A stretch of 64,000 nucleotides of DNA from Halomonas sp. TA22 (GTDB lineage Bacteria; Pseudomonadota; Gammaproteobacteria; Pseudomonadales; Halomonadaceae), in assembly GCF_013009075.1 (NCBI RefSeq), contig NZ_CP053108.1, forward strand, positions 1-64,000, written 5' to 3'. Positions within the stretch are counted from its first letter, which is position 1; every line of letters begins with the position of its first letter. Under the pieces are notes generated by a model, which was not told the DNA's origin, made no database searches, and worked only from the letters and a program-made list of their open reading frames with translations. Below, in pieces: positions 1-64,000 of this stretch. Position numbers and translations under genes: made by a program.

Positions 1-75
1 ACCCTCCTGGTCGAAACCGGCAACGCTCTTCAGGAATTCCTGCACTTCAGGGGTATCGAAAATCTTCACGGTCAT
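1..75 (-). CDS. catA: Catechol 1,2-dioxygenase, N-terminal 25 residues only (cut by window edge)
   Basis: The minus strand starts at an ATG (73-75) and reads MTVKIFDTPEVQEFLK, then SVAGFDQEG, the typical start of CatA, which opens the catechol ring to cis,cis-muconate using ferric iron. The rest of the gene lies beyond position 1. It sits 66 bases downstream of catC on the same strand, so a catBCA order is likely. A 63-base stretch of this start recurs exactly at 5692-5754 in a collapsed second copy. Only the N-terminus is visible, so nothing can be said about the active site. Confidence 0.85.
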   Translation of the reverse strand, partial: MTVKIFDTPEVQEFLKSVAGFDQEG

Positions 76-141
76 GGCGATTTCCTCAATCGTTTTGTCG
101 TTGTGTCCCGCCTGGGGCGAGAATTGGCGTGATGATGCAAC

Positions 142-432
142 TCAGGTGTCGTCCTCACGGATGGACGACGGATGGCGACACAGCGGCTTGACGCTGATCT
201 CCATGTAGGGAAAAAGGGGCAGGTTGGAGATGATCTCCTGCAGCTCGGCGTTATCCTCGACGTCAAACACGCTGACGTTGGCGTAGCTGCCGGCGACCCG
301 CCACAGGTGGCGCCACTTGCCGGCGCGCTGTAGCTCCTGGGAGTAGGCTTTCTCGGTCGCCTTGATCTTGGCGGCCTGCTCGGCCGGCATGTCTGGCGGC
401 AGTTTGACGGTCATTTCCACCTGAAACAGCAT
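142..432 (-). CDS. catC: Muconolactone delta-isomerase
   Basis: The 96-residue protein starts MLFQVEMTVKLPPDMP and matches CatC in length and pattern, including the central W-R-H-L-W-R-V-A-G-S-Y segment and the NLPLFPYM segment near residues 70-77. CatC converts muconolactone to 3-oxoadipate enol-lactone in the cytoplasm, as a multimer. A GAGGAG ribosome-binding site lies 6 bases before the ATG. It follows catB closely on the same strand and precedes catA, which points to a catBCA operon controlled by the divergent LysR regulator at 1688. Confidence 0.95.
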   Translation of the reverse strand: MLFQVEMTVKLPPDMPAEQAAKIKATEKAYSQELQRAGKWRHLWRVAGSYANVSVFDVEDNAELQEIISNLPLFPYMEISVKPLCRHPSSIREDDT

Positions 433-456
433 GTGATGCTCCTCCTCGTTCGGGCA

Positions 457-1578
457 TCAGTCCTTGCGGACGTAATGCGCCAGCTTGTCTTCATCCAAGG
501 TGATGCCGAGCCCGGGACCTTTCGGCAGATCGACACCGAACTCGCGATAGTTGAGCGGCTGGGTGACGATGTCGTCCTTGAGCAGCAGCGGGCCGAACAT
601 CTCGGTGCCCCAGGTCATCTCGCCGAGGGTCGCCCAGGCGTGCAGCGAGGCGGCGGTGCCGATGGTCCCTTCCAGCAGGGTGCCGCCATAGAGTCCAATC
701 CCTGCGGCCTGGGCCAGGTGGGCCAGCTCCAGCGCACCGTAGAGGCCTCCGGACTTGGCGATCTTCAGTGCATAGGCGCCGCTGAAGCCGCCCGCCGCCA
801 GTTCGAAGCCATCGCGGGCATCCTGTACCGCCTCGTCGGCCAGCATCGGCACGTTGAAGCGGTTGGCCAGGCGGATCAGGCCATCATGCTCGCGAGCGGG
901 AAGCGCCTGTTCGATCAAATCGATGCCGGCGTCCTGCAGGGCCTGGATGCCACGTACCGCGGTGGACTCGTCCCAAGCCTGGTTGACGTCGACGCGTACA
1001 CTGGCCCGGTCACCCAAGGCTTCCTTGATGGCCGCCACGTGCTTGACGTCGTGGTCGACCGGGTTGGCACCGATCTTGAGCTTGAAGTCGCAGTGACGAC
1101 GGTCACTCAGGCGCTGGAAGGCCTCGTCGATATCGCGCTGGGTATCGCCGCTGGCCAGGGTCCACAACACCGGCAAATGATCGTGGCGCGCCCCCCCCAG
1201 CAGCTCGGCGACCGGCAAGCCCAGACGCTTGCCCTGGGCATCCAGCAGCGCGGTTTCCAGCGCCGACTTGGCGATCGTGTTACCACGCGCATGGCGATTG
1301 AGTCGCGCCCTTAGGACGTTGACGTTGCTGGCCGGCTGGCCGATCAGTAGCGGCGCCAGGTAGGCATCGATATTGCGCTTGATGCTCTCGGGACTCTCAG
1401 GCCCGTAGGCCAGGCCACCGATGGTGGTACCCTCTCCCAAGCCCTCAACGCCGTCGCTGTCGCGCAGCCGCACGATGACCATGGTCTGACAGGCCATGGT
1501 GGTCATGGAGAGCTTGTGCGGGCGGATGGTCGGCAGGTCGACCAGCAGCGTGTCGATGGCGGCGATGACGGCGGACAT
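457..1578 (-). CDS. catB: Muconate cycloisomerase I
   Basis: The 373-residue enolase-superfamily protein forms muconolactone from cis,cis-muconate. The N-terminal capping domain is followed by the barrel with the expected residues: KLKIG near 168, the metal ligands in VDVNQAWD, IEQ and ADEA, the LKIAKSGG lysine, and EGTIG near the end. I chose MSAVIAAID at 1578; the open frame extends 23 codons further, but that extension would run into the regulatory region facing catR and has no family resemblance. It is the first gene of the presumed catBCA operon. Confidence 0.95.
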   Translation of the reverse strand: MSAVIAAIDTLLVDLPTIRPHKLSMTTMACQTMVIVRLRDSDGVEGLGEGTTIGGLAYGPESPESIKRNIDAYLAPLLIGQPASNVNVLRARLNRHARGNTIAKSALETALLDAQGKRLGLPVAELLGGARHDHLPVLWTLASGDTQRDIDEAFQRLSDRRHCDFKLKIGANPVDHDVKHVAAIKEALGDRASVRVDVNQAWDESTAVRGIQALQDAGIDLIEQALPAREHDGLIRLANRFNVPMLADEAVQDARDGFELAAGGFSGAYALKIAKSGGLYGALELAHLAQAAGIGLYGGTLLEGTIGTAASLHAWATLGEMTWGTEMFGPLLLKDDIVTQPLNYREFGVDLPKGPGLGITLDEDKLAHYVRKD

Positions 1579-1671
1579 GAGAGATGGCGCTCCAGCAATC
1601 GGTTGGCGGTGACTGAAGGGCAGTCTGATTGCGTCTGGCCTGTACAACCAATATCGTTTGAGTGCTCAGCC

Positions 1672-1686
1672 ATACTCAGGAGGTAT
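1672..1686. promoter_or_regulatory. Candidate CatM/BenM-type operator (ATAC-N7-GTAT)
   Basis: ATAC at 1672-1675 and GTAT at 1683-1686 are separated by exactly 7 bases, the published consensus for CatM and BenM binding. The site lies in the 109-base gap between divergent catB and catR and covers the AGGAGG ribosome-binding site of catR. Binding there would be expected to repress catR itself. Confidence 0.6.
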
Positions 1687-1687
1687 C

Positions 1688-2590
1688 ATGGAGCTTCGCC
1701 ACTTGCGCTACTTCTGCATCGTCGCCGAGGAGCTCAACCTCACCCGCGCAGCCGCCAAACTGCACATGGCGCAACCGCCTTTATCGCGTCAAATCAAGCA
1801 ATTGGAGTCTGAATTAGGTGCCGACCTTTTTCATCGCAGCCCGCGCGGACTGCGCCTTACTGCGGCGGGTCAGTTCTTTTATGAGCATACCCTGCAGATA
1901 CTGGAGAAGGTCGAGGTCACCACCGCCGCGACACGCCGCATGGCACGCAGCAAGCGCCGCCTGTTCGGCATCGGCTTCGTGCCCTCGGTGTTCTATGGCC
2001 AGCTGCCGCTGCTGGTGCGCGATTTACGACAAAAGGATGATGTCGAGCTGACCCTCGCCGAGCTGACTACCGTGCAGCAGATCCAGGCGCTCAAGGCGGG
2101 ACGTATCGATATCGGCTTCGGTCGCCTGCGCATCGACGACCCCGACGTGGAGCAGGAAGTGCTGTTCGACGAGCCGCTGATGGCGGCATTGCCCAGCGAC
2201 CACCCGCTGGCCAACATCCGCCCGACCCTTGCCGAGCTCGCCGACTACCCGCTGGTGCTGTTTCCGGCTAAACCACGCCCTAGCCTGGCCGACATCACCC
2301 TGGGGCTATTCCGCCGCCAGGGCCTCAAGGTCAGCGTGGCCCAGGAAGCCAACGAGCTGCAGACCGCGCTGAGCCTGGTGGCGTCGGAAATCGGTATCAC
2401 TCTGGTGCCGGAGCAGGTCAAGCGCGTGCAGCGCGATGGCATCGTATTCACCTACCTCGACGACCGCAGCATCACCTCGCCGGTGATCTGCAGCCGGCGC
2501 AAAGGCGAGCAACCTTCGCCGATCATGCACCAGGCGAATGCCATCTTGGAGGTGCTGGTGGAGAATCGGCGAACGGGGCGTTATCCGTGA
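1688..2590 (+). CDS. catR: LysR-type activator of the catechol branch (CatR/CatM/BenM group)
   Basis: The 300-residue protein begins MELRHLRYFCIVAEELN, the hallmark start of the CatR/CatM/BenM group, with a winged helix (residues 1-60, AQPPLSRQIKQLE recognition helix) and a two-lobed effector domain. These regulators sense cis,cis-muconate (BenM also benzoate) and activate cat genes. It is divergent from catB with 109 bases between them. ATG 1688 is preceded by AGGAGG; the upstream frame extension of 10 codons is not needed. Whether it is CatR, CatM or BenM in function cannot be decided from the sequence. Confidence 0.88.
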   Translation: MELRHLRYFCIVAEELNLTRAAAKLHMAQPPLSRQIKQLESELGADLFHRSPRGLRLTAAGQFFYEHTLQILEKVEVTTAATRRMARSKRRLFGIGFVPSVFYGQLPLLVRDLRQKDDVELTLAELTTVQQIQALKAGRIDIGFGRLRIDDPDVEQEVLFDEPLMAALPSDHPLANIRPTLAELADYPLVLFPAKPRPSLADITLGLFRRQGLKVSVAQEANELQTALSLVASEIGITLVPEQVKRVQRDGIVFTYLDDRSITSPVICSRRKGEQPSPIMHQANAILEVLVENRRTGRYP

Positions 2591-2828
2591 AGGGGCATTA
2601 TCAGAGCTTCTTCAAGCTGTCGTTATAGAGTGTCTCTTTTCTAGCTTTCAATCCTTGTTAACTTTGAGATCATGAAATTTTTCACCTCATTTAAAACTCA
2701 TCCCTGTTGAGTTCATTGGAAATTTCATGGCGGTGGTCGTTAGGAAGCGAAGCCTGATCATCCAGATCGGTAATGGCTGTGCATACACCGAGCAGTGGGA
2801 TCAGCCGATAACCACGGCGCCTCCCTGT

Positions 2829-4283
2829 TTATTTAAGTAGGCGAATGGCATGATCTTCAACATACTCAGAAAGCCCCGCCTCCCCGAACTCACGCCCTAT
2901 GCCGCTAAGTTTGATGCCGCCAAATGGCATTCGAAGGTCCAGGGACTCAAAGGAGTGGGTGTTGACAAAAGTGCTTCCTGCCTCGATGCGAGAGGCCAGC
3001 TTCATCCCACGCTCATGATTAGTCGTCCAGATAGACGATCCAAGGCCATAGTCAGTATCATTTGCCCACTCGACGACTTGATCCTCATTATCGTAAGGGA
3101 TCACTGGAATGATAGGTCCAAACTGCTCACAGCAACTCACTTCGTCGCTATGGGACGCACCTATAACGACATGCGGGAGCACATAATAACCATCATTTTT
3201 ATCTACCCCCTCTGCCAAGCGACCCAGTTCAACAACACGGGCACCCGACGCCTTGGTGGAATCAATCAGCTTGCAAACATTGCGGTATTGAGCCTCAGTT
3301 GCAAGCGGCCCGAACTTGACTCCCTCCATCAAGCCATGGCCGACCACAAATTCTTCGACCCGGCTGCATAGGGCGTCGACAAAGCGGTCATGCATCGACG
3401 CTGGCACATAAATTCTCTTGACCGCAAAGCAGATTTGCCCAGAACGTGTAAAGATACCCGGGATCATACGATCCAACGTATTTTCGATATCGGCATCGTC
3501 AAGCACAATTGCCGGATCATTTCCTCCCAATTCAAGAGTGACGTTCTTGATTGTGCCAGAGGCGCTAGCCATCACCGAACGAGCGGTTGTCGTCCCTCCC
3601 GTGAACCCAACTTTGCGTACCAGCGGATGAGTTGTCAGGGCCTCGCCTACTTCTGCATCACCATGGACAACATTGATGACACCCGGAGGAAACAGAGCCG
3701 CCATACGCTGCAAGGCAATAGTCAGCGCAGCAGACGCGAATGGCGATGGCTTGAGTACCAAAGTATTGCCAGTCGCCAACGCAGGCGCCAACTTCATCAT
3801 GGTGAGAACTACCGGCATGTTCCAAGGCACTATGGCCGCCACAACCCCGCGTGGCTGTTTTTCGATACGAATTGTGCACTGTTCATCGTCGATATTGATA
3901 GGCTCAAGAAATTTCTCGGCAAGGCTAGCCGTGTGCTGTAACACTCCTTTTCCAAGAGCAAAGTCAGTCTGAGCTTCCCAAAGCAAGCCTCCATGCTCAC
4001 GAACCAAAAGTGGAGCCAGTTCTTCAGCACAGTCACCGAGAACTTCACCTGCTTTCATCATAAGATCGACCCGAGTCTTTGGTTCAATCTTTCTCCATGA
4101 AAGGTAAGCTTGATGCGCTGCGTGGATGGCTCTATCAGCATCTTCGGCGGTACCCACAGCCACTTTAGCCACAACATCCGAGAGTTTTCCCGGATCTATA
4201 TGGTCTCGATATTTGCTAGTCTCCACAACATCACCAGCAATTAAATGACCAATCTTCACAACATCATTTTTTACAGAAAGCAT
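2829..4283 (-). CDS. NAD-dependent aldehyde dehydrogenase, AT-rich, probably imported
   Basis: The 484-residue ALDH-superfamily enzyme oxidises an aldehyde to the acid. The substrate-entry motif ELGGNDPAIVLDDADIE, the catalytic cysteine in SGQICFAVKR, and the cofactor motif FTGGTTTARSV are present. ATG 4283 is chosen because AAGGAG stands 6 bases upstream; an ATG seven codons earlier has no such site. It follows an aryl-alcohol dehydrogenase on the same strand, so the natural substrate is probably the aldehyde made by that enzyme (benzaldehyde-like). It does not closely resemble XylC. Codon use is visibly less GC-rich than in cat and pca genes, a sign of recent transfer. Confidence 0.8.
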   Translation of the reverse strand: MLSVKNDVVKIGHLIAGDVVETSKYRDHIDPGKLSDVVAKVAVGTAEDADRAIHAAHQAYLSWRKIEPKTRVDLMMKAGEVLGDCAEELAPLLVREHGGLLWEAQTDFALGKGVLQHTASLAEKFLEPINIDDEQCTIRIEKQPRGVVAAIVPWNMPVVLTMMKLAPALATGNTLVLKPSPFASAALTIALQRMAALFPPGVINVVHGDAEVGEALTTHPLVRKVGFTGGTTTARSVMASASGTIKNVTLELGGNDPAIVLDDADIENTLDRMIPGIFTRSGQICFAVKRIYVPASMHDRFVDALCSRVEEFVVGHGLMEGVKFGPLATEAQYRNVCKLIDSTKASGARVVELGRLAEGVDKNDGYYVLPHVVIGASHSDEVSCCEQFGPIIPVIPYDNEDQVVEWANDTDYGLGSSIWTTNHERGMKLASRIEAGSTFVNTHSFESLDLRMPFGGIKLSGIGREFGEAGLSEYVEDHAIRLLK

Positions 4284-4401
4284 GTAAAACTCCTTAATTA
4301 GCATCAGACATCACAGTTTCGCATGCAAAAGCCGATATGCTGTGCCAGGCATTTTCAGTATCACCTAAGACAAATCACTGCCAGCATCACGTTAATATCC
4401 T

Positions 4402-5511
4402 CTACTTAAGCCTTACAATCGGCTTAATGACAGAGCCATCTTTAGAATCCTCGAAGCCTTTATTTATCTCATCAATAGAATAAAATTTGACAAGCTTATC
4501 AAAAGGAAATCTCCCCTGCTTCCACAGGCTCACCAAACGAGGAATAAACTCTTGAGGAATTGCGCTCCCTTGGACCACAGTTTTGAAAGTCCAGCCTTTT
4601 ACAAGAGAGAGTCCTACTTCAAAGGGAACTTCTGTTCCGGGCGCCGCCGCTCCAACCATTACCAATGTTCCACGAATCCCCAATGCTTCAGCAGCTTTCT
4701 TGGTAACTTCAGGAATGGCTGTTGTATCGACAGCATACTTAACACCGTCTCCTCGCGTAATTTTTTTAATCTCCTCTACAACATCTAACCCACTGGAGTT
4801 TACTGTATGCGTGGCTCCAATTTCTCGCGCAACATTAAGCCGGGAGTCATGAATATCTACAGCAATGACTGTGGTACAGCCTGCAATCTTAGCAGCCATT
4901 ATAGCCGCTGACCCTACTGCCCCAACACCAAACACCACTAGTGATGTACCCGCTTCTGGTCTAATTTCGTTAAGAACAGCACCAGCCCCAGTTTGAAAAC
5001 CACATCCCAAAGGCCCCATCATTTCTAAAGGGACGTCTTTATCAATAACCACGACGCTCTCCTGCACTACATTGGCGTGCGTCGCAAATGATGACTGCCC
5101 AAAAAAGTGAGATGATATAGATTCGCCGTGACATGACAGTGATGTTGTGCCATCTCGACGCCGCCCCCCAAAGTCCTCCGCAAACAGGTTTTCGCAATAT
5201 GCCATTTCCCCTGCTCTACATTGCTTGCATTTTCCACAGTATGCGGCCGATAGCACGACATGGTCGCCCACTTCAATGTTGCTTACCGTACGCCCTACTG
5301 CTGTAACGACACCGGCCCCTTCGTGGCCTAACACAGCCGGCAATGGGGTTGGATAAATACCATCTCTCACGACGGCATCAGTGTGGCAGATTCCTGTCGC
5401 CACCATTTCTACCCGAACTTCGTTATCTTGAAGAGCATCCAGCTCAAGCGTTTCGACAGAGAGAGGCGCGCCGGTATCACGGGCAACAGCTGCAGTAATT
5501 GTCATTGTCAT
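4402..5511 (-). CDS. areB: Zinc-dependent aryl-alcohol dehydrogenase (XylB/AreB type)
   Basis: The 369-residue medium-chain dehydrogenase oxidises benzyl-type alcohols to aldehydes with NAD. Visible features are the catalytic zinc ligands in TGICHTD and GHEGAG, the structural four-cysteine loop (CGKCKQCRAGEMAYC), FGQSSFATHA as in XylB, and the nucleotide motif FGVGAVGSAA. AAGGAG precedes the ATG at 5511. In Acinetobacter ADP1 the are genes sit between the cat and sal genes; the same neighbourhood is seen here (cat, alcohol and aldehyde dehydrogenases, salicylate hydroxylase). Like the downstream aldehyde dehydrogenase, it is AT-richer than the flanks. Confidence 0.82.
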   Translation of the reverse strand: MTMTITAAVARDTGAPLSVETLELDALQDNEVRVEMVATGICHTDAVVRDGIYPTPLPAVLGHEGAGVVTAVGRTVSNIEVGDHVVLSAAYCGKCKQCRAGEMAYCENLFAEDFGGRRRDGTTSLSCHGESISSHFFGQSSFATHANVVQESVVVIDKDVPLEMMGPLGCGFQTGAGAVLNEIRPEAGTSLVVFGVGAVGSAAIMAAKIAGCTTVIAVDIHDSRLNVAREIGATHTVNSSGLDVVEEIKKITRGDGVKYAVDTTAIPEVTKKAAEALGIRGTLVMVGAAAPGTEVPFEVGLSLVKGWTFKTVVQGSAIPQEFIPRLVSLWKQGRFPFDKLVKFYSIDEINKGFEDSKDGSVIKPIVRLK

Positions 5512-5604
5512 GGGTATCGCTCCTTTCGTATTCTTCAGGAAAACATCGAATTATGGCTTAAATTACCGGCGTCAAGGTTATCGGCATTGATGACTCGGAT
5601 GAAG

Positions 5605-5766
5605 TCACGAGGTTCGTTCGTGCGTCAAACCCTGGCGGTAGCGGCCAGCTGGCTGGCCTGGTCCTGCTCGTCTTCCTTGGCTCGCGGACGCACCCTCCTG
5701 GTCGAAACCGGCAACGCTCTTCAGGAATTCCTGCACTTCAGGGGTATCGAAAATTTTAATCGTCAT
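5605..5766 (-). pseudogene. catA: catA deletion scar: first 25 codons joined to the last 21
   Basis: From ATG 5766 the minus strand encodes MTIKIFDTPEVQEFLKSVAG and FDQEG, then jumps into another frame. A shifted frame at 5690-5625 reads RPRAKEDEQDQASQLAATAR plus V and a stop, which looks like a CatA tail (RPRA is common there). The two parts are out of frame by one base, so the product would be a 53-residue nonsense peptide ending at 5605. The stretch 5692-5754 is identical to 1-63, whereas the first four codons differ from the catA at the window edge. About 240 codons are missing. The rest of 5512-5831 holds no gene. Confidence 0.8.
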
Positions 5767-5831
5767 TGCGTATATTCCATGGTGGGTTTTATTAGGAATA
5801 ATCCTTCAGTGCTGTGAATTGCTGAAAGCTA

Positions 5832-7136
5832 TCAGGCAAAAGCAGTGAGAGACGTAGACTCCCAGGCCAGCCGCACTTTCGCGGCGAGTACGTCATCTTG
5901 CGGATCGTGGTTCCACAGCCAGTCGAAGCGGGTCTCCAACTCGGAAGCTACTTTTTCTTCGTCATCGCCAATACCGGGGGCGCTGAGCTCATAGAGGTCC
6001 CCCGCTTCGTGGGAGGTGCGCTGTACCTTGCAGGTACGCTCATGACGAACCGCCTCGAAGGACGCCAAAACTTGCTGGGAGTTGTGCCGGGTGCAGGCTT
6101 GATCGGTGAGCAGACTAGCCAGTACGTAGGCGTCTTCTAGGGCTTGGCCGGCCCCCGCCCCTTGGTGGGGTACCATCGCATGGGCCGCATCCCCCACGAT
6201 CAGCACTCGATCGCGGTGATAGCGAGGCAGTTCCGGCAGTTCATGCAGCGCCCAACGGGTAGGCTCGGGAATGCACTCCAAGATCGCCTGAGAGGCAGCG
6301 CCCCAACCCTCGAATACACCCAGCATCTCCTCTTGGCTCACAGGCTTGACCCACGCTTCGCCTTCAGGAAGCGTAGGGGTGGCGGTGGAGCGGTCTGTGA
6401 TAAAAGCCACCACATTGATCAGCTCGGACTGCTTGACCGGGAAGGTCAGGATGTGGCGATCAGGACCAAGGTACATCTGCGGTACCAGAGCCAGGCGCTT
6501 GTCAGCGCCCTTGGCCGCCATGGCCGCCTCCAGCTGCTCGGTGGGAATCATCCCGCGATAGGCATAGGTGCCGCTCCACAACGGGCCGAGGTCACCGTAC
6601 TGCGCCGGAGGCAGCACATGCTCCCGAGCCGCCGACTTGATGCCGTCGAAGCCAATCAGGATATCGCAGCGATGGCGGCTACCATCCTCGAAAGCCACCT
6701 CGACGCCGTCTGCATCCTGCTGGACCTCGATACAGCGCTTCCCGAACTGAGCAATCCCTTCAGGCAGGTTGGCTACGATAGCATCCAGGAAATCAGCTCG
6801 GTGCACCGAGGACTGACCGCAACCCGGCGCCAGCGAGGCAGTCAGATAGGCATCGTCATGCCAGCGACGCCACTCGAACCAGACGTCCTCGTAGGGGGGC
6901 GGGGAGGAATCGGCGATGTGGCGATATGAACGCTCCAGACCGAGCAGTTGAATAGCCCGAACGGCGTTAGGTCCGAAGGAGACACCGGCGCCAATCTCGG
7001 AAAAATGCGGTGCCGCTTCGAAAAGTTGCACATCGAGCCTCGGATCCCGAGAGAGGGCAACGGCGAAGGCCACGCCCCCAATGCCGCCGCCGATGATGCC
7101 GATAGAAAAGCGTTCTGGTTGAGGGTCGGATACCAT
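5832..7136 (-). CDS. salA: Salicylate 1-hydroxylase (FAD monooxygenase)
   Basis: The 434-residue flavoprotein decarboxylates and hydroxylates salicylate to catechol with NADH and oxygen. It has the FAD dinucleotide motif GIIGGGIGGVAFAVAL near residues 13-28, the DG motif in LIGFDGIKSAAR, and the second FAD motif GDAAHAMVPHQGAGAGQALED with the salicylate-hydroxylase-like extension. It stands divergent from a NahR/SalR-type regulator and between the cat genes and the pca genes, so its catechol goes to CatA. nahG and salA are names for the same activity. Confidence 0.9.
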   Translation of the reverse strand: MVSDPQPERFSIGIIGGGIGGVAFAVALSRDPRLDVQLFEAAPHFSEIGAGVSFGPNAVRAIQLLGLERSYRHIADSSPPPYEDVWFEWRRWHDDAYLTASLAPGCGQSSVHRADFLDAIVANLPEGIAQFGKRCIEVQQDADGVEVAFEDGSRHRCDILIGFDGIKSAAREHVLPPAQYGDLGPLWSGTYAYRGMIPTEQLEAAMAAKGADKRLALVPQMYLGPDRHILTFPVKQSELINVVAFITDRSTATPTLPEGEAWVKPVSQEEMLGVFEGWGAASQAILECIPEPTRWALHELPELPRYHRDRVLIVGDAAHAMVPHQGAGAGQALEDAYVLASLLTDQACTRHNSQQVLASFEAVRHERTCKVQRTSHEAGDLYELSAPGIGDDEEKVASELETRFDWLWNHDPQDDVLAAKVRLAWESTSLTAFA

Positions 7137-7342
7137 GGTCGTGCTCCCGTGAACTGGCCGGAGGATGTGCCCTCACGCTAGGCACGCGACTTGTCGGCGA
7201 CCACACAACTCCCTGCATTCACTGCATAAGCAGGGCTAATAAGATTACAAAACAATTATTTAAAGAGTTTCTCGCCTATCGACACTCGACCTATGTCCCA
7301 TGTGCCGATGGGCGGGAAACACCCCAAACGGATAAGAATGCC

Positions 7343-8251
7343 ATGATCAAACTCTCGGAGATCGACGTGAACCTGCTAGTGGTGTTCGACCTCCTCTATC
7401 AGGAGATGAACACCCAACGAGTGGCCCTCCGCCTCGGCCTCACTCAGCCCGCGGTCAGCCACTCTCTGAAGCGGTTACGCACCCTCCTTGGAGATGAACT
7501 ATTCGAGCGCACCTCTCAAGGGCTGATGCCGACTCCTCTGGCCACTCGTCTCCATATTCCCGTACACCAGGCTCTCACGCAGCTACAGGAAACGCTTAAC
7601 CAGGCCGAGGATTTTGAACCAACAACCAGTAACCGCACCTTCAATTTCGCCATGACCGACATCGGTGAGATCGTCTTCCTGCCCCGTCTGCTCGAGCGAC
7701 TGGCCCAAGAGGCTCCAGGCATCTCGCTGAGCACGGTGCGCAATCACAACGAGAAACTGAAGCAGGAGATGGAGGAGGGCCGAATCGACCTGGCGATCGG
7801 TCTGATCCCTCAGCTCGGCGCCGGTTTCTACCAGCAGCGGCTGTTCGATCAACGCTATGTCTGCCTGATGCGCGAGGGGCACCCCTGCAGCCAAGTCTCC
7901 TTCACCCTGGAAGCGTTCCAAGCCGCTCGGCATGCAGTGGTAGTAGCCAAGGGAACGGGGCACGGCCAGGTCGAGACTTGGCTGTCCAAGGCTGGGGTGA
8001 GCCGCCCCGTGCGACTCGAAGTACCTAATTTCGCCGCCGTACCCTATCTCGTCGCCGATAGCGACTTGATCGTGACGGTGACGCACAAACTGGCCGAGGT
8101 GACCCGGGAGCGATTCGGGCTATGCATGCGTCCTCCCCCCCTGGAACTCCCTCAGGTGCCCATCAATCTTTTCTGGCATCGGCGTTTTCATCGCGACCCC
8201 GGCAACCAGTGGCTGCGCCGTCAGATTTTCGAGATGTTTGCCGAAGAGTGA
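7343..8251 (+). CDS. salR: LysR-type regulator, NahR/SalR group
   Basis: The 302-residue protein carries an N-terminal winged helix (DVNLLVVFDLLYQEMNTQRVA, then LTQPAVSHSLKRLR) of the NahR/NodD subgroup, and an effector domain with TDIGEIVFLP, typical of that subgroup. NahR and SalR respond to salicylate and activate salicylate hydroxylase. It is divergent from salA with a 206-base AT-rich gap that should hold the shared promoter. A second member of the same subgroup is at 13606. Confidence 0.8.
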   Translation: MIKLSEIDVNLLVVFDLLYQEMNTQRVALRLGLTQPAVSHSLKRLRTLLGDELFERTSQGLMPTPLATRLHIPVHQALTQLQETLNQAEDFEPTTSNRTFNFAMTDIGEIVFLPRLLERLAQEAPGISLSTVRNHNEKLKQEMEEGRIDLAIGLIPQLGAGFYQQRLFDQRYVCLMREGHPCSQVSFTLEAFQAARHAVVVAKGTGHGQVETWLSKAGVSRPVRLEVPNFAAVPYLVADSDLIVTVTHKLAEVTRERFGLCMRPPPLELPQVPINLFWHRRFHRDPGNQWLRRQIFEMFAEE

Positions 8252-8352
8252 GCCTCGCCCTCGTCCCCTTATGCAGTCTCGAGGTCATCCACTAGGAGAA
8301 ACGCTCGGCCCCGCATTGACGAGGCCGAAAAATCCGCTGTCGTGATGACGAT

Positions 8353-8985
8353 TCAGAAATCGAAGAATACCGTCTCGCCTTCACCCTGCAGGCGGATATC
8401 AAGACGGTAGCGTACCTTGCCGTCGGCCTCCTCGCGCTTGGCGATCAAGGTCTGTCGGCGCGCCGGCGATTCGACGCGCTTGAGTACCGGGCAGTCGGCG
8501 TTGGCCTGCGCTTCATCTTCGAAGTAGAGGCGTGTGTTGAGGTGGATGTTCACGCCACGGGCGAAGATCGTCAGGTTGATGTGCGGCGCCATGGCCTGGC
8601 CATCGGCGGTTTTGACCACGCCCGGCTTGACGGTCTTGAGCGTGAACTCGCTGCCGTGATCGAAGGTGGTAGCGGTACGCCCGAAGCTGTTGAACGGCTT
8701 GTGCAGATCGTACTCGAGCTGATACTCGCCGCGGCTGTCGGCCTGCCACGCCTCGATGAAGGCGTCGCGCACCAGGTCGCCGTTGCCGTCGATCACGGTG
8801 CCGACCACCTCGATGCGCTCACCCTCGGCGTCCGCCTTGGCCATCTCGTTCCAGATCTCCTCGTCGCGGGTCGGGTTGCCGGCGGCGGCCAGGGCCAGGC
8901 CGATGTGCACATAGGGGCCGGCGGTCTGGGAAGCGGTCTCGCGCAGGATCATCTCGCTCATGGGAACGGTGTTGGGCTGTTTCAT
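8353..8985 (-). CDS. pcaG: Protocatechuate 3,4-dioxygenase alpha subunit
   Basis: The 210-residue protein matches PcaG in length and in TASQTAGPYVHIGLA, EAWQADSRGEY, and the C-terminal RLDIRLQGEGETVFFDF. Alpha subunits lack iron ligands and pair with PcaH. The complex opens protocatechuate to 3-carboxy-cis,cis-muconate. It follows pcaH by 33 bases on the same strand, with a GAGGGAA ribosome-binding site before the ATG. Confidence 0.95.
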   Translation of the reverse strand: MKQPNTVPMSEMILRETASQTAGPYVHIGLALAAAGNPTRDEEIWNEMAKADAEGERIEVVGTVIDGNGDLVRDAFIEAWQADSRGEYQLEYDLHKPFNSFGRTATTFDHGSEFTLKTVKPGVVKTADGQAMAPHINLTIFARGVNIHLNTRLYFEDEAQANADCPVLKRVESPARRQTLIAKREEADGKVRYRLDIRLQGEGETVFFDF

Positions 8986-9018
8986 CTTTATTCCCTCCTC
9001 ACTGATTCTCGAACCCGC

Positions 9019-9750
9019 TTACTGGTTTTCAAAAAAGGTCTGCAGCTCGCCGCGCACCACCAGGTCGAAGCGGTAGGCCAGGCAATCCATGGAGTTGCTG
9101 CGCGCGATGTCCAGGCGACCGATCATGGTCTCGACGGCCTCGGGGTTGCGCAGCGTCTGGACGATCGGGCAGATCGGAATCAGCGGGTCGCCCTCGAAGT
9201 ACATCTGGGTGATCAGGCGGGTGGAGATCGCCGGTCCCATCACCGAGACGTGGATATGCGCGGGACGCCAGCTGTTGACATCGTTGGGCCAGGGGTACGG
9301 GCCGGGCTTGATGGTGCGGAAGCGGTACCAGCCCTGCTCGTCTGTCAGGCAGCGGCCCACGCCACCGAAGTTGGGGTCGAGCGGCGCCAGGTAACTGTCG
9401 TTCTTGTGACGATAGCGGCCGCCGGCGTTGGCCTGCCACATCTCCACCAGGGTATGCGGCACGGGCTTGCCGAACTGGTCGATCACGCGGCCGAACATGA
9501 TGATGCGCTCGCCGATCGGCAGGCTGACCCGCTCGGGATCGCCGCGGAAGTTGAGCAGCAGATCGTTATCGTGGGGGCCCATGCGCAAGTGGCTGAAATC
9601 CGGGCCGGTGAGCTCGGAGGCGCTGGGCTTCATCAGGCTGACCAGTGCCTGCTGAGGCGAGCGCGCCACGGTGGTCTTGTAGCCGGGAGCGTAGGCGGGG
9701 GGGTGCCAGTCACGGTCGCGCTGCACGAAGCGCTTGTTATCGTGTGTCAT
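9019..9750 (-). CDS. pcaH: Protocatechuate 3,4-dioxygenase beta subunit
   Basis: The 243-residue protein has the iron-binding residues of intradiol dioxygenases: the tyrosine in GGRYRHKND, the tyrosine in [15 protein letters not shown], and both histidines in [11 protein letters not shown]. It holds the ferric centre of the PcaGH complex. It is transcribed ahead of pcaG. A PcaQ-type box lies about 95 bases upstream of its start, between it and pcaQ. Confidence 0.95.
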
Positions 9751-9844
9751 CGATGAGGTCTCTTGTCGCCAATAGGGAGCCTTCAGGTGCCCCGAGTGTG
9801 GCGAGTTGCCTCAGGCCCGCCAAGTGAAGAGTCGTCTATCTGGC

Positions 9845-9860
9845 ATAACCAAATGGTTAT
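9845..9860. promoter_or_regulatory. PcaQ box upstream of pcaHG
   Basis: ATAACC at 9845-9850 and GGTTAT at 9855-9860 form a perfect inverted repeat with a 4-base spacer. The published PcaQ site in rhizobia is ATAACC-N4-GGTTAA, so only the last base differs. It lies between the end of pcaQ and the start of pcaH, where an activator of pcaHG would bind. Confidence 0.75.
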
Positions 9861-9878
9861 ACCTAATACGACGTTAGT

Positions 9879-10796
9879 CTAGCGCTCTGCGGCAACCTCG
9901 CGCAGGGACTCGCAGAAGGCCTCTAACGCCAGCGAGGGCTGCATGCTGGCGTTGGTACAGATGCCCACCGAGCCCCCCTGGGCTTCCAGTGGCAGGGAAA
10001 GCTCGACAAGCTCGCCACGCGCGAGGCCGTCGAGTGCCGCTTCGCGGGGAGCGAACCACAGCGCGTCGCTGTGCCGGGCATAGTGGAGGCTGATCGGCAG
10101 CGAGAGCGTCTCCAGCAAAGTGGTGGGCAGCGCCAGGGAGTGACGCACGCAGAAGCTGTCGACCTGTTGGCGCAGGGTGGTCTGGGGTGGTGGCAGTGCC
10201 CAGGGAAATGCCTCCATCCGTGCGGCAGCAAGCGGCGAGACGTTGGCCAGCGGGTGGCCTTTGCGCGCCACGATGACCAGCGGCTCATAATAGAGATGCT
10301 CGAAGTTGAGATCGCGGATCTCGCGAGCCTCGGTCATGCGCCCTACCACCAGATCGAGCTCCCCTGCGCGCAGCCGGGAGAGCAGGAAGGCGCTTGAGCC
10401 GGTCATCACGTTCACCCCCACGCCGGCCGCCGGCCAGGCATCCTGCCAGCGCCGAATCGATTCGGGCAGCAGCCGGCTCTCCACCGTGGAGAGCGCACCG
10501 ATGCGCAGCCACTGCGCCCCCTGGTGGGCATCGCCCACCGCCATGATCCCCTCATCCAGCGCGCGAATCGCCGGCCCGGCATGACGCAGCAGTGTCAGCC
10601 CCGTCTGGGTCAGCGCCACCCCTTGCGGCATACGTTCGAACAGCGAAGTGCCCAAGGTCTCCTCGAGCTCACGAATGGTCTTGGACATGCCCGGCTGGGT
10701 AATCGCCAGGGCCTCGGCGGCGCGGGCAAAGCTGCGCCGCTTGGCGACCTCGAGAAAGGCCTGCAAGTGGCGCAGCTTGATTCTGGGATTGAGCAT
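9879..10796 (-). CDS. pcaQ: LysR-type activator of protocatechuate genes
   Basis: The 305-residue protein starts MLNPRIKLRHLQAFLEVAKR with recognition helix ITQPGMSKTIRELEE, the pattern of PcaQ, and keeps the long effector domain. PcaQ responds to beta-carboxy-muconate in rhizobia and activates pca genes. Here it is directly upstream of pcaHG on the same strand, and the box it would bind lies in the gap. A separate IclR-type regulator near pcaB suggests the pca pathway is split between two control circuits. Confidence 0.85.
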   Translation of the reverse strand: MLNPRIKLRHLQAFLEVAKRRSFARAAEALAITQPGMSKTIRELEETLGTSLFERMPQGVALTQTGLTLLRHAGPAIRALDEGIMAVGDAHQGAQWLRIGALSTVESRLLPESIRRWQDAWPAAGVGVNVMTGSSAFLLSRLRAGELDLVVGRMTEAREIRDLNFEHLYYEPLVIVARKGHPLANVSPLAAARMEAFPWALPPPQTTLRQQVDSFCVRHSLALPTTLLETLSLPISLHYARHSDALWFAPREAALDGLARGELVELSLPLEAQGGSVGICTNASMQPSLALEAFCESLREVAAER

Positions 10797-10861
10797 GGCG
10801 TTCGGTCGGCAGCGGGTTGGCTCTACCTTCGCTCATTGGCGGCCAAAACGGAACCGCTGCG

Positions 10862-11881
10862 CTAGCCTCGGCACTGCTCGCGCAGCGCAAGGGCGCGCTC
10901 GTACACCTCCCGGGCATTGTCGATGCCGCGTGCCTCGAGACGCGCCAGGTAGCGCTCGGTGCCCTCCCGCAATGGCGCCGACCAGGCGGGATCGTTCAGT
11001 GCATCCTCCACCTGGCGGATGGTGCCGCCCTGGGCCAGGGCCTCCTCGCGCCCCTCCCGGTCGAGCCGGTCGTAGACCTCGCCGGCACGCTGTGCCCAGG
11101 CCATGCCCGAGTGGGAATCGATCACCGCCTGCATCTCTTCGGAAAGACGCTCATAGGAGCGCCGGCTCATCACCGCCACCGCCACGCCGCTGTAGTAGGG
11201 CAGCTCGAGATGGTAGTTGGCCAGTTCGTTGATGCCGAAGACCTTCATCGCCTGCCAGGGGAAGCTCAGACCATCCATCACCCCACGCTGCAGCGAGGTA
11301 TAGATATCGGGTGCCGGCATGCCCATCGGCTGGGCTCCCATGCTGGCGAGCATCTCCCCCGCCACGTCGCTGGGCCGGCGGATACGCAGGCCACGCAGGT
11401 CGTCCGGCGACTGCAGGTCGTGTTCGCGGGTATGCAGGTAGGCCGGGCCGGTGGCGAACAGATAGAGCACCTTGACGTCGTCATACTCGTGGCTGATGTG
11501 CCCTTCGTCGAACAGCGTCTGCAGGATGCAGGAGCCCTGCGGCGAGCTGCCCGAGACGCCGGGCAGCTGGACGATCTCGGAGAGCGGGAAGCGCCCCGAG
11601 GTGTAGCCCTGCATGGTGATGGCGATGTCGGAGATGCCATTGATCGCTCCTTGGTAGGCCTGGTCGGCCTTGCCGAGGGTCTCCGATGGGAAATTCTGCA
11701 CATTGAGCTCGCCGCCGGAGGCCTCCTCCACGCTCTGGGCCCAGGCTTCGAAGATATCCTTGTTGTTGCTCGACCCCGCCGGCCAGAAGTGCGCCATGCG
11801 CAGGGTGGTCTCGGCCAGGGCCGAGAGGGGCAGGCTCGCTACACAGGCGGCGAGCATACAGCGAGAGATGGCGTGTTTCAT
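10862..11881 (-). CDS. TRAP carrier periplasmic binding protein (DctP family), orphan
   Basis: The 339-residue protein has a cleavable signal peptide ending at SALA, then the DctP fold (LRMAHFWPAGSSNNKD, LRGLRIRRPSDVAGEMLASMG with the arginine that binds a carboxylate, GVMDGLSFPWQAMK). It should bind an organic acid in the periplasm. It lies 45 bases after benzoylformate decarboxylase on the same strand, so benzoylformate, mandelate or a related aromatic acid is a reasonable guess. No membrane subunits adjoin it; the only DctQM pair in the window, at 38-40 kb, has its own DctP. Confidence 0.85.
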   Translation of the reverse strand: MKHAISRCMLAACVASLPLSALAETTLRMAHFWPAGSSNNKDIFEAWAQSVEEASGGELNVQNFPSETLGKADQAYQGAINGISDIAITMQGYTSGRFPLSEIVQLPGVSGSSPQGSCILQTLFDEGHISHEYDDVKVLYLFATGPAYLHTREHDLQSPDDLRGLRIRRPSDVAGEMLASMGAQPMGMPAPDIYTSLQRGVMDGLSFPWQAMKVFGINELANYHLELPYYSGVAVAVMSRRSYERLSEEMQAVIDSHSGMAWAQRAGEVYDRLDREGREEALAQGGTIRQVEDALNDPAWSAPLREGTERYLARLEARGIDNAREVYERALALREQCRG

Positions 11882-11926
11882 GGGGGTGACCTCGTTGTCG
11901 TTATGTCATCTAGCATTGCTTGCGCT

Positions 11927-13564
<1,638 letters not shown>

Positions 13565-13575
13565 TCAAATAAATA

Positions 13576-13594
13576 CTATCTCTATAAAAAATAG
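13576..13594. promoter_or_regulatory. Candidate LysR box (CTAT-N11-ATAG)
   Basis: CTAT at 13576-13579 and ATAG at 13591-13594 are separated by 11 bases, which fits the T-N11-A rule of LysR regulators. It lies in the AT-rich gap between divergent mdlC and the LysR gene, 11 bases before the LysR start. Confidence 0.45.
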
Positions 13595-13605
13595 ATGAGG
13601 CTTAT

Positions 13606-14496
13606 ATGGCGCATGTCGACCTCAATCTGCTGCGCGCCTTCGTGCTGCTGTTCGAGACACGCAGCGTGACGCTGACCGCCGATCGCCTGTTCGTCACCCA
13701 GCCCTCGGTGAGCTACGCGTTGAGCAAGCTACGCGAGCTGTTCGACGATCGCCTGTTCGTGCGCTCCCGCCAGGGCATGGAGCCGACCATGACTGCGCGC
13801 CAGCTCTACCCGTCGCTTCGCGATGCGTTGCGGCAGCTGGAAGCTACCATCGAGAGCGGTCGCGACTTCGACCCGGCCAGCTGCCAGAGGCGTTTCCGCC
13901 TGGCCCTGACGGATCTCGGCGAGATGTCGCTGCTGCCGGCGATCCTACACCGGCTACATGCCCAGGCGCCGGGCCTCGAACTGGAAGTGGTGCCGCTCGA
14001 GATCGCCAGGGCGGAGGAGTGGTTGACCAGCGGCACGGTCAATGCAGTGATCTGCAGTCGTCCTATCGATACCCCGGGGATCGAGCGGCGCATCATTCTC
14101 AAGGACCGCTACGTCTGCCTGTTCGATCGCACACGTTTCGGTGACGGTAAATTGACCATGGAGCGCTTCACGGCAGGGCGGCACGCCATGGTCGCCTCAT
14201 CGTCGGGTCACGGACTTGCAGAAGAGGTGCTCAATCGCCTCGAGGTGCCGCGTAAGATCAGCCTCGAGGTCTCGCACTTCTCGATCCTGCCGCGCATCCT
14301 TCACGGCAGCGACCTGCTGGCAATTCTGCCCTGGCAGATCACCACCGCCTTCGCCGAGGCACCCCTCGAGTGGTGCGAGCTGCCCTTCGCCGTGCCCGAG
14401 TTCGATGTCGCCCTCTACTGGCAGGCGCAGGCCTGCCGCTCGCCCTCCCAGCGCTGGTTCTGCGACACCATCATCGAGGCGGTGGCCACCGCCTAG
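13606..14496 (+). CDS. LysR-type regulator, NodD/NahR subgroup, divergent from mdlC
   Basis: The 296-residue protein opens with DLNLLRAFVLLFETRSVTLT and VTQPSVSYALSKLRELF, a winged helix of the NahR/NodD subgroup, followed by the effector domain (LTDLGEMSLLPAIL). Being divergent from mdlC and its TRAP binding protein, it probably controls aryl-ketoacid use. The inducer is unknown. It is related in pattern to the SalR-like protein at 7343. Confidence 0.8.
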   Translation: MAHVDLNLLRAFVLLFETRSVTLTADRLFVTQPSVSYALSKLRELFDDRLFVRSRQGMEPTMTARQLYPSLRDALRQLEATIESGRDFDPASCQRRFRLALTDLGEMSLLPAILHRLHAQAPGLELEVVPLEIARAEEWLTSGTVNAVICSRPIDTPGIERRIILKDRYVCLFDRTRFGDGKLTMERFTAGRHAMVASSSGHGLAEEVLNRLEVPRKISLEVSHFSILPRILHGSDLLAILPWQITTAFAEAPLEWCELPFAVPEFDVALYWQAQACRSPSQRWFCDTIIEAVATA

Positions 14497-14522
14497 CAGG
14501 ACATACGCAGAAATGGCACACG

Positions 14523-14552
14523 CAAAACACCGGAGGGATCGGCCCCCGGTGT
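14523..14552 (-). terminator. Probable terminator of the pca/aldehyde dehydrogenase operon
   Basis: A stem formed by ACACCGG at 14527-14533 and CCGGTGT at 14546-14552 is followed, on the minus strand, by a short run of T. It lies 55 bases past the end of the aldehyde dehydrogenase. Confidence 0.5.
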
Positions 14553-14606
14553 CATGCTCATCTCAATCGCGATATCGCGTGTCGCGTCAGATCGGTCAGT
14601 GGTGCG

Positions 14607-16058
14607 TTAAATGGGATAGTGGCGCGGCCCGGTCTGCAGCGTCATCCAGCGCAGCTCGGTGAACTCGTCGATCACCGCCTTGCCGCCGAAGCGCCCGTAG
14701 CCGCTATTCTTGACGCCGCCGAAGGGCATCTGCGGCTCGTCGTGCACGGTGGGGGCGTTGATATGGCAGATTCCCGCCTCGATACGCCCGGCCACGCGCA
14801 GGCCGCGCGCGCTGTCGCGGGTGAATACCGCCGAGGAGAGCCCGTATTCGCTGTCGTTGGCCACACGGATCGCCTCCTCCTCGCCGTTGACGCGAATCAT
14901 CGCCACCACCGGTCCGAACGACTCCTCGCGGTAGAGGCGCATCTCCTCGGTCACGCCATCGATCAGAGTCGCCTGCATCACCATGCCATCGGCCTTGCCA
15001 CCCGAGGCGAGCCGCGCCCCCTTGCTCAGCGCATCGTCGATCAGTGCACTGAGCTTCTCGCCGGATTCGCGATTGACCAGCGTGCCCAGCGCATTGTCCT
15101 GCTCGCGTGGGTTGCCGGCCTTGAGTGTGCTGGCCTTGACGGCGAGCTTCTCGGCGAACTCGTCAGCCACCGACGCATCGACGATCAGCCGCTCGGTGGA
15201 CATGCAGATCTGGCCCTGGTTGAAGAAGGCGCCGAAGGCGGCCGCTTCTACTGCAGCGTCGATATCGGCATCGTCGAGCACCAGGAACGGTGCCTTGCCG
15301 CCGAGCTCGAGCAGCACCGGCTTGAGCTGCGTGGCGGCCTTCTCGGCGATGATCCGCCCTACCGTGGTGGAGCCGGTGAAGTTGATACGCCGTACCGCGG
15401 GATGCTCGACCAGCGCCGCCACTACCTCAGGGGCATTGTCGGGGCCGTTGTGGATCACATTGACGATGCCATCGCCAAGACCCGCCTCGATCAACACGCG
15501 GCCAATCAGGCCATGGGTGTTGGGACACATCTCCGAGGCCTTGAGAATCACACTATTGCCACATGCCAGCGGCCCGGCGATGGCTCGGGTGCCAAGGATG
15601 ATCGGGGCGTTCCATGGGGCGATACCCACCACCACCCCGCACGGTACGCGCACCCCCATGGCCAGGCTGTGGGGTACGTTGGAGGGGATGATGTCGCCTT
15701 GGATCTGGGTCGTCAGCGACGCCGACTCGCGCAGCAGGCCGGCTGCCACCATCACGTTGAAGCCGGCCCAGCCCAGCGTGGCGCCGGTCTCGTCGACCAT
15801 CGAGTCGATGAACTCCTGCTGACGCGACTCCATCAACTCGGCGGCCTTGAGCAGCTTGGCGCGACGCTCGCCCGGGCCGGTCTGCGACCAGGCGGCGAAG
15901 GCCTTGTGGGCGGCTTCGGCAGCCCGGTTGGCATCTTCAACGGTTGCCGCTGCCGCTTCGGTCACGGCCTCACCACTGAACGGGTTGTAGCGTATGGCCG
16001 TTGCATTGCCCGTCGCCGGGCACTCCTGCCCCCCGATCAATAACTGAACTGGCGTCAT
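14607..16058 (-). CDS. Aromatic aldehyde dehydrogenase (vanillin/benzaldehyde/salicylaldehyde type)
   Basis: The 483-residue ALDH belongs to the Vdh/NahF clade: AGFNV near 100, GIAPWNAPIILGTRAIA, FTGSTTVGR, LELGGKAPFLVLDDADID, catalytic cysteine in FNQGQICMSTERL, and the shared end GRFGGKAVIDEFTELRW. It oxidises an aryl aldehyde to the acid with NAD. It lies 68 bases behind the pcaD-pcaC fusion on the same strand, so it may be the last gene of the pcaIJF operon (favouring vanillin or 4-hydroxybenzaldehyde). Its closeness to mdlC favours benzaldehyde. The sequence does not decide. Confidence 0.82.
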   Translation of the reverse strand: MTPVQLLIGGQECPATGNATAIRYNPFSGEAVTEAAAATVEDANRAAEAAHKAFAAWSQTGPGERRAKLLKAAELMESRQQEFIDSMVDETGATLGWAGFNVMVAAGLLRESASLTTQIQGDIIPSNVPHSLAMGVRVPCGVVVGIAPWNAPIILGTRAIAGPLACGNSVILKASEMCPNTHGLIGRVLIEAGLGDGIVNVIHNGPDNAPEVVAALVEHPAVRRINFTGSTTVGRIIAEKAATQLKPVLLELGGKAPFLVLDDADIDAAVEAAAFGAFFNQGQICMSTERLIVDASVADEFAEKLAVKASTLKAGNPREQDNALGTLVNRESGEKLSALIDDALSKGARLASGGKADGMVMQATLIDGVTEEMRLYREESFGPVVAMIRVNGEEEAIRVANDSEYGLSSAVFTRDSARGLRVAGRIEAGICHINAPTVHDEPQMPFGGVKNSGYGRFGGKAVIDEFTELRWMTLQTGPRHYPI

Positions 16059-16126
16059 GACGATTTCCTCTCCTTGAGTGGCTTATTATTGATGTTGCGT
16101 TATTCAATCCATCCCAGAACGATCTT

Positions 16127-17317
16127 TCACTCTCCCCAGCCGAGCTTCTTGGCTAGTGCGAAGGCGTGATTGGCTGCGGGAACGCCTCCATAGATAGCAA
16201 CATGCATCAGCACCTGACGCAATTCGGCCTCGGAAAGCCCGATGCGCTTGGCGGTCTTGAGGTGCAGCTCGAGCTCCTCGCGACCCAGCGCTGCCAGGAC
16301 GGCGGTGGTGATCATGCTGCGCTCACGGCGAGTCAGGTCGTCGTTGCTCCACAGCTCGCCCCACGCCAGGCGGGTGATCATCTGCTGGAAGGGCGCATCC
16401 AGGCTGGTGGCAGACTTCGAGGCACGCTCGACATGCTCTTCGCCAAGTACCTGCTTGCGCGTCTCGAGGCCTTCGGCGTAGCTCACCCCTTGCTCGCCGA
16501 CCGCCACTCCATCCTTGGTCATCCACAGCAGCAGGCGCTTGGCCAGCGCCTGGGGAGCTTCCACCGAGGGCACGTGGGCGATCCCCTCGAGAATCTCCAG
16601 CGGTGCGCCGTTGCACTCCTTGGCAAGGGCGGCCAGGGTATCCGGCGGCGTGGCCAGGTCCTCGCTGCCGCCCAGCAGGTGCACCTTGACGTCCGGGTGC
16701 TGAGCCAACGACGCCTTGAGCTTGCCGCAAAAATCGGTCGTGCCGAGCATCTCGCACAGCCGCGCGTAGGATTCTCCGTCGGTGCGCGCCATCTGCACCT
16801 TCCAGCCCGCCGCCAGCGCCGGCTGCGCCTCGATCAGCGCGGGGGCGAACCAGCGCGGCACGATCTCGCCGGCCATTGCCGCAAGCCCTTCGCTGCGCAC
16901 GCGCCCGGCACGGGTCGTCCACAGATCGGCGTTGCCGATCACCGCCCCGGTATTGGTCAACGTCGCCGAGTAGAGGCGCTCGGCATGCTCGGCGATCAGG
17001 TGCTGGCCGACCACCCCGCCGATCGAGGTGCCGACGAAGTGAAAGCGCGACGCCCCGGCCTGATCGGCCAGTGCCAGCGCCTCATGGGCGAGTGTAGCGG
17101 GAGTGATCTCGCCGCCCTCCACTGGCCAGGCCTGGCTAGCGCCGTGGCCGGGCAGGTCCCAGGTCAGTACACGATAGCGCGGCAGCAGCGCCGACAGGAT
17201 GTCGTCCCATACCGCCTGGGTCATACCCAAGGGATGGGCCAGCACGACCAGCGGCAACGCCTCGGCGCCCAGCAGACGATAGGCGACGCTGCGACCGTTG
17301 TATTCGATAAATGCCAT
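16127..17317 (-). CDS. pcaL: Fused 3-oxoadipate enol-lactonase / 4-carboxymuconolactone decarboxylase
   Basis: This 396-residue protein joins two pca enzymes. Residues 1-260 are an alpha/beta hydrolase (oxyanion HPLGM, nucleophile serine in VGTSIGG, aspartate in GGSEDLAT, histidine in GIAHVPS), that is PcaD. Residues 270-396 are a carboxymuconolactone decarboxylase domain (GELWSNDDLTRRERSM, IYGGVPAANHAF), that is PcaC. Separate genes are usual in Pseudomonas; the fusion is known from actinobacteria as PcaL and from some proteobacteria. MAFIEYNGR at 17317 is the start; the longer frame runs into pcaF. It lies between pcaF and the aldehyde dehydrogenase. Confidence 0.93.
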   Translation of the reverse strand: MAFIEYNGRSVAYRLLGAEALPLVVLAHPLGMTQAVWDDILSALLPRYRVLTWDLPGHGASQAWPVEGGEITPATLAHEALALADQAGASRFHFVGTSIGGVVGQHLIAEHAERLYSATLTNTGAVIGNADLWTTRAGRVRSEGLAAMAGEIVPRWFAPALIEAQPALAAGWKVQMARTDGESYARLCEMLGTTDFCGKLKASLAQHPDVKVHLLGGSEDLATPPDTLAALAKECNGAPLEILEGIAHVPSVEAPQALAKRLLLWMTKDGVAVGEQGVSYAEGLETRKQVLGEEHVERASKSATSLDAPFQQMITRLAWGELWSNDDLTRRERSMITTAVLAALGREELELHLKTAKRIGLSEAELRQVLMHVAIYGGVPAANHAFALAKKLGWGE

Positions 17318-17328
17318 AAAGCCCTCCG

Positions 17329-18546
<1,218 letters not shown>

Positions 18547-18558
18547 TGCGCTTCTCCC

Positions 18559-19332
18559 TTATTCACCGGCGTGGTGGCGATCGGTGCGTGCTTTCAATTC
18601 ACGCAGCACCTCAAGCTCCCGAGCGTTGGGCTCCGGCGTGCTTTCGAGCGACTCGGCAAAGCGGATCTCCCAGCCGGTGGCTTCCTGTACCTGCTCGAGG
18701 GTGACCCCCGGATGCAGCGAGGTCACGACGAGCTCCCGGGTCTCGGGATCGGGTTTCATCACGCACAGATCGGTGATCACCCGGGTCGGCCCGCGACCGA
18801 TGTTGGGCACGCCATCGCGGCCCTTGCCGTCACGGCCGAAACCCAGAGTGGTGATGAAGTCGACATCCTTCACGAAGGTGCGCTTGGAGTGCTTGAGGGT
18901 GATGAACACCTCACCGGCATTGGTGGCGATCTCAGGCGCCCCGCCACCGCCCGGCAGGCGCACCTTGGGCGATTCGTAATCGCCGATCAGGGTGGTATTG
19001 AGGTTAGCGTAGCGGTCGATCTGGGCGGTGCCCAGGAATCCCACGCTGACCTTGCCGCCCTGTAGCCAGTAGCGAAACATCTCCGGAACCGAGACGGTGG
19101 TCAGCGCCGATTCGCACAGCTCGCCGTCGCCGATGGAGAGCGGCAGCACGTCGGGCTTGGTCTGCAGGGTGCCGGACTCGTAGATCAGCACTACCTCGGG
19201 GGCATGGGTCAGGCGCGCCAGGTTGGCGGCCTCCGAGGGCAGGCCGATGCCGACAAAGCAGGTCATGCCGTTCTCCAGCGCGCGGGCGGCGGTGACGGTC
19301 ATCATCTCCGAGGAAGTGTAGTCGGTGCTCAT
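18559..19332 (-). CDS. pcaJ: 3-oxoadipate CoA-transferase subunit B
   Basis: The 257-residue protein has the family I CoA-transferase small-subunit pattern, with the catalytic glutamate in IYESGTLQTKP and the glycine-rich LPGGGGAPEIATNA. With PcaI it moves CoA from succinyl-CoA to 3-oxoadipate. The start MSTDYTSSEMM at 19332 shares one base with the pcaI stop, which indicates translational coupling. The open frame continues far upstream only as a shadow of pcaI. Confidence 0.95.
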   Translation of the reverse strand: MSTDYTSSEMMTVTAARALENGMTCFVGIGLPSEAANLARLTHAPEVVLIYESGTLQTKPDVLPLSIGDGELCESALTTVSVPEMFRYWLQGGKVSVGFLGTAQIDRYANLNTTLIGDYESPKVRLPGGGGAPEIATNAGEVFITLKHSKRTFVKDVDFITTLGFGRDGKGRDGVPNIGRGPTRVITDLCVMKPDPETRELVVTSLHPGVTLEQVQEATGWEIRFAESLESTPEPNARELEVLRELKARTDRHHAGE

Positions 19333-20162
19333 CAGGCGGCGCCTCCTGCGTTGTAGACGTTCTTGTCGAGCCAGGCATTGAAGGCCTCGCGATCCCGGGC
19401 GATGGTGTCCCACTCCTTGTAGAAGCGGTTGCTGCGCGGGTAGTAGCCGTGCGTGTAGGAGGGGAAGGCGCCCTTCTCGGCCACCGCCACGGCGCTGATC
19501 GCCCAGCCGGGGATCACGCAGGCATTGGGGTGGTAGTCCTGCTGCGTGGTCAGGTCGTCGACGATCTCCTCGACGGTGACGATGCTGTGCCTGGCGGCCA
19601 GCACCGCCTCCTTCTGCACGCCCACGATGCCCTCCACCAGCACGTTGCCGGCGCGGTCGGCCTTCTGGGCGTGGATGATGCTGACATCGGGACGGATCGA
19701 GGGCACCGCAGCGAGACGCTCGCCGGTGAAGGGGCACTCGATGAACTTGATCTGATCGTTGACCTTGGGCAGGTCGCTGCCCACGTAGCCGCGCAGCACG
19801 GCCAGCGGCAGGCCGGCGGCACCGGCCTCGAAGGCGCAGGCCATGGTTGCGTGGCTGTGCTCGAGAATCTCGATCTTGTGCGGCCAGCCCTTCTCGACGG
19901 CATCGCGCAGGCGGTGCAGCGAACCCACGCCCGGGTTGCCGCCCCACGAGAAGATCAGCTTGCTGGCGCAGCCGGCGCCGATCATCTGGTCGTAGATCAA
20001 GTCAGGCGTCATGCGAATCAGCGTCAGGTCGCGCTTGCCCTGGCGGATCACTTCATGACCCGCCGCAAAGGGGATCAGGTGGGTAAAGCCTTCCATGGCC
20101 ACGGTGGCGCCGTCTTCGACGTAGCGCGCCACTGCGTCATGCAGGCTGAGGAACTCGGCCAT
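19332..20162 (-). CDS. pcaI: 3-oxoadipate CoA-transferase subunit A
   Basis: The 276-residue subunit starts MAEFLSLHDAVARYVEDGAT and has the CoA-binding GFTHLIPFAAGHE region typical of PcaI. It is the first gene of the pcaIJF-pcaDC operon. Upstream lie a three-half-site IclR-type operator (20199-20232) and the terminator of pcaB, so this operon starts its own transcript. Confidence 0.95.
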   Translation of the reverse strand: MAEFLSLHDAVARYVEDGATVAMEGFTHLIPFAAGHEVIRQGKRDLTLIRMTPDLIYDQMIGAGCASKLIFSWGGNPGVGSLHRLRDAVEKGWPHKIEILEHSHATMACAFEAGAAGLPLAVLRGYVGSDLPKVNDQIKFIECPFTGERLAAVPSIRPDVSIIHAQKADRAGNVLVEGIVGVQKEAVLAARHSIVTVEEIVDDLTTQQDYHPNACVIPGWAISAVAVAEKGAFPSYTHGYYPRSNRFYKEWDTIARDREAFNAWLDKNVYNAGGAA

Positions 20163-20198
20163 CGGTCTGCCTCTCCTGTTGCATGTGTCTTACCATTT

Positions 20199-20232
20199 GT
20201 TCGTCATGTGAACATAGGTTTGTGATACGAAC
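20199..20232. promoter_or_regulatory. Three-half-site PcaR/PcaU-type operator before pcaI
   Basis: Read toward pcaI the half-sites are GTTCG (20232-20228), GTTCA (20213-20209) and CGAAC (20203-20199), spaced N14 and N5. The last two form a palindrome and the first is a direct repeat 19 bases away. PcaU and PobR operators of Acinetobacter also consist of a palindrome plus a direct repeat. The same layout and spacing recur at 34232-34265. Confidence 0.65.
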
Positions 20233-20268
20233 AACAGTAATTCGCGCACAACGGCTCGTCAAACCAAG

Positions 20269-20292
20269 AAAAAAAGGAGCGCATTGCGCTCC
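20269..20292 (-). terminator. Rho-independent terminator of pcaB
   Basis: A perfect stem GGAGCGC/GCGCTCC (20276-20292, 3-base loop) is followed on the minus strand by seven T (the A run at 20269-20275). It lies 40 bases after pcaB and before the pcaI promoter. Confidence 0.9.
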
Positions 20293-20331
20293 CCTCTTGG
20301 CATACCAAAGACAGATTTTAATAACAATCAC

Positions 20332-21669
20332 TTAGCCGCCTATCAGCCACGCCTCGGCACGCTCCACCTGCTGCCTGGCACTACCAATGTATAAGGCGGG
20401 CTCCGATGCCTGCTCCAATGCGCTGGGCTCGACTCTCCCCTTCAACTCCGCATGTCCCGCCAGTACTTCGGCATAGGGCCGACGCTCGAGGCGTGCCGTC
20501 TCGGCAGCCTCGGCGCTGATGCGCTTGGCGGCGTCCTGCCCGACGATGGGTGCCAGCAGCCGCGATACCGGCTCGGCCATGATCGCTCCGCCGGTGATGT
20601 CCAGGTTACGGCGCATGGCGTCGGGATTGACTTCAAGTCCCTCGAGCAGTACCGCCGCCTGCTCGAGCGCCCCCTCGAGCAGCAGGACGCTATCGACGAG
20701 CGGCGCCCACTCGGCATGCCATTCCCCCAGGCCACGCTCCAGCGGCTGGGCGGCGGCGTTGAGGATCACCGTGGTGTGGCCATGGATCTGGCGACAGGCG
20801 CCCCGGATCAGCGCGCAGCGCACCGGGTTACGTTTATGGGGCATCGAGGAGGACTCGCCCATGCCCTCGCCGCCGGGCTCGGCGACCTCACCGACCTCCG
20901 TCTGGGTCAGCAGCGAGAGGTCCAGCGCCAGTTTTTCAGTGGCACCAGCCATGGCGTCCAGCGCCGTCATCAGTGCATGGATGGGCTGCCGATCGGTGTG
21001 CCAGGGCAGCACTGGGGAGGCCAGCTCGAGACGTTCGGCCAGGTCGTCCATGAACTCGAGCCCCAGCTCGTCCCAACCAGAGTGCACCCCCACGGCGCCA
21101 CCAAACTGTACCGGCAGGCCGGAGAGCTTGAGTGGCGCGAGACGTCGACGTGCCTGCTCGAGCCCCAACGCCCACTGCGCCACCTTGACGCCGAAGGTGG
21201 TCGGCAGCGCCTGCTGCATCAGGGTGCGCCCCACCATCACGGTGCCGGCGTGGGTCTGCATGAGAGTCACCGCCGCCTGGCGACAGCGTCCGGCCAGCGC
21301 GTCGAGCGTCGCCAGGCGCGGCTTGAGCAGCAGCATCAGCGCGCTGTCGACCACGTCCTGACTGGTCGCCCCCTGATGCCAGTAGCGCTTGAGCTCGTCG
21401 GGTAGCGCCGCACGGCCCTGCTTGACGAAGGGGATGGCGGCATTGCCGCCACTGGCGATGCCGTGCGCGATGGCATCGATATCGAACGCATGGCCACGCA
21501 GGTACTCGGCCATGCGCAGGCTGACGCCCTCAGGCAGCGCGCCGCGAGCTTCCTGTACCTCGGCAAGGCCCAACTCGAAATTCAGCATCGCCTCGACCAT
21601 CGCTTCGGCGTTACATTCGGCAAGCCCCCCCTGGCTCATGAAGGGGTACTGGATAAGCTCGGCAGGCAT
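20332..21669 (-). CDS. pcaB: 3-carboxy-cis,cis-muconate cycloisomerase
   Basis: The 445-residue fumarase/aspartase-superfamily enzyme carries the signature GESSSMPHKRNPVRC near residue 275 and TSQDVVDSAL near 110. It cyclises 3-carboxymuconate to 4-carboxymuconolactone. It is transcribed away from pcaR with a palindromic operator in the gap, and has its own terminator before the pcaI operon. So pcaB and pcaIJF-DC are separate units probably under the same regulator. Confidence 0.95.
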   Translation of the reverse strand: MPAELIQYPFMSQGGLAECNAEAMVEAMLNFELGLAEVQEARGALPEGVSLRMAEYLRGHAFDIDAIAHGIASGGNAAIPFVKQGRAALPDELKRYWHQGATSQDVVDSALMLLLKPRLATLDALAGRCRQAAVTLMQTHAGTVMVGRTLMQQALPTTFGVKVAQWALGLEQARRRLAPLKLSGLPVQFGGAVGVHSGWDELGLEFMDDLAERLELASPVLPWHTDRQPIHALMTALDAMAGATEKLALDLSLLTQTEVGEVAEPGGEGMGESSSMPHKRNPVRCALIRGACRQIHGHTTVILNAAAQPLERGLGEWHAEWAPLVDSVLLLEGALEQAAVLLEGLEVNPDAMRRNLDITGGAIMAEPVSRLLAPIVGQDAAKRISAEAAETARLERRPYAEVLAGHAELKGRVEPSALEQASEPALYIGSARQQVERAEAWLIGG

Positions 21670-21719
21670 CGCGGAATCTCCCTATGGCCGGTAAGGCCTT
21701 CGTCTTAAGTCGCACAATT

Positions 21720-21734
21720 GTTCGCACTTCGAAC
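21720..21734. promoter_or_regulatory. Palindromic PcaR-type operator between pcaB and pcaR
   Basis: GTTCG (21720-21724), 5 bases, CGAAC (21730-21734): a perfect palindrome, flanked by T and A to give TGTTC-N7-GAACA as before pcaI. A third half-site at the 19-base distance was looked for and not found. It would serve both pcaB and the regulator gene. Confidence 0.65.
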
Positions 21735-21788
21735 ATTATGCTAGATTCTACGCATTCAGAGATGCAACTCGGCAAGGATAAAGACTCA

Positions 21789-22580
21789 ATGGAAGTCCCC
21801 GTGCAGGAAGAGACACTGAGCCCGGATGATCGCGACTTCGTCACCGCCCTGGCGAGCGGCCTTGAGGTGATCCTGGCCTTCGATGGCGCCAACCCGCGCA
21901 TGACGCTGAGCGAGGTAGCCACCCGTACCGGCATGAACCGCGCCCGGGCCAGGCGTTTTCTGCTGACGTTGCATGCCTTGGGCTATGTACGCAAGCAGAA
22001 CCGCCACTTCGAGCTGGCCCCCAAGGTGCTGCAACTCGGTTACGCCTTCCTCTCGGCCAACAACTACCGCAGCGTGATCCAGCAGTATCTCGAGGACATC
22101 ACTGCCGAGATCGGCGAATCCTCGTCGCTCGGCGTGCTCGATGGCGACGATGTGATCTATGTGGCGCGCTCGGCGGCGAGTCACCGGCTGATGGCGATCT
22201 CCCTATCGGTCGGCACCCGCCTGCCAGCGGCGCACACCTCCATGGGGCGGGTATTGCTGGCACAGCTCACCGATGCAGAACTCGACGCCTACCTCGAGCG
22301 CGTGGTTCTGGAGCGCTATACCGACAAGACCGTGGCCGACAAGCAGGCGCTGCACAAGTGCATCCTCAAGGTGCGCAAGCAGGGCTACGCGATCTCCGAT
22401 CAGGAACTCGACTCCGGGCTGCGATCGCTGGCGGTGCCCGCCTTCGATGCCAACGGAAGGCTGCTTGGCGCGATCAATATCAGCACCAATGCCGCGCGTA
22501 TCGACCTCGACACCCTGACCGGCAGCTTCCTGCCGCTGCTTCAGCAGAAGGCGCAGCTGATCCGCACGCATATCAGTTGA
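21789..22580 (+). CDS. pcaR: IclR-family regulator of the pca regulon
   Basis: The 263-residue protein has an IclR winged helix (SGLEVILAFDGANPRMTLSEVATRTGMNRARARRFLLTL region) and effector domain (LPAAHTSMGRVLLAQL, YAISDQELDSGLRSLAVPAFD) of the PcaR/PcaU/PobR group. PcaR senses 3-oxoadipate in Pseudomonas; PcaU senses protocatechuate. ATG 21789 has AAGGA upstream; the frame also offers an ATG at 21738, inside the operator region. It is divergent from pcaB. Three matching operators in the window suggest it also controls quinate genes. Confidence 0.85.
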   Translation: MEVPVQEETLSPDDRDFVTALASGLEVILAFDGANPRMTLSEVATRTGMNRARARRFLLTLHALGYVRKQNRHFELAPKVLQLGYAFLSANNYRSVIQQYLEDITAEIGESSSLGVLDGDDVIYVARSAASHRLMAISLSVGTRLPAAHTSMGRVLLAQLTDAELDAYLERVVLERYTDKTVADKQALHKCILKVRKQGYAISDQELDSGLRSLAVPAFDANGRLLGAINISTNAARIDLDTLTGSFLPLLQQKAQLIRTHIS

Positions 22581-22641
22581 CCTGGCCGGTGAGAAGACTC
22601 CTTGCCGGTGCGTCCTACCACTCTCAGCACAGGATTTTACC

Positions 22642-23421
22642 ATGGCTCGCAGCTTGATCGAGCGCACTCTCGGCGTTCTGGAAGCGCTCTCCAGCGATGC
22701 CCGCGGGCTACCGCTGCAGAGCATCGCCGAGCGTCTGGAGATCCCCAAAAGTGCCGCACACCGTATCTGCAACGAGCTGATTCGCTTGGGTTACGTGCGT
22801 CAGGATCCCGCCAGTCACTACTATCTGCTCTCCACTCGGCTGATGGCCATGGGCTTTCACTACATGGCGATCAGCGGGACCAGCGACATCGTCCAGCCGA
22901 TCCTCGACCACCTCGCAGCCGAAAGCGGCGAGATGGTCCGCCTGGGCGTCATCGAAGGTAACCGGCAGATCTGGATCGCCAAGGCACAGGGCGCGCGCAG
23001 CGGACTGCGCTACGACCCCGACATGGGGCGCGAGGCACCGCTCAACTACACCGCATCGGGCCATGCCTGGCTGGCAAGCCTAAGCGATGAAGAGGCCATC
23101 GACCTGGTCGAGGCGCAGGGTGTCGGCAATCCCGATGACTATGGGCCCAATGCCGTACGCAGCCATGCCGAGCTGCTCGAGCGTCTCGAGCAGGCCCGGA
23201 CCAACGGCTACAGCTGGCAGGTGGACAATGCCGCGGCAGGCACCTCGGCGCTGGCGGCTGTCGTGCGCCATCCACGCGATGGGCATGTCATCGGTGTATT
23301 GAGCATCGCCGGCCCCAGCGTGCGCCTCACCAAGACGCAGATGCACACCCTGGCGCCGCTATTGCTCAATGCCGCGGCGGAACTCTCCCAGACCAGCCAG
23401 GCATCGAAGGTCTTCTCGTGA
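22642..23421 (+). CDS. IclR-family regulator of unknown target
   Basis: The 259-residue protein has an N-terminal winged helix (RTLGVLEALSSDARGLPLQS, IPKSAAHRICNELIRLGYV) and an IclR effector domain with the NYTASGHAWLASL motif. It lies 61 bases after pcaR on the same strand and 42 bases before an AEC permease, so the permease is its likely target. It may also act on the flavoprotein genes at 27 kb, whose promoter has a palindrome. The ligand is unknown. Confidence 0.8.
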   Translation: MARSLIERTLGVLEALSSDARGLPLQSIAERLEIPKSAAHRICNELIRLGYVRQDPASHYYLLSTRLMAMGFHYMAISGTSDIVQPILDHLAAESGEMVRLGVIEGNRQIWIAKAQGARSGLRYDPDMGREAPLNYTASGHAWLASLSDEEAIDLVEAQGVGNPDDYGPNAVRSHAELLERLEQARTNGYSWQVDNAAAGTSALAAVVRHPRDGHVIGVLSIAGPSVRLTKTQMHTLAPLLLNAAAELSQTSQASKVFS

Positions 23422-23463
23422 GTCGGCCATGATCGCTGCCCGCTACATCGCAAGGAGGCTCGG

Positions 23464-24411
23464 TTGCTAGAGATTCTCGGCATTACCACGCCAATCTTTC
23501 TGTTGATCGGCCTGGGCTACCTGGCGATGCGCCTGCGCCTCACCACCCGCGAGCAGCTGCAAGGCGTCGGCAGCTTCGTGATGTATTTCGCGCTCCCCGC
23601 CCTGGTCATACGCGCCCTGAGCGAGCACCCGCTGGATGAGGTCATGCACCTTGGCTATCTGCTCGCCTATGGCCTGGGCTCGCTGGCGGTCTTCCTGCTG
23701 GCCCTGGCCATCACTCGCTGGCAGCGCAAGCCACTCAATGCCGGCGCGCTGTATGCCCTGGGCATGGCCGCCTCCAATAGCGGCTTCGTCGGCTACCCGG
23801 TGGCCTTCATGGTGCTTGGCTCACCGGCGGCCATCTTCCTTGCCTTGAACATGCTGGTCGAGAACCTGTTGATCATTCCCGCCGCGCTGATCCTTGCCGA
23901 GCTTGGCAGTCAGCGCGGTGCCACACTGCGTGCCACGCTGCAGCAAACCGCCTCACGGCTGGCCAGGAACCCGATCATTCTCGGCCTGCTGGTCGGGGTA
24001 GGCCTGTCGTTGAGCGATCTGAGCCTGCCCGGGCCGATCGCCCAGACCATCGGCATGCTGGCCACCGCCGCGGCCCCGGCCGCGCTGTTCGTCATCGGTG
24101 GCTCGCTGTATGGCTTGAAGACACGCGGCATGGCAAGCGATGTCGGCTTGATCGTCATCGGTAAGCTGATCCTCCATCCGCTGGCCGTGCTTGCAATGCT
24201 GCTGATACTGCCGCCGATGGACCCGCTGCTGATGGCCGGTGCGCTGCTCTTCGCCTGCGCTCCGATGATCAGCGTCTATCCACTGTTCGGCCAGCGTTAC
24301 GGCGTCGGTGAGATCAGCGCCGCCGCACTGATGGTCGCCACGCTGGGCTCCTTCTTTTCCCTGAGCCTGGCAATCTGGCTGATGAGCCTTGCCCGCCTGC
24401 TGCCAGGCTGA
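23464..24411 (+). CDS. AEC-family permease
   Basis: The 315-residue protein is almost entirely hydrophobic with about 10 membrane segments and the AEC pattern (ITTPIFLLIGLGYL at the N-terminus, ALPALVIRAL, and a glycine-rich SNSGFVGYPVAFMVLG region). AEC carriers move organic anions. I use TTG 23464 as start because AAGGAGG stands 6 bases before it. It sits downstream of two IclR genes at the end of the pca cluster; the substrate could be an aromatic or dicarboxylic acid. Confidence 0.8.
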   Translation: MLEILGITTPIFLLIGLGYLAMRLRLTTREQLQGVGSFVMYFALPALVIRALSEHPLDEVMHLGYLLAYGLGSLAVFLLALAITRWQRKPLNAGALYALGMAASNSGFVGYPVAFMVLGSPAAIFLALNMLVENLLIIPAALILAELGSQRGATLRATLQQTASRLARNPIILGLLVGVGLSLSDLSLPGPIAQTIGMLATAAAPAALFVIGGSLYGLKTRGMASDVGLIVIGKLILHPLAVLAMLLILPPMDPLLMAGALLFACAPMISVYPLFGQRYGVGEISAAALMVATLGSFFSLSLAIWLMSLARLLPG

Positions 24412-24437
24412 GCCCCGTTGCTTTCCTCGAATCCGGA

Positions 24438-25376
24438 TTACTCCGGCAGCGCCTCTCGCCAGCGATCCCAGGGCGGAACAGGATCCAGCGACTCGAACAG
24501 GTAGTCGAGAAACGCGCGGACCTTGCGTGAGCGAAGACGCCGTTCGGTGGTCAGCACGTGGATGTCGCGGCGCCCCGGCATGACCTCGCAACGCCAGGAT
24601 TCGAGCAGCGCGACCAGCGCGCCGGACTCAAGCTCGTCGGCAATCAGCCAGGTCGGAAACATCACCAGCCCCTGACCCAGCAGGGCGGCCTGGGCCAGGC
24701 TTAAGGCATCGTTGCTATAGAGATTGCCGGAGACCTCGAAAGGCGTGGCACTGGATTGATCCGGTGCCTGAAAGTACCAGCGCTGGCGGCCCATCTCGCC
24801 CTGATAGAGTAGACAGTTGTGATTGGCGAGCGCCTGCGGCGACTCGGGCTCGCCATGCGCCTGAAGATAGCTCGGCGCCGCGGCGGTGACGTAGTTCATC
24901 GGCGCCAGGCGGCGCGCAACCAGCGACGAATCCGGGAGATCCCCCACGCGGAAGGTGACGTCGTGCCCTTCGCGAACCGGATCGATCACGCGGTCGTCAA
25001 GCTGCAGTTCGGTCTTGAGCGAGGGATAGCGACACTGAAAGCGGTGCAGCAGTGGCACGATCTGGCGCTGGCCGAAAGCCACCGGCGCGTTGATGCGCAG
25101 CATGCCGCTGGGCTCGGCGTCTGGATGCGCCAGCGCCTCCGTGGCGAAGTCGAGCCGCTCCAGGATATCGCGGACCTCCTCGTAATAGCGCCAGCCCGCC
25201 TCGGTGAGCGTCACGGCACGGGTATGTCGATAGAGCAGCGGCTGGCCCACGGCCTCTTCCAACCCTCGAATCTGCCGGGAAATGGAGGAGACGGCGCGCT
25301 GGAAGTGGCGGCCGGCGGCAGTGAAGCTTCCCGTGGCGGCGACCCGCTCGAAGACGCGCAGGGCGTTGAGGTCCAT
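24438..25376 (-). CDS. LysR-type regulator divergent from a PRISE-like reductase
   Basis: The 312-residue protein starts MDLNALRVFERVAATGSFTA with recognition helix RAVSSISRQIRGLEE, of the subgroup that usually regulates a neighbouring oxidoreductase. The effector domain ends in VRAFLDYLFESL. ATG 25376 is preceded by AAGGGA; an earlier ATG at 25406 has no good ribosome-binding site. It faces the reductase at 25519, its probable target. Confidence 0.78.
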   Translation of the reverse strand: MDLNALRVFERVAATGSFTAAGRHFQRAVSSISRQIRGLEEAVGQPLLYRHTRAVTLTEAGWRYYEEVRDILERLDFATEALAHPDAEPSGMLRINAPVAFGQRQIVPLLHRFQCRYPSLKTELQLDDRVIDPVREGHDVTFRVGDLPDSSLVARRLAPMNYVTAAAPSYLQAHGEPESPQALANHNCLLYQGEMGRQRWYFQAPDQSSATPFEVSGNLYSNDALSLAQAALLGQGLVMFPTWLIADELESGALVALLESWRCEVMPGRRDIHVLTTERRLRSRKVRAFLDYLFESLDPVPPWDRWREALPE

Positions 25377-25518
25377 CGAACTGATATCCCTTGAGTTGCG
25401 TTTCATGCAATAAAGATTTGCACTCTTTTCGATTGTAGCAATGAACGAGCGTGACCAGAATGCCTGCATCGGCTACTCGCTTTGGGAGCCAGACAGCACT
25501 CACGAAAGGAGACAGTAC

Positions 25519-26577
25519 ATGCGCAAAGGTACCGCACTGGTCGTCGGCGCCACCGGGATTACCGGTGGCAATCTGGCGTCCTACCTGGTGGCCAGTGGTT
25601 GGACGGTCTACGGGCTTTCTCGCCGCGCGACCGAGCAGAGCGGCGTGATGCCGGTTGCCGCGGATCTGCTTGACGAGTCGGCGACCCGAGAGGCGCTGGC
25701 CGGCCTGCCGATCACCCATGTCTTCTACTGCACCTGGATCCGTCGCGACAACGAGAAAGCCAACGTCGAGGCCAACAGCGCCATGATGCGCAATCTCTTC
25801 GCGGCGCTCAGTGACGCCGATCTGCAGCACGCCTCGCTGGTCACGGGAACCAAGCAGTATCTCGGTTCGTTCGAAGCCTACGGCAGCGGGCGCACCGAGA
25901 CGCCGTTCCGTGAATCCGAGCCTCGCGTCCCCGGCGACAACTTCTACTATGCGCTGGAGGATGTCCTGTTCGAAACCGCTGAGCGTCAAGGCTTTGCCTG
26001 GAACGTGCATCGTCCGCATACGGTGATCGGCTACGCCCGCGGCAACGCCATGAACATGGGCACCACGCTTGCCGTCTACGCATCGATCTGCAAGGCGACC
26101 GGCAAGCCCTTCGTGTTCCCAGGCTCGCAGATTCAGTGGAACGCGCTGACCGATATGACCGACGCGCTGGTGCTGGCGCGCCAGATGGAGTGGGCCGCGA
26201 CGACGCCGGGGGCGGCAAACCAGGCATTCAACACGGTCAACGGTGACGTCTTTCGCTGGCGCCGCATGTGGCGCGAGATCGGCGAATACTTCGGTCTCGA
26301 CGTGGCGGACTGCCCCGACACGCCCCAGCCGCTGGAAACACAGATGTCCGGGGTCGACGTGACCTGGCGTGAAATTGCCGAGACGCATGATCTGGTCGAG
26401 CCGGACGTCGCCAAGCTCGCCTCCTGGTGGCACACCGATGCCGACCTGGGTCGCGACCAGGAGTGCGTCAACGACACCACCAAGTCACGCGATTTCGGTT
26501 TCGACCATTTCCGCGAGACCCGCGGTGCGTTCTTCGACCTGTTCGATCGCCTGCGTGCCGAGAAGCTCATTCCCTGA
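25519..26577 (+). CDS. SDR-family NAD(P) reductase, PRISE-like
   Basis: The 352-residue extended short-chain dehydrogenase has VVGATGITGGNLASYL at the N-terminus and the features of the PRISE group (progesterone 5-beta-reductase/iridoid synthase): TWIRRDNEKANVEANSAM, TGTKQYLG, and NFYYALEDVL with the catalytic tyrosine. PRISE enzymes reduce activated C=C bonds of enones. AAAGGAG precedes ATG 25519. It stands alone with its LysR regulator; the substrate is unknown. Confidence 0.8.
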   Translation: MRKGTALVVGATGITGGNLASYLVASGWTVYGLSRRATEQSGVMPVAADLLDESATREALAGLPITHVFYCTWIRRDNEKANVEANSAMMRNLFAALSDADLQHASLVTGTKQYLGSFEAYGSGRTETPFRESEPRVPGDNFYYALEDVLFETAERQGFAWNVHRPHTVIGYARGNAMNMGTTLAVYASICKATGKPFVFPGSQIQWNALTDMTDALVLARQMEWAATTPGAANQAFNTVNGDVFRWRRMWREIGEYFGLDVADCPDTPQPLETQMSGVDVTWREIAETHDLVEPDVAKLASWWHTDADLGRDQECVNDTTKSRDFGFDHFRETRGAFFDLFDRLRAEKLIP

Positions 26578-26667
26578 TCGCGAAAGCTCGGCAAGAGCGG
26601 AAGCACTTAAGGCAAGACTCGGCGTCGACAGGCGCCGGGGCTTGTCGTTTAGGGTATCCGGCCGGTT

Positions 26668-26835
26668 TCACGTGCCGAGCCCTGCTCCCACGAACAGTGC
26701 CCAGATGGCGACGTCGCCACCCAGGGCAAGCGCCGGCAGGATGGCGAGGGCATAAGGCAGTAGATAGAGTCTTGCTAGGCGCACCGGGCCCAGCTGGTCC
26801 ACCCAGCGCCCACCGAGCAGGGCGCCCGGCAGCTT
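26668..26835 (-). pseudogene. Fragment of an MFS transporter
   Basis: The minus strand encodes GALLGGRWVDQLGPVRLARL, then LYLLPYALAILPALALGG and VAIWALFVGAGLGT before a stop. GGRWVDQLGP is the typical cytoplasmic loop motif of the second half of major facilitator carriers. Only about 50 codons remain, without start or end. The stretch 26578-27193 holds no intact gene: it consists of this piece, a C-terminal piece at 26833, a promoter-like stretch and a collapsed oxidoreductase. Confidence 0.55.
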
Positions 26836-26913
26836 GCAGAGTTGGGGCCGCTCGGCTATCACACAGCGGTCGAGGCTGCACTGCGCCTGATCGAAGAGAA
26901 CGGTCAATTATAG
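26833..26913 (+). pseudogene. C-terminal fragment of an unidentified protein
   Basis: The plus strand reads LAELGPLGYHTAVEAALRLI then EENGQL and a TAG. The amphipathic helix and clean stop look like the natural end of a protein. No start is present, and the opposite strand next to it is the MFS remnant, so the two pieces were brought together by a deletion. I cannot name the parent family. Confidence 0.35.
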
Positions 26914-26952
26914 TGCGAACTTCTGTACGGCTTGCAAACATGGCGCGACTGC

Positions 26953-26975
26953 CATAATTTATTAGAACAAAGTTC
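26953..26975 (+). promoter_or_regulatory. Candidate promoter with overlapping palindromic operator
   Basis: CATAAT at 26953-26958 looks like a -10 box. GAAC-AAA-GTTC at 26965-26975 is a perfect palindrome placed at the expected transcription start, a position suited to a repressor such as an IclR protein. Confidence 0.4.
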
Positions 26976-26991
26976 CAAAAATGAAATCAGC

Positions 26992-27219
26992 ATGCCCTCA
27001 CTCGCTATTGACGTGATCGGTGCCGGGGCAATGGACCACCAACTGGAGCATTTCATCGATGTCGCGCATGGCACCTCTGCCCCCAGAGTCAGCGCCCTGG
27101 ATGCCGGGCGCACCCTGGCATTGGTCGATGCCGTGGCACGCGCAGCCGATAGCGGCCAATGCGTGACGCCTACTGCACTGGGAGACGCTTGGCATGACCA
27201 CGCAGACATGCACTTTTGA
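26992..27219 (+). pseudogene. Collapsed Gfo/Idh/MocA-type oxidoreductase: N-terminus fused to C-terminus
   Basis: The 75-codon frame begins MPSLAIDVIGAGAM, the first strand and glycine-rich turn of a Rossmann dehydrogenase. It continues directly into HQLEHFIDVAHGTSAPRVSA and LDAGRTLALVDAVARAADSG, typical of the end of Gfo/Idh/MocA oxidoreductases. Some 250 codons between are absent, while the frame is kept. Its 3' end overlaps the start of the flavoprotein gene by 26 bases. It could still be translated from the promoter at 26953 and couple ribosomes to that gene. Confidence 0.55.
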
Positions 27220-28915
27220 TTTGGTGGTAGTGGGCTCCGGCGCCGCCGGGCTTGCCGCCGCTGTCAGCGCCGCCCACCAGGGGCTAGAGGTCGCAGTGGT
27301 GGAGAAGGCCGAGACCCTGGGCGGTGCCACCGCTTGGTCCGGTGGCTGGATGTGGGCCCCGCTCAATCCCCTGGCCCGTGCCGCCGGCATCAAGGAGGAC
27401 CCTGAGACGGTACGCACCTATCTGCGCCATGAGCTGGGCGAACGTTATGATCCGGCCAAGATCGACGCCTTCCTCGCCACCGCGCCGCAGATGGTCGCGT
27501 TCTTTCACGACAATACCGCCCTGCAGTTTGCCGACGGCAACGCCATCGCCGATATCCACGGCGACACCCCCGGCGCCGGCACCGGCGGGCGCTCGGTGAT
27601 CGCCGCCCCCTTCGATGCCCGCGAGCTGGACCGCGCGACGCTGGCCAAGCTGCGCCGGACCATGCCCGAGACCGCCTGGATCGGCATGCCGATCCAGGCT
27701 GGGCCGGACCTTGCAGCGTTTCTCAACGTCAGCCGCTCGCTGAGTTCCTTCATCCATGTCGCCAGGCGCGTCAGCCGCCACCTGTATGACCTGGCCCGCT
27801 ACGGCCGCGCCATGCAGCTAGTCAACGGCGTGGCGCTGATCGGCCGGCTAGCCAAATCCGCCGCCGCGCTGGGCGTAGAGCTGCGCGTGGCCTCGCCGGC
27901 GAAACGGCTGCTCCATGATGGCGAGCGGGTCAGCGGCGTGGTGGTGGAAGCCTCGGACGGCGAGCTGATCCTCAACGCCCGGCGTGGCGTGGTATTGGCC
28001 GCCGGCGGCTTCCCCTGGGACGTCGAGCGCCGCCGCGAGCTCTTCCCGCGCACGCCCACCGGTGAGGAGCACTGGCCGCTGCCGCCGAGCTCCGCCAGCG
28101 GCGACGGCCTGCGCCTGGGCGAAGCCGTCGGCGCCAGCGTCGATACCAGCCTCTACTCGCCAGTGGCCTGGGCACCGGTGTCACTGGTGCCGTGGCGTGA
28201 TGGTCGGATCGGCCACTTCCCCCACATCATCGACCGCGGCAAGCCCGGCATCATCGGCGTGCTCAGCAACGGCCAGCGCTTCGTCAACGAGGCCAGCGGC
28301 TACTATGACTACATCGATGCCATGCTCAAGGCGGTGCCGGAAGATGAGGAGGTCTGCTCCTGGCTGATCTGCAGCCACCGCTTCCAGCGCCGCTACGGCC
28401 TCGGCATCAGCCGCCCGGCACCGCTGCCCTTCCGGCACTGGGTCCGCAAGGGCTATCTCAAGCGCGGCCGAACGCTTGCCGAGCTGGCCCAGGCATGCGG
28501 TATCGACCCCGCAGGACTCGAGCGGACCGTGGCGGCCTACAATGCATCAGCCCGACACGGCGAGGATCCCGAATTCGGCCGCGGCACGACCCCTTATAAC
28601 CGCAAGCAGGGCGACCCGGCCCACGGCCCCAATCCCTGCGTGGCACCCCTTGAGCGCGGGCCGTTCTACGCCGTCAAGGTGGTGCCCGGCTGCTTCGGCA
28701 CCTTCGCCGGCCTAAGGACCAACGAGCACGCCCAGGTGCTGGATGCCCAGGGCCAGCCGATCGTCGGCCTCTATGCGGCGGGCAGCGACATGGCCAGCAT
28801 CATGGGCGGCCACTACCCGGCTGGCGGCATCAATCTCGGCCCGGCCATGACCTTCGGCTTTATCGCCGGGCGCCACGCCGCCCAGACATCCCTGTCAGCG
28901 AGGCCTGACCGATGA
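27194..28915 (+). CDS. FAD-dependent dehydrogenase, ketosteroid-dehydrogenase/fumarate-reductase family
   Basis: The 573-residue flavoprotein has the FAD motif VVGSGAAGLAAAVSA near 12-26, the ELGGATAWSGGWMW-type segment (TLGGATAWSGG), GVVLAAGGFPWD, and the C-terminal GGHYPAGGINLGPAMTFGFIAG closing motif. The family desaturates rings or reduces C=C bonds (3-ketosteroid delta-1-dehydrogenase, fumarate and urocanate reductases). No signal peptide is seen, so it is cytoplasmic. It overlaps a TIM-barrel gene by 4 bases (ATGA), and an EamA carrier follows. The substrate is unknown; the quinate cluster beside it suggests an alicyclic acid. Confidence 0.8.
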   Translation: MTTQTCTFDLVVVGSGAAGLAAAVSAAHQGLEVAVVEKAETLGGATAWSGGWMWAPLNPLARAAGIKEDPETVRTYLRHELGERYDPAKIDAFLATAPQMVAFFHDNTALQFADGNAIADIHGDTPGAGTGGRSVIAAPFDARELDRATLAKLRRTMPETAWIGMPIQAGPDLAAFLNVSRSLSSFIHVARRVSRHLYDLARYGRAMQLVNGVALIGRLAKSAAALGVELRVASPAKRLLHDGERVSGVVVEASDGELILNARRGVVLAAGGFPWDVERRRELFPRTPTGEEHWPLPPSSASGDGLRLGEAVGASVDTSLYSPVAWAPVSLVPWRDGRIGHFPHIIDRGKPGIIGVLSNGQRFVNEASGYYDYIDAMLKAVPEDEEVCSWLICSHRFQRRYGLGISRPAPLPFRHWVRKGYLKRGRTLAELAQACGIDPAGLERTVAAYNASARHGEDPEFGRGTTPYNRKQGDPAHGPNPCVAPLERGPFYAVKVVPGCFGTFAGLRTNEHAQVLDAQGQPIVGLYAAGSDMASIMGGHYPAGGINLGPAMTFGFIAGRHAAQTSLSARPDR

Positions 28916-29739
28916 CCCCGCCGTTTTCTCTCGCCGCTCTCACCGTGCTCGAGCTATCGCCCGTGGAGATGGTCGAGGTCGCCGCCCGTGTCGGCTATGA
29001 CGGGGTGGGCCTGCGGCTGATCCCCGCCACGTCGGAGGAGCACCACTATCCGCTGGCCAGCGATGCCGGCCTGCTGCGCCGGACCCGCCAGCGCCTCAGC
29101 GACACCGGCCTCAAGGTGGTGGATATCGAGATTCTGCGCCTCACGCCGAATAGCGAGGTGACTCGCGACTTCCAGCGGGTGCTGGAGGTCGGCGCCGAGC
29201 TGGGCGCCAGCGAGGTTCTGGTGGCCGGCAACGATGACGATGCCGTACGCACCCTCGACAACTTCATGGCGCTGTGCGAGCTGGCCCGCCCGCTGGGTCT
29301 GCATCCGCACCTTGAGTTCATGCCCTGGACCGGCGTCAAGGACCTGCCCCAGGTCCAGCAGCTGGTCGCCGCAGCCCGCGAGGCGGGGCACGACAACGCC
29401 TGCCTGCTGGTCGATGCCTTCCACTTCAACCGCTCGCGCAGCCGCCTGGAAGACCTCACCGAGGTGCCCCACGCCTGGCTGCGCTACCTGCAGCTGTGCG
29501 ACGTGGCGGGCCCGGTACCCGACGACATGGATGAGATCTTGCATCAGGCGCGCCAGGCCCGCTGCTTTCCCGGCCAGGGCGATATCGACCTCACCGCAAT
29601 GCTGGCAGCAATGCCGCGCGACATTCCCCACAGCCTTGAGATCCCTACCCAGGCGCTGCGCGAGCGCGGCGTCAGTGCCCTGCAGCGGGCCAGCCGAGCG
29701 CTAGAGGCGGCACAGCGTCTGGTGGGAGTAGCGCATTAG
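28912..29739 (+). CDS. TIM-barrel protein of the sugar phosphate isomerase/epimerase family
   Basis: The 275-residue protein is an AP-endonuclease-2-like barrel with candidate metal ligands: the glutamates in VDIEIL and HLEFMPW, the aspartate and histidine in LLVDAFHFNRS, and the final glutamate in SLEIPTQ. The fold is shared by xylose isomerase-like proteins, IolE/IolI and 3-dehydroshikimate dehydratase. GQGDIDLTAML resembles the FPGQGRLPL segment of the QuiC protein at 32 kb. It is translationally coupled to the flavoprotein and probably acts on the same substrate. Confidence 0.78.
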   Translation: MTPPFSLAALTVLELSPVEMVEVAARVGYDGVGLRLIPATSEEHHYPLASDAGLLRRTRQRLSDTGLKVVDIEILRLTPNSEVTRDFQRVLEVGAELGASEVLVAGNDDDAVRTLDNFMALCELARPLGLHPHLEFMPWTGVKDLPQVQQLVAAAREAGHDNACLLVDAFHFNRSRSRLEDLTEVPHAWLRYLQLCDVAGPVPDDMDEILHQARQARCFPGQGDIDLTAMLAAMPRDIPHSLEIPTQALRERGVSALQRASRALEAAQRLVGVAH

Positions 29740-29802
29740 TCGACATATCGTTAGTCTGCTAGGGTTAAACCTCACTTCCCTCACTTCTTAACCGGGAGCC
29801 TC

Positions 29803-30699
29803 ATGGCGACACCCTCCAGCCTCAGCGCACCGCTGCCCGGCGACCGCCCGCTACATGGCATTGCCTTCATGCTGGCCGCCGGGATTCTGTTCGTGATGCT
29901 CGATACCGGCGTCAAGCTGCTTGGCCAGGGCTATTCGCCGGTGCAGGTGGTCTGGGCGCGCTATGCCGGGCACATGGTGCTGCTGGGGGGGTATCTTGCC
30001 ACACTAGGGCTGCCGCGCTGTCGTGCGCTGATGGTAACGGAGTCGCTCGCCGGCCAGGTGCTGCGGGGCTTGCTGCTGTTCGCCGCCAGCACCTTCGCCT
30101 ACCTGGCACTGCGCGACCTGCCGCTGCTGCAGGTCTATGTGGTCAATTTCAGTGCTCCCCTGCTGGTCACCCTGCTGGCCATTCCCCTGCTCAAGGAGCG
30201 GGTCAGCCCGGCCCGGGGCATGGCCGTGGCGATCGGTTTCGTCGGCGTCATCATCGCCGTGGGGCCGATCGACTGGCGAGCCCAGCCCGCCGCGTTGCTG
30301 CCGTTCGGCATGGCCCTGTGCTTCGCCCTCTACCAACTCTGCACGCGACGCTTCGGGCGTGCCGACCACCCGCTCACCTCGCTGTTCTACGCAGGCCTGG
30401 CCGGCGCTCTGGTGAGCTGCGCCGTCGTACCCTGGTTCTGGACGCCCATTGCCCTCGGCGATGCGCCACTGTTCCTGGCCGTGGGCGTGCTGGGCGCGGT
30501 CAGCCAACTGGCGCTGATCATGGCGATGCGCTGCGCGCCGGCCTCGCTGGTCTCGCCGTTTCTCTATCTGCAGATCGTCTGGGCGTCGGCCGCCGGCTAC
30601 CTGGTGTTCGGCGATGCGCCGCAACTCACGACCTACCTGGGCGCCGTACTGATCATCGCTGCGGGAATCTTCCTGGCGACCCGCAAGCACGCCCCTTGA
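29803..30699 (+). CDS. EamA/DMT-family membrane transporter
   Basis: The 298-residue protein has about 10 membrane segments in two EamA repeats (FMLAAGILFVMLDTGVKLL in the first, LLPFGMALCFALYQLCTRRF in the second). It is 63 bases behind the TIM-barrel gene on the same strand and probably moves the substrate or product of that pair. Direction and substrate cannot be told. Confidence 0.8.
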   Translation: MATPSSLSAPLPGDRPLHGIAFMLAAGILFVMLDTGVKLLGQGYSPVQVVWARYAGHMVLLGGYLATLGLPRCRALMVTESLAGQVLRGLLLFAASTFAYLALRDLPLLQVYVVNFSAPLLVTLLAIPLLKERVSPARGMAVAIGFVGVIIAVGPIDWRAQPAALLPFGMALCFALYQLCTRRFGRADHPLTSLFYAGLAGALVSCAVVPWFWTPIALGDAPLFLAVGVLGAVSQLALIMAMRCAPASLVSPFLYLQIVWASAAGYLVFGDAPQLTTYLGAVLIIAAGIFLATRKHAP

Positions 30700-30716
30700 G
30701 CGGCTTCATGAACGAC

Positions 30717-30741
30717 AAAGGCCCTCGCGAGGAGGGCCTTC
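30717..30741. terminator. Hairpin between convergent EamA gene and aroQ
   Basis: AAGGCCCTC (30718-30726) pairs with GAGGGCCTT (30732-30740) with a 5-base loop, in the 59-base gap between converging genes. It can act in both directions, although the T tracts are short. Confidence 0.65.
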
Positions 30742-30758
30742 GGATAGCGGACTGACGA

Positions 30759-31202
30759 TTATCGGCTCGCCTTTATCACGGCATCCAGTGCGGCTTGGTA
30801 GCCTTGGCTGCCAAGCCCGGCGATCACGCCATCGGCACGCAGCGAGACGTAGGAGTGATGGCGAAAGCTCTCGCGCTTGTGCACGTTGGAGAGATGCACT
30901 TCTATCACCTTGCCCTCAAAGGCGTTGAGTGCGTCGAGGATCGCCACCGAGGTGTGGGTATAGGCCGCGGGGTTGATGATGATCGCCACGGTGCCGTCGA
31001 GACGCGCGGCATGAATGGCGTCGATCAGCTCACCCTCATGGTTGCTCTGCCGCGATGTGATGTCCCAGCCATTGATCGCCGCTTTCTCGTAGAGGCTGTT
31101 GTTGATGTCATTGAGCGTCTCGTAGCCGTAGATTTCCGGCTGGCGCGTGCCCAGCAGGTTGAGGTTGGGGCCATGCAGCACCAGCACCTTGCCTGAACTC
31201 AT
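30759..31202 (-). CDS. aroQ: 3-dehydroquinate dehydratase type II
   Basis: The 147-residue protein has the type II pattern: [19 protein letters not shown] with the catalytic arginine and tyrosine, [12 protein letters not shown], and [20 protein letters not shown] with the histidine. It dehydrates 3-dehydroquinate to 3-dehydroshikimate. Here it overlaps a shikimate dehydrogenase by 4 bases and follows QuiC, so it should serve quinate breakdown rather than biosynthesis (a role called QuiB). Confidence 0.95.
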
Positions 31203-32065
31203 GCGTCGTTCTCCTTGAGCAGTTCGCGCTTGTAGTGGGCAAACAGCGTCGCCGACTGTTGCTCTGCCGCAGCGCGCTTGTCGGCATCCTCGCAGAACAG
31301 CTTGAAGGCGTCCACGCCCTGGAACACGAACAGGCTGACGCCGCTCATCACGCTCGCCCCTGCCGCCTTGGCGGCGGCGACGAACTCGGTCACTGCCGGC
31401 ACGTAGACGGCATCGAATATCCAGTGGTGTGACTGGATCAGCGCCTTGGGCAGCGGACAGCCGGGGCTTTTCTCATGCCCGATCGGCGTGCAGTTGACCA
31501 GACCGTCGCACGTGGGAATGGTCTCGGCCAGTTGAGCGTGGGAAATGGCCGAGGCCTTGAACCCTTGCGCCTTGAGTTCATCGGCGAGCTGTCGCGACTT
31601 GGTCTCATCGAGATCCATCAGGATCACCTCGTCGGCCCCCAGCTTGCCGAGGCCAAAGGCTGCCGCCTTGCCCACGCCGCCGGTGCCGATCAGCAGCACA
31701 CATCCGGGCTGGCGCTCGCCGAACGTGGCACGAAACCCACTCATGAAGCCGGTATAGTCGGTATTCTCGGCGACGATGCCATCACGTTCGAACACCAGGG
31801 TATTGGCGGCGCCAACCATGCGCGCCCCTTCGGAGGGACGATCGGCGAGCTTCACCGCCTCCTCCTTCCAGGGGAAGGTGACATTGACGCCGCGATACCC
31901 CTCACTGATCACTTTGCGCACCTGGCTTTCCAGTGACTCGATGGGCTGTTCGTTGGCATCGAACAAGTCGTAGGTGGCGGGAATGCCGGTGAGCTTGCCG
32001 AGCCGCACGTGCAGGTCGGGCGAGCTTGAGTTCATGATGGCCTTACCGATCAAGCCAAGACGCAT
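31199..32065 (-). CDS. Quinate/shikimate dehydrogenase, NAD-preferring type
   Basis: The 288-residue AroE-family enzyme has NSSSPDLH (substrate serines), the catalytic lysine in [10 protein letters not shown], the aspartate in ENTDYTGF, and the nucleotide motif [19 protein letters not shown]. An aspartate follows in [11 protein letters not shown], where NADP-dependent AroE has the NRT motif; this favours NAD and a catabolic role. It links quinate and shikimate to their 3-dehydro forms. It is sandwiched between quiC and aroQ in one operon. No PQQ-type quinate dehydrogenase is seen. Confidence 0.88.
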
Positions 32066-32107
32066 GGGGTTCTCCTTGTCTGCTCTGTGCTGTCATGTCA
32101 GCAATGG

Positions 32108-33952
32108 CTAACGCTGGGTTGCTTGCGCAGCCAGGCGAATGCCGGCATTGGCGGCGCCGAACTGGTGGTAACCGCCACGTCTCTCGACGATCTCGAAGAA
32201 AAAGCGTCCCGAGAAGGTTTCGGTATAGGCGTGGAAGAATTCGCCCTCGTCGCTGCGGTCATACAGGATGTTACGCGTGCGCAGCGCCTCCAGCAGCGCC
32301 TCATCGAGCCCGTAGCGCGCCTCCAGATCGTCGTAGTAGTTGCGCGGAATCTTGAGCAGCGGCAGCCCGCGGGCCAGCAAGGTATCGACGGAGGCGAAGA
32401 TATCATCGCTCTCGAAGGCAATCTGTTGCACGCCGCCCTGAAACTGGCTGAGGAAGCGTCCCGGCAGCGTCTCGCTGGCCTGGGAGATGGTCAGTGGAAT
32501 GCGGATCGAGCCATCCGGGCTGGTCACCGCCTGGCTGACCATCAAGCCGCGTGGATCGACGATCTCGTGCTCCGCCTCGGCATCGAAGCCGAACACCGTG
32601 CGGTAAAAGAGCTGCCAGCCCAGCATCTGAGTCGCCGGCAGCACGTAGGAGAGATGGTCGACCCGCTTGAGCCCAGCCTCGTCGCGGCTCGCCTGATCGA
32701 ACAGCTCGAAATCGGTGCGCCACTGCAGGTCGCTGGCGGCCTCCTTGTCGACCAGGTAGACCAGGCTGCCCTCGATACCACGCAGCGCCGGGATCTCCAT
32801 CTCGCCCTCGCCGATCTGGCTGCGGAAGGTCTGGGCCTGAAAAGCCTTGGCACGCGCCAGGGAGGTCTGCAGATTGTCGACCTGGAAGCCCACCGCACAC
32901 ACCGAGGTGCCGTGCAGCAGACGAAAGGTGTGCGCGAAGCTGTCGGTCTCGAAGTTGAGCACCAGGTGGATGGCGCCCTGTTTCCACAGCTCGACATTCT
33001 TGGAGCGGTGACGGCCGACGTGGCGAAAGCCCAATGCCCCGATGAATTCGCCAAGCGGCGCGGCGCTCTCCTCGTCGAGGGTGAACTCGATGAAGTGGAT
33101 GCCGGCATAGTGCGGCGGCGGGGGAATCTCGCCCGCCCAGCGGCCCTCCTCCACCAGATTCTCGAGCAGGATCAGCGAGCGCAGGCCGTCGCGAGCGGTG
33201 GCCTGGGCGGGCCCGGCGCGGAAGGCGTCGTTGAATATCTCGAGCGATAGCGGGCCGTCATAGCCGGTCTTGGAGAGCTCGGTCATGAAGGCCTTGAGCG
33301 GCAGGCGCCCCTGGCCCGGAAAGCAGCGGAAGTGCCTGCTCCACTGCAGAATATCCATGTCGAGTTGCGGCGCATCGGCAACCTGCACGAAGAACAGCTT
33401 CTCGCGCGGGATTTTGGCGATGGTGGAGAGATCGTGGCCACGCGAGAGGATATGGAAACTGTCGAGCACGATGCCCAAGGAGGGATGGTCGGCCCTGCGC
33501 ACGACCTCCCAGGCGTCGCGGTAATCGGAAATATGCCGCCCCCAGGCCAGCGCCTCGAAACCGATGCGAATGCCGCGCTTGGCCGCGCGTTCGGCCAGTT
33601 CGCGCAGGTCCTCGGCGGCCCGGTCCAGGCTATCGATGCACTGTGGCGAGACGTTGCTGCACACTAGCAAGAAATCGGTGCCGAGCTCCTCCATCAGGTC
33701 GAACTTGCGCTCGGCACGTTGCATGTTGCGGCTGCGCTGGGGCTCCGGCATCGCTTCGAAATCGCGAAATGGCTGGAAGGCGATGATCGCCAGATTGAGT
33801 GACTTGCACAGCTCGCGCAGCTCCGCGGGGGGGCCACCGAAGGAGAGCAGGTCGTTCTCGAATATCTCCACGCCCTCGAAGCCGGCACGTGAAATGGCTT
33901 CCAACTTGGATCTCAGATCCCCACTCAGGGAGACGGTGGCAATGGCGCGCAT
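32108..33952 (-). CDS. quiC: 3-dehydroshikimate dehydratase with HPPD-like C-terminal domain
   Basis: The 614-residue protein has two parts. Residues 1-280 form a TIM barrel with metal ligands in GFEALAWG, LDSFHILS, FVQVADAP and LSLEIFND, as in QuiC/AsbF dehydratases that form protocatechuate. Residues 290-614 form a VOC region like 4-hydroxyphenylpyruvate dioxygenase (VDHLSYVLP, VQQIAFESDDI, FFEIVERRGGYHQFG). The same two-domain layout is known from QuiC1 of Pseudomonas putida. GGAG precedes ATG 33952. It is the first gene of the quinate operon, divergent from tctC. Confidence 0.9.
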   Translation of the reverse strand: MRAIATVSLSGDLRSKLEAISRAGFEGVEIFENDLLSFGGPPAELRELCKSLNLAIIAFQPFRDFEAMPEPQRSRNMQRAERKFDLMEELGTDFLLVCSNVSPQCIDSLDRAAEDLRELAERAAKRGIRIGFEALAWGRHISDYRDAWEVVRRADHPSLGIVLDSFHILSRGHDLSTIAKIPREKLFFVQVADAPQLDMDILQWSRHFRCFPGQGRLPLKAFMTELSKTGYDGPLSLEIFNDAFRAGPAQATARDGLRSLILLENLVEEGRWAGEIPPPPHYAGIHFIEFTLDEESAAPLGEFIGALGFRHVGRHRSKNVELWKQGAIHLVLNFETDSFAHTFRLLHGTSVCAVGFQVDNLQTSLARAKAFQAQTFRSQIGEGEMEIPALRGIEGSLVYLVDKEAASDLQWRTDFELFDQASRDEAGLKRVDHLSYVLPATQMLGWQLFYRTVFGFDAEAEHEIVDPRGLMVSQAVTSPDGSIRIPLTISQASETLPGRFLSQFQGGVQQIAFESDDIFASVDTLLARGLPLLKIPRNYYDDLEARYGLDEALLEALRTRNILYDRSDEGEFFHAYTETFSGRFFFEIVERRGGYHQFGAANAGIRLAAQATQR

Positions 33953-34356
33953 ATTGTTCTCCGCATGGAGCATGTTGATGAGGGGCGCCCTTGTCGAGAC
34001 ACCCAGCGTAGCGAGGCTGTTCTATTTATTTTGCCAACCCCGTCCCGGCCGACCCGCTTGGCAGCGTCGCTGCTGACGGTTACCACCTTGCGAGGCTCTC
34101 CTATTACACTAGCGCGTCCCGGCTAAGCCGTTGGAGTAGACCTCGGCTCTGCTCGAAGCCAATAGAGCCTTACTACCTTGGTCGCAACGGGACAATGATG
34201 CATTGACAGTTTTGGAAAGGAATTCTAGTTTGTTCGCTATCAGCACGCAAGTTCGTTAGCCGAACAGAATCACTGCACAATTCAATACCAAAAGGCGTCG
34301 ACAATCGGTCAAGATCGGCTTAATCAGACAATAACCAGACGCCCCCGGAGGACACT
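33953..34356. other. Intergenic control region between quiC and tctC
   Basis: This 404-base gap separates divergent quinate and TTT-carrier operons. It holds a three-half-site IclR-type operator at 34232-34265, listed separately. The part from 33974 to 34200 shows no gene and no strong hairpin. The GGAGG before tctC lies at 34348-34352. Confidence 0.6.
34232..34265. promoter_or_regulatory. Three-half-site PcaR/PcaU-type operator between quiC and tctC
   Basis: GTTCG (34232-34236), N14, GTTCG (34251-34255), N5, CGAAC (34261-34265). The spacing equals that before pcaI (20199-20232), and all three half-sites match the consensus. It is about 90 bases before tctC and 280 bases before quiC, so it may control one or both operons. 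Confidence 0.65.
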
Positions 34357-35358
34357 ATGCCAAGATTGACTCTTACCGGCCTGACGCTCGCCATCGCCTC
34401 GCTAGGCATGGCGGGCAGTGCCATGGCCGACTATCCGCAACGCAACATCCAAGGCACCATCCAGTGGGGTGCCGGTGGCGCCACCGACAACATCATCCGC
34501 AGCCTGACCCCGCATGTGGAGGAGGAACTCGGCACCACCCTGGTACTGACCAACCGCCCCGGTGGCACCGGCGTGATCGGCATGAATCACGTGATGCGCC
34601 AGCGGTCGGATGGCTACAACCTGCTGTTCGGCGCCGAGAATCCCCAGCTCTATCCGGTGATGGAGCTGGCCGATTTCACCTATGACGACATGCATACCGT
34701 CAATATCATCGGCCAGGGCCTGGTGGTGATCGCTACCCATCCGAACAGCCCCTTCGACACCTTTGCCGAGTTGCTCGAGTACGCCCATGAGAATCCGGGT
34801 GAGTTGCGCATGGGGGGTACCGGTGCCGGTGGCTTGCCAAGCACCATTCACGCCATGATCAACGCGGTGGACGAGCTCGACGTGCGTACCGTCACCTTCG
34901 GGGGCGATGGCCCAGGCGTTACCGCCATGCTCGGCGAGCATATCGACTTCATGCCACTGAGCCTCTCCGCTGTCGCCGAGCAGATCCGTGGTGGCCGCCT
35001 CAAGGGCCTGGCCGTGATCAATAGCGAGGAAATCGAGGAGCTGCCTGGCGTGGCGCCGATCACCGAGGCGCTGCCGGCGATCGAATCCTTTCTGCCCTGG
35101 GGGCCGTTCTGGGGCGTCTTCGTGCATCAGGACACGCCTGACGAGATCAAGACGCGCCTCGAGGAGGCCTACCAGAATGCCGTGGCGACAGACGAGTTCC
35201 AGTCGTTTCTCGATAACTTCGGCGCCGCGTCGCTGAACCTGCGCGGCGAAGAGGCGCAGGAGTATCTAAATAGCTGGCAGTCGGTGTCCGCCTGGTCGAT
35301 GTTCGACGCAGGTGCCGTCGAGGTATCGCCGGAAGAGCTGGGCATTCCACGCCCCTAA
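34357..35358 (+). CDS. tctC: TTT-carrier periplasmic binding protein (TctC family)
   Basis: The 333-residue protein has a signal peptide cut after SAMA, then the TctC pattern (YPQRNIQGTIQWGAGGATDN, VVLTNRPGGTG-type segment TLVLTNRPGGTGVIGMN, GGDGPGVTAMLGEHIDFM). It binds a carboxylate in the periplasm for the tctBA membrane part that follows. Being divergent from the quinate operon and behind the same operator type, it may carry quinate, shikimate or protocatechuate. Confidence 0.88.
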   Translation: MPRLTLTGLTLAIASLGMAGSAMADYPQRNIQGTIQWGAGGATDNIIRSLTPHVEEELGTTLVLTNRPGGTGVIGMNHVMRQRSDGYNLLFGAENPQLYPVMELADFTYDDMHTVNIIGQGLVVIATHPNSPFDTFAELLEYAHENPGELRMGGTGAGGLPSTIHAMINAVDELDVRTVTFGGDGPGVTAMLGEHIDFMPLSLSAVAEQIRGGRLKGLAVINSEEIEELPGVAPITEALPAIESFLPWGPFWGVFVHQDTPDEIKTRLEEAYQNAVATDEFQSFLDNFGAASLNLRGEEAQEYLNSWQSVSAWSMFDAGAVEVSPEELGIPRP

Positions 35359-35416
35359 GTCACTAATTGCCACAAGGCGCGAAGGGCATGCTGTCCCTCG
35401 CGCCTTGGAGTCTTGC

Positions 35417-35893
35417 ATGAACAAGCGATTCGAACGAGTCCAGGCGGGTGAGAAGCTATTCGACTGGTTGCTCTGTCTCTTCAGTATCGGGGTGCTCATC
35501 GAGGCCTACCGTATCGATGGTGCCTTCAGGCTCAACTCCGGCGGCTCCTTTCCGACCGGGCTGGCCCTGATCATGCTGGCCGCCTCGGCGGTCATTCTGG
35601 TCAGCCACCGCCGCAAGCGGCGCGATCCCGAGATCACCTCGTTCACTCAGGAAACCAAGGTGTTCCTCAAGGAGCACTTCAAGCCACACATCGTGGTCTT
35701 CTCGCTCGTGTCGATGGCCTACCTGGCCGCCATCAACTGGTTCAGCTTCTTCGTCAGCACCTTCATCTTCCTGGCGGTGCTCTTCATCTACTACCGCGGT
35801 GGCAAGATACTCAGCTCGCTGGTCATCACCGGCGTGGCCATCGCGGTGATCTATGTGCTGTTCACCATGGTATTCCGCGTCTATCTTCCCTGA
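35417..35893 (+). CDS. tctB: TTT-carrier small membrane subunit
   Basis: The 158-residue protein has four hydrophobic segments (near residues 13-28, 40-57, 90-125 and 130-155) as in TctB. Start MNKRFERVQAGEK at 35417; the longer frame overlaps tctC's end without a better signal. It lies between tctC and tctA on the same strand. Confidence 0.85.
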   Translation: MNKRFERVQAGEKLFDWLLCLFSIGVLIEAYRIDGAFRLNSGGSFPTGLALIMLAASAVILVSHRRKRRDPEITSFTQETKVFLKEHFKPHIVVFSLVSMAYLAAINWFSFFVSTFIFLAVLFIYYRGGKILSSLVITGVAIAVIYVLFTMVFRVYLP

Positions 35894-35908
35894 CCTTCGA
35901 GGCACCCA

Positions 35909-37411
35909 ATGAGTGATACGCTCTCCTATCTGCTCATGGCCTGGCTGGACCCGGGCCTGCTTGGCCTGACGGCACTCGGCGTCCTGGCCGGCATCTACAT
36001 CGGTGCGATACCGGGTCTCTCCGTGACCATGGCCGTCTCGATCCTGATCTCCTTTACCTTCTCGTGGAACATCGACAGTGCCCTGGCGCTGATGGTGGGA
36101 ATCTACGTGGGCGGGGTCTACGGCGGCTCGCGCACCGCCATCCTGCTCAACATTCCCGGTGCTCCATCGGCGGTGACCACGGCCTTCGACGGCTACCCCC
36201 TGGCCCTGCGTGGCGAAGCGGGTCGCGCCATCGGCCTGAGCACCATCATGTCGGTGATCGGCGGGCTGATCGGGGTGGCGGTACTCGCCGGCACCGCGCC
36301 CTACCTCTCGGATCTCGCGCTGCAGTTCGCCCCTCGTGACTACTTCCTGATCGCCATACTCGGCCTGCTGCTGGTCAGCTCGCTCTCCGGCAAGTCGTTG
36401 GCGCGCGGCATCTTCGCCGTGGCACTGGGTGCCATCATCGGCCTGGTGGGCATGGATCCGATCACCGCCCAAGGACGCCTGACGCTTGGCAACATGGAGC
36501 TGCTCGGCGGCATTCACTACGTGGTGGTGATGATCGGGCTGTTCGGGGTGGCCGAGGCGTTCTATCAGCTGCATAACATGACCAAGGTCCCGGTCAAGCA
36601 GAAGGTCAGCAAGATCCTGCCGCCGCTGAGCATGGTGCTGAAGTTCCTGCCGCTCTCGATTCGCACCTCATTGATCGGGGTCGTGGTCGGCGCGCTCCCT
36701 GGCACCGGCGGCGACATCGCCTCGCTGTTCGCCTACGACCACGCCAAGCGCACGGTCAAGAATCCCAGCAGTCCGTTCGGCGAAGGCGCCTACGAGGGGC
36801 TGGTGGCCCCGGAGACTGCCAACAATGCCGCGGTCGGCGGCGCCTACGTGCCGATGCTGACGCTAGGCATGCCGGGTGACGCCGTGACGGCGGTGATCAT
36901 CGGGGCGCTGGTGATTCACGGCCTCAATCCCGGCCCGATGCTGATGATCGAGACGCCGCATATCTTCTGGTTCACCGTCGGCAACCTGGCGCTGGCCAAC
37001 ATCTTCCTGCTGGTCTTCGGCCTGACCGGCATCAAGATCTTTTCCAAGATCGTCGAGGTGCCCAAGGCGATACTGATCCCGCTGATCCTGGTGCTGTGTG
37101 TGGTGGGGACCTACTCGATCAACAGCAATATGATGGAAGTCTACTGGATGCTCGGCTTCGGCATACTCGGCTACTGGCTCAAGGTATTCGGTTTCCAGAT
37201 GGGGCCGATCATCCTCGGTGTGATCCTTGGCCCGCTGCTGGACGAATCCTACCGCCAGGCGATGTCCTCGGTCGGCGACAATGCCACCAGTTTCCTCTCG
37301 GCATTGGTCACCAACCCCTTGTCGCTCATATTGACCAGCGTGATCGTGCTGGTGCTGCTCGGCAATACGCCACTCAAGGGGTGGATCAAGGCAAGAGTGG
37401 GACGCAGCTAA
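35909..37411 (+). CDS. tctA: TTT-carrier large membrane subunit
   Basis: The 500-residue protein has about 11-12 membrane segments and the conserved TctA motifs GIYIGAIPGLSVTMAV, YVGGVYGGSRTAILLNIPGAPSAVTTAFDG, GALPGTGGDIAS and ETANNAAVGGAYVPMLTLGMPGD. It is the transport channel of the system. It follows tctB by 15 bases. A second, paralogous set is at 53.5-56.5 kb. Confidence 0.93.
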   Translation: MSDTLSYLLMAWLDPGLLGLTALGVLAGIYIGAIPGLSVTMAVSILISFTFSWNIDSALALMVGIYVGGVYGGSRTAILLNIPGAPSAVTTAFDGYPLALRGEAGRAIGLSTIMSVIGGLIGVAVLAGTAPYLSDLALQFAPRDYFLIAILGLLLVSSLSGKSLARGIFAVALGAIIGLVGMDPITAQGRLTLGNMELLGGIHYVVVMIGLFGVAEAFYQLHNMTKVPVKQKVSKILPPLSMVLKFLPLSIRTSLIGVVVGALPGTGGDIASLFAYDHAKRTVKNPSSPFGEGAYEGLVAPETANNAAVGGAYVPMLTLGMPGDAVTAVIIGALVIHGLNPGPMLMIETPHIFWFTVGNLALANIFLLVFGLTGIKIFSKIVEVPKAILIPLILVLCVVGTYSINSNMMEVYWMLGFGILGYWLKVFGFQMGPIILGVILGPLLDESYRQAMSSVGDNATSFLSALVTNPLSLILTSVIVLVLLGNTPLKGWIKARVGRS

Positions 37412-37466
37412 CGGGAGAGCCTGCCCCTCCGCCATGGTGGGGCGAGGCATTATCTGGAGCCCTGAT

Positions 37467-38147
37467 GTGACGGTCTTTCCCCCCTTTCATGCCTTGGTAT
37501 TCGATTTCGACGGCGTGATCCTCGACTCGGCGAGCCTCAAGCGCGAGGCGTTCGCCGCGCTATACGATGATTACCCGAGCGCCGATCGGCAGGCGATTCG
37601 CGCCTATCTGGGCCGCCGTGGCGGCCAACCCCGCGAGGTCAAGTTCCGGCACATCGAAGGACATATCCTGGGACGAAGCGTGAGCGACAAGGATATCGCC
37701 GAGCTGTGCCGACGCTTCAAGCACTCCGTCGAGGCACGCATCCTCGAGGCACCCGAGATCGCCGGCGCCCGCGCGTTCCTGGAACGCTGGCATGGCCGCC
37801 TGCCGCTCTATCTGCTCTCCGCCACGCCCGAGGCGGAGCTGCGTGACATCGTCGAAAAACGTCAACTGGCCCCGCGCTTCGATGAGGTGATCGGCGCACC
37901 GCCGGACAAGGTGACCGGCATGCGCAACCTCCTGGCTCGCCGCGGCCACGCTGCGCGCCATACGGTGATGATCGGCGACTCCTACAACGACTACCGCACC
38001 GCCAGCGGCAATGGCACCCGCTTCGTGGGCATTGCCGCTGACCTAGCGATCTCCCCCTTCCCCGCCGATGTGATCACCAGCTGCGATCTTGACGGGCTGG
38101 AGCGTGCCCTGCACGCCCTGGCACAAGGGAGCGCGCAAGAACCGTAA
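37467..38147 (+). CDS. HAD-superfamily hydrolase
   Basis: The 226-residue protein has HAD motif I (VFDFDGVILDSASLK), motif II (LLSATPEAEL), a lysine in PPDKVTGM and motif IV (VMIGDSYNDYRTA). It should be a phosphatase of the phosphoglycolate-phosphatase type. GTG 37467 is favoured, with GGAG 7 bases before it; an ATG at 37434 lies in the tctA tail region without a good site. It may be cotranscribed with tctCBA, though its role there is not evident. Confidence 0.78.
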   Translation: MTVFPPFHALVFDFDGVILDSASLKREAFAALYDDYPSADRQAIRAYLGRRGGQPREVKFRHIEGHILGRSVSDKDIAELCRRFKHSVEARILEAPEIAGARAFLERWHGRLPLYLLSATPEAELRDIVEKRQLAPRFDEVIGAPPDKVTGMRNLLARRGHAARHTVMIGDSYNDYRTASGNGTRFVGIAADLAISPFPADVITSCDLDGLERALHALAQGSAQEP

Positions 38148-38247
38148 TTGCCGCCCGGTATCCACCTCTTCCTGCAACAGCTCGGCTGCGCCGTCCTGAC
38201 GCACCAGCCCCGCCCCTACGGCAAACATCACTTTTCCGGCAAATGCT

Positions 38248-38283
38248 AATGGATAATTTTTAGCAGGCTAAATATTATCCATT
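38248..38283. repeat. 36-base near-perfect AT-rich palindrome
   Basis: Two 17-base arms (38248-38264 and 38267-38283) match at 16 of 17 positions around a 2-base centre; the outer ten are AATGGATAAT and ATTATCCATT. There is no T tract behind it, so it is not a typical terminator. It lies between the HAD gene and the cyoC fragment. It could be an operator, a recombination site or an element end. Confidence 0.7.
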
Positions 38284-38310
38284 CACAAGTGTGCTGCCTA
38301 GCTCCTGCCC

Positions 38311-38445
38311 CGGGTACGCCAGCTCAACCTCTGGCTGTGCGTCACCTTCGCGCTGGGCGCGGCCTTCATCGCCATGGAGCTCTACGAGCTCCATCACCTA
38401 ATCGGCGAGGGCTTCGGCCCTCAGCGCAGCGCCTTCCTGTCGTCC
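38311..38445 (+). pseudogene. cyoC: Internal fragment of cytochrome bo oxidase subunit III (cyoC)
   Basis: The plus strand reads RQLNLWLCVTFALGAAFIAM, ELYELHHLIGEGFGPQRSA, FLSS. In CyoC the matching segment is the membrane helix ending in GMEIYEFHHLI followed by GPQRSAFLSAFF. About 45 codons survive without start or end, and the frame runs into unrelated sequence before dctM. No other cyo gene is in the window. Apart from the palindrome, the rest of 38148-38464 shows nothing recognisable. Confidence 0.75.
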
Positions 38446-38464
38446 TGCTCGCTCATTGCTCCTG

Positions 38465-39769
38465 TCAGCGCGACATCGCCTGGGGCAGGTAGAGCGCGAT
38501 CTCCGGGAACCAGTACATCAGCGCAATCGAGAGCAGCATCAGCAGGAAGAACGGTAGCGTCGCCTTGGTGATGGTGAGGATATCCTTGCCGGTCAGCCCC
38601 TGGATGACGAACAGGTTGAAGCCCACCGGTGGCGTGATCTGCGACATCTCGACCACGATCACCAGATAGATACCGAACCAGATCAGGTCGAAGCCCGCAG
38701 CGCTAACCAGCGGCATGATGATCGCCGTGACCAGCAGGATCAGCGAAATCCCGTCGAGGAAGCAGCCCATCACCAGCAGCAGCAGGGTGAGCGCGACCAA
38801 CAGCAGCATGGGCGACAGCCCCAGCTCGCCAATCGCCCGGGCGAGCTGCATCGGCACCTGGGTGAAGCCCATCGCCGAGGTCAGAAACGAGGCCCCGGCG
38901 ATGATGAAAGCGATCATGCAGGCGGTGCGTACCGCCGCGAACAGCGATTCGCGGAAGATGGCGAGACCGAAGCTGCCGTTCCACCGGGCGATTGCCATCG
39001 ACAGCACCACCCCCACCGCGGCGGCCTCGGTGGGCGAGGCCAGCCCGCCATAGATCGAGGTGATGATGCCGCCGATCAGCAGCAGGATCGGCACCAGCGC
39101 CAAGGTGTTGCGCAGCTTCTCGCCGATCGGCATCGAGGACTCGTCCTGGCCGGTGAGCCCATCGCGATTACCCTTGAGCAGCGCCCAGACGATCAGGTAG
39201 CTCATGAACAGCGCAAGGATCATCAGTCCCGGACCGATGCCGGCCATGAACAGGCGCGAGATCGACTGTTCGGTGACCACGCCGTAAACGATCAGCACGA
39301 TCGACGGCGGAATCAGCAGCCCCAGAGTCGAGGCGCTGGCCAGGGTGCCGATCGCCATGTTGCTGTCGTAACCGCGCCGCTCGAGCTCCGGCAGGGTCAT
39401 CTTGCCGACGGTGGCGCAAGTCGCGGCCGAGGAGCCGCAAACGGCGGCGAACATGCCGCTGCCGATGATGTTGGTGTGCAGCAGCCGCCCGGGAAGGCGG
39501 TTGAGCCAGGGCGAGAGGCCGCGGAACATGTTGTCGGCAAGTCCCGAGCGGAACAGGATCTCGCCCATCCAGATGAACATCGGCAGGGCAGTGAGATCCC
39601 AGCCGTAACTCGCGCTCCAGAAGTCCGAGGCGAGGATAGGCCCCGGCGAGAAGGGCGTGAAGAACTGCAGGGCGACCCAGGCGGTACCGATCAGCGCGAA
39701 GGCGATCCATACGCCGCTGCCGAGCAGCAGGGCCAGGGTAATGACGGTGGCCAGACTCAGTATCAGCAC
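38465..39769 (-). CDS. dctM: TRAP carrier large membrane subunit (DctM)
   Basis: The 434-residue protein has about 12-13 membrane segments and DctM motifs (GSSAATCATVGKMTLPELERRGYD, LGLLIPPSIVLIVYGV, ITPPVGFNLFVIQGLTG). It carries the substrate with sodium, fed by the DctP protein at 40458. Order on the minus strand is dctP, dctQ, dctM. The substrate is not evident; the nearby VOC protein and LysR remnant do not settle it. Confidence 0.92.
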   Translation of the reverse strand: MLILSLATVITLALLLGSGVWIAFALIGTAWVALQFFTPFSPGPILASDFWSASYGWDLTALPMFIWMGEILFRSGLADNMFRGLSPWLNRLPGRLLHTNIIGSGMFAAVCGSSAATCATVGKMTLPELERRGYDSNMAIGTLASASTLGLLIPPSIVLIVYGVVTEQSISRLFMAGIGPGLMILALFMSYLIVWALLKGNRDGLTGQDESSMPIGEKLRNTLALVPILLLIGGIITSIYGGLASPTEAAAVGVVLSMAIARWNGSFGLAIFRESLFAAVRTACMIAFIIAGASFLTSAMGFTQVPMQLARAIGELGLSPMLLLVALTLLLLVMGCFLDGISLILLVTAIIMPLVSAAGFDLIWFGIYLVIVVEMSQITPPVGFNLFVIQGLTGKDILTITKATLPFFLLMLLSIALMYWFPEIALYLPQAMSR

Positions 39770-39808
39770 GTGAGTGTCTCCAAGAGGCGGTAGGGGCTGG
39801 AACAGGGC

Positions 39809-40372
39809 TCAGCGTGGCTCGGAATCGTCCACCGCCGCGGCTTCGCGGAAGCTCGATGGGTCGCGGATGGCGATGCGCAGGGTCATGAGCAGCGCTTCGA
39901 CCAGCGCCAGGCACAGCAGAGCCACCCCGGTGGCCAACACGGTCTGGGGGATCCACAGCGGAATCGACAGAAATCCGGAGGAGACGTCGTTGTATTGCAG
40001 GCTCTCGCGAGCCAGCTCGATCAGGCCATAGCCGAGCAGCAGGCTGATCACCAGACCGATGAGCAGGGTGAACACCTCGAACCACGCCCGGATGGCCGAA
40101 GGCAGGCGCGAGATCAACAGCGTGACGCGGATATGGGCGTGGTGCACGAAGGTGTAGGCCAGGCCCAGAAAGGTGGCGCCCACCAGCAGATAGGCGGCGA
40201 TTTCGGAGACCCCGGTGATGCTGAGGCCCAGGCGGCGCAGGCCGACCAGCACCAGCGCCGCATCCACCACGCGAAAGGTCACCTGCAGGGCGATCAGCGC
40301 GCAGATGATGATCATGCAGGCGGCCGCGCCCCAGGCGCCGAGGCGATAGAGCTTGTCGAATTTGAAGGTCAT
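39809..40372 (-). CDS. dctQ: TRAP carrier small membrane subunit (DctQ)
   Basis: The 187-residue protein has four membrane segments (near 12-32, 55-75, 95-115 and 135-160) with the DctQ-like HAHIRVTLL and LWIPQTVLATGVALL. Start MTFKFDKLYR at 40372; a longer frame has no support. It lies between dctP and dctM. Confidence 0.85.
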   Translation of the reverse strand: MTFKFDKLYRLGAWGAAACMIIICALIALQVTFRVVDAALVLVGLRRLGLSITGVSEIAAYLLVGATFLGLAYTFVHHAHIRVTLLISRLPSAIRAWFEVFTLLIGLVISLLLGYGLIELARESLQYNDVSSGFLSIPLWIPQTVLATGVALLCLALVEALLMTLRIAIRDPSSFREAAAVDDSEPR

Positions 40373-40457
40373 GACGCAGTCTCGCGGAGGGCTTGAGCGG
40401 GGAGGTGCGGTGGCTGACAGCCACCGCACCATCGGGTCACGGCAAGCGCGTCATGCC

Positions 40458-41447
40458 CTACTCGGCAGACGTCTGCGCGCGATACTCCTCCAGCACCTGC
40501 TTGGCCTCGTCACCGGCACGCTCTTGCCACTCCTCGTAGAGCGTATCGCCTGCGGCCTGCAGCGCTACGGCGACCTCCTCGTTGGACTCGGAGACGGTAA
40601 TGCCGTTCTCCTCCAGCGCCTGGCGACTCGCCTCGCTGTCGTCGCGGCTCATCTGCCAGCCGCGCTCTTCGGCACGCGCGGCAGCGTCAAGCAGCGCCTC
40701 CTGGGTCGCCTCGTCGAGCCGGTCGAAGGAGCGCCGGTTGATGAAGATGATGTTCTTGGGTAGCCACAGGTTGGCATCGGTGAAGTGCGAAACGTAGTCC
40801 CAGGCGGTCATGGAGTTGCCGGTGGAGACGGAGGTGATCATGGCGTCCACGCGGCCGGTACTGAAGGCGGTGGGAATATCGGACTCCTCCGTCTCGGTGG
40901 GGTTGCCGCCGAGATTGCGCACGAAGCGCTGGGTATTGATGTTGGGCGCCCTGACTCGCAGTCCCTCGAACTGATCGGGGTCGCTCAGTTCGAAGTCGGT
41001 ATAGATGCCCTGAGATGGCCAGGTCACCGCATACAGCGGCATCAAGCCCTCCGCGGCGAAAAGTTCGGTGATCAGTGGCTTGGTGGCCTGCCACAGCGCG
41101 AAGGCCTCCTCGTAGCTGCCCGCCACCCCTGGCAGGGTATCGACCTCGAAGATCGGATCGTCATTGGAGAGTACCGACATGAACACTTCGCCGGCGTCGA
41201 TGGTGCCGCGACGCACGGAGGGCTTGATCTCGCCGTGCGCGACCAGCGAACCACCGCTATGCACATTGATGGTCAGCTCGCCATCTGTCGCCGCGGCGAC
41301 ATCCTCGGCAAACTGACGGGTATTCTGGGTGTGGAAGCTGGCATCGCCATAGGGAGTGGCCATGTTCCATTCGGCGGCCTGTGCCGTTGCCGCAGCGGCC
41401 AGAGAGCAGGCAGCGACCAGCAGCAGAGGAGAAAAGGGAGTGCGCAT
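40458..41447 (-). CDS. dctP: TRAP carrier periplasmic binding protein (DctP)
   Basis: The 329-residue protein has a signal peptide ending at AQAA, then the DctP fold: WNMATPYGDASFHTQNTRQF, LVAHGEIKPSVRRGTIDAGEV, and FEGLRVRAPNINTQRFVRNLGG with the carboxylate-binding arginine. It starts the dctPQM operon. It is clearly different from the orphan DctP at 10862. Confidence 0.9.
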   Translation of the reverse strand: MRTPFSPLLLVAACSLAAAATAQAAEWNMATPYGDASFHTQNTRQFAEDVAAATDGELTINVHSGGSLVAHGEIKPSVRRGTIDAGEVFMSVLSNDDPIFEVDTLPGVAGSYEEAFALWQATKPLITELFAAEGLMPLYAVTWPSQGIYTDFELSDPDQFEGLRVRAPNINTQRFVRNLGGNPTETEESDIPTAFSTGRVDAMITSVSTGNSMTAWDYVSHFTDANLWLPKNIIFINRRSFDRLDEATQEALLDAAARAEERGWQMSRDDSEASRQALEENGITVSESNEEVAVALQAAGDTLYEEWQERAGDEAKQVLEEYRAQTSAE

Positions 41448-41490
41448 GGTGGTATTACCTCGTTATTGGTGTTGTAAGTTCAAACTGACA

Positions 41491-41933
41491 TTACTCGGCG
41501 GAGGGTGAACCGCTCAGCCGGAACCAGGTGGCTTCAAGCTCAGCTACGGCCATCTGGACGGTACGTTCCTGCATGTAGTGTCTCGAACACTCCCTGGCGA
41601 TGGCGGCCACGCCACGACAGAAGCGGGGGTGGTTGGCCACGCGCCATATCACGTCGTAGTGCATGGCCGGCAGTGGCCGTTCGAGCTCGATGCGCGAAAG
41701 CTCATGGCGACGCAATTCATCCGTTCGGCATGCACGAAGAACTCGCGGCCACGCATGGTCGGCTGTATCGGACGGGCTGAGCGCTCCAGGAGCAGCTCGC
41801 CCACCGTACTCTCCAGGCGCGAGATTCGCTCTGAAACCGACGGCTGGGTGAGGTGCAGGCGCACGGCGGCCTTGCGAAACGACCCCAACCGCACCGCCCA
41901 CACGAAGGCCTCGAGTTCCTTGAAATCTAGCAT
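41491..41933 (-). pseudogene. LysR-type regulator with the middle deleted and frame shifted
   Basis: From ATG 41933 the frame gives a normal LysR winged helix (MLDFKELEAFVWAVRLGSFR, then LTQPSVSERISRLESTVG) up to about residue 72 (REFFVHAERM). Near 41715-41725 the reading continues in another frame with LRRHELSRIELERPLPAMHY and NHPRFCRGVAAIARE, typical of a LysR C-terminus, ending at 41491. About 130-150 residues of the effector domain are missing. It lies between the VOC gene and dctP and was probably the TRAP regulator. Confidence 0.75.
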
Positions 41934-41981
41934 GACGTCACGCCATGGCCCGCTCAGGCCATGGCTTGCAAGCCTTGGCCA

Positions 41982-42416
41982 TCACTTCTTGAAGAGCTGC
42001 TCGTCCCGGTTCTTGAACGCCTTGAACTCCAGCGCATTGCCGGAGGGGTCGTAGAAGAACATGGTGGCCTGTTCGCCGGGCTCGCCCTTGAAGCGGATGT
42101 AAGGCTCGATCTCGAACGGCACATGGTGGGCGCGCAGCTTGTCGGCCAGCGCCTCCCAGGCCTCCATCTTGAGCACCACACCGAAATGGGGCACGGGAAC
42201 CCCATGGCCATCGACCGGGTTCTTGTGATTCTCGACCGAGCTCTCTTTGAGCTTCGGATTCAAGTGACAAACGAACTGGTGACCGAAGAGGTTGAAATCT
42301 ACCCAGCTTTCCGATGAACGCCCTTCAGGACAGCCAAGGAAATTGCCATAGAACTCTCGGGCTTCGTCGATATCTCTTACCTGAACGGCAAGATGGAACG
42401 GGTCGGATACGCTCAT
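41982..42416 (-). CDS. VOC (glyoxalase-fold) protein
   Basis: The 144-residue protein has two beta-alpha-beta-beta-beta units with candidate metal ligands: His in DPFHLAVQV, His in PVPHFGVVL and Glu in NALEFKAF. It contains YGNFLGCPEGRSSESWVDFNL. VOC proteins include lyases, dioxygenases and resistance proteins; this one cannot be assigned. AAGGAG precedes ATG 42416. It is upstream of the collapsed LysR gene and the TRAP operon on the same strand. Confidence 0.78.
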   Translation of the reverse strand: MSVSDPFHLAVQVRDIDEAREFYGNFLGCPEGRSSESWVDFNLFGHQFVCHLNPKLKESSVENHKNPVDGHGVPVPHFGVVLKMEAWEALADKLRAHHVPFEIEPYIRFKGEPGEQATMFFYDPSGNALEFKAFKNRDEQLFKK

Positions 42417-42625
42417 GGTCACTCCTTCGTTGAATTTATGTAAGACCATCTAAATAACTTGATAAGCCTCCCGCTTGTCACAGTCAACCGTTTTCCCGGT
42501 GCCTTTAGATTCGATCGGGCTGGCCGATTTTCAATATCGCCAAAAACGATTGGAACTTGCCGGAGCGCTTCTTATATTGTTAATCCACGATAAGAAAAAC
42601 ATGGCTTTGCCAAACAGGAGCAGCA

Positions 42626-43378
42626 ATGTCCATTCCCCTATTGAATTGCGATATGGGCGAAAGCTTCGGCAACTGGACGATCGGCCTCGATGAAGCGGTC
42701 ATGCCATTTGTCGATTGCGCCAATATCGCCTGCGGCTTCCACGCCTCTGACCCCCATGTGATGCGCCGCACCGTCGCGCTTGCTGTCGAACACCAAGTGA
42801 AAATCGGCGCTCACCCCGCCTACCCCGACCTGGTAGGCTTCGGCCGCCGCTCGATGGCCTGCTCCCCCGCCGAAGTCGAGGATATGGTGCTCTATCAGAT
42901 CGGCGCGCTGGCCGGCATCTGCCAGGCCCAGGGATCCCAGCTGAGCTACGTCAAGCCGCATGGCGCGCTGTACAACGACATGGCCCGCGACCCACAGCTG
43001 CTCGAGGCGGTCATGCGTGCGGTCAGGCTCTACGACGCTTCGCTACCGCTGATGCTGATGTCCACCGCCGAACCCGAGCCGGTGCGACAACTAGCCGCCA
43101 GGGTGGGGATCGACATCTGGTTCGAGACGTTTGCCGACCGTGCCTACGATGCTGACGGCCATCTCGTCTCCCGCCGCTTGCCCGGTGCCGTGCACCACGA
43201 CCAGAACGTGATCGTGGCGCAAGCCGTGAAGCTGGCCCGAGGCGAGCCGCTGCTGGCAAGCGACGGCAGCCTGCTGACCCTGCCTTCGGACAGCATCTGC
43301 GTGCATGGCGACAATGCCGAATCGGTGGCCTCGGTACAGGCGATCCGCCAGGCATTTGCCGAGCTCGACGGCGCGTGA
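42626..43378 (+). CDS. pxpA: 5-oxoprolinase subunit A (LamB/YcsF)
   Basis: The 250-residue protein matches LamB/Ycs[14 protein letters not shown] at the start, [33 protein letters not shown], and [13 protein letters not shown]. PxpABC hydrolyses 5-oxoproline to glutamate with ATP. It is the first of three overlapping genes. The old lactam-use annotation of LamB is superseded by the PxpA role. Confidence 0.93.
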
Positions 43379-44076
43379 AGGTACGCCTCGAAACCGCCGC
43401 CATGGATAACCTGATGGTACGGCTTTTCGATACCATCGACGAGGACAACATGCCGTGGATACTGGCCGCCGACAGCGCCTTGCGGGAGGCGCTCGGCGAT
43501 ACCCTGATCGATCTGGTGCCCTCTTACACTACGCTACTCGTCCATTACGACTGCCGGCAACTCTCTCATGGCGAGGCCAGGGCACGCATCGAACGCTCCC
43601 TCGAGGGGCTCACCCCTGCCGACACCAGCGAGGGGCAATGCCACGACGTACCGGTCTGGTACCACGAGAGCGTGGGGCCCGAGCTGCCCCGCCTGGCCAA
43701 GCGCATCGGGATCACCACCGATGAGCTGATCGCCCGCCACTGCGCTCACGACTACCATGTCTTCGCGCTGGGCTTCGCACCGGGCTACGCCTTCATGGGA
43801 TTGGTCGAGGAGGCACTGGCCACTCCACGCCTCAAGACGCCACGCCAGAAGGTGGCCGCCGGCAGCGTGGGCATCGCCGACCGCCAGACGGCGATCTATC
43901 CGCTGCGCTCGCCGGGGGGGTGGAACATCCTCGGCCGCTCGCCGGTGGTGCTGTTCGATCGCACCCGGGGAGAGAGCCTGATGCGCCCCGGCGACCGGGT
44001 TCGCTTCACGGCCATTTCGCGCCACGAATTCGAAGCGCTGGGTGGCGACACCGCGCCGCTGGGAGAGCGCGGATGA
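43375..44076 (+). CDS. pxpB: 5-oxoprolinase subunit B
   Basis: The 233-residue protein is the allophanate-hydrolase-subunit-1 type, with [38 protein letters not shown] and [17 protein letters not shown] 43375 overlaps the pxpA stop (GTGA); an internal ATG at 43402 is possible but has no better site. It forms the catalytic unit with PxpC. Confidence 0.92.
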
Positions 44077-45008
44077 GCGGCACTTCATTGATAGGCATGG
44101 TGGTCGAGCGCGCCGGCCCCCTCGCCCTGGTGCAGGATGGCGGCCGGCAAGGGGTTCGGCACATGGGCGTGACCCAAGGCGGCGCGGCCGACTGGATCTC
44201 GTTGGGCTGGGCCAACTGGCTGCTTGGCAACCCCGTCGGTAGCGCCGGGCTTGAGATCGTGCTCGGCGGCGGGCTGACCCTGCGCGTAGAGCGCCAAGCA
44301 CGCCTGGCGCTTACCGGCGCGGACCTGGAAGCGACGCTGGATGACACCCCCCTCACCCCCGGCACCAGCTTCCAGGTGGTGCCGGGGCAGCGGCTCACCT
44401 TCCGCCAGCCGGTATTCGGGCTGCGCGCCTACCTGGCCTTTCCCGGCGGCCTTCACGCCCCCACGGTGCTGGACAGTGCATCCACCGTGGTACGTGAACA
44501 GCTGGGTGGCTTGCATGAGGATGGCAGCCCGCTGAAGGCGGGCGACGGCCTCGCCTGGCGAGGCGGCGAGACACCACAGCGCCACCTGCCAAGGGCCCCT
44601 TTCACCATGCCCTCACCAGGCGTGGCACTCTCTCTGGTACCTGGCTCGCAGATCGGCCGGTTCCCCGGTCACAGCCTGTTTCTGGCCTTCAACCGCACAT
44701 GGCAGGTCGACAACCGCGCCGACCGCATGGGGGTCAGGCTGCTGGGCCCGATGCTGCGCAGCAAACAGCGCAGCATGGTCTCCGAAGGCATCCCGCTGGG
44801 GGCCGTTCAGGTGCCCCCCGACGGCCAGCCCATCGTGCTGCTCAACGACCGCCAGACGATCGGTGGCTACCCGCGGCTCGGTGCATTGACCCCCGAGGCC
44901 TGCGCCAGCCTGGCGCAATGCTTGCCAGGACATGAGGTAAGGCTACGCGCCATCACCCCTTCGCAGGCCCGCGAAAGGCATTTGCGCCTGCTGGCGGCCT
45001 GGCAATGA
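44073..45008 (+). CDS. pxpC: 5-oxoprolinase subunit C
   Basis: The 311-residue protein is the allophanate-hydrolase-subunit-2 (biotin-dependent carboxyltransferase-like) type: LVQDGGRQGVRHMGVTQGGA, GLEIVLGGG, RADRMGVRLLG, SEGIPLGAVQVPPDGQPIVL and DRQTIGGYP. The ATG overlaps the pxpB stop (ATGA). With pxpA and pxpB it makes a complete 5-oxoprolinase operon. Confidence 0.93.
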   Translation: MSGTSLIGMVVERAGPLALVQDGGRQGVRHMGVTQGGAADWISLGWANWLLGNPVGSAGLEIVLGGGLTLRVERQARLALTGADLEATLDDTPLTPGTSFQVVPGQRLTFRQPVFGLRAYLAFPGGLHAPTVLDSASTVVREQLGGLHEDGSPLKAGDGLAWRGGETPQRHLPRAPFTMPSPGVALSLVPGSQIGRFPGHSLFLAFNRTWQVDNRADRMGVRLLGPMLRSKQRSMVSEGIPLGAVQVPPDGQPIVLLNDRQTIGGYPRLGALTPEACASLAQCLPGHEVRLRAITPSQARERHLRLLAAWQ

Positions 45009-45033
45009 CCGCGGGTTCGTGCTCGACGTTCAG

Positions 45034-45249
45034 TCACTCGCCGCGAGATACCTTGCGCTGCTTGTTGCGACGATAGAGCCGCACCAGGGCGATAGCCAGC
45101 GCCGATGCAATCATCAGTGCCAGTGTCATGCCCTGCCAGGGCCGGGCGGCATCGCCCAGCACGGTTTCCAGAGTAATGATCGCGATGAACCCCAGCGCCT
45201 GACTGGCAATGGCCAGGGCACGCAGCGTATCGAAGGCAGGCTTGGCCAT
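45034..45249 (-). CDS. Small two-helix membrane protein of unknown function
   Basis: The 71-residue protein from MAKPAFDTLR has two hydrophobic helices (about residues 14-30 and 38-55) and a very basic tail (RLYRRNKQRKVSRGE) likely on the cytoplasmic side. It converges with pxpC and is divergent from the TlpA-like gene. I recognise no family. Confidence 0.5.
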   Translation of the reverse strand: MAKPAFDTLRALAIASQALGFIAIITLETVLGDAARPWQGMTLALMIASALAIALVRLYRRNKQRKVSRGE

Positions 45250-45383
45250 GCAGGCTCCCCAACGTCTATGGCTTACGGCAGGCAATCAGGTGACAGCCCA
45301 AGGCCGTAACAGTAGGCTTGGAGCCTAGTGTAACGCGGCCAGCCTCGGCCGCCGAGCCCGTCACAGTGGAGCCCCGATACCCA

Positions 45384-46184
45384 ATGGATGCGATTGCCCT
45401 CGGCCCGGTCCTGATTTCGCTACCTCGGCTGTATACCTTTGCCGCGGCCTTGACGCTGTTACTGGTAAGCCTCGCCCTGCTCGGCCTGCCGCGCAGTACC
45501 CATGCGCGCTGGTTCAACACCCTGCTGATCGTCTGGTTGCTGGGTGCACGTCTAGGCCACGTGTTCACCCATTTCGAGGCCTATGCCGCCGCACCACTGG
45601 ATATCGTCAAGCTCTGGCAACCCGGTTACCACGGGCTGTGGGGGCTACTGGCGGCGCTGATCTGGACCGGCTGGGCGCTGCGCGAGCATCTGCTCAAGAT
45701 GGTCAGCGCCATGGGCTTGCTGATCGGGGTCTCGGCGCTGTGGCTGGCCCTGGTCACCCTTGCCCCGCTGGGCAGCGGTGCCGCCCTGCAGGAGCTGCCC
45801 GACCTGACGCTTGAGAACCTCGACGGCGAATCGATCAACCTGCGCGAGCTGACCGGCGAGCGGGTACTGATCAACCTCTGGGCCACCTGGTGCCCGCCCT
45901 GCCTGCGCGAGATGCCGCTACTGGCCGAGGCCGACCAGCGTGACGACGTGGCCGTGGTGATCGTCAACCAGGGCGAGGATCTTCTCCAGGCGGCCCGTTA
46001 CCTTGACGAGCAGGGTCTCGATTTTCGCTATGCGCTGCTCGATCCTCGCCAAGAGCTGATGGTGCTCACCGAGTCGCCCGGCCTGCCCACCACTCTGCTG
46101 TTCGACACCAACGGCCGGGTACTTGAGCAGCATGTCGGTGAGCTGTCGCGTGCCCAGCTCGACAGCTGGCTATCGAGACACTGA
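45384..46184 (+). CDS. Membrane-anchored TlpA-like thioredoxin with Lgt-like N-terminal domain
   Basis: The 266-residue protein has four membrane segments in the first 135 residues, in a pattern like prolipoprotein diacylglyceryl transferase (LPRLYTFAAALTLL, LLGARLGHVFTHFE). A TlpA/ResA domain follows with LINLWATWCPPCLREMPLL carrying the WCPPC redox pair. The redox domain should face the periplasm. GGAG precedes ATG 45384. It is probably a disulfide reductase for envelope proteins; the partner is unknown. Confidence 0.8.
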   Translation: MDAIALGPVLISLPRLYTFAAALTLLLVSLALLGLPRSTHARWFNTLLIVWLLGARLGHVFTHFEAYAAAPLDIVKLWQPGYHGLWGLLAALIWTGWALREHLLKMVSAMGLLIGVSALWLALVTLAPLGSGAALQELPDLTLENLDGESINLRELTGERVLINLWATWCPPCLREMPLLAEADQRDDVAVVIVNQGEDLLQAARYLDEQGLDFRYALLDPRQELMVLTESPGLPTTLLFDTNGRVLEQHVGELSRAQLDSWLSRH

Positions 46185-46193
46185 CGGCAGCCC

Positions 46194-47603
46194 TCAATCT
46201 TCCGCCAGCGCCGGCAGCAGCACCTTGACCTTGCGGGTCAGGGTGTTGCGCCCCCAGCCCAGCAGCTCCGCCGCCTCGCCCTTGCGCCCCCCGGTGTGCT
46301 TCAGCGCCGTCTCGATCAGGATGCGTTCGAAATCCGGCACCGCCTCCTCCAGCAGGTGGGTATGGCCGGCCGCCAGGGCGCGATCGGCCCAGTCGCGGAA
46401 GGCCGCGCGCCAGTCACCGGAGGCACTCTCGGTGCCTTCGGTGCTGCGCAGCTCCGGCGGCAGGTCGTCGACCAGGATCTCGCGTCCGGAGGCCATCACC
46501 GTCAGCCAGCGGCAGGTATTCTCCAGCTGGCGCACGTTGCCCGGCCAGGGCATGCGGGTCAGGTGCTGTTCGGCCTCCTTGGTCAGCACCTTGCCTTCGG
46601 TGGAGAGCTCGCGGGCGGCCTCGGCCAGGAAGTGCTGGGCTAGGCGCGGAATGTCCTCGCGGCGCTCGGAGAGACGCGGCAGGTGGATACGGATCACGTT
46701 GAGGCGGTGGAAGAGGTCCTCGCGAAAGCGCCCATCCTGGACCAGCGACTCGAGGTTCTGGTGGGTGGCAGCGATGATACGCACGTCGGCTCTGACCGAG
46801 ACATGTCCCCCCACACGGTAGAACTCGCCATCGGCCAGCACGCGCAGCAGGCGTGTCTGGGTATCCGGCGGCATGTCGCCGATCTCGTCGAGGAAAAGGG
46901 TTCCCCCATCGGCCTGCTCGAAACGTCCGCGGCGTTGGGCGGTGGCGCCAGTGAAGGCGCCCTTCTCGTGGCCGAACAGCTCGGACTCCATGAGATCCTT
47001 GGGGATCGCCGCCATGTTGAGCGCGATGAACGGCTTGCCGGAGCGCGGGCTGTGCTGATGCAGCGCCTGGGCCACCCGCTCCTTGCCGGTCCCCGACTCG
47101 CCGTTGATCAGCACGGTGATGTGCGACTGGGCCAGGCGCCCAATGGCGCGGAACACCTCCTGCATGGCCGGCGCCTCGCCGATGATCTCCGCCGACAGCC
47201 CCTCCGGTGCCACCGCCGGACTCTGCCGCTCGCGGGCATGGGCCACGGCGCGGCGCACCAGTGCCAGCGCCTCGTCGACATCGAATGGCTTGGGCAGGTA
47301 TTCGAAGGCGCCGCCCTGATAGGAAGCCACCGCACTGTCGAGGTCCGAGTGCGCGGTCATCACGATCACCGGCAGGTCGGGATGCGCCTCGCGCACTTTG
47401 GCCATCAGGTCCAGGCCATCGAGCCCGGGCATGCGGATGTCGGTCACCAACACATCGGGAGGCCGCTTGATCAGGCTATCCAGCGCGCTGTCGGCGCGCT
47501 CGAAACTCTCCACCTCGAGATCCGGCTGCGCCAGGGCGCGCTCCAGTACCCAGCGAATGGCACGGTCGTCGTCGACGATAACGATACGCGCGGGATCAGT
47601 CAT
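46194..47603 (-). CDS. ntrC: Nitrogen regulator NtrC (sigma-54 activator)
   Basis: The 469-residue protein has a receiver domain (VIVDDDRAIRWVLE, phospho-acceptor aspartate in VLVTDIRMPG), an AAA+ domain (GESGTGKERVAQ, sigma-54 contact EKGAFTGATAQRRGRFE, LFLDEIGDMP), and a Fis-type helix-turn-helix at the end (GRKGEAAELLGWGRNTLTRK). It activates glnA and nitrogen-scavenging genes. It follows ntrB by 58 bases. Confidence 0.97.
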   Translation of the reverse strand: MTDPARIVIVDDDRAIRWVLERALAQPDLEVESFERADSALDSLIKRPPDVLVTDIRMPGLDGLDLMAKVREAHPDLPVIVMTAHSDLDSAVASYQGGAFEYLPKPFDVDEALALVRRAVAHARERQSPAVAPEGLSAEIIGEAPAMQEVFRAIGRLAQSHITVLINGESGTGKERVAQALHQHSPRSGKPFIALNMAAIPKDLMESELFGHEKGAFTGATAQRRGRFEQADGGTLFLDEIGDMPPDTQTRLLRVLADGEFYRVGGHVSVRADVRIIAATHQNLESLVQDGRFREDLFHRLNVIRIHLPRLSERREDIPRLAQHFLAEAARELSTEGKVLTKEAEQHLTRMPWPGNVRQLENTCRWLTVMASGREILVDDLPPELRSTEGTESASGDWRAAFRDWADRALAAGHTHLLEEAVPDFERILIETALKHTGGRKGEAAELLGWGRNTLTRKVKVLLPALAED

Positions 47604-47661
47604 GCGGGCCTCCTGCGGGCGTCAAGATAGGTAATGGCGAGATAGCGAATGGCGCTGGACA

Positions 47662-48702
47662 TCAGGTGACCTCCAGCGGCGTGAGCAGGCGAAATTCGGT
47701 ACGCCCAGGTTCTGAGTCGCACTCGATCAATCCATGATGTTGATACAGTATCGACTGGGCGATGGAGAGTCCCAAACCGCTGCCTTCGGCGCGTCCAGAG
47801 ACCATCGGATAGAACAGGGTCTCGCGCAGCGCAGGGGGAATACCCGGCCCGTTGTCGATGATTGCCACTTCGCAGACCAGCCGATGGCGATCGGCCCCCA
47901 GGGTGAACTGGCGACGGGCGCGGGTGCGAAACACCAGCTGCGGGGCCTCGGTGCCGCTCTCGGTCATCGCCTCGACCGCATTGCGCGCCACATTGAGCAC
48001 CGCCTGGATCATGCGCGGCTCATCACCGATCAAGTCGGGCAGGCTGGGGTCGTAGTCGCGCACGATCTCGACACTGCTCTGCTCGGCGATCAACAGGGTG
48101 CGTACTCGCTCGAGCACACGGTGAACGTTGAGCGGTGCATGGCGCGCCACTTGATTGGGTCCAAGCATGCGATCGACCAGATCGCGCAGCCGGTCGGCCT
48201 CCTCGACGATGATGCGGGTGAACTCGACGAGCTGGGGGTTGGGCAGGTCGCGCTCAAGAAGTTGTGCCGCGCCTCGAATTCCCCCCAGGGGATTCTTGAT
48301 TTCGTGGGCGAGTCCTCGGGTCAGGGTCTTGATCGTCTCCTGGCGCGCCACCAATGCCTCTTCGCGGGAGATTCGCAGCAGCCGGTCACGCGGCTCGATC
48401 TCGAGCAGCAGCTCATCGTCTGAAAGCGGCGTCACGGTAAAGTCGACGGTAATGGTCTCGCCCCCCGGCACCGGCAGCAGCGCCTCACGCTGGGTGAAGG
48501 GATGAAACTCGACACGCGCCTTGATCAGCACCTCAGCCACCGCGCCATCGATCCCCTCCAGCGTCTCCAGGCGCGTCCCCTGGACTCGGCCAAGACTCAC
48601 CGCCAGCAGCGCCTCGGCGGCGGGGTTCATCCACCTCAAACGCAGGGTACCGTCGAGCAGCAGCACCGCCGTGGTCAGATGTTCCAGCAATCGTTGATAC
48701 AT
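47662..48702 (-). CDS. ntrB: Nitrogen sensor kinase NtrB
   Basis: The 346-residue protein has a PAS domain (LLDGTLRLRWMNPAAEALLA), the histidine box GLAHEIKNPLGGIRGAAQLL and the ATP-binding part (IDNGPGIPPALRETLFYPMVSGRAEGSGLGLSIAQ). It phosphorylates NtrC under nitrogen limitation and is controlled by PII. MYQRLLEHL at 48702 is the start. An NtrC site lies about 110 bases upstream. Confidence 0.95.
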   Translation of the reverse strand: MYQRLLEHLTTAVLLLDGTLRLRWMNPAAEALLAVSLGRVQGTRLETLEGIDGAVAEVLIKARVEFHPFTQREALLPVPGGETITVDFTVTPLSDDELLLEIEPRDRLLRISREEALVARQETIKTLTRGLAHEIKNPLGGIRGAAQLLERDLPNPQLVEFTRIIVEEADRLRDLVDRMLGPNQVARHAPLNVHRVLERVRTLLIAEQSSVEIVRDYDPSLPDLIGDEPRMIQAVLNVARNAVEAMTESGTEAPQLVFRTRARRQFTLGADRHRLVCEVAIIDNGPGIPPALRETLFYPMVSGRAEGSGLGLSIAQSILYQHHGLIECDSEPGRTEFRLLTPLEVT

Positions 48703-48805
48703 GGTGCAGCCCACACTCGCGATTTTCACTATTCATGTGCAAGAAGCGCGCCAAGCGGCTCAATGCGTGGCACTGACGTTCCAGGGGGGTGCAGAAACCC
48801 TGAAC

Positions 48806-48820
48806 GCACTATTTTGGTGC
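48806..48820. promoter_or_regulatory. NtrC binding site upstream of ntrB
   Basis: GCAC-TATTTTG-GTGC is a perfect GCAC-N7-GTGC NtrC site and differs from an E. coli glnA enhancer site by a single base. Placed about 105 bases before ntrB, it suggests that NtrC controls its own operon. Confidence 0.75.
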
Positions 48821-48941
48821 TTAAGCGGGGAGAAGGGCAATCATTGGAGTGCAAATGTGACTTCATCACCGTCATTACATCGCCGAGGTTCAGTGCCAAG
48901 AAGCGAGGTCAATGAAGTGGGCGAAGACAACAGGGGAGAGG

Positions 48942-49526
48942 CTAGTTGGGGTTATTGGGGTTATTGGGGTTCTGCGGCAGGTTGACGCTGGCACGCTGCA
49001 CGTAGAGGGTCACGGGCGCACTGCGATGGCGCACCTGGCCGCGACCATCAAGTAGTTCAGCCTCGAGAATGTGCTCGCCACGATCCAGATTGGTGAGCAT
49101 GAAGACATCGCTATGTAGTGCCGATTGGCTCACCTGATCGTTCACCAGCAGCCGGATCTGATGATCGTCGCGTAGCGCAGGCTCGATACCCACTTGCACC
49201 TGGACGTTACCAGCATGCCCGGTCTGCAGCGTCTCTTCGTTGCGGGGAGTCACGATACGAAAGCTGGAGTATGGCATGAATGGGGCCGATACCGCGCCCT
49301 GCCGAGAGGCGGCGGGCGCCTGTAGCTGTGCCGGCGCTGGACGCAATTCCGGCTGGCGTGTCGGGATCACCGTCAGCGGATTGAGCTCGATGCGCTCGCC
49401 ACCTTGCCTGGGCTGGTCGCTGAAGATCACGTTACCCTGGGCATCGGTGGAGCGATAGATGGACGTCGCCTGAGATACCACCGGGCAGATCAGCATCACG
49501 AGTATCACGAGCATACGTATCGACAT
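48942..49526 (-). CDS. DUF4124-domain periplasmic protein
   Basis: The 194-residue protein has a signal peptide (MSIRMLVILVMLICPVVSQA) and then a DUF4124 domain (SIYRSTDAQGNVIFSDQPRQ). The remainder has an Ig-like stretch (QVQVGIEPALRDDHQIRLLV). It ends in an asparagine-proline repeat (PQNPNNPNNPN) encoded by 9-base repeats. Such genes commonly sit between glnA and ntrBC in gammaproteobacteria; the function is unknown. Confidence 0.82.
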   Translation of the reverse strand: MSIRMLVILVMLICPVVSQATSIYRSTDAQGNVIFSDQPRQGGERIELNPLTVIPTRQPELRPAPAQLQAPAASRQGAVSAPFMPYSSFRIVTPRNEETLQTGHAGNVQVQVGIEPALRDDHQIRLLVNDQVSQSALHSDVFMLTNLDRGEHILEAELLDGRGQVRHRSAPVTLYVQRASVNLPQNPNNPNNPN

Positions 49527-49622
49527 CACCGCTCCTTGCGGAAAGGCCATGGAAAAGGCGGCATGAGCGCCAGGCAAGAACAGATATGGCCATGTGTCAT
49601 ATCAAGATGAATAGTGACACGC

Positions 49623-49653
49623 AAAAAAGGGTTCCGCCATGGCGGAACCCTTT
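49623..49653 (-). terminator. Rho-independent terminator of glnA
   Basis: A perfect stem GGGTTCCGCC/GGCGGAACCC (49629-49650) is followed on the minus strand by six or more T. It lies about 32 bases after the glnA stop. Confidence 0.92.
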
Positions 49654-49684
49654 GCTACTGCCGTCTCGTACTGGCTGCGACGTA

Positions 49685-51091
49685 TCAGCAGCTGTAGTAC
49701 ATGTCGAACTCGATGGGGTGGGTGGTCATGCGCATGCGCTCCACGTCCTCGCCCTTGAGCTCGATGTAGGCATCGATCATGTCGTCGGTGAACACGCCAC
49801 CCTCGGTGAGGAAGGCACGATCCTTGTCCAGTGCATCCAGCGCCTGGTCGAGGCTGACGGCCACGGTCGGCACCTTCTTGCCCTCTTCCGGCGGCAGGTC
49901 ATAGAGGTTCTTGTCCATGGCATCGCCAGGATGAATCTTGTTCTTGATGCCGTCGATACCGGCCATCAACATCGCCGAGAATGCCAGGTAGGGATTGGCG
50001 GTCGGATCGGGGAAGCGACACTCGACACGCTTGCCCTTGGGGCTCGCGGTGTAAGGGATACGGATGGAGGCGGAGCGGTTACGCGCACTGTAGGCGAGCA
50101 TGACCGGCGCTTCGAAGCCTGGCACCAGACGCTTGTAGGAGTTGGTAGAAGCGTTGGTGAAGGCGTTCAGGGCACGTGCATGCTTGATGATGCCGCCGAT
50201 ATAGTAGAGCGCCATTTCCGACAGGCCCGCGTACTGGTCGCCGGCGAACTGGTTGGCACCATCCTTCCAGAACGACTGGTGTACGTGCATACCGGAACCG
50301 TTGTCACCCACCAGCGGCTTGGGCATGAAGGTCGCAGTCTTGCCGTAGGCATGAGCCACGTTGTGGATGACGTACTTCATTTCCTGAACTTCGTCGGCCT
50401 TCTTCACCAGGGTGTTGAACTTGACGCCGATCTCGTTCTGGCCGGCGTTAGCCACTTCGTGGTGATGCACTTCGACGCTCTGGCCGATCGCTTCCAGGGT
50501 GTTGCACATCGCGCTGCGGATGTCATGAAAGCTATCCACTGGCGGAACCGGGAAGTAGCCGCCCTTGACGCGCGGACGGTGGGCCAGGTTGCCTCCTTCG
50601 ACGGCACGGTCGGTCGACCAGGCACCCTCTTCGGAGGAGATCTTGTACATGGCGCCTTCGATGTCGGCCTTCCAGTGCACTTCGTCGAAGATGAAGAATT
50701 CGGGCTCCGGGCCGAAGAAGGCGGTGTCGCCAAGGCCAGTGGACTGCAGATAGGCTTCGGCACGCTTGGCGATGGAGCGAGGATCGCGTTCGTAGCCCTG
50801 CATGGTGGCAGGTTCGATGATGTCGCAGCGCAGCACCAAGGTGGCATCTTCGGTGAACGGGTCGAGGAAGGCGGTACCGTCTTCCGGACGCAGGATCATG
50901 TCGGACTCGTTGATGCCCTTCCAGCCCTCAATGGAGGAACCATCGAACATCTGACCGTTTTCGAAGAATTCCTCGTCGACAGTGCGAGCCGGAATCGTAA
51001 CGTGCTGCTCCTTGCCCTTGGTGTCGGTAAAGCGCAGATCAACCCATTTGATGTCGTGTTCTTCAATCAGGGCGAGGGTCTTCTCAGACAT
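49685..51091 (-). CDS. glnA: Glutamine synthetase type I
   Basis: The 468-residue enzyme makes glutamine from glutamate and ammonia. Metal and substrate motifs are [47 protein letters not shown] and NRSASIRIP. The adenylylation tyrosine is in [10 protein letters not shown], the GSI-beta pattern controlled by GlnE. GGAGG precedes ATG 51091. A sigma-54 promoter lies about 135 bases upstream. Confidence 0.97.
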
Positions 51092-51223
51092 GATGTCCTC
51101 CACTATATGAGCATTTTGCTCGAATCGTTGGCTTGCGTGTCCAGCACCGTTTTTAGCATGCCCCGGCAACATTGCCCATGGCAGCATTAACGAATGGATA
51201 CTTTTACACTCTGCACTCTTTAA

Positions 51224-51240
51224 TGCAGACAACGTGCCAA
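51224..51240 (-). promoter_or_regulatory. Sigma-54 promoter of glnA
   Basis: Read on the minus strand the 17 bases are TTGGCACGTTGTCTGCA. The invariant GG and GC are 10 bases apart, and only one base deviates from the TTGGCAC-N5-TTGCA consensus. The predicted start of transcription is near 51213, leaving a leader of about 120 bases. Confidence 0.85.
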
Positions 51241-51360
51241 AATGGCGCAAGACCATGGAAACTAAAAGCTAAATATATGAAATATTAATGTTTTTTAGCC
51301 ATGTCAAGATCGATATAAGTCCATAACCATGCCGCAAAATGGTGCTCACTACCTTCCAAA

Positions 51361-51375
51361 GCACCTCAAAAGTGC
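51361..51375. promoter_or_regulatory. NtrC enhancer site upstream of glnA
   Basis: GCAC-CTCAAAA-GTGC (51361-51375) is a perfect GCAC-N7-GTGC site about 130 bases upstream of the sigma-54 -24 box, a typical enhancer distance. Confidence 0.75.
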
Positions 51376-51622
51376 ATAAAAAATCATGAATGATCCTTAT
51401 TGGTGCAAGATTGCCATGTCACTTCTCACTTGAAGCAGCATGGTGCTCCCCATGATTGCCACAGGAGAATCGGACTCAATCGCAGCATGGCTAAAATCAT
51501 CAATGTAAACCATTGATACTTTGACACACCGAAACGATACTCTTAATTACAAATCGGGAGACCGCTCTGTTTTCCCTCGCTACCCATGCAAGCACTCGTC
51601 ATCAGACCGACAGGAAATGTAA

Positions 51623-52228
51623 ATGGCCATCGCTTCCAGGTCTTGTGTAGAGCACGACCAAGGGACAAGCGCATCGATGGATGCCTACTTTGTCATTATC
51701 GATTCTCACTGGATGGCATCTCGTTTGCCTCGCAGCCTGGCCATGCTGCAAAACGCCACCAGTAGCTATCCAGGCATCATCGAAGTACAAGTCGTCGCCA
51801 TCAGCGAGAACACTTATCTCTCCTCCCTGAGTCGACGCTACGGCGCTCGCTTTTCCACGATTGCGCTTCCCTCGATAGGCGCACGCAGCAATGAGATCGC
51901 TCGGCGCAGCCGAGGACGCCACCTGGTCTTCGCTACCCCCCGCGCCAGGCTGAGCAATGACTGGATCATCAAAGCCGACCAGTGGCTGAGCAAAACTTCC
52001 TGGGATGCAGTGATCCTACGCCCGAAGCGGAAGATCGCCACACAAGGCCTGACACGCGGCTTGAGACGACTGTGGCCGATGCCGCCACGCCCCGGCGTGT
52101 TGTGTGTCGCTTATGAATGGTTCGAGCGGATCGGCGGCTTTGACCCTGCCCTTGACGATACCGCGCATCAGGATCTCGTGACGCGCCTGCGCGCCTGCCA
52201 GGCACGCGTTCTCGAGCTGGAATTATAA
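51623..52228 (+). CDS. Glycosyltransferase family 2-like protein, short
   Basis: The 201-residue protein looks like a GT-A glycosyltransferase: N-terminal strand (AYFVIIDSHWMASRLPRSLA), GARSNEIARRSRGRHLVFATPRARLSNDWI in the middle, and a C-terminal FERIGGFDPALDDTAHQDLVTRLR typical of GT2 acceptor regions. The usual DxD is replaced by TPRA, so activity is uncertain. AGGA precedes ATG 51623; a second start at 51677 is possible. It is close to a polysaccharide deacetylase. Confidence 0.6.
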   Translation: MAIASRSCVEHDQGTSASMDAYFVIIDSHWMASRLPRSLAMLQNATSSYPGIIEVQVVAISENTYLSSLSRRYGARFSTIALPSIGARSNEIARRSRGRHLVFATPRARLSNDWIIKADQWLSKTSWDAVILRPKRKIATQGLTRGLRRLWPMPPRPGVLCVAYEWFERIGGFDPALDDTAHQDLVTRLRACQARVLELEL

Positions 52229-52333
52229 ATGTCATAAGCCGCTATAATAGGATGGCGCCTTATAAGGAAACACTGGCAAGGAATGCCATCCCGCGGATGC
52301 ACGAAAGGGGCATGCCCCGGGAAAGGAGGCTTG

Positions 52334-53341
52334 ATGAAAGGAGAGGGATTGGTCAGGGATATCGCGCAACGCCTGCGCGGTCATTGGCGACGCAGCTTGG
52401 CGGAGCCGCTCCAGGGCCGCAGCGCCATTCTGGTACTGCATCGTGTGCTGCCTGACGAGGAGGCGGCCCGCTTGCCACACCGGGCCCCTTATTGCCTGGG
52501 GCCGGAGAGCTTCCATCATCTGCTGATGAGCCTGGTGGAAGTGTCGCGGATCGTCAGCTTGAACACCGCCCTCAAACCCCATCACGATCCTCAGGCATGT
52601 ATCGCGCTGACCTTCGACGATGGCTGGCGAGACAATGCCGAGGTTGCCGCCCCGTTACTGGATCACTATGCCCTGCCCGCCAGCATCTTCGTGACCACCG
52701 GCCTGCTGGGCCGCCCACGGGGCTTCTGGTGGGAGGTGATCGGCGAGGGTCTTTGGTCACGCCAAAACCCTGAGCGCATTCGTGATGCCTTGGGCGACAA
52801 TGGCCTGCCGCTGCCACCGATGCCGCCGCCTCACCCCGACCACGCTTACAGCAGTGCGCTGCTTGGGTACATGACGCAACTGCGCCAAGCCGACCCCATC
52901 CTGCTCAACCAGGTCGCAGAAACACTTCACGCGCTTCTCGATCAGCCACCTCACGGTCTCGATCCCTTCAGCGTCAGACGCTTGGAAAACGGCGGTCTGA
53001 TGCGCTTCGGGGCGCATGGGGTATTGCCGGAGTCGCTTGAGCCACTCAGTGATGAACGCATCTGCTGGCATATCCGCCGCTCGAGAGAGGATCTCAAGCG
53101 GCTCTGCCACTCTCCTCTGGAGGCATTCGCGTTTCCTGACAGCACGCCTTCGCCTCGCCTCAGACGCCTGGCCCACCGCTGCGGTGTGCAGCTCGCCCTG
53201 GCCGGCAGCGGCGGCTGGTTGACTCCCGACCAGGACCCTCTGGCCATTCCGCGCATTCCAATCAGCCAGCCAGTGGCACAAAGCCCTGGGCGGCTCTACG
53301 ACTGGTTGCTGGGCCGCTGGCAAGCGCCGTCCGCAAACTGA
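52334..53341 (+). CDS. Polysaccharide deacetylase family protein
   Basis: The 335-residue protein has the NodB fold: ILVLHRVLPDEE near 32, the metal aspartate pair in ALTFDDGWRDN, and a strand with FVTTGLLGRPRGFWWE. A long insertion (residues 160-230) and FAFPDSTPSPRLRRLA follow. No signal peptide is visible. AAAGGAGG precedes ATG 52334, and TATAAT at 52243-52248 could be its -10 box. It probably acts in surface polysaccharide synthesis with the preceding glycosyltransferase-like gene. Confidence 0.8.
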   Translation: MKGEGLVRDIAQRLRGHWRRSLAEPLQGRSAILVLHRVLPDEEAARLPHRAPYCLGPESFHHLLMSLVEVSRIVSLNTALKPHHDPQACIALTFDDGWRDNAEVAAPLLDHYALPASIFVTTGLLGRPRGFWWEVIGEGLWSRQNPERIRDALGDNGLPLPPMPPPHPDHAYSSALLGYMTQLRQADPILLNQVAETLHALLDQPPHGLDPFSVRRLENGGLMRFGAHGVLPESLEPLSDERICWHIRRSREDLKRLCHSPLEAFAFPDSTPSPRLRRLAHRCGVQLALAGSGGWLTPDQDPLAIPRIPISQPVAQSPGRLYDWLLGRWQAPSAN

Positions 53342-53528
53342 CCCCATTCCGTTTAAATTTCGTAGACTCTTCTCCTTGAGGCGACGAAATCATCCCGATA
53401 GTTTTGCAGGGCGCTTAACTAAATAACGAATAATTATAGGTGCTCGTGATTCAGCGTCTCAGCCACCCTTCGCCCATGTACTCCTTATCGCTGCGCAGCA
53501 CCAGCCGACGGATCGGGACAGCCTCAAC

Positions 53529-53978
53529 ATGATACGCATGAATTTCTGGTCAGGGTTAGGTGTCAGCCTGCTCGCTCTTGTGCTACTCGCTTGGATAATC
53601 CCTCTCTATGGTGGCAGTGGCGCCGCCTTCGGTCTGCCTCCACAGCTGCTCGCCACACTCGGCGCCTGGCTGATGCTCGGTTGCGCGCTTGCACTCACAG
53701 TGCTGAGCGGTATTCAGTTACGTCGCTCGCAAGAACCTCTGTTCAACATGCCGGGCGCAGAGCAGCTCTGGCAACTCCTCTGGCCGTTCCTGTACGTGCT
53801 GACATTCATCCTGCTGTCGATCCTCCTCCCTCTGACTTACATCGCTCCCCTGCTGATCGGCGCCCTGCTCCTGATCCTTGGCGAGCGACGCTGGTACGTG
53901 CTGACGTTGAGCGCCATGTTACCGACGGCGGGACTCTATGTGCTAACCGTCTATCTGATGCGTATCGGGGTGGTGTGA
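53529..53978 (+). CDS. tctB: TTT-carrier small membrane subunit (TctB family), second set
   Basis: The 149-residue protein has four membrane segments with the TctB spacing (two at 10-28 and 38-58, two at 82-112 and 118-140). It ends one base before tctA. Gene order here is tctB, tctA, tctC, unlike the tctC, tctB, tctA order at 34-37 kb. Confidence 0.82.
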   Translation: MIRMNFWSGLGVSLLALVLLAWIIPLYGGSGAAFGLPPQLLATLGAWLMLGCALALTVLSGIQLRRSQEPLFNMPGAEQLWQLLWPFLYVLTFILLSILLPLTYIAPLLIGALLLILGERRWYVLTLSAMLPTAGLYVLTVYLMRIGVV

Positions 53979-53979
53979 G

Positions 53980-55491
53980 ATGATTGGATTTGATGCGATT
54001 CTCAATGCCTTCGTTGCCGCCCTGGGCTTCAATGCCATCATGGTAGTGCTGGGCGGGGTGGTACTGGGCTATTTGGTGGGTGTGATTCCCGGTCTTAACC
54101 GCTCGGTGGCGATCGCCATCGCCATCCCGCTGACCTTCTACATGTCCGCCTACGCCGCCATTGCCTTTCTTATCGGTCTCTCCAAGGGAACCGCTGCCGG
54201 CAGTGCCGTCTCGGCGATTCTGCTCAACACCCCAGGCGAGGCCTCCTCGGCGGCGACCTGTCTTGATGGCTACCCCATGGCGCGGGCAGGGAAGCCGCGC
54301 AAGGCGCTCAAGATCGGCCTGCTCGCCTCGGTGATCGGCGACCTGCTGGCCACCCTGCTGCTGATCGCCGTCGCGATTCCCTTCGCCGCCGTGGCGCTCA
54401 AGTTCGGCCCTTACGAACTCACCGCCATCCTGCTATTCGCCCTGGTCTTCATCGCCGGCATGGCGGGGGGCTCCTTCCTCAAGGGACTGGCCGCCGGCGG
54501 TATGGGCATCATTCTCGGCACGGTGGGGCTAGACCCGGAAACCGGCGCCATGCGGTTGACGTTCGGCTTCGCCGAGCTGATGGAGGGGGTCCCGATCCTG
54601 CCGTTGGTGATCGGCACCCTGGCACTGTCGGAGATGTTCGTGCAGCTCGATCACTATCGCCGCAATCGCGACGAGAAGCCGATAGGCCTCGGCAAGGACC
54701 GCAAACAGGATGACTTGAGCTGGCAGGAGTTCAAGACCATCCTGCCGACCATTCTTCGCGGCACCGGCATCGGCGCCTTCGTGGGCGCCCTGCCGGGCCT
54801 TGGCCCATCGGTGGGCTCGTTCATGTCCTATGGCCTGGCCAAGCGCTCGGCCAAGGATCCCGAGAGCTTCGGCAAGGGCAACCCACGAGGCATCGCCGCC
54901 TCGGAATCGGCCGACAATGCGGTGATCCCCGCAAGCTACATCCCGCTCTTCGGTCTGGGCATTCCCGGCAGCGTCTCGGCGGCGCTGCTGGTGGGTGCCT
55001 TCATGATCCACGGCATTCAGGTCGGCCCGTTGATGCTGCGCGACCATCCGGAAATGCTCTTCACGCTGTTCTCGGGAATGATCGTGGCCAGTATCCTGAT
55101 GCTTGGCGTAGGCTGGTATGGCCTGCGGTTGTTCGCCAAGGTCACCAGCGTACCGTCGCATATCGTGATCCCAGTGGTGATCTTCCTGTGCTTGGCCGGC
55201 ATTCAGGTCCAAGGCTACGGTACCTTCGGCATGCTGGTGGTATTCGGCTTTGCCCTGTTTGGCTACTTCCTCAAGAAATTTGACTACTCCTTCGTGACCT
55301 TCCTGGTGGCGTTCATCGTCACCCCGATGCTCGAGATGAACCTGCGTCAGTCGATCATCCTGTCGGGAGGCGAGATCTCGATTCTGCTGCAGCGCCCCAT
55401 CGCCCTTACCTTCTGCATCGCTACCGTGCTGATGGCCCTTCACCTGAGCTGGAGTGGTTATCGCAAGCGAGCGGAGCTACGTGCCGCTTGA
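53980..55491 (+). CDS. tctA: TTT-carrier large membrane subunit (TctA family), second set
   Basis: The 503-residue protein has TctA motifs GYLVGVIPGLNRSVAIAIAIPL, LSKGTAAGSAVSAILLNTPGEASSAATCLDG, GALPGLGPSVGSFMSYGLAKRS and ESADNAVIPASYIPLFGLGIPGS. It has about 11 membrane segments. It differs clearly from the tctA at 35909, so the two sets are old paralogues and not a recent duplication. Confidence 0.92.
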   Translation: MIGFDAILNAFVAALGFNAIMVVLGGVVLGYLVGVIPGLNRSVAIAIAIPLTFYMSAYAAIAFLIGLSKGTAAGSAVSAILLNTPGEASSAATCLDGYPMARAGKPRKALKIGLLASVIGDLLATLLLIAVAIPFAAVALKFGPYELTAILLFALVFIAGMAGGSFLKGLAAGGMGIILGTVGLDPETGAMRLTFGFAELMEGVPILPLVIGTLALSEMFVQLDHYRRNRDEKPIGLGKDRKQDDLSWQEFKTILPTILRGTGIGAFVGALPGLGPSVGSFMSYGLAKRSAKDPESFGKGNPRGIAASESADNAVIPASYIPLFGLGIPGSVSAALLVGAFMIHGIQVGPLMLRDHPEMLFTLFSGMIVASILMLGVGWYGLRLFAKVTSVPSHIVIPVVIFLCLAGIQVQGYGTFGMLVVFGFALFGYFLKKFDYSFVTFLVAFIVTPMLEMNLRQSIILSGGEISILLQRPIALTFCIATVLMALHLSWSGYRKRAELRAA

Positions 55492-55539
55492 GGGCCCCTT
55501 TCAACCGCCATTAACGACAATCAACAAGAGGACTACACC

Positions 55540-56508
55540 ATGCGAATGAAACTGCTTACCACGGCGGTAATTTCCGCCACCATGAGCCTGGGCATCGCCG
55601 GGCAACTCCAGGCCGACGATTTCCCCAGCCAGCCGCTGTCCATGGTGGTCGGCTTCGGCGCTGGCGGCAGTACCGACATTCAGGCCCGGGTGCTCGCCAA
55701 TGTGCTGGAAGAGGAGCTGGGACAGCCGGTCAATGTCGTCAACCAGCCCGGCGCCGGCGGTGCCGTCGCCCTGGCACGCCTGGCCAACAATCGTGACGAA
55801 GGCTATACCTTTGCCTTCGGTACCTCCAGTACGGTGACCTTCGGCCCGCATGCCACCGAAACCAGCTTCGCGCTGGACGACTTCCGTTATGTCGCCGGCA
55901 TTACCGTCGGCCAGGCCGCGATCGTCACCGGCGAAGATCGTCCCTTCAGCGCCAGCTGGGAAGAGGTGGTCGAGTATGCACGTGAGAACCCCGGTACCAG
56001 CTACGCCACCCAGACCGCGCTGGACCGGCTGGTCATCGAATACATCGCCAAGCAGGAGGAGCTCGATCTGCGCATCGTGCCAACTTCTGGCGGCGCCGGC
56101 ATGGCGCCGCTGATCCTCTCCGGCGATGTCGACTTCGGCTATAGCGGCGGCACTCACTCCGGCTACGCCGAAACCGGCGAGATGCCAGTGCTGCTCGGCC
56201 TGGACAATGAACGCCTGGTGGCCTTCCCGGACGCCCCCTCGCTGCGCGAAGCCGGCTATGACATCAATACCGGCGAGATTCGCGTCATCATGGTGCCGAG
56301 CAATACCCCCGACAGCCATGTCGAGCGCTTGGCCGAAGCGCTGGAAGCTGCCACCCAGGATGAGCGCTTCATCGAGATCACCGAAGAGCGGATCCTGATG
56401 CCGGTGACCTATGTTCCCGAAGATGAGGTGACCGAGAGGCTCAACGAACAGTCCGAGGGCTACCGCACGCTGCTCGAGGAGATGGGTGGCGTTCCCGACG
56501 ACGCGTAA
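55540..56508 (+). CDS. tctC: TTT-carrier periplasmic binding protein (TctC family), second set
   Basis: The 322-residue protein has a signal peptide cut near LQADDFPSQPLSM, then the TctC fold (VVGFGAGGSTDIQARVLANVL, VNVVNQPGAGGAVALARLAN, LDRLVIEYIAKQEEL). It serves the tctBA pair upstream. A strong terminator follows 40 bases later, closing the operon. No enzyme genes hint at the substrate. Confidence 0.88.
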   Translation: MRMKLLTTAVISATMSLGIAGQLQADDFPSQPLSMVVGFGAGGSTDIQARVLANVLEEELGQPVNVVNQPGAGGAVALARLANNRDEGYTFAFGTSSTVTFGPHATETSFALDDFRYVAGITVGQAAIVTGEDRPFSASWEEVVEYARENPGTSYATQTALDRLVIEYIAKQEELDLRIVPTSGGAGMAPLILSGDVDFGYSGGTHSGYAETGEMPVLLGLDNERLVAFPDAPSLREAGYDINTGEIRVIMVPSNTPDSHVERLAEALEAATQDERFIEITEERILMPVTYVPEDEVTERLNEQSEGYRTLLEEMGGVPDDA

Positions 56509-56547
56509 ACCACCCACGCTCACTCGAATACCGCGCAATCGCTGGGC

Positions 56548-56582
56548 AAATGCCCGTCCGAAGCAGGGGCGGGCATTTTTTA
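56548..56582 (+). terminator. Rho-independent terminator after the second tct operon
   Basis: AAATGCCCG (56548-56556) pairs with CGGGCATTT (56570-56578) with a 13-base loop, followed by T up to 56581. Confidence 0.88.
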
Positions 56583-56681
56583 TGCAGATCATGACGCTTC
56601 CAGGCCGTTGAATTAGCAGGATACGCGACGAAAGGTGCAGATTTCTGGCCACAATGCTGGTAGGGGTTGCGAGCTAGATAC

Positions 56682-56687
56682 TATAAT
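56682..56687 (+). promoter_or_regulatory. -10 box of typA
   Basis: TATAAT at 56682-56687 is a perfect -10 box. Transcription from it would start near 56694, inside the longer reading frame, which supports GTG 56718 as the true typA start. No good -35 box at the 17-base spacing was seen. Confidence 0.6.
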
Positions 56688-56717
56688 GCGCCCCAATTTT
56701 CGCTGCAGGATCCCGTC

Positions 56718-58547
56718 GTGATCGAGAAACTTCGCAACATCGCCATCATCGCCCACGTTGACCATGGCAAGACTACGCTGGTCGACAAGCTCTTGAGCCA
56801 GTCCGGTACGCTGGACCGCAAGGCCGAGGGTCAGGAGCGCATCATGGACTCCAACGACCAGGAGAAGGAACGCGGCATCACCATCCTGGCCAAGAACACG
56901 GCGATCCGCTGGCAGGCTCCCGGTTCCGACGAGGTCTACCACATCAATATCGTCGACACTCCTGGACACGCCGACTTCGGTGGCGAGGTCGAGCGCGTGA
57001 TGTCGATGGTCGATTCCGTGCTGCTGCTGGTCGACGCCGTCGACGGTCCCATGCCGCAGACCCGCTTCGTGACTCAGAAAGCGTTTGCCCAGGGCCTCAA
57101 GCCGATCGTCGTGGTCAACAAGATCGACCGTCCCGGCGCTCGCCCCGACTGGGTCATCGATCAAATCTTCGATCTGTTCGACAATCTCGGTGCCTCCGAC
57201 GAGCAGCTCGACTTCCCGATCATCTATTGCTCGGCGCTCAACGGCATTGCCGGCATGGATCCGGAATCGCTGGCCGACGACATGACGCCCATGCTGCAGT
57301 CCATCGTCGACATCGTCGAACCGCCCAAGGTCGAGCTCGACGGCCCCTTCCAGATGCAGATCTCGGCGCTCGACTACAACAGCTACGTCGGCGTCATCGG
57401 CCTTGGCCGCATCAAGCGCGGTAGCGTCAAGCCCAACCAGCAGGTGGTGGTGGTCGGCGTCGATGGCGCGACCCGCAAGGGCAAGATCGGTCAGGTGATG
57501 ACCCACATGGGCCTGGAGCGCGTGCAGACCGAACAGGCTGATGCTGGCGATATCGTCTGCATCACCGGTATCGACAATCTCTCCATCTCCGACACCCTGT
57601 GCGACCCAGCCGCCGTCGAGGCACTGCCGCCGCTGTCGGTCGACGAACCCACCGTCTCGATGACCTTCCAGGTCAACGACTCGCCATTCGCCGGGCGTGA
57701 CGGCAAGTACGTCACCAGCCGCAACATCAAGGAGCGCCTCGAGCAGGAGTTGATCCACAACGTCGCGCTGCGTGTCGAGCCGGGCGAAACTCCCGAAAAG
57801 TTCAAGGTCTCCGGACGTGGCGAGCTGCACCTCTCGGTGCTGATCGAGACCATGCGTCGCGAAGGCTTCGAGCTGGCCGTGGGCCGTCCCGAGGTGATCA
57901 TCAAGGAGATCGACGGCGTCAAGCAGGAGCCGTACGAAGAGGTGATCATCGACTGCGAGGAGCAGCACCAGGGTGCCGTCATGGAGGAGCTCGGCTACCG
58001 CAAGGGCGAGCTGACCAACATGAACCCCGACGGCAAGGGTCGTGTACGCCTGGACTTCATCATCCCCGCGCGTGGGCTGATTGGCTTCCGCGGCCAGTTC
58101 CTGACGATGACCTCGGGCACCGGCATCCTCACCAGCCGCTTCGATCACTACGGCCCGCTCAAGCCCGACGCCTCCATCGAACGGCGCAATGGCGTGCTGG
58201 TCTCGATGGTGCCAGGCAAGGCACTGGCCTATGCCCTATATGCCCTGCAGGAGCGCGGCAAGCTGATCATCGATCACGCCACCGAGGTCTACGAAGGCAT
58301 GCTGATCGGTATCAACAACCGCGCCAACGACATGGTGGTCAACCCGACCAAGGGCAAGAAGCTCGACAACATGCGTTCCACGGGGAACGACGAGAACATC
58401 GTGCTGACCCCGCCGGTGAAGTTCTCACTGGAGCAGGCCATCGAGTTCCTCGACTCCGACGAGCTGGTCGAGATCACGCCCAACCACATCCGCCTGCGCA
58501 AGAAGCATCTGACCGAGAACGAGCGTAAGCGCGCCAGCAAGAAGTAA
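56718..58547 (+). CDS. typA: Ribosome-associated GTPase TypA/BipA
   Basis: The 609-residue GTPase starts (GTG) [20 protein letters not shown], the exact family start. It has [23 protein letters not shown], elongation-factor-like domains and the BipA C-terminal domain ending in [15 protein letters not shown]. It acts on the ribosome under stress and at low temperature. AGGA lies 9 bases before the GTG. A TTG start at 56667 would place the -10 box inside the gene, so it is rejected. Confidence 0.97.
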
Positions 58548-58604
58548 GCGCTTTCCCGCTCGCTTGTCGCCATGCGATCTTGTACGGCGTAGCGGATAGA
58601 CCCG

Positions 58605-58638
58605 AAAAACCGGTGCCAGTATCTGGCACCGGTTTTTT
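58605..58638 (+). terminator. Rho-independent terminator of typA
   Basis: ACCGGTGCCA (58609-58618) pairs with TGGCACCGGT (58624-58633) around a 5-base loop, with six T behind. It lies 60 bases after the typA stop. Confidence 0.93.
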
Positions 58639-58741
58639 AATTTTCGCCATGCCGGATTGTCCAGTGACTTGGCCAGATGCCCGGATAAGGCCTAGGGTAA
58701 ATCATCCAAGCTTGCCGTTAACGAGACTTCACTGGGGAAAC

Positions 58742-60271
58742 ATGATGTGCGACATCTGTAGAGCGCGTGCGGGAGCCACTCGGCGGGATTTTCTGAAGGG
58801 CGCCTTGACCGGGGCGGGAGCGATTGCCGGTGGAGGGCTGCTCTCTTCTGCCTCCGCGTCGACGCACACCTCCACGCAGACGCAGCGGGACATGCCGAAT
58901 CACAGCGGCGAGCCTGGGCGACGCGTCCTGATCCGCGGCGGCCATGTCCTCTCCATGGATGACACGGTGGGCGATTTCGAGCGCGGCGATGTACTGATCG
59001 AAGGCAGCCGCATTGTCGCTGTCGGCGTCAACCTCGACGCCGGCGATGCCGAGGTCATCGATGCGGCGGGGCGCATCGTCATGCCGGGCTTCATCGACAC
59101 GCATCACCACCTGTTCGAGACCGCGCTGCGCAGCTTCCTGGCCGACGGCATCATGTTCGACGATGGCACGCTGGAAGGATCGCCCAATTACATGGACGAC
59201 ATCCTGGGCCAGCTGACGCCGGTGTACCGTCCCGAGGACGTCTATATCAGCGAGCTGTTCGGCTCGCTCAGCCAGCTCGACGCCGGGGTCACGACGGTGA
59301 TGGACACCAGTCAGATCCACCACAGCCCCGAGCACTCCGATGCCGCCATCGAGGGCTTGCGCGACTCCGTGCGACGCAGCGTATTCGGCTACTTCGAGGG
59401 GCAAGGAGAGCGCACGCAATACCCCCAGGACGCGCGGCGCATTCGCCAGCAGTACTTCTCAGCAGGCGAGGGGCTCTCGGCCGACGGCCTGATGAGCATG
59501 GTGATGGGCGGCGAGATCTACCTGCCCGACCACGAGACCTCCTGGGCACTCGCTCGCGAGCTGGACCTACCGCTCGCCTACCACGTGGTCGGTGGCCTGG
59601 ACATGGCAGAGACATTCGACGAAATTGCCGCCAGCGGCCAGATCGACGAGCGCCACATCCTGATCCACATGACGGGGATGAGCGACATGGCCTGGCGGGC
59701 GGTACGTGATGCCGGGGCGCATGTCTCGCTCGCGGTCCCCATCGAGATGACCATGCGCCACGGCACGCCGCCGCTGATGAAGACCTCGGAGCTGGGCATT
59801 CTGCCTTCGCTTTCCAGCGACGTGGAGTGCACCATGACCGCCGACTTCTTCACCCAGATGCGCTCGACGCTGACGCTGCAGCGCATGTTCGTCAACGAGC
59901 TGGCGCTGCAGGGCGAGGAGGAGAGACCCTCCTTGCTAACCCCGCGCGAGGTGATTCGCTACGCAACCATGGGCGGGGCCAAGGGGCTGCGCCTGGAGCA
60001 CAAGGTGGGCTCGCTGACGCCGGGCAAGGAAGCCGACATCCTCCTGCTCGATGCCGAGGCGATCAACGTCGCACCGCTGAACAACGTCCCCGGCGCGGTG
60101 GTGACGCTGATGGAGCGCAACAACGTCGAGACGGTGCTGGTCGCGGGAAGGATTCGCAAATGGCGCGGAGAATTGCTCGAGGCGGACATTCCCCGGCTGC
60201 GTGACGAGTTGACCGCCTCACGCGACTATCTGTTCGAAGCCGCAGGCGTGGACCGGCATCTGTTCCGTTGA
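58742..60271 (+). CDS. Tat-exported metal-dependent amidohydrolase
   Basis: The 509-residue protein opens with a twin-arginine signal (TRRDFLKGALTGAGAIAGGG, cleavage near SASAS), then an amidohydrolase barrel: HxH in GFIDTHHHLFE, a histidine in LAYHVVGG, another in ILIHMTGMSD, and the aspartate in SLSSDVECTM. It ends in the usual GSLTPGKEADILLLD beta part. It resembles the AtzA/TrzN/SsnA group of deaminases and chlorohydrolases, which are normally cytoplasmic. ATG 58742 is chosen because the Tat signal starts there. The adjacent convergent ABC importer may take up its product. Confidence 0.82.
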   Translation: MMCDICRARAGATRRDFLKGALTGAGAIAGGGLLSSASASTHTSTQTQRDMPNHSGEPGRRVLIRGGHVLSMDDTVGDFERGDVLIEGSRIVAVGVNLDAGDAEVIDAAGRIVMPGFIDTHHHLFETALRSFLADGIMFDDGTLEGSPNYMDDILGQLTPVYRPEDVYISELFGSLSQLDAGVTTVMDTSQIHHSPEHSDAAIEGLRDSVRRSVFGYFEGQGERTQYPQDARRIRQQYFSAGEGLSADGLMSMVMGGEIYLPDHETSWALARELDLPLAYHVVGGLDMAETFDEIAASGQIDERHILIHMTGMSDMAWRAVRDAGAHVSLAVPIEMTMRHGTPPLMKTSELGILPSLSSDVECTMTADFFTQMRSTLTLQRMFVNELALQGEEERPSLLTPREVIRYATMGGAKGLRLEHKVGSLTPGKEADILLLDAEAINVAPLNNVPGAVVTLMERNNVETVLVAGRIRKWRGELLEADIPRLRDELTASRDYLFEAAGVDRHLFR

Positions 60272-60318
60272 GAAGGCGTGCGCCCCGCCCAAGCGAGGCG
60301 CTGCCGGTGGCGGTAAGC

Positions 60319-61044
60319 TCAGGCGCGTTTGGACAATCCCAGATAGGCCTGTTGCACCGACTCGTCGGAGCGCAGCGTCTCGGCGCTCCCTTCGCCCACC
60401 ACTCTGCCCGTCTCTATCAGGTAGCCACGGTCGGCGATCGCCAGACTCTTGCGTGCGTTCTGCTCGACGAACAGCACGCTGACTTCGATCTCGCGGATTC
60501 GCTCCAGTGCCTTGAACAGCTCACTGGCCATCAGCGGTGAGAGGCCCAGCGAGGGCTCGTCGAGCAACAATAGCCTGGGGGCCGACATCAGCGCCCGGCC
60601 GATCGCCACCATCTGCTGCTCGCCACCGCTCATGCTGCCTGCCACCTGCCCCAGACGCTCCTTGAGCTTGGGAAAGAGCGCCATGACCCGCTCCAAACTG
60701 GCACCCTCCTCGGTGCGCGCGCGGCGCGGATAGGCCCCGAGCAGAAGGTTCTCGCGTACTGTCATGGCTCCGAAGATGCCCCGCCCCTCAGGTACCAGCG
60801 CCACCCCGGCCTCGACGATCTGGTGAGCGGGCAGGCTCAACAGGTCGACTCCCGCCAGGCGCACCTCACTCCCGGCACGAGGCGGCACCAGGCCGGCGAT
60901 CACCGAGAGCAAGGTAGATTTACCCGCCCCGTTGGCCCCCAACATCACCACCATTTCGCTCTCACCCACCGACAGATCGACTCCCTGCAGTGCAAGGTGC
61001 TGTCCGTAGGCGGCTGACACATTGCGTACCTCAAGCATCGTCAT
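60319..61044 (-). CDS. livF: Branched-chain-type ABC importer ATPase (LivF)
   Basis: The 241-residue ATPase has Walker A GANGAGKSTLLS, signature SGGEQQMVAIGRAL, Walker B LLLLDEPSLGLSP and the LivF-type VFVEQNARKSLAIADRGYLIETG. It powers import with LivG, LivM and LivH. It overlaps livG by 14 bases. Confidence 0.92.
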   Translation of the reverse strand: MTMLEVRNVSAAYGQHLALQGVDLSVGESEMVVMLGANGAGKSTLLSVIAGLVPPRAGSEVRLAGVDLLSLPAHQIVEAGVALVPEGRGIFGAMTVRENLLLGAYPRRARTEEGASLERVMALFPKLKERLGQVAGSMSGGEQQMVAIGRALMSAPRLLLLDEPSLGLSPLMASELFKALERIREIEVSVLFVEQNARKSLAIADRGYLIETGRVVGEGSAETLRSDESVQQAYLGLSKRA

Positions 61045-61771
61045 CGTCTCCCAGGTAGGCGCGAATCACCTCCGGCTCGGCCAGCGCCTGAGTTGGGGTG
61101 CCCTCGGCGATCTTGCTGCCGGCATTCATGATCACGCAGCGCCCGCAGAGCGAGCGGATCGCATCCATGACATGCTCGACCATCACCATGGTGACGCCTT
61201 CGTCGCGCACCTTGCGTAGCAGTGCGATAGCCTCGACCAGTTCGGAGGGGTTGAGTCCCGCCAGCCACTCGTCGAGCAGCAGCAGACGCGGCTGCAGGGC
61301 CAGCGCCCGGGCAAGCTCGAGCCGCTTCTGATTCATGTAGGTGAGATCTTGGCCCAGGGTATCGACGTGATGCGAAATTCCTACCAGGCCGAGCAGCTCA
61401 GTAGCACGGGCATCGGCCGCCGCCCCCCACAGCGGGGTATTGCCGAATGCCATGCCGGCCTTGACGTTGTCGAGACAGTCCATCGAGGCAAGCACACGCA
61501 CCAGCTGGAAAGTTCGCGCGATTCCCTGACGAGCGATACGATTCGGCGCAAGTCCCGATATCTCATCGTCGCCTAGGCGAATGCTACCCGAATCGGGCTT
61601 GAGCGCCCCCGAGACAAGATTCATCATGGTCGTCTTGCCCGAGCCGTTGGGTCCAAGCAAACCCACGATTTCCCCCTCTGCGACCTCGAAACTCAGCTCA
61701 TTCACCGCGCGCAGGCTGCCGAAGCTGCGTGTGACGGAGTGCACGGACAGTAGCGTTGTCGACCTATTCAT
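61031..61771 (-). CDS. livG: Branched-chain-type ABC importer ATPase (LivG)
   Basis: The 246-residue ATPase has Walker A GPNGSGKTTMMN and Walker B LLLLDEWLAGLNPSE, with the LivG-type TFQLVRVLASMDCLDNVKAGM segment. The signature is degenerate (LTYMNQKRLELARAL in place of LSGGQ), which is common to this subfamily in part. It overlaps livM by 4 bases. Confidence 0.92.
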   Translation of the reverse strand: MNRSTTLLSVHSVTRSFGSLRAVNELSFEVAEGEIVGLLGPNGSGKTTMMNLVSGALKPDSGSIRLGDDEISGLAPNRIARQGIARTFQLVRVLASMDCLDNVKAGMAFGNTPLWGAAADARATELLGLVGISHHVDTLGQDLTYMNQKRLELARALALQPRLLLLDEWLAGLNPSELVEAIALLRKVRDEGVTMVMVEHVMDAIRSLCGRCVIMNAGSKIAEGTPTQALAEPEVIRAYLGDDDDA

Positions 61772-62727
61772 GCGCTGCCCTCCCTTGCGGGTTGAGCCAC
61801 GCCACGCTCACGCCATTTTCGCCGGTAGGTGTCGTACAGCCCGGCAACCCCATTGGGCACCAGGTAGACGATGGCCAGGAAGGTGATACCCAGCAATACG
61901 CTGAACAGGTGCGGGAAGTTGGCCGACAGGTATTCAAACAGCAGTACCATGGGGATGACACCCAGGATTGGGCCATAGAGGCGCCGCGCCCCGCCCAGCA
62001 ACGCCATGATCAGCACCTGGAACGAGATGTTGGGATTGAAGGCGATACTGGGGTCGAGGTAGGTCCAGCGCGGGGCCAGAATGGCGCCCACCACGGCCAT
62101 GAAGGTGGCGCTCAGCGCAAATACCATCACCTTGATCAGCGTGATATTGATGCCGCAGTGCAGTGCCACGGTTTCGTCATCACCGATCATGCGCAGGGCG
62201 AAGCCGACCCGCGAGCGCCCGATCAGCCATCCGACGATCAGCACCAGCGCCAGCACTGCCGTGAGCTGCCAGACGATCTGCTGCTGGCTGATATCCAGAA
62301 ACACGTAGCGCCCCACCGAGCCCGCGTGAGTCGACTCGTACCAGTTCACCAGCTGGCGGATCAATTCTGCCAGACCGAAGCTGAAGATGACGAAATAGAC
62401 GCCACGCAGGCGCAATGTGGAGAGTCCCACCAGCAGCGCTATCACAAAGGCAATCGTGGCAGAGATGGCGATCACCGCGGCCCAGGGCAGTGTCTCGCCC
62501 AGTACCGCCATGCTATAGGCACCGATGCCGAAGAAGGCCACGGTCGCCAGCGAGACATAGCCGGTCGGTCCCGAGAAGAGGGCCCAGGCGGTAGCCAGGA
62601 TGGCGAACATCAGGAAGTTGATGGCCATGGAGAGGCCATAACCCCCCACATACCCCGGCAGAAGGGCGAAAAAGGCGATACCCGCGCAGAGGAGCAGTGC
62701 CCCGGCGATTTCCGAACGTGCCATCAT
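61768..62727 (-). CDS. livM: Branched-chain-type ABC importer permease (LivM)
   Basis: The 319-residue protein has about nine membrane segments and LivM motifs (GPTGYVSLATVAFFGIGAYSMAVL, LRGVYFVIFSFGLAELIRQLV, MIGDDETVALHCGINI). It overlaps livH by 4 bases and livG by 4 bases. Confidence 0.9.
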   Translation of the reverse strand: MMARSEIAGALLLCAGIAFFALLPGYVGGYGLSMAINFLMFAILATAWALFSGPTGYVSLATVAFFGIGAYSMAVLGETLPWAAVIAISATIAFVIALLVGLSTLRLRGVYFVIFSFGLAELIRQLVNWYESTHAGSVGRYVFLDISQQQIVWQLTAVLALVLIVGWLIGRSRVGFALRMIGDDETVALHCGINITLIKVMVFALSATFMAVVGAILAPRWTYLDPSIAFNPNISFQVLIMALLGGARRLYGPILGVIPMVLLFEYLSANFPHLFSVLLGITFLAIVYLVPNGVAGLYDTYRRKWRERGVAQPAREGSA

Positions 62728-63599
62728 GCCTCGGCCCTCCCCATCATGCCGGTAGGCCGCACCAGCAATACCAGCAGGAACAGCGCGAAGGTGACGGCAA
62801 GCGTCAGTCCCGGTGCCACGTAGGTCGAGACGAAGCTCTCCGCCAATCCCAGGATCAACCCGGCGGCCAGGGCGCCGAGCAGGTTGCCAGCCCCCCCCAT
62901 GATCACCACGATGAGCGCCTTCATGGTAAAGACCACGCCCATCGATGCATTGAAGGTAGTGAACATGCTGACCAGCACGCCGCTGGCGGCGACCAGGCCA
63001 CCGCCAAGCGCAAAGGCCATCGCCGAAGCCGCACGAACGTTGATGCCGACAAGCTGGGCTGCCCGGGGGTCGACGGAGACGGCACGCAGCGCGGTGCCCG
63101 GCCGTGTCCGCATCAGCGCCAGATAGAGCAGGGCGCCGATCACCACGGCGAAGCCCACCGCCAGCAGCCGATCCATGGCCAGCGGCGAGCCCGCCAGCAT
63201 CACCACGGTATTGATGTAGGTGTAGCTGAAGTAATTGCTGCCGAAGAGCAGCAGCACGAGCCCCTGGATGACGAACAGCAGCCCGAAGGTGGCCAGGATA
63301 CTGTTGACCTCGAGCTCCCCCCGGGTGCGCGAACGCTTCACCAAGGGGTTGAGCAGCACCTGATAGATCAGCCAGTTGAGCGCGAACGCCACCGGGACGA
63401 CCAGAAACAGCGCCAGCAACGGATTGATCGCATGCAGTTGGAAGAGCCAGTAGGTGGCAAAGGCCGCCGCGATCAAAAACTCCCCATAGGAGAGGTTCAT
63501 GATGCGGGCAACGCCATATTGCAAGGTCAGTCCCATGGCCACCAGGGCATACATACCGCCCAGCGTCAGGCCATTGAGCAGGGCATCGAGAAACGCCAT
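62724..63599 (-). CDS. livH: Branched-chain-type ABC importer permease (LivH)
   Basis: The 291-residue protein starts MAFLDALLNGLTLGGMYALV and has LQYGVARIMNLSYGEFLIAA and DPRAAQLVGINVRAASAMAFALGGGL, the LivH pattern, with eight or so membrane segments. The frame extends 61 codons further but that part has no membrane character. The binding-protein gene precedes it by 71 bases. Confidence 0.9.
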   Translation of the reverse strand: MAFLDALLNGLTLGGMYALVAMGLTLQYGVARIMNLSYGEFLIAAAFATYWLFQLHAINPLLALFLVVPVAFALNWLIYQVLLNPLVKRSRTRGELEVNSILATFGLLFVIQGLVLLLFGSNYFSYTYINTVVMLAGSPLAMDRLLAVGFAVVIGALLYLALMRTRPGTALRAVSVDPRAAQLVGINVRAASAMAFALGGGLVAASGVLVSMFTTFNASMGVVFTMKALIVVIMGGAGNLLGALAAGLILGLAESFVSTYVAPGLTLAVTFALFLLVLLVRPTGMMGRAEA

Positions 63600-63670
63600 G
63601 TCTTGTCCCTGTGGTTGTCTAGCTATCGTGAGAGGAAACGACGGGCACTTGGCCCGCCGTGCAGTGGCGG

Positions 63671-64000
63671 TTAACGCCAGTCGGGTTTGGGCAGGAGGAG
63701 CTCGCTGGCACCGTCGCGATCCATGGGGGCGATGGCACGGAACATGCCGTCCTGCCACTGGCCCACCTGCCAGCCCTCCCAATAGACGCGCCCATCCAGC
63801 GTGATCTCACCGAGCACCGTCTCGAAGGTGCCGTTCTCCATTTCCGCCACCACCGTCTCATGATCGATGCTGCCGGCCCGCTCGATCGCCTGCTGCAGTA
63901 CCTGCAGGCTGGCGTAGGTCGGGGCGCTGGCCCACAGATCGGGCGCCTGGCCAATCACCTCGGTATGGCGCTCGATGTACTGCATCATCGCCTCACTGTC
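63671..64000 (-). CDS. livK: ABC importer periplasmic binding protein, C-terminal part (cut by window edge)
   Basis: The visible 109 residues end a LivK-type periplasmic binding protein: DLWASAPTYASLQVLQQAIE, AGSIDHETVVAEMENGTFET, VLGEITLDGRVYWEG, a pattern typical of the second lobe. The frame is open to the window edge, so the N-terminus lies beyond 64000. It is the first gene of livKHMGF on the minus strand. The ligand may be an amide or heterocycle instead of an amino acid, given the amidohydrolase next to the operon. Confidence 0.8.
   Translation of the reverse strand, partial: DSEAMMQYIERHTEVIGQAPDLWASAPTYASLQVLQQAIERAGSIDHETVVAEMENGTFETVLGEITLDGRVYWEGWQVGQWQDGMFRAIAPMDRDGASELLLPKPDWR

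Follow-up and report, generated by a model that had tools for sequence, protein, structure and literature searches.

The known quinate or shikimate route, whose catabolic cluster comprises quiB, quiC1, aroQ and pcaHG, requires neither of the two proteins that concern us here, a flavoprotein and a TIM barrel. The described proteins closest to the barrel are the 3-dehydroshikimate dehydratase QuiC1/QsuB (PDB 5HMQ), the Listeria monocytogenes protein Lmo2234 (PDB 2G0W, whose title calls it a putative sugar isomerase) and IolI (PDB 1I60), which we take to be an inosose isomerase. QuiC2, going by the title of a report by Xue from 2020 cited in PMC9324987, is said to occur in Listeria. Those closest to the flavoprotein are ChcC1 and ChcC2 (NF053676 and NF053677; 4-oxocyclohexane(ene)carboxylate dehydrogenases), which belong to the same family, and the structures of KstD1 (4C3X), AcmB (7P18) and cyclohexanone dehydrogenase (8AM3). 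The ChcC route is not known to involve a barrel protein resembling a dehydratase.

Genes for both proteins lie next to a quinate cluster in the window, by which we mean the whole stretch of 64,000 nucleotides of Halomonas sp. TA22 DNA that was analysed. Taking together the gene arrangement, the conserved catalytic residues and the co-occurrence and linkage with QuiC1, we tentatively favor the explanation that the pair forms an accessory branch of quinate/shikimate catabolism, which would accept a hydroaromatic acid in reduced or partly deoxygenated form (dihydroshikimate is our best guess) and feed protocatechuate.

Results

As listed in Table 1, the gene order given in the preliminary description, in which the overlapping flavoprotein and barrel reading frames are followed by an EamA carrier and then by the quinate cluster, was confirmed; the cluster genes here are aroQ, quiB and quiC1. 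The overlap is 4 bp (ATGA), which makes translational coupling of the two genes plausible. The carrier belongs to a cluster found at 14 of 44 related loci, chiefly in Halomonadaceae and Pseudomonas, and the second IclR-family gene belongs to the regulator cluster most often near the barrel in other loci. The oxidoreductase remnant upstream of the flavoprotein resembled a protein of locus L029 (44% over 43 aa; small database, E 3e-7) but had no Pfam match. Oxidoreductases of this type are retained in related clusters (c4). Three absences speak against the favored explanation: the site has no intact Gfo/Idh gene, and searches of the strain's own genome found no second flavoprotein of this kind and no AroE paralogue, while a NIPSNAP search returned zero matches, as did its control.

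Table 1. Features of the window discussed in the text
Feature	Position	Strand	Length	Remarks
pcaG, protocatechuate 3,4-dioxygenase	8353-8985	-		above cut-off
pcaH, protocatechuate 3,4-dioxygenase	9019-9750	-		above cut-off
pcaB-like 3-carboxy-cis,cis-muconate cycloisomerase	20332-21669	-		TIGR02426, 309 of 356 bits, below cut-off
IclR-family regulator, PcaR/PcaU type	21684-22580	+		above cut-off
Second IclR-family regulator	22642-23421	+		cluster c2; PcaR/PcaU model 122 of 285 bits
Gfo/Idh/MocA oxidoreductase remnant	26992-27219	+	75 codons	C-terminal end
Flavoprotein, FAD-dependent, desaturase-like	27194-28915	+	573 aa	predicted alpha,beta-dehydrogenase of ring ketones; clade A of the PRK06134 subfamily
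Xylose-isomerase-like TIM barrel	28912-29739	+	275 aa	QuiC1-type metal site
EamA/DMT carrier	29803-30699	+	298 aa	cluster c5; Pfam EamA 5e-19
Type II 3-dehydroquinate dehydratase, aroQ type	30759-31202	-		above cut-off
AroE/QuiB, AroE-family quinate/shikimate dehydrogenase	31199-32065	-		PRK12549, 235.6 of 235 bits
QuiC1-type 3-dehydroshikimate dehydratase fused to HPPD-like domain	32108-33973	-		743 of 1200 bits
Tripartite tricarboxylate-type uptake system	34357-37411	+		clusters c11, c21, c25
TctC	34357-35358	+		Pfam
Small membrane protein (presumed)	35312-35893	+		named from order and sequence
TctA (presumed)	35909-37411	+		named from order and sequence

When sought in other genomes, as had been proposed at the outset, the pair recurred in Halomonadaceae, Pseudomonas, Alphaproteobacteria and Burkholderiales. 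In many cases it was accompanied by an AroE paralogue, another flavoprotein or a NIPSNAP domain. The AroE paralogue carries Val at the Ser14 position (21/21). The barrel was present in 14 of 151 Halomonadaceae genomes, and 13 of the 151 had a flavoprotein orthologue (at least 72% identity) that always adjoined the barrel or lay one small gene off. In the 14th barrel genome (G142, locus L018) an internally deleted flavoprotein remnant adjoins the barrel; two further genomes, G152 and G167, lack the barrel, and their flavoproteins reach only 42-52% identity. The pairing is not chance. Of 43 barrel genes, 40 have a flavoprotein gene no more than three genes away. Flavoproteins of a second type (clade B, see below) were the only flavoproteins accompanying the barrel at 5 of 44 loci (L022, L030, L031, L038 and L039) and at L064, and a flavoprotein was absent near the barrel in 4 of 15 inspected barrel genomes (L067, L068, L069 and L073).

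The linkage of the pair to quinate, shikimate and protocatechuate genes extended beyond this genome. In a phylum sample of 398 genomes, QuiC1 was found in 19 of 19 barrel-bearing genomes compared to 50 of 379 others (p=3e-16). Restricting the comparison to pcaH-bearing genomes gave 16 of 16 and 39 of 73, respectively (p=3e-4), and the corresponding values for the 151 Halomonadaceae were 14 of 14 and 25 of 137. As read by hand, the barrel and QuiC1 lay on one contig and at most 25 kb apart in 12 of the 19 barrel genomes from the phylum sample; for the Halomonadaceae the corresponding figure was 13 of 14, at most 21 kb apart. An AroE-family gene was present at 31 of 44 loci, LigB at 5 and the QuiC cluster (c13) at 10, with a split QuiC in L033 additional to these. 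A profile count of quiC at the 44 loci (16) and a union count (38 of 44) were discarded because the quiC profile also catches the barrel (in L018 and, presumably, L014-L017). At L041, LigA (above cut-off) and LigB adjoin the cluster, and at L064 QuiC1, a tannase/feruloyl esterase, flavoprotein and barrel genes follow one another on a single strand. By linkage and co-occurrence the pair is an accessory of the quinate/shikimate-protocatechuate cluster. The co-occurrence with QuiC1 could stem from habitat or joint transfer.

The barrel matched the AP_endonuc_2 / xylose-isomerase-like TIM barrel family of Pfam (6.8e-18). Its sole match among the NCBIfam models listed was QuiC, at 47.6 bits against a curated cut-off of 1200 that the window's own QuiC1 also fails to reach (743 bits), and it lacks the HPPD-like second domain of QuiC1. 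The preliminary description had assigned the barrel to the fold of 3-dehydroshikimate dehydratase, and its metal site agrees with this: E135, D168, Q194 and E243 align with E134, D165, Q191 and E239 of QuiC1, which we take to be the four metal ligands of that enzyme, and show no variation across all 43 aligned sequences. Equally invariant are H171 and R217, the equivalents of His168 and Arg210 in the QuiC1 active-site list as excerpted from PMC7442255. Arg64 of QuiC1 was aligned gap-free with R76 by one aligner but not by another. The barrel is predicted to be a metal-dependent dehydratase or ketone isomerase acting on a cyclohexanone carboxylate.

By profile, the closest solved protein was Lmo2234 (2e-28), with which the barrel shares LEFMP and QLCD segments at only 21-24% identity, followed by QuiC1 (6.5e-15). 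These relatives and the QuiC1-type metal site would suit an additional 3-dehydroshikimate dehydratase, perhaps of a single-domain type related to the QuiC2 class of Listeria, with the flavoprotein serving an unrelated or minor step. We consider this unlikely, as 15 of 17 genomes checked hold a full-length QuiC1 and the other 2 a single-domain dehydratase-like protein, all 43 sequences carry Ala in the column of QuiC1 Ser206 (A213 in the barrel, just before an RCFPGQG segment), and the flavoprotein keeps so close to the barrel. Because QuiC1 is already present in barrel genomes, the barrel is probably not simply the ordinary 3-dehydroshikimate dehydratase, and probably acts on another substrate. 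The same 17 of 17 genomes make it unlikely to be the ordinary dehydratase of quinate catabolism.

Structure comparison placed the barrel equally near IolI and QuiC1 (VIA Z 30.1 for IolI, 29.9 for Lmo2234 and 28.5 for QuiC1). The top score and the general active-site layout shared with IolI would fit an isomerase that shifts the ketone of an oxidised ring acid or cyclitol, after which the flavoprotein would desaturate the isomerised ketone. Consistent with this, a Gfo/Idh gene accompanies the cluster at 16 of 44 loci by clustering and at 19 by profile, the nearest model being inositol 2-dehydrogenase (124 of 355 bits, below cut-off). However, the third metal ligand is Gln194 in all 43 sequences, as in QuiC1, whereas IolI has His in this column, presumably as a metal ligand; the linked genes are QuiC1, AroE and protocatechuate genes, and no inositol cluster was seen among the annotated neighbor clusters. 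An IolI-like role therefore appears rather improbable.

The flavoprotein gave a FAD_binding_2 match (3e-102) and contains no cytochrome domain by Pfam. Among the best 25 of 83 NCBIfam models, PRK06134 was the only one above its cut-off (929 of 747 bits), the highest-scoring model named for an activity was ChcC2 (4-oxocyclohex-2-ene-1-carboxylate 5-dehydrogenase; 505 of 900 bits), and the ketosteroid models were all below threshold (431/789, 408/788 and 312/793 bits). The PRK06134 subfamily carries no function name. Preference for ChcC2 over the ketosteroid model was also seen in the clade A flavoprotein of L019 (523 compared to 418 bits); in the clade B protein of L023 the ketosteroid model did as well as ChcC2 (431 compared to 418 bits). 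Among 143 genomes from the class, a search for ChcC2 sequences at 1e-180 matched none, and its control likewise had no match.

The fold resembles that of AcmB (Z 53.8), KstD1 (Z 49.0) and cyclohexanone dehydrogenase (Z 44.6). Catalytic tetrads of KstD and cyclohexanone dehydrogenase are named in excerpts of PMC8950399 and PMC10966990, and three of the four residues Y119, Y318, Y487 and G491 are kept in the window flavoprotein: Y370, Y541 and G545 align with Y318, Y487 and G491 of KstD1 and are found in every one of 67 sequences. The fourth column, Tyr119, is Tyr in clade B (24/24) and clade C (6/6), but all 37 clade A sequences have I, F, M or V there, so the chemistry of clade A may differ. 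Of the desaturation and dehydration envisaged in the preliminary description, the first is supported by these retained residues; as to the second, the barrel may instead be an IolI-like ketone isomerase.

A flavoprotein running in reverse would be an enone reductase, with a dehydroshikimate-type enone, for example, serving as electron sink or being detoxified. Fumarate and urocanate reductases belong to the superfamily and clade A lacks the Tyr119 equivalent, but the nearest structures and models are dehydrogenases and the cytochrome domain is missing, making this very unlikely. A steroid- or terpenoid-ketone dehydrogenase that neighbors the quinate cluster by chance would explain the AcmB- and KstD1-like fold and residues, but is hardly credible given the missed ketosteroid cut-offs, the different gene context and a QuiC1 linkage repeated in several families. 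Those missed cut-offs and that linkage likewise make a steroid gene island unlikely, and no steroid cluster, the context earlier named as adverse, recurred among the annotated neighbor clusters (neighbors were annotated in part).

Discussion

For the accessory branch that we favor, we infer the substrate, the order of steps, the activities and transport. The acid would enter through the TctC system or EamA, and a neighboring dehydrogenase of AroE type (QuiB in the window; at other loci an SDR, a Gfo/Idh enzyme or the AroE paralogue) would convert one of the ring hydroxyls into a ketone. After loss of water beta to this ketone, catalysed by the barrel in the manner of QuiC1, the flavoprotein might remove two hydrogens from the carbons adjoining the ketone to yield protocatechuate, for cleavage by PcaHG in the window or LigAB elsewhere. 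In the reverse order, 3-dehydroshikimate would be produced and QuiC1 would complete the conversion. Lactic acid bacteria have been reported to reduce quinic acid, by way of shikimic acid, to dihydroshikimic acid (PMC13204703), also starting from chlorogenic acid (PMC7427622), so such a substrate exists. 3,4-Dihydroxycyclohexanecarboxylate is an alternative guess.

A broader proposal, which we offer with more reserve as a possibility, is that these genes mark an undescribed and widespread aerobic route of Pseudomonadota from saturated hydroaromatic acids (dihydroshikimate, dihydroxycyclohexanecarboxylates) to protocatechuate. It would combine the clade A keto-acid desaturases, which lack the Tyr119 equivalent and would form a family separate from both KstD and ChcC, with a barrel acting as a new dehydratase or isomerase and with the Val-at-Ser14 class of AroE paralogues, and would reclaim reduced quinate and shikimate left by fermenters. 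No description of this gene set was found in searches of the open-access literature. If true, it would give functions to several conserved families of enzymes known by generic labels, namely the flavoproteins (PRK06134, PRK12839 and PRK12843), the TIM barrel family, the AroE paralogue class and flavoprotein-NIPSNAP fusions, account for the aerobic bacterial use of reduced quinate/shikimate derivatives, a missing piece of the carbon cycle, and provide enzymes that may aromatise ring ketone acids. A clear and cheap test is feasible in culturable Halomonas and Pseudomonas strains.

A flavoprotein-barrel gene pair beside the quinate genes

The flavoprotein, xylose-isomerase-like barrel and EamA carrier genes of the preliminary description were all confirmed in place. 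The flavoprotein and barrel genes are joined by an ATGA overlap, and the EamA gene starts 63 bases after the barrel gene. The quinate side comprises a type II dehydroquinate dehydratase, an AroE-type dehydrogenase (QuiB) and QuiC1, a 3-dehydroshikimate dehydratase fused to an HPPD-like domain, all three on the minus strand. The single strong flavoprotein match in the genome was the window copy; four others were weak and short (42 to 75 query residues).

Coordinates of features in the window and at related loci (L) or genomes (G, with contig)
Feature	Sequence	Position	Strand	Remark
Salicylate 1-monooxygenase-like gene	window	5832-7136		model score above cut-off; near pcaHG
pcaG and pcaH	window	8353-9750
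pcaB-like gene and two IclR regulators	window	20332-23421
LysR and PRISE-like SDR genes	window	24438-26577
Gfo/Idh-like frame	window	26992-27219
Flavoprotein	window	27194-28915	+
Barrel	window	28912-29739	+
EamA carrier	window	29803-30699	+
aroQ	window	30759-31202	-
AroE/QuiB	window	31199-32065	-
QuiC1 fusion	window	32108-33973	-
Split QuiC1	G004:C3	322446-324127
Split QuiC1	G011:C12	146102-147798
Split QuiC1	G007:C51	198400-200077
Split QuiC1	L033	8709-10372
AroE paralogue	L070	3317-4165
Tannase/feruloyl esterase	L064	12302-14128		between QuiC1 and flavoprotein

Occurrence of the pair in other genomes, which the preliminary description had proposed to search, was borne out by one barrel scan of GTDB species genomes. 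The scan gave 44 loci, with a flavoprotein of the family clustered at 41 (window-type clade A in 36, other clades only in five); the other three had a deleted remnant (L018), a piece at the contig edge (L033) or none (L049). Thirteen loci were from Halomonadaceae (named Halomonas, Billgrantia, Vreelandella or Litchfieldella) and three from Pseudomonas; most of the remainder came from Alphaproteobacteria and Burkholderiales, while one MAG contig was labelled Singulisphaera and one Chloroflexota. Among the 43 barrel genes counted, window included, a flavoprotein lay within three genes in 40 and an IclR regulator in 26. A NIPSNAP-domain protein was a separate gene at 13 of the 44 loci, between flavoprotein and barrel in 10 of these. 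At 11 loci (L025, L028, L029, L032, L036 and L040-L045) the clade A flavoprotein itself carries a C-terminal NIPSNAP domain (Pfam) as a fusion. A LigB gene was carried by L022 and L041-L044, and LigA was above cut-off at L041.

Ten further stretches were also inspected. At L064, QuiC1, a tannase/feruloyl esterase, a flavoprotein of the PRK12843 (clade B) type and the barrel stand in a row on one strand; the esterase suggests that the cluster may be supplied from quinate or shikimate esters of plants. QuiB, QuiC1 and a TonB receptor adjoin the barrel, flavoprotein and an aromatic-acid-type carrier at L065, and L070 has an AroE paralogue, two flavoproteins, NIPSNAP and the barrel, then IclR one gene on. 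L067 and L068 carry a more distant barrel relative near QuiC1 without a flavoprotein, followed at L067 by acylating aldehyde dehydrogenase-like and acetolactate-synthase-like TPP enzymes.

Co-occurrence with QuiC1

Of 151 Halomonadaceae genomes, 14 had the barrel and 39 had QuiC1 at E 1e-100 or better. All 14 barrel genomes had QuiC1 (Fisher 7.6e-10, shared ancestry ignored), in 13 of them on the same contig and within 21 kb of the barrel. Among 398 genomes sampled across the phylum, the barrel was found in 19 at E 1e-35 or better. QuiC1, for which we set the cut-off ourselves at a best E of 1e-90, was found in 69, three of the 69 being partial matches. Again QuiC1 was present in 19/19 barrel genomes (Fisher 3.5e-16, shared ancestry ignored), within 25 kb in 12. 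To control for a protocatechuate-consuming lifestyle we counted pcaH, which occurred in 89 of the 398 genomes, including 16 of the 19 with the barrel. Within these 89, QuiC1 was present in 16/16 genomes with the barrel versus 39/73 without it (p = 3e-4, shared ancestry ignored). Since the genes are physically linked, joint transfer could also yield this pattern. The best barrel match had no more than 34-40% identity in seven of the 19, and these seven may belong to another subfamily. Barrel loci were inspected in 15 of the 19 genomes; a flavoprotein was nearby in 11, and tblastn found none near the barrel in the other four (L069, L067, L068 and L073).

The barrel protein resembles QuiC1, IolI and Lmo2234

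The predicted structure of the barrel (pLDDT 95.8) matched QuiC1 (5HMQ) best by Foldseek (1.5e-15), followed by IolI (2.0e-15) and Lmo2234 (8.8e-15). VIA scores were 30.1 for IolI, 29.9 for Lmo2234 and 28.5 for QuiC1, with 26.0 for the next entry, and sequence profiles ranked Lmo2234 (2e-28), QuiC1 (6.5e-15) and IolI (1.2e-14). Dehydratase and isomerase are not separable by fold alone. Residues E135, D168, H171, Q194, R217 and E243 match the QuiC1 active-site list in an excerpt of PMC7442255, each in 43/43 aligned sequences; E135, D168, Q194 and E243 align with the QuiC1 metal ligands, whose absence the preliminary description had named as one observation that would refute its reading. Ala213 stands at the position of QuiC1 Ser206, also in 43/43; since the listed residues are kept and this one is replaced, the predicted active site is QuiC1-like in type, though not identical. 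R35, R76 and R174 are further invariant residues.

The flavoprotein family

Among the matches listed (best 25 of 83), PRK06134, a subfamily that carries no named function, was the sole model above cut-off (929 bits for a cut-off of 747). ChcC2 was the best activity-named model listed (505 of 900 bits), with ketosteroid models next at 431 and 408 bits. The predicted structure (pLDDT 92.5) aligned with AcmB at Z 53.8 (547 aligned, rmsd 2.1), KstD1 at 49.0 and cyclohexanone dehydrogenase at 44.6. Catalytic residues are Y119, Y318, Y487 and G491 in KstD1 (excerpt of PMC8950399), with like residues Y195, Y376, Y570 and G574 in cyclohexanone dehydrogenase (excerpt of PMC10966990). By alignment, with positions counted by hand as chain numbers minus 20, Y370, Y541 and G545 of the flavoprotein correspond to KstD1 Y318, Y487 and G491, and are invariant in 67/67 sequences. 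At the Y119 place the window flavoprotein has Ile, at its position 121. The tree of the 67 gave three clades, with membership read by eye; this place held I, F, M or V in 37/37 of clade A (window type) and Tyr in 24/24 of clade B and 6/6 of clade C. The clade B flavoprotein of L023 scored alike with the ketosteroid (431 bits) and ChcC2 (418 bits) models.

Proposed role of the pair

Full-length QuiC1 was found in 15 of 17 cluster-bearing genomes searched, and the other two, both Limnohabitans, had a single-domain dehydratase-like protein. Shikimate and quinate therefore look already served without the pair, which is probably not part of the ordinary route. We infer, as the simplest reading, that the pair would admit one more, related ring acid to this catabolism, perhaps one of the dihydroshikimate type. 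On general chemical grounds, the two steps that we propose would come naturally with a C3 ketone: loss of the C5 hydroxyl, as in the QuiC1 reaction, and removal of the C1-C2 hydrogens. ChcC2, the highest-scoring named-activity family for the flavoprotein, acts as a desaturase on an oxo ring acid. Formation of dihydroshikimic acid has been reported from quinic acid, by lactic acid bacteria (PMC13204703), and from chlorogenic acid (PMC7427622). The preliminary interpretation, in which desaturation plus dehydration could aromatise a candidate quinate- or shikimate-like substrate, is plausible and has gained comparative evidence.

A Gfo/Idh oxidoreductase is kept at 16 of the 44 loci, and a 75-codon frame just upstream of the window flavoprotein is similar to the end of this protein. 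LysR and SDR genes separate the flavoprotein from the carrier gene at 23464, which we take from its sequence to be of AEC type; the two adjoin directly in 10 of 13 Halomonadaceae loci. The L018 flavoprotein is missing about residues 118-441, and the barrel frame there is open. The module thus varies and decays, as would fit an accessory function.

AroE paralogues and split QuiC1

An AroE-family gene was present at 31 of the 44 loci. One paralogue class, found at 21 loci between L023 and L049 and also at L070, has Val at the AroE Ser14 place in 21/21 (motif mostly QVKSP) and keeps the catalytic Lys, Asp and the Asn in 21/21; the QuiB group of the window has Ser in 11/11. Numbering and residue roles follow AroE. 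Members of this class may be dehydrogenases that act on a modified shikimate, and the Val would be predicted to weaken shikimate binding. In G004, G011, G007 and L033 the dehydratase and HPPD-like halves of QuiC1 were separate adjacent stretches, C-half first, and G007 has a full fusion besides.
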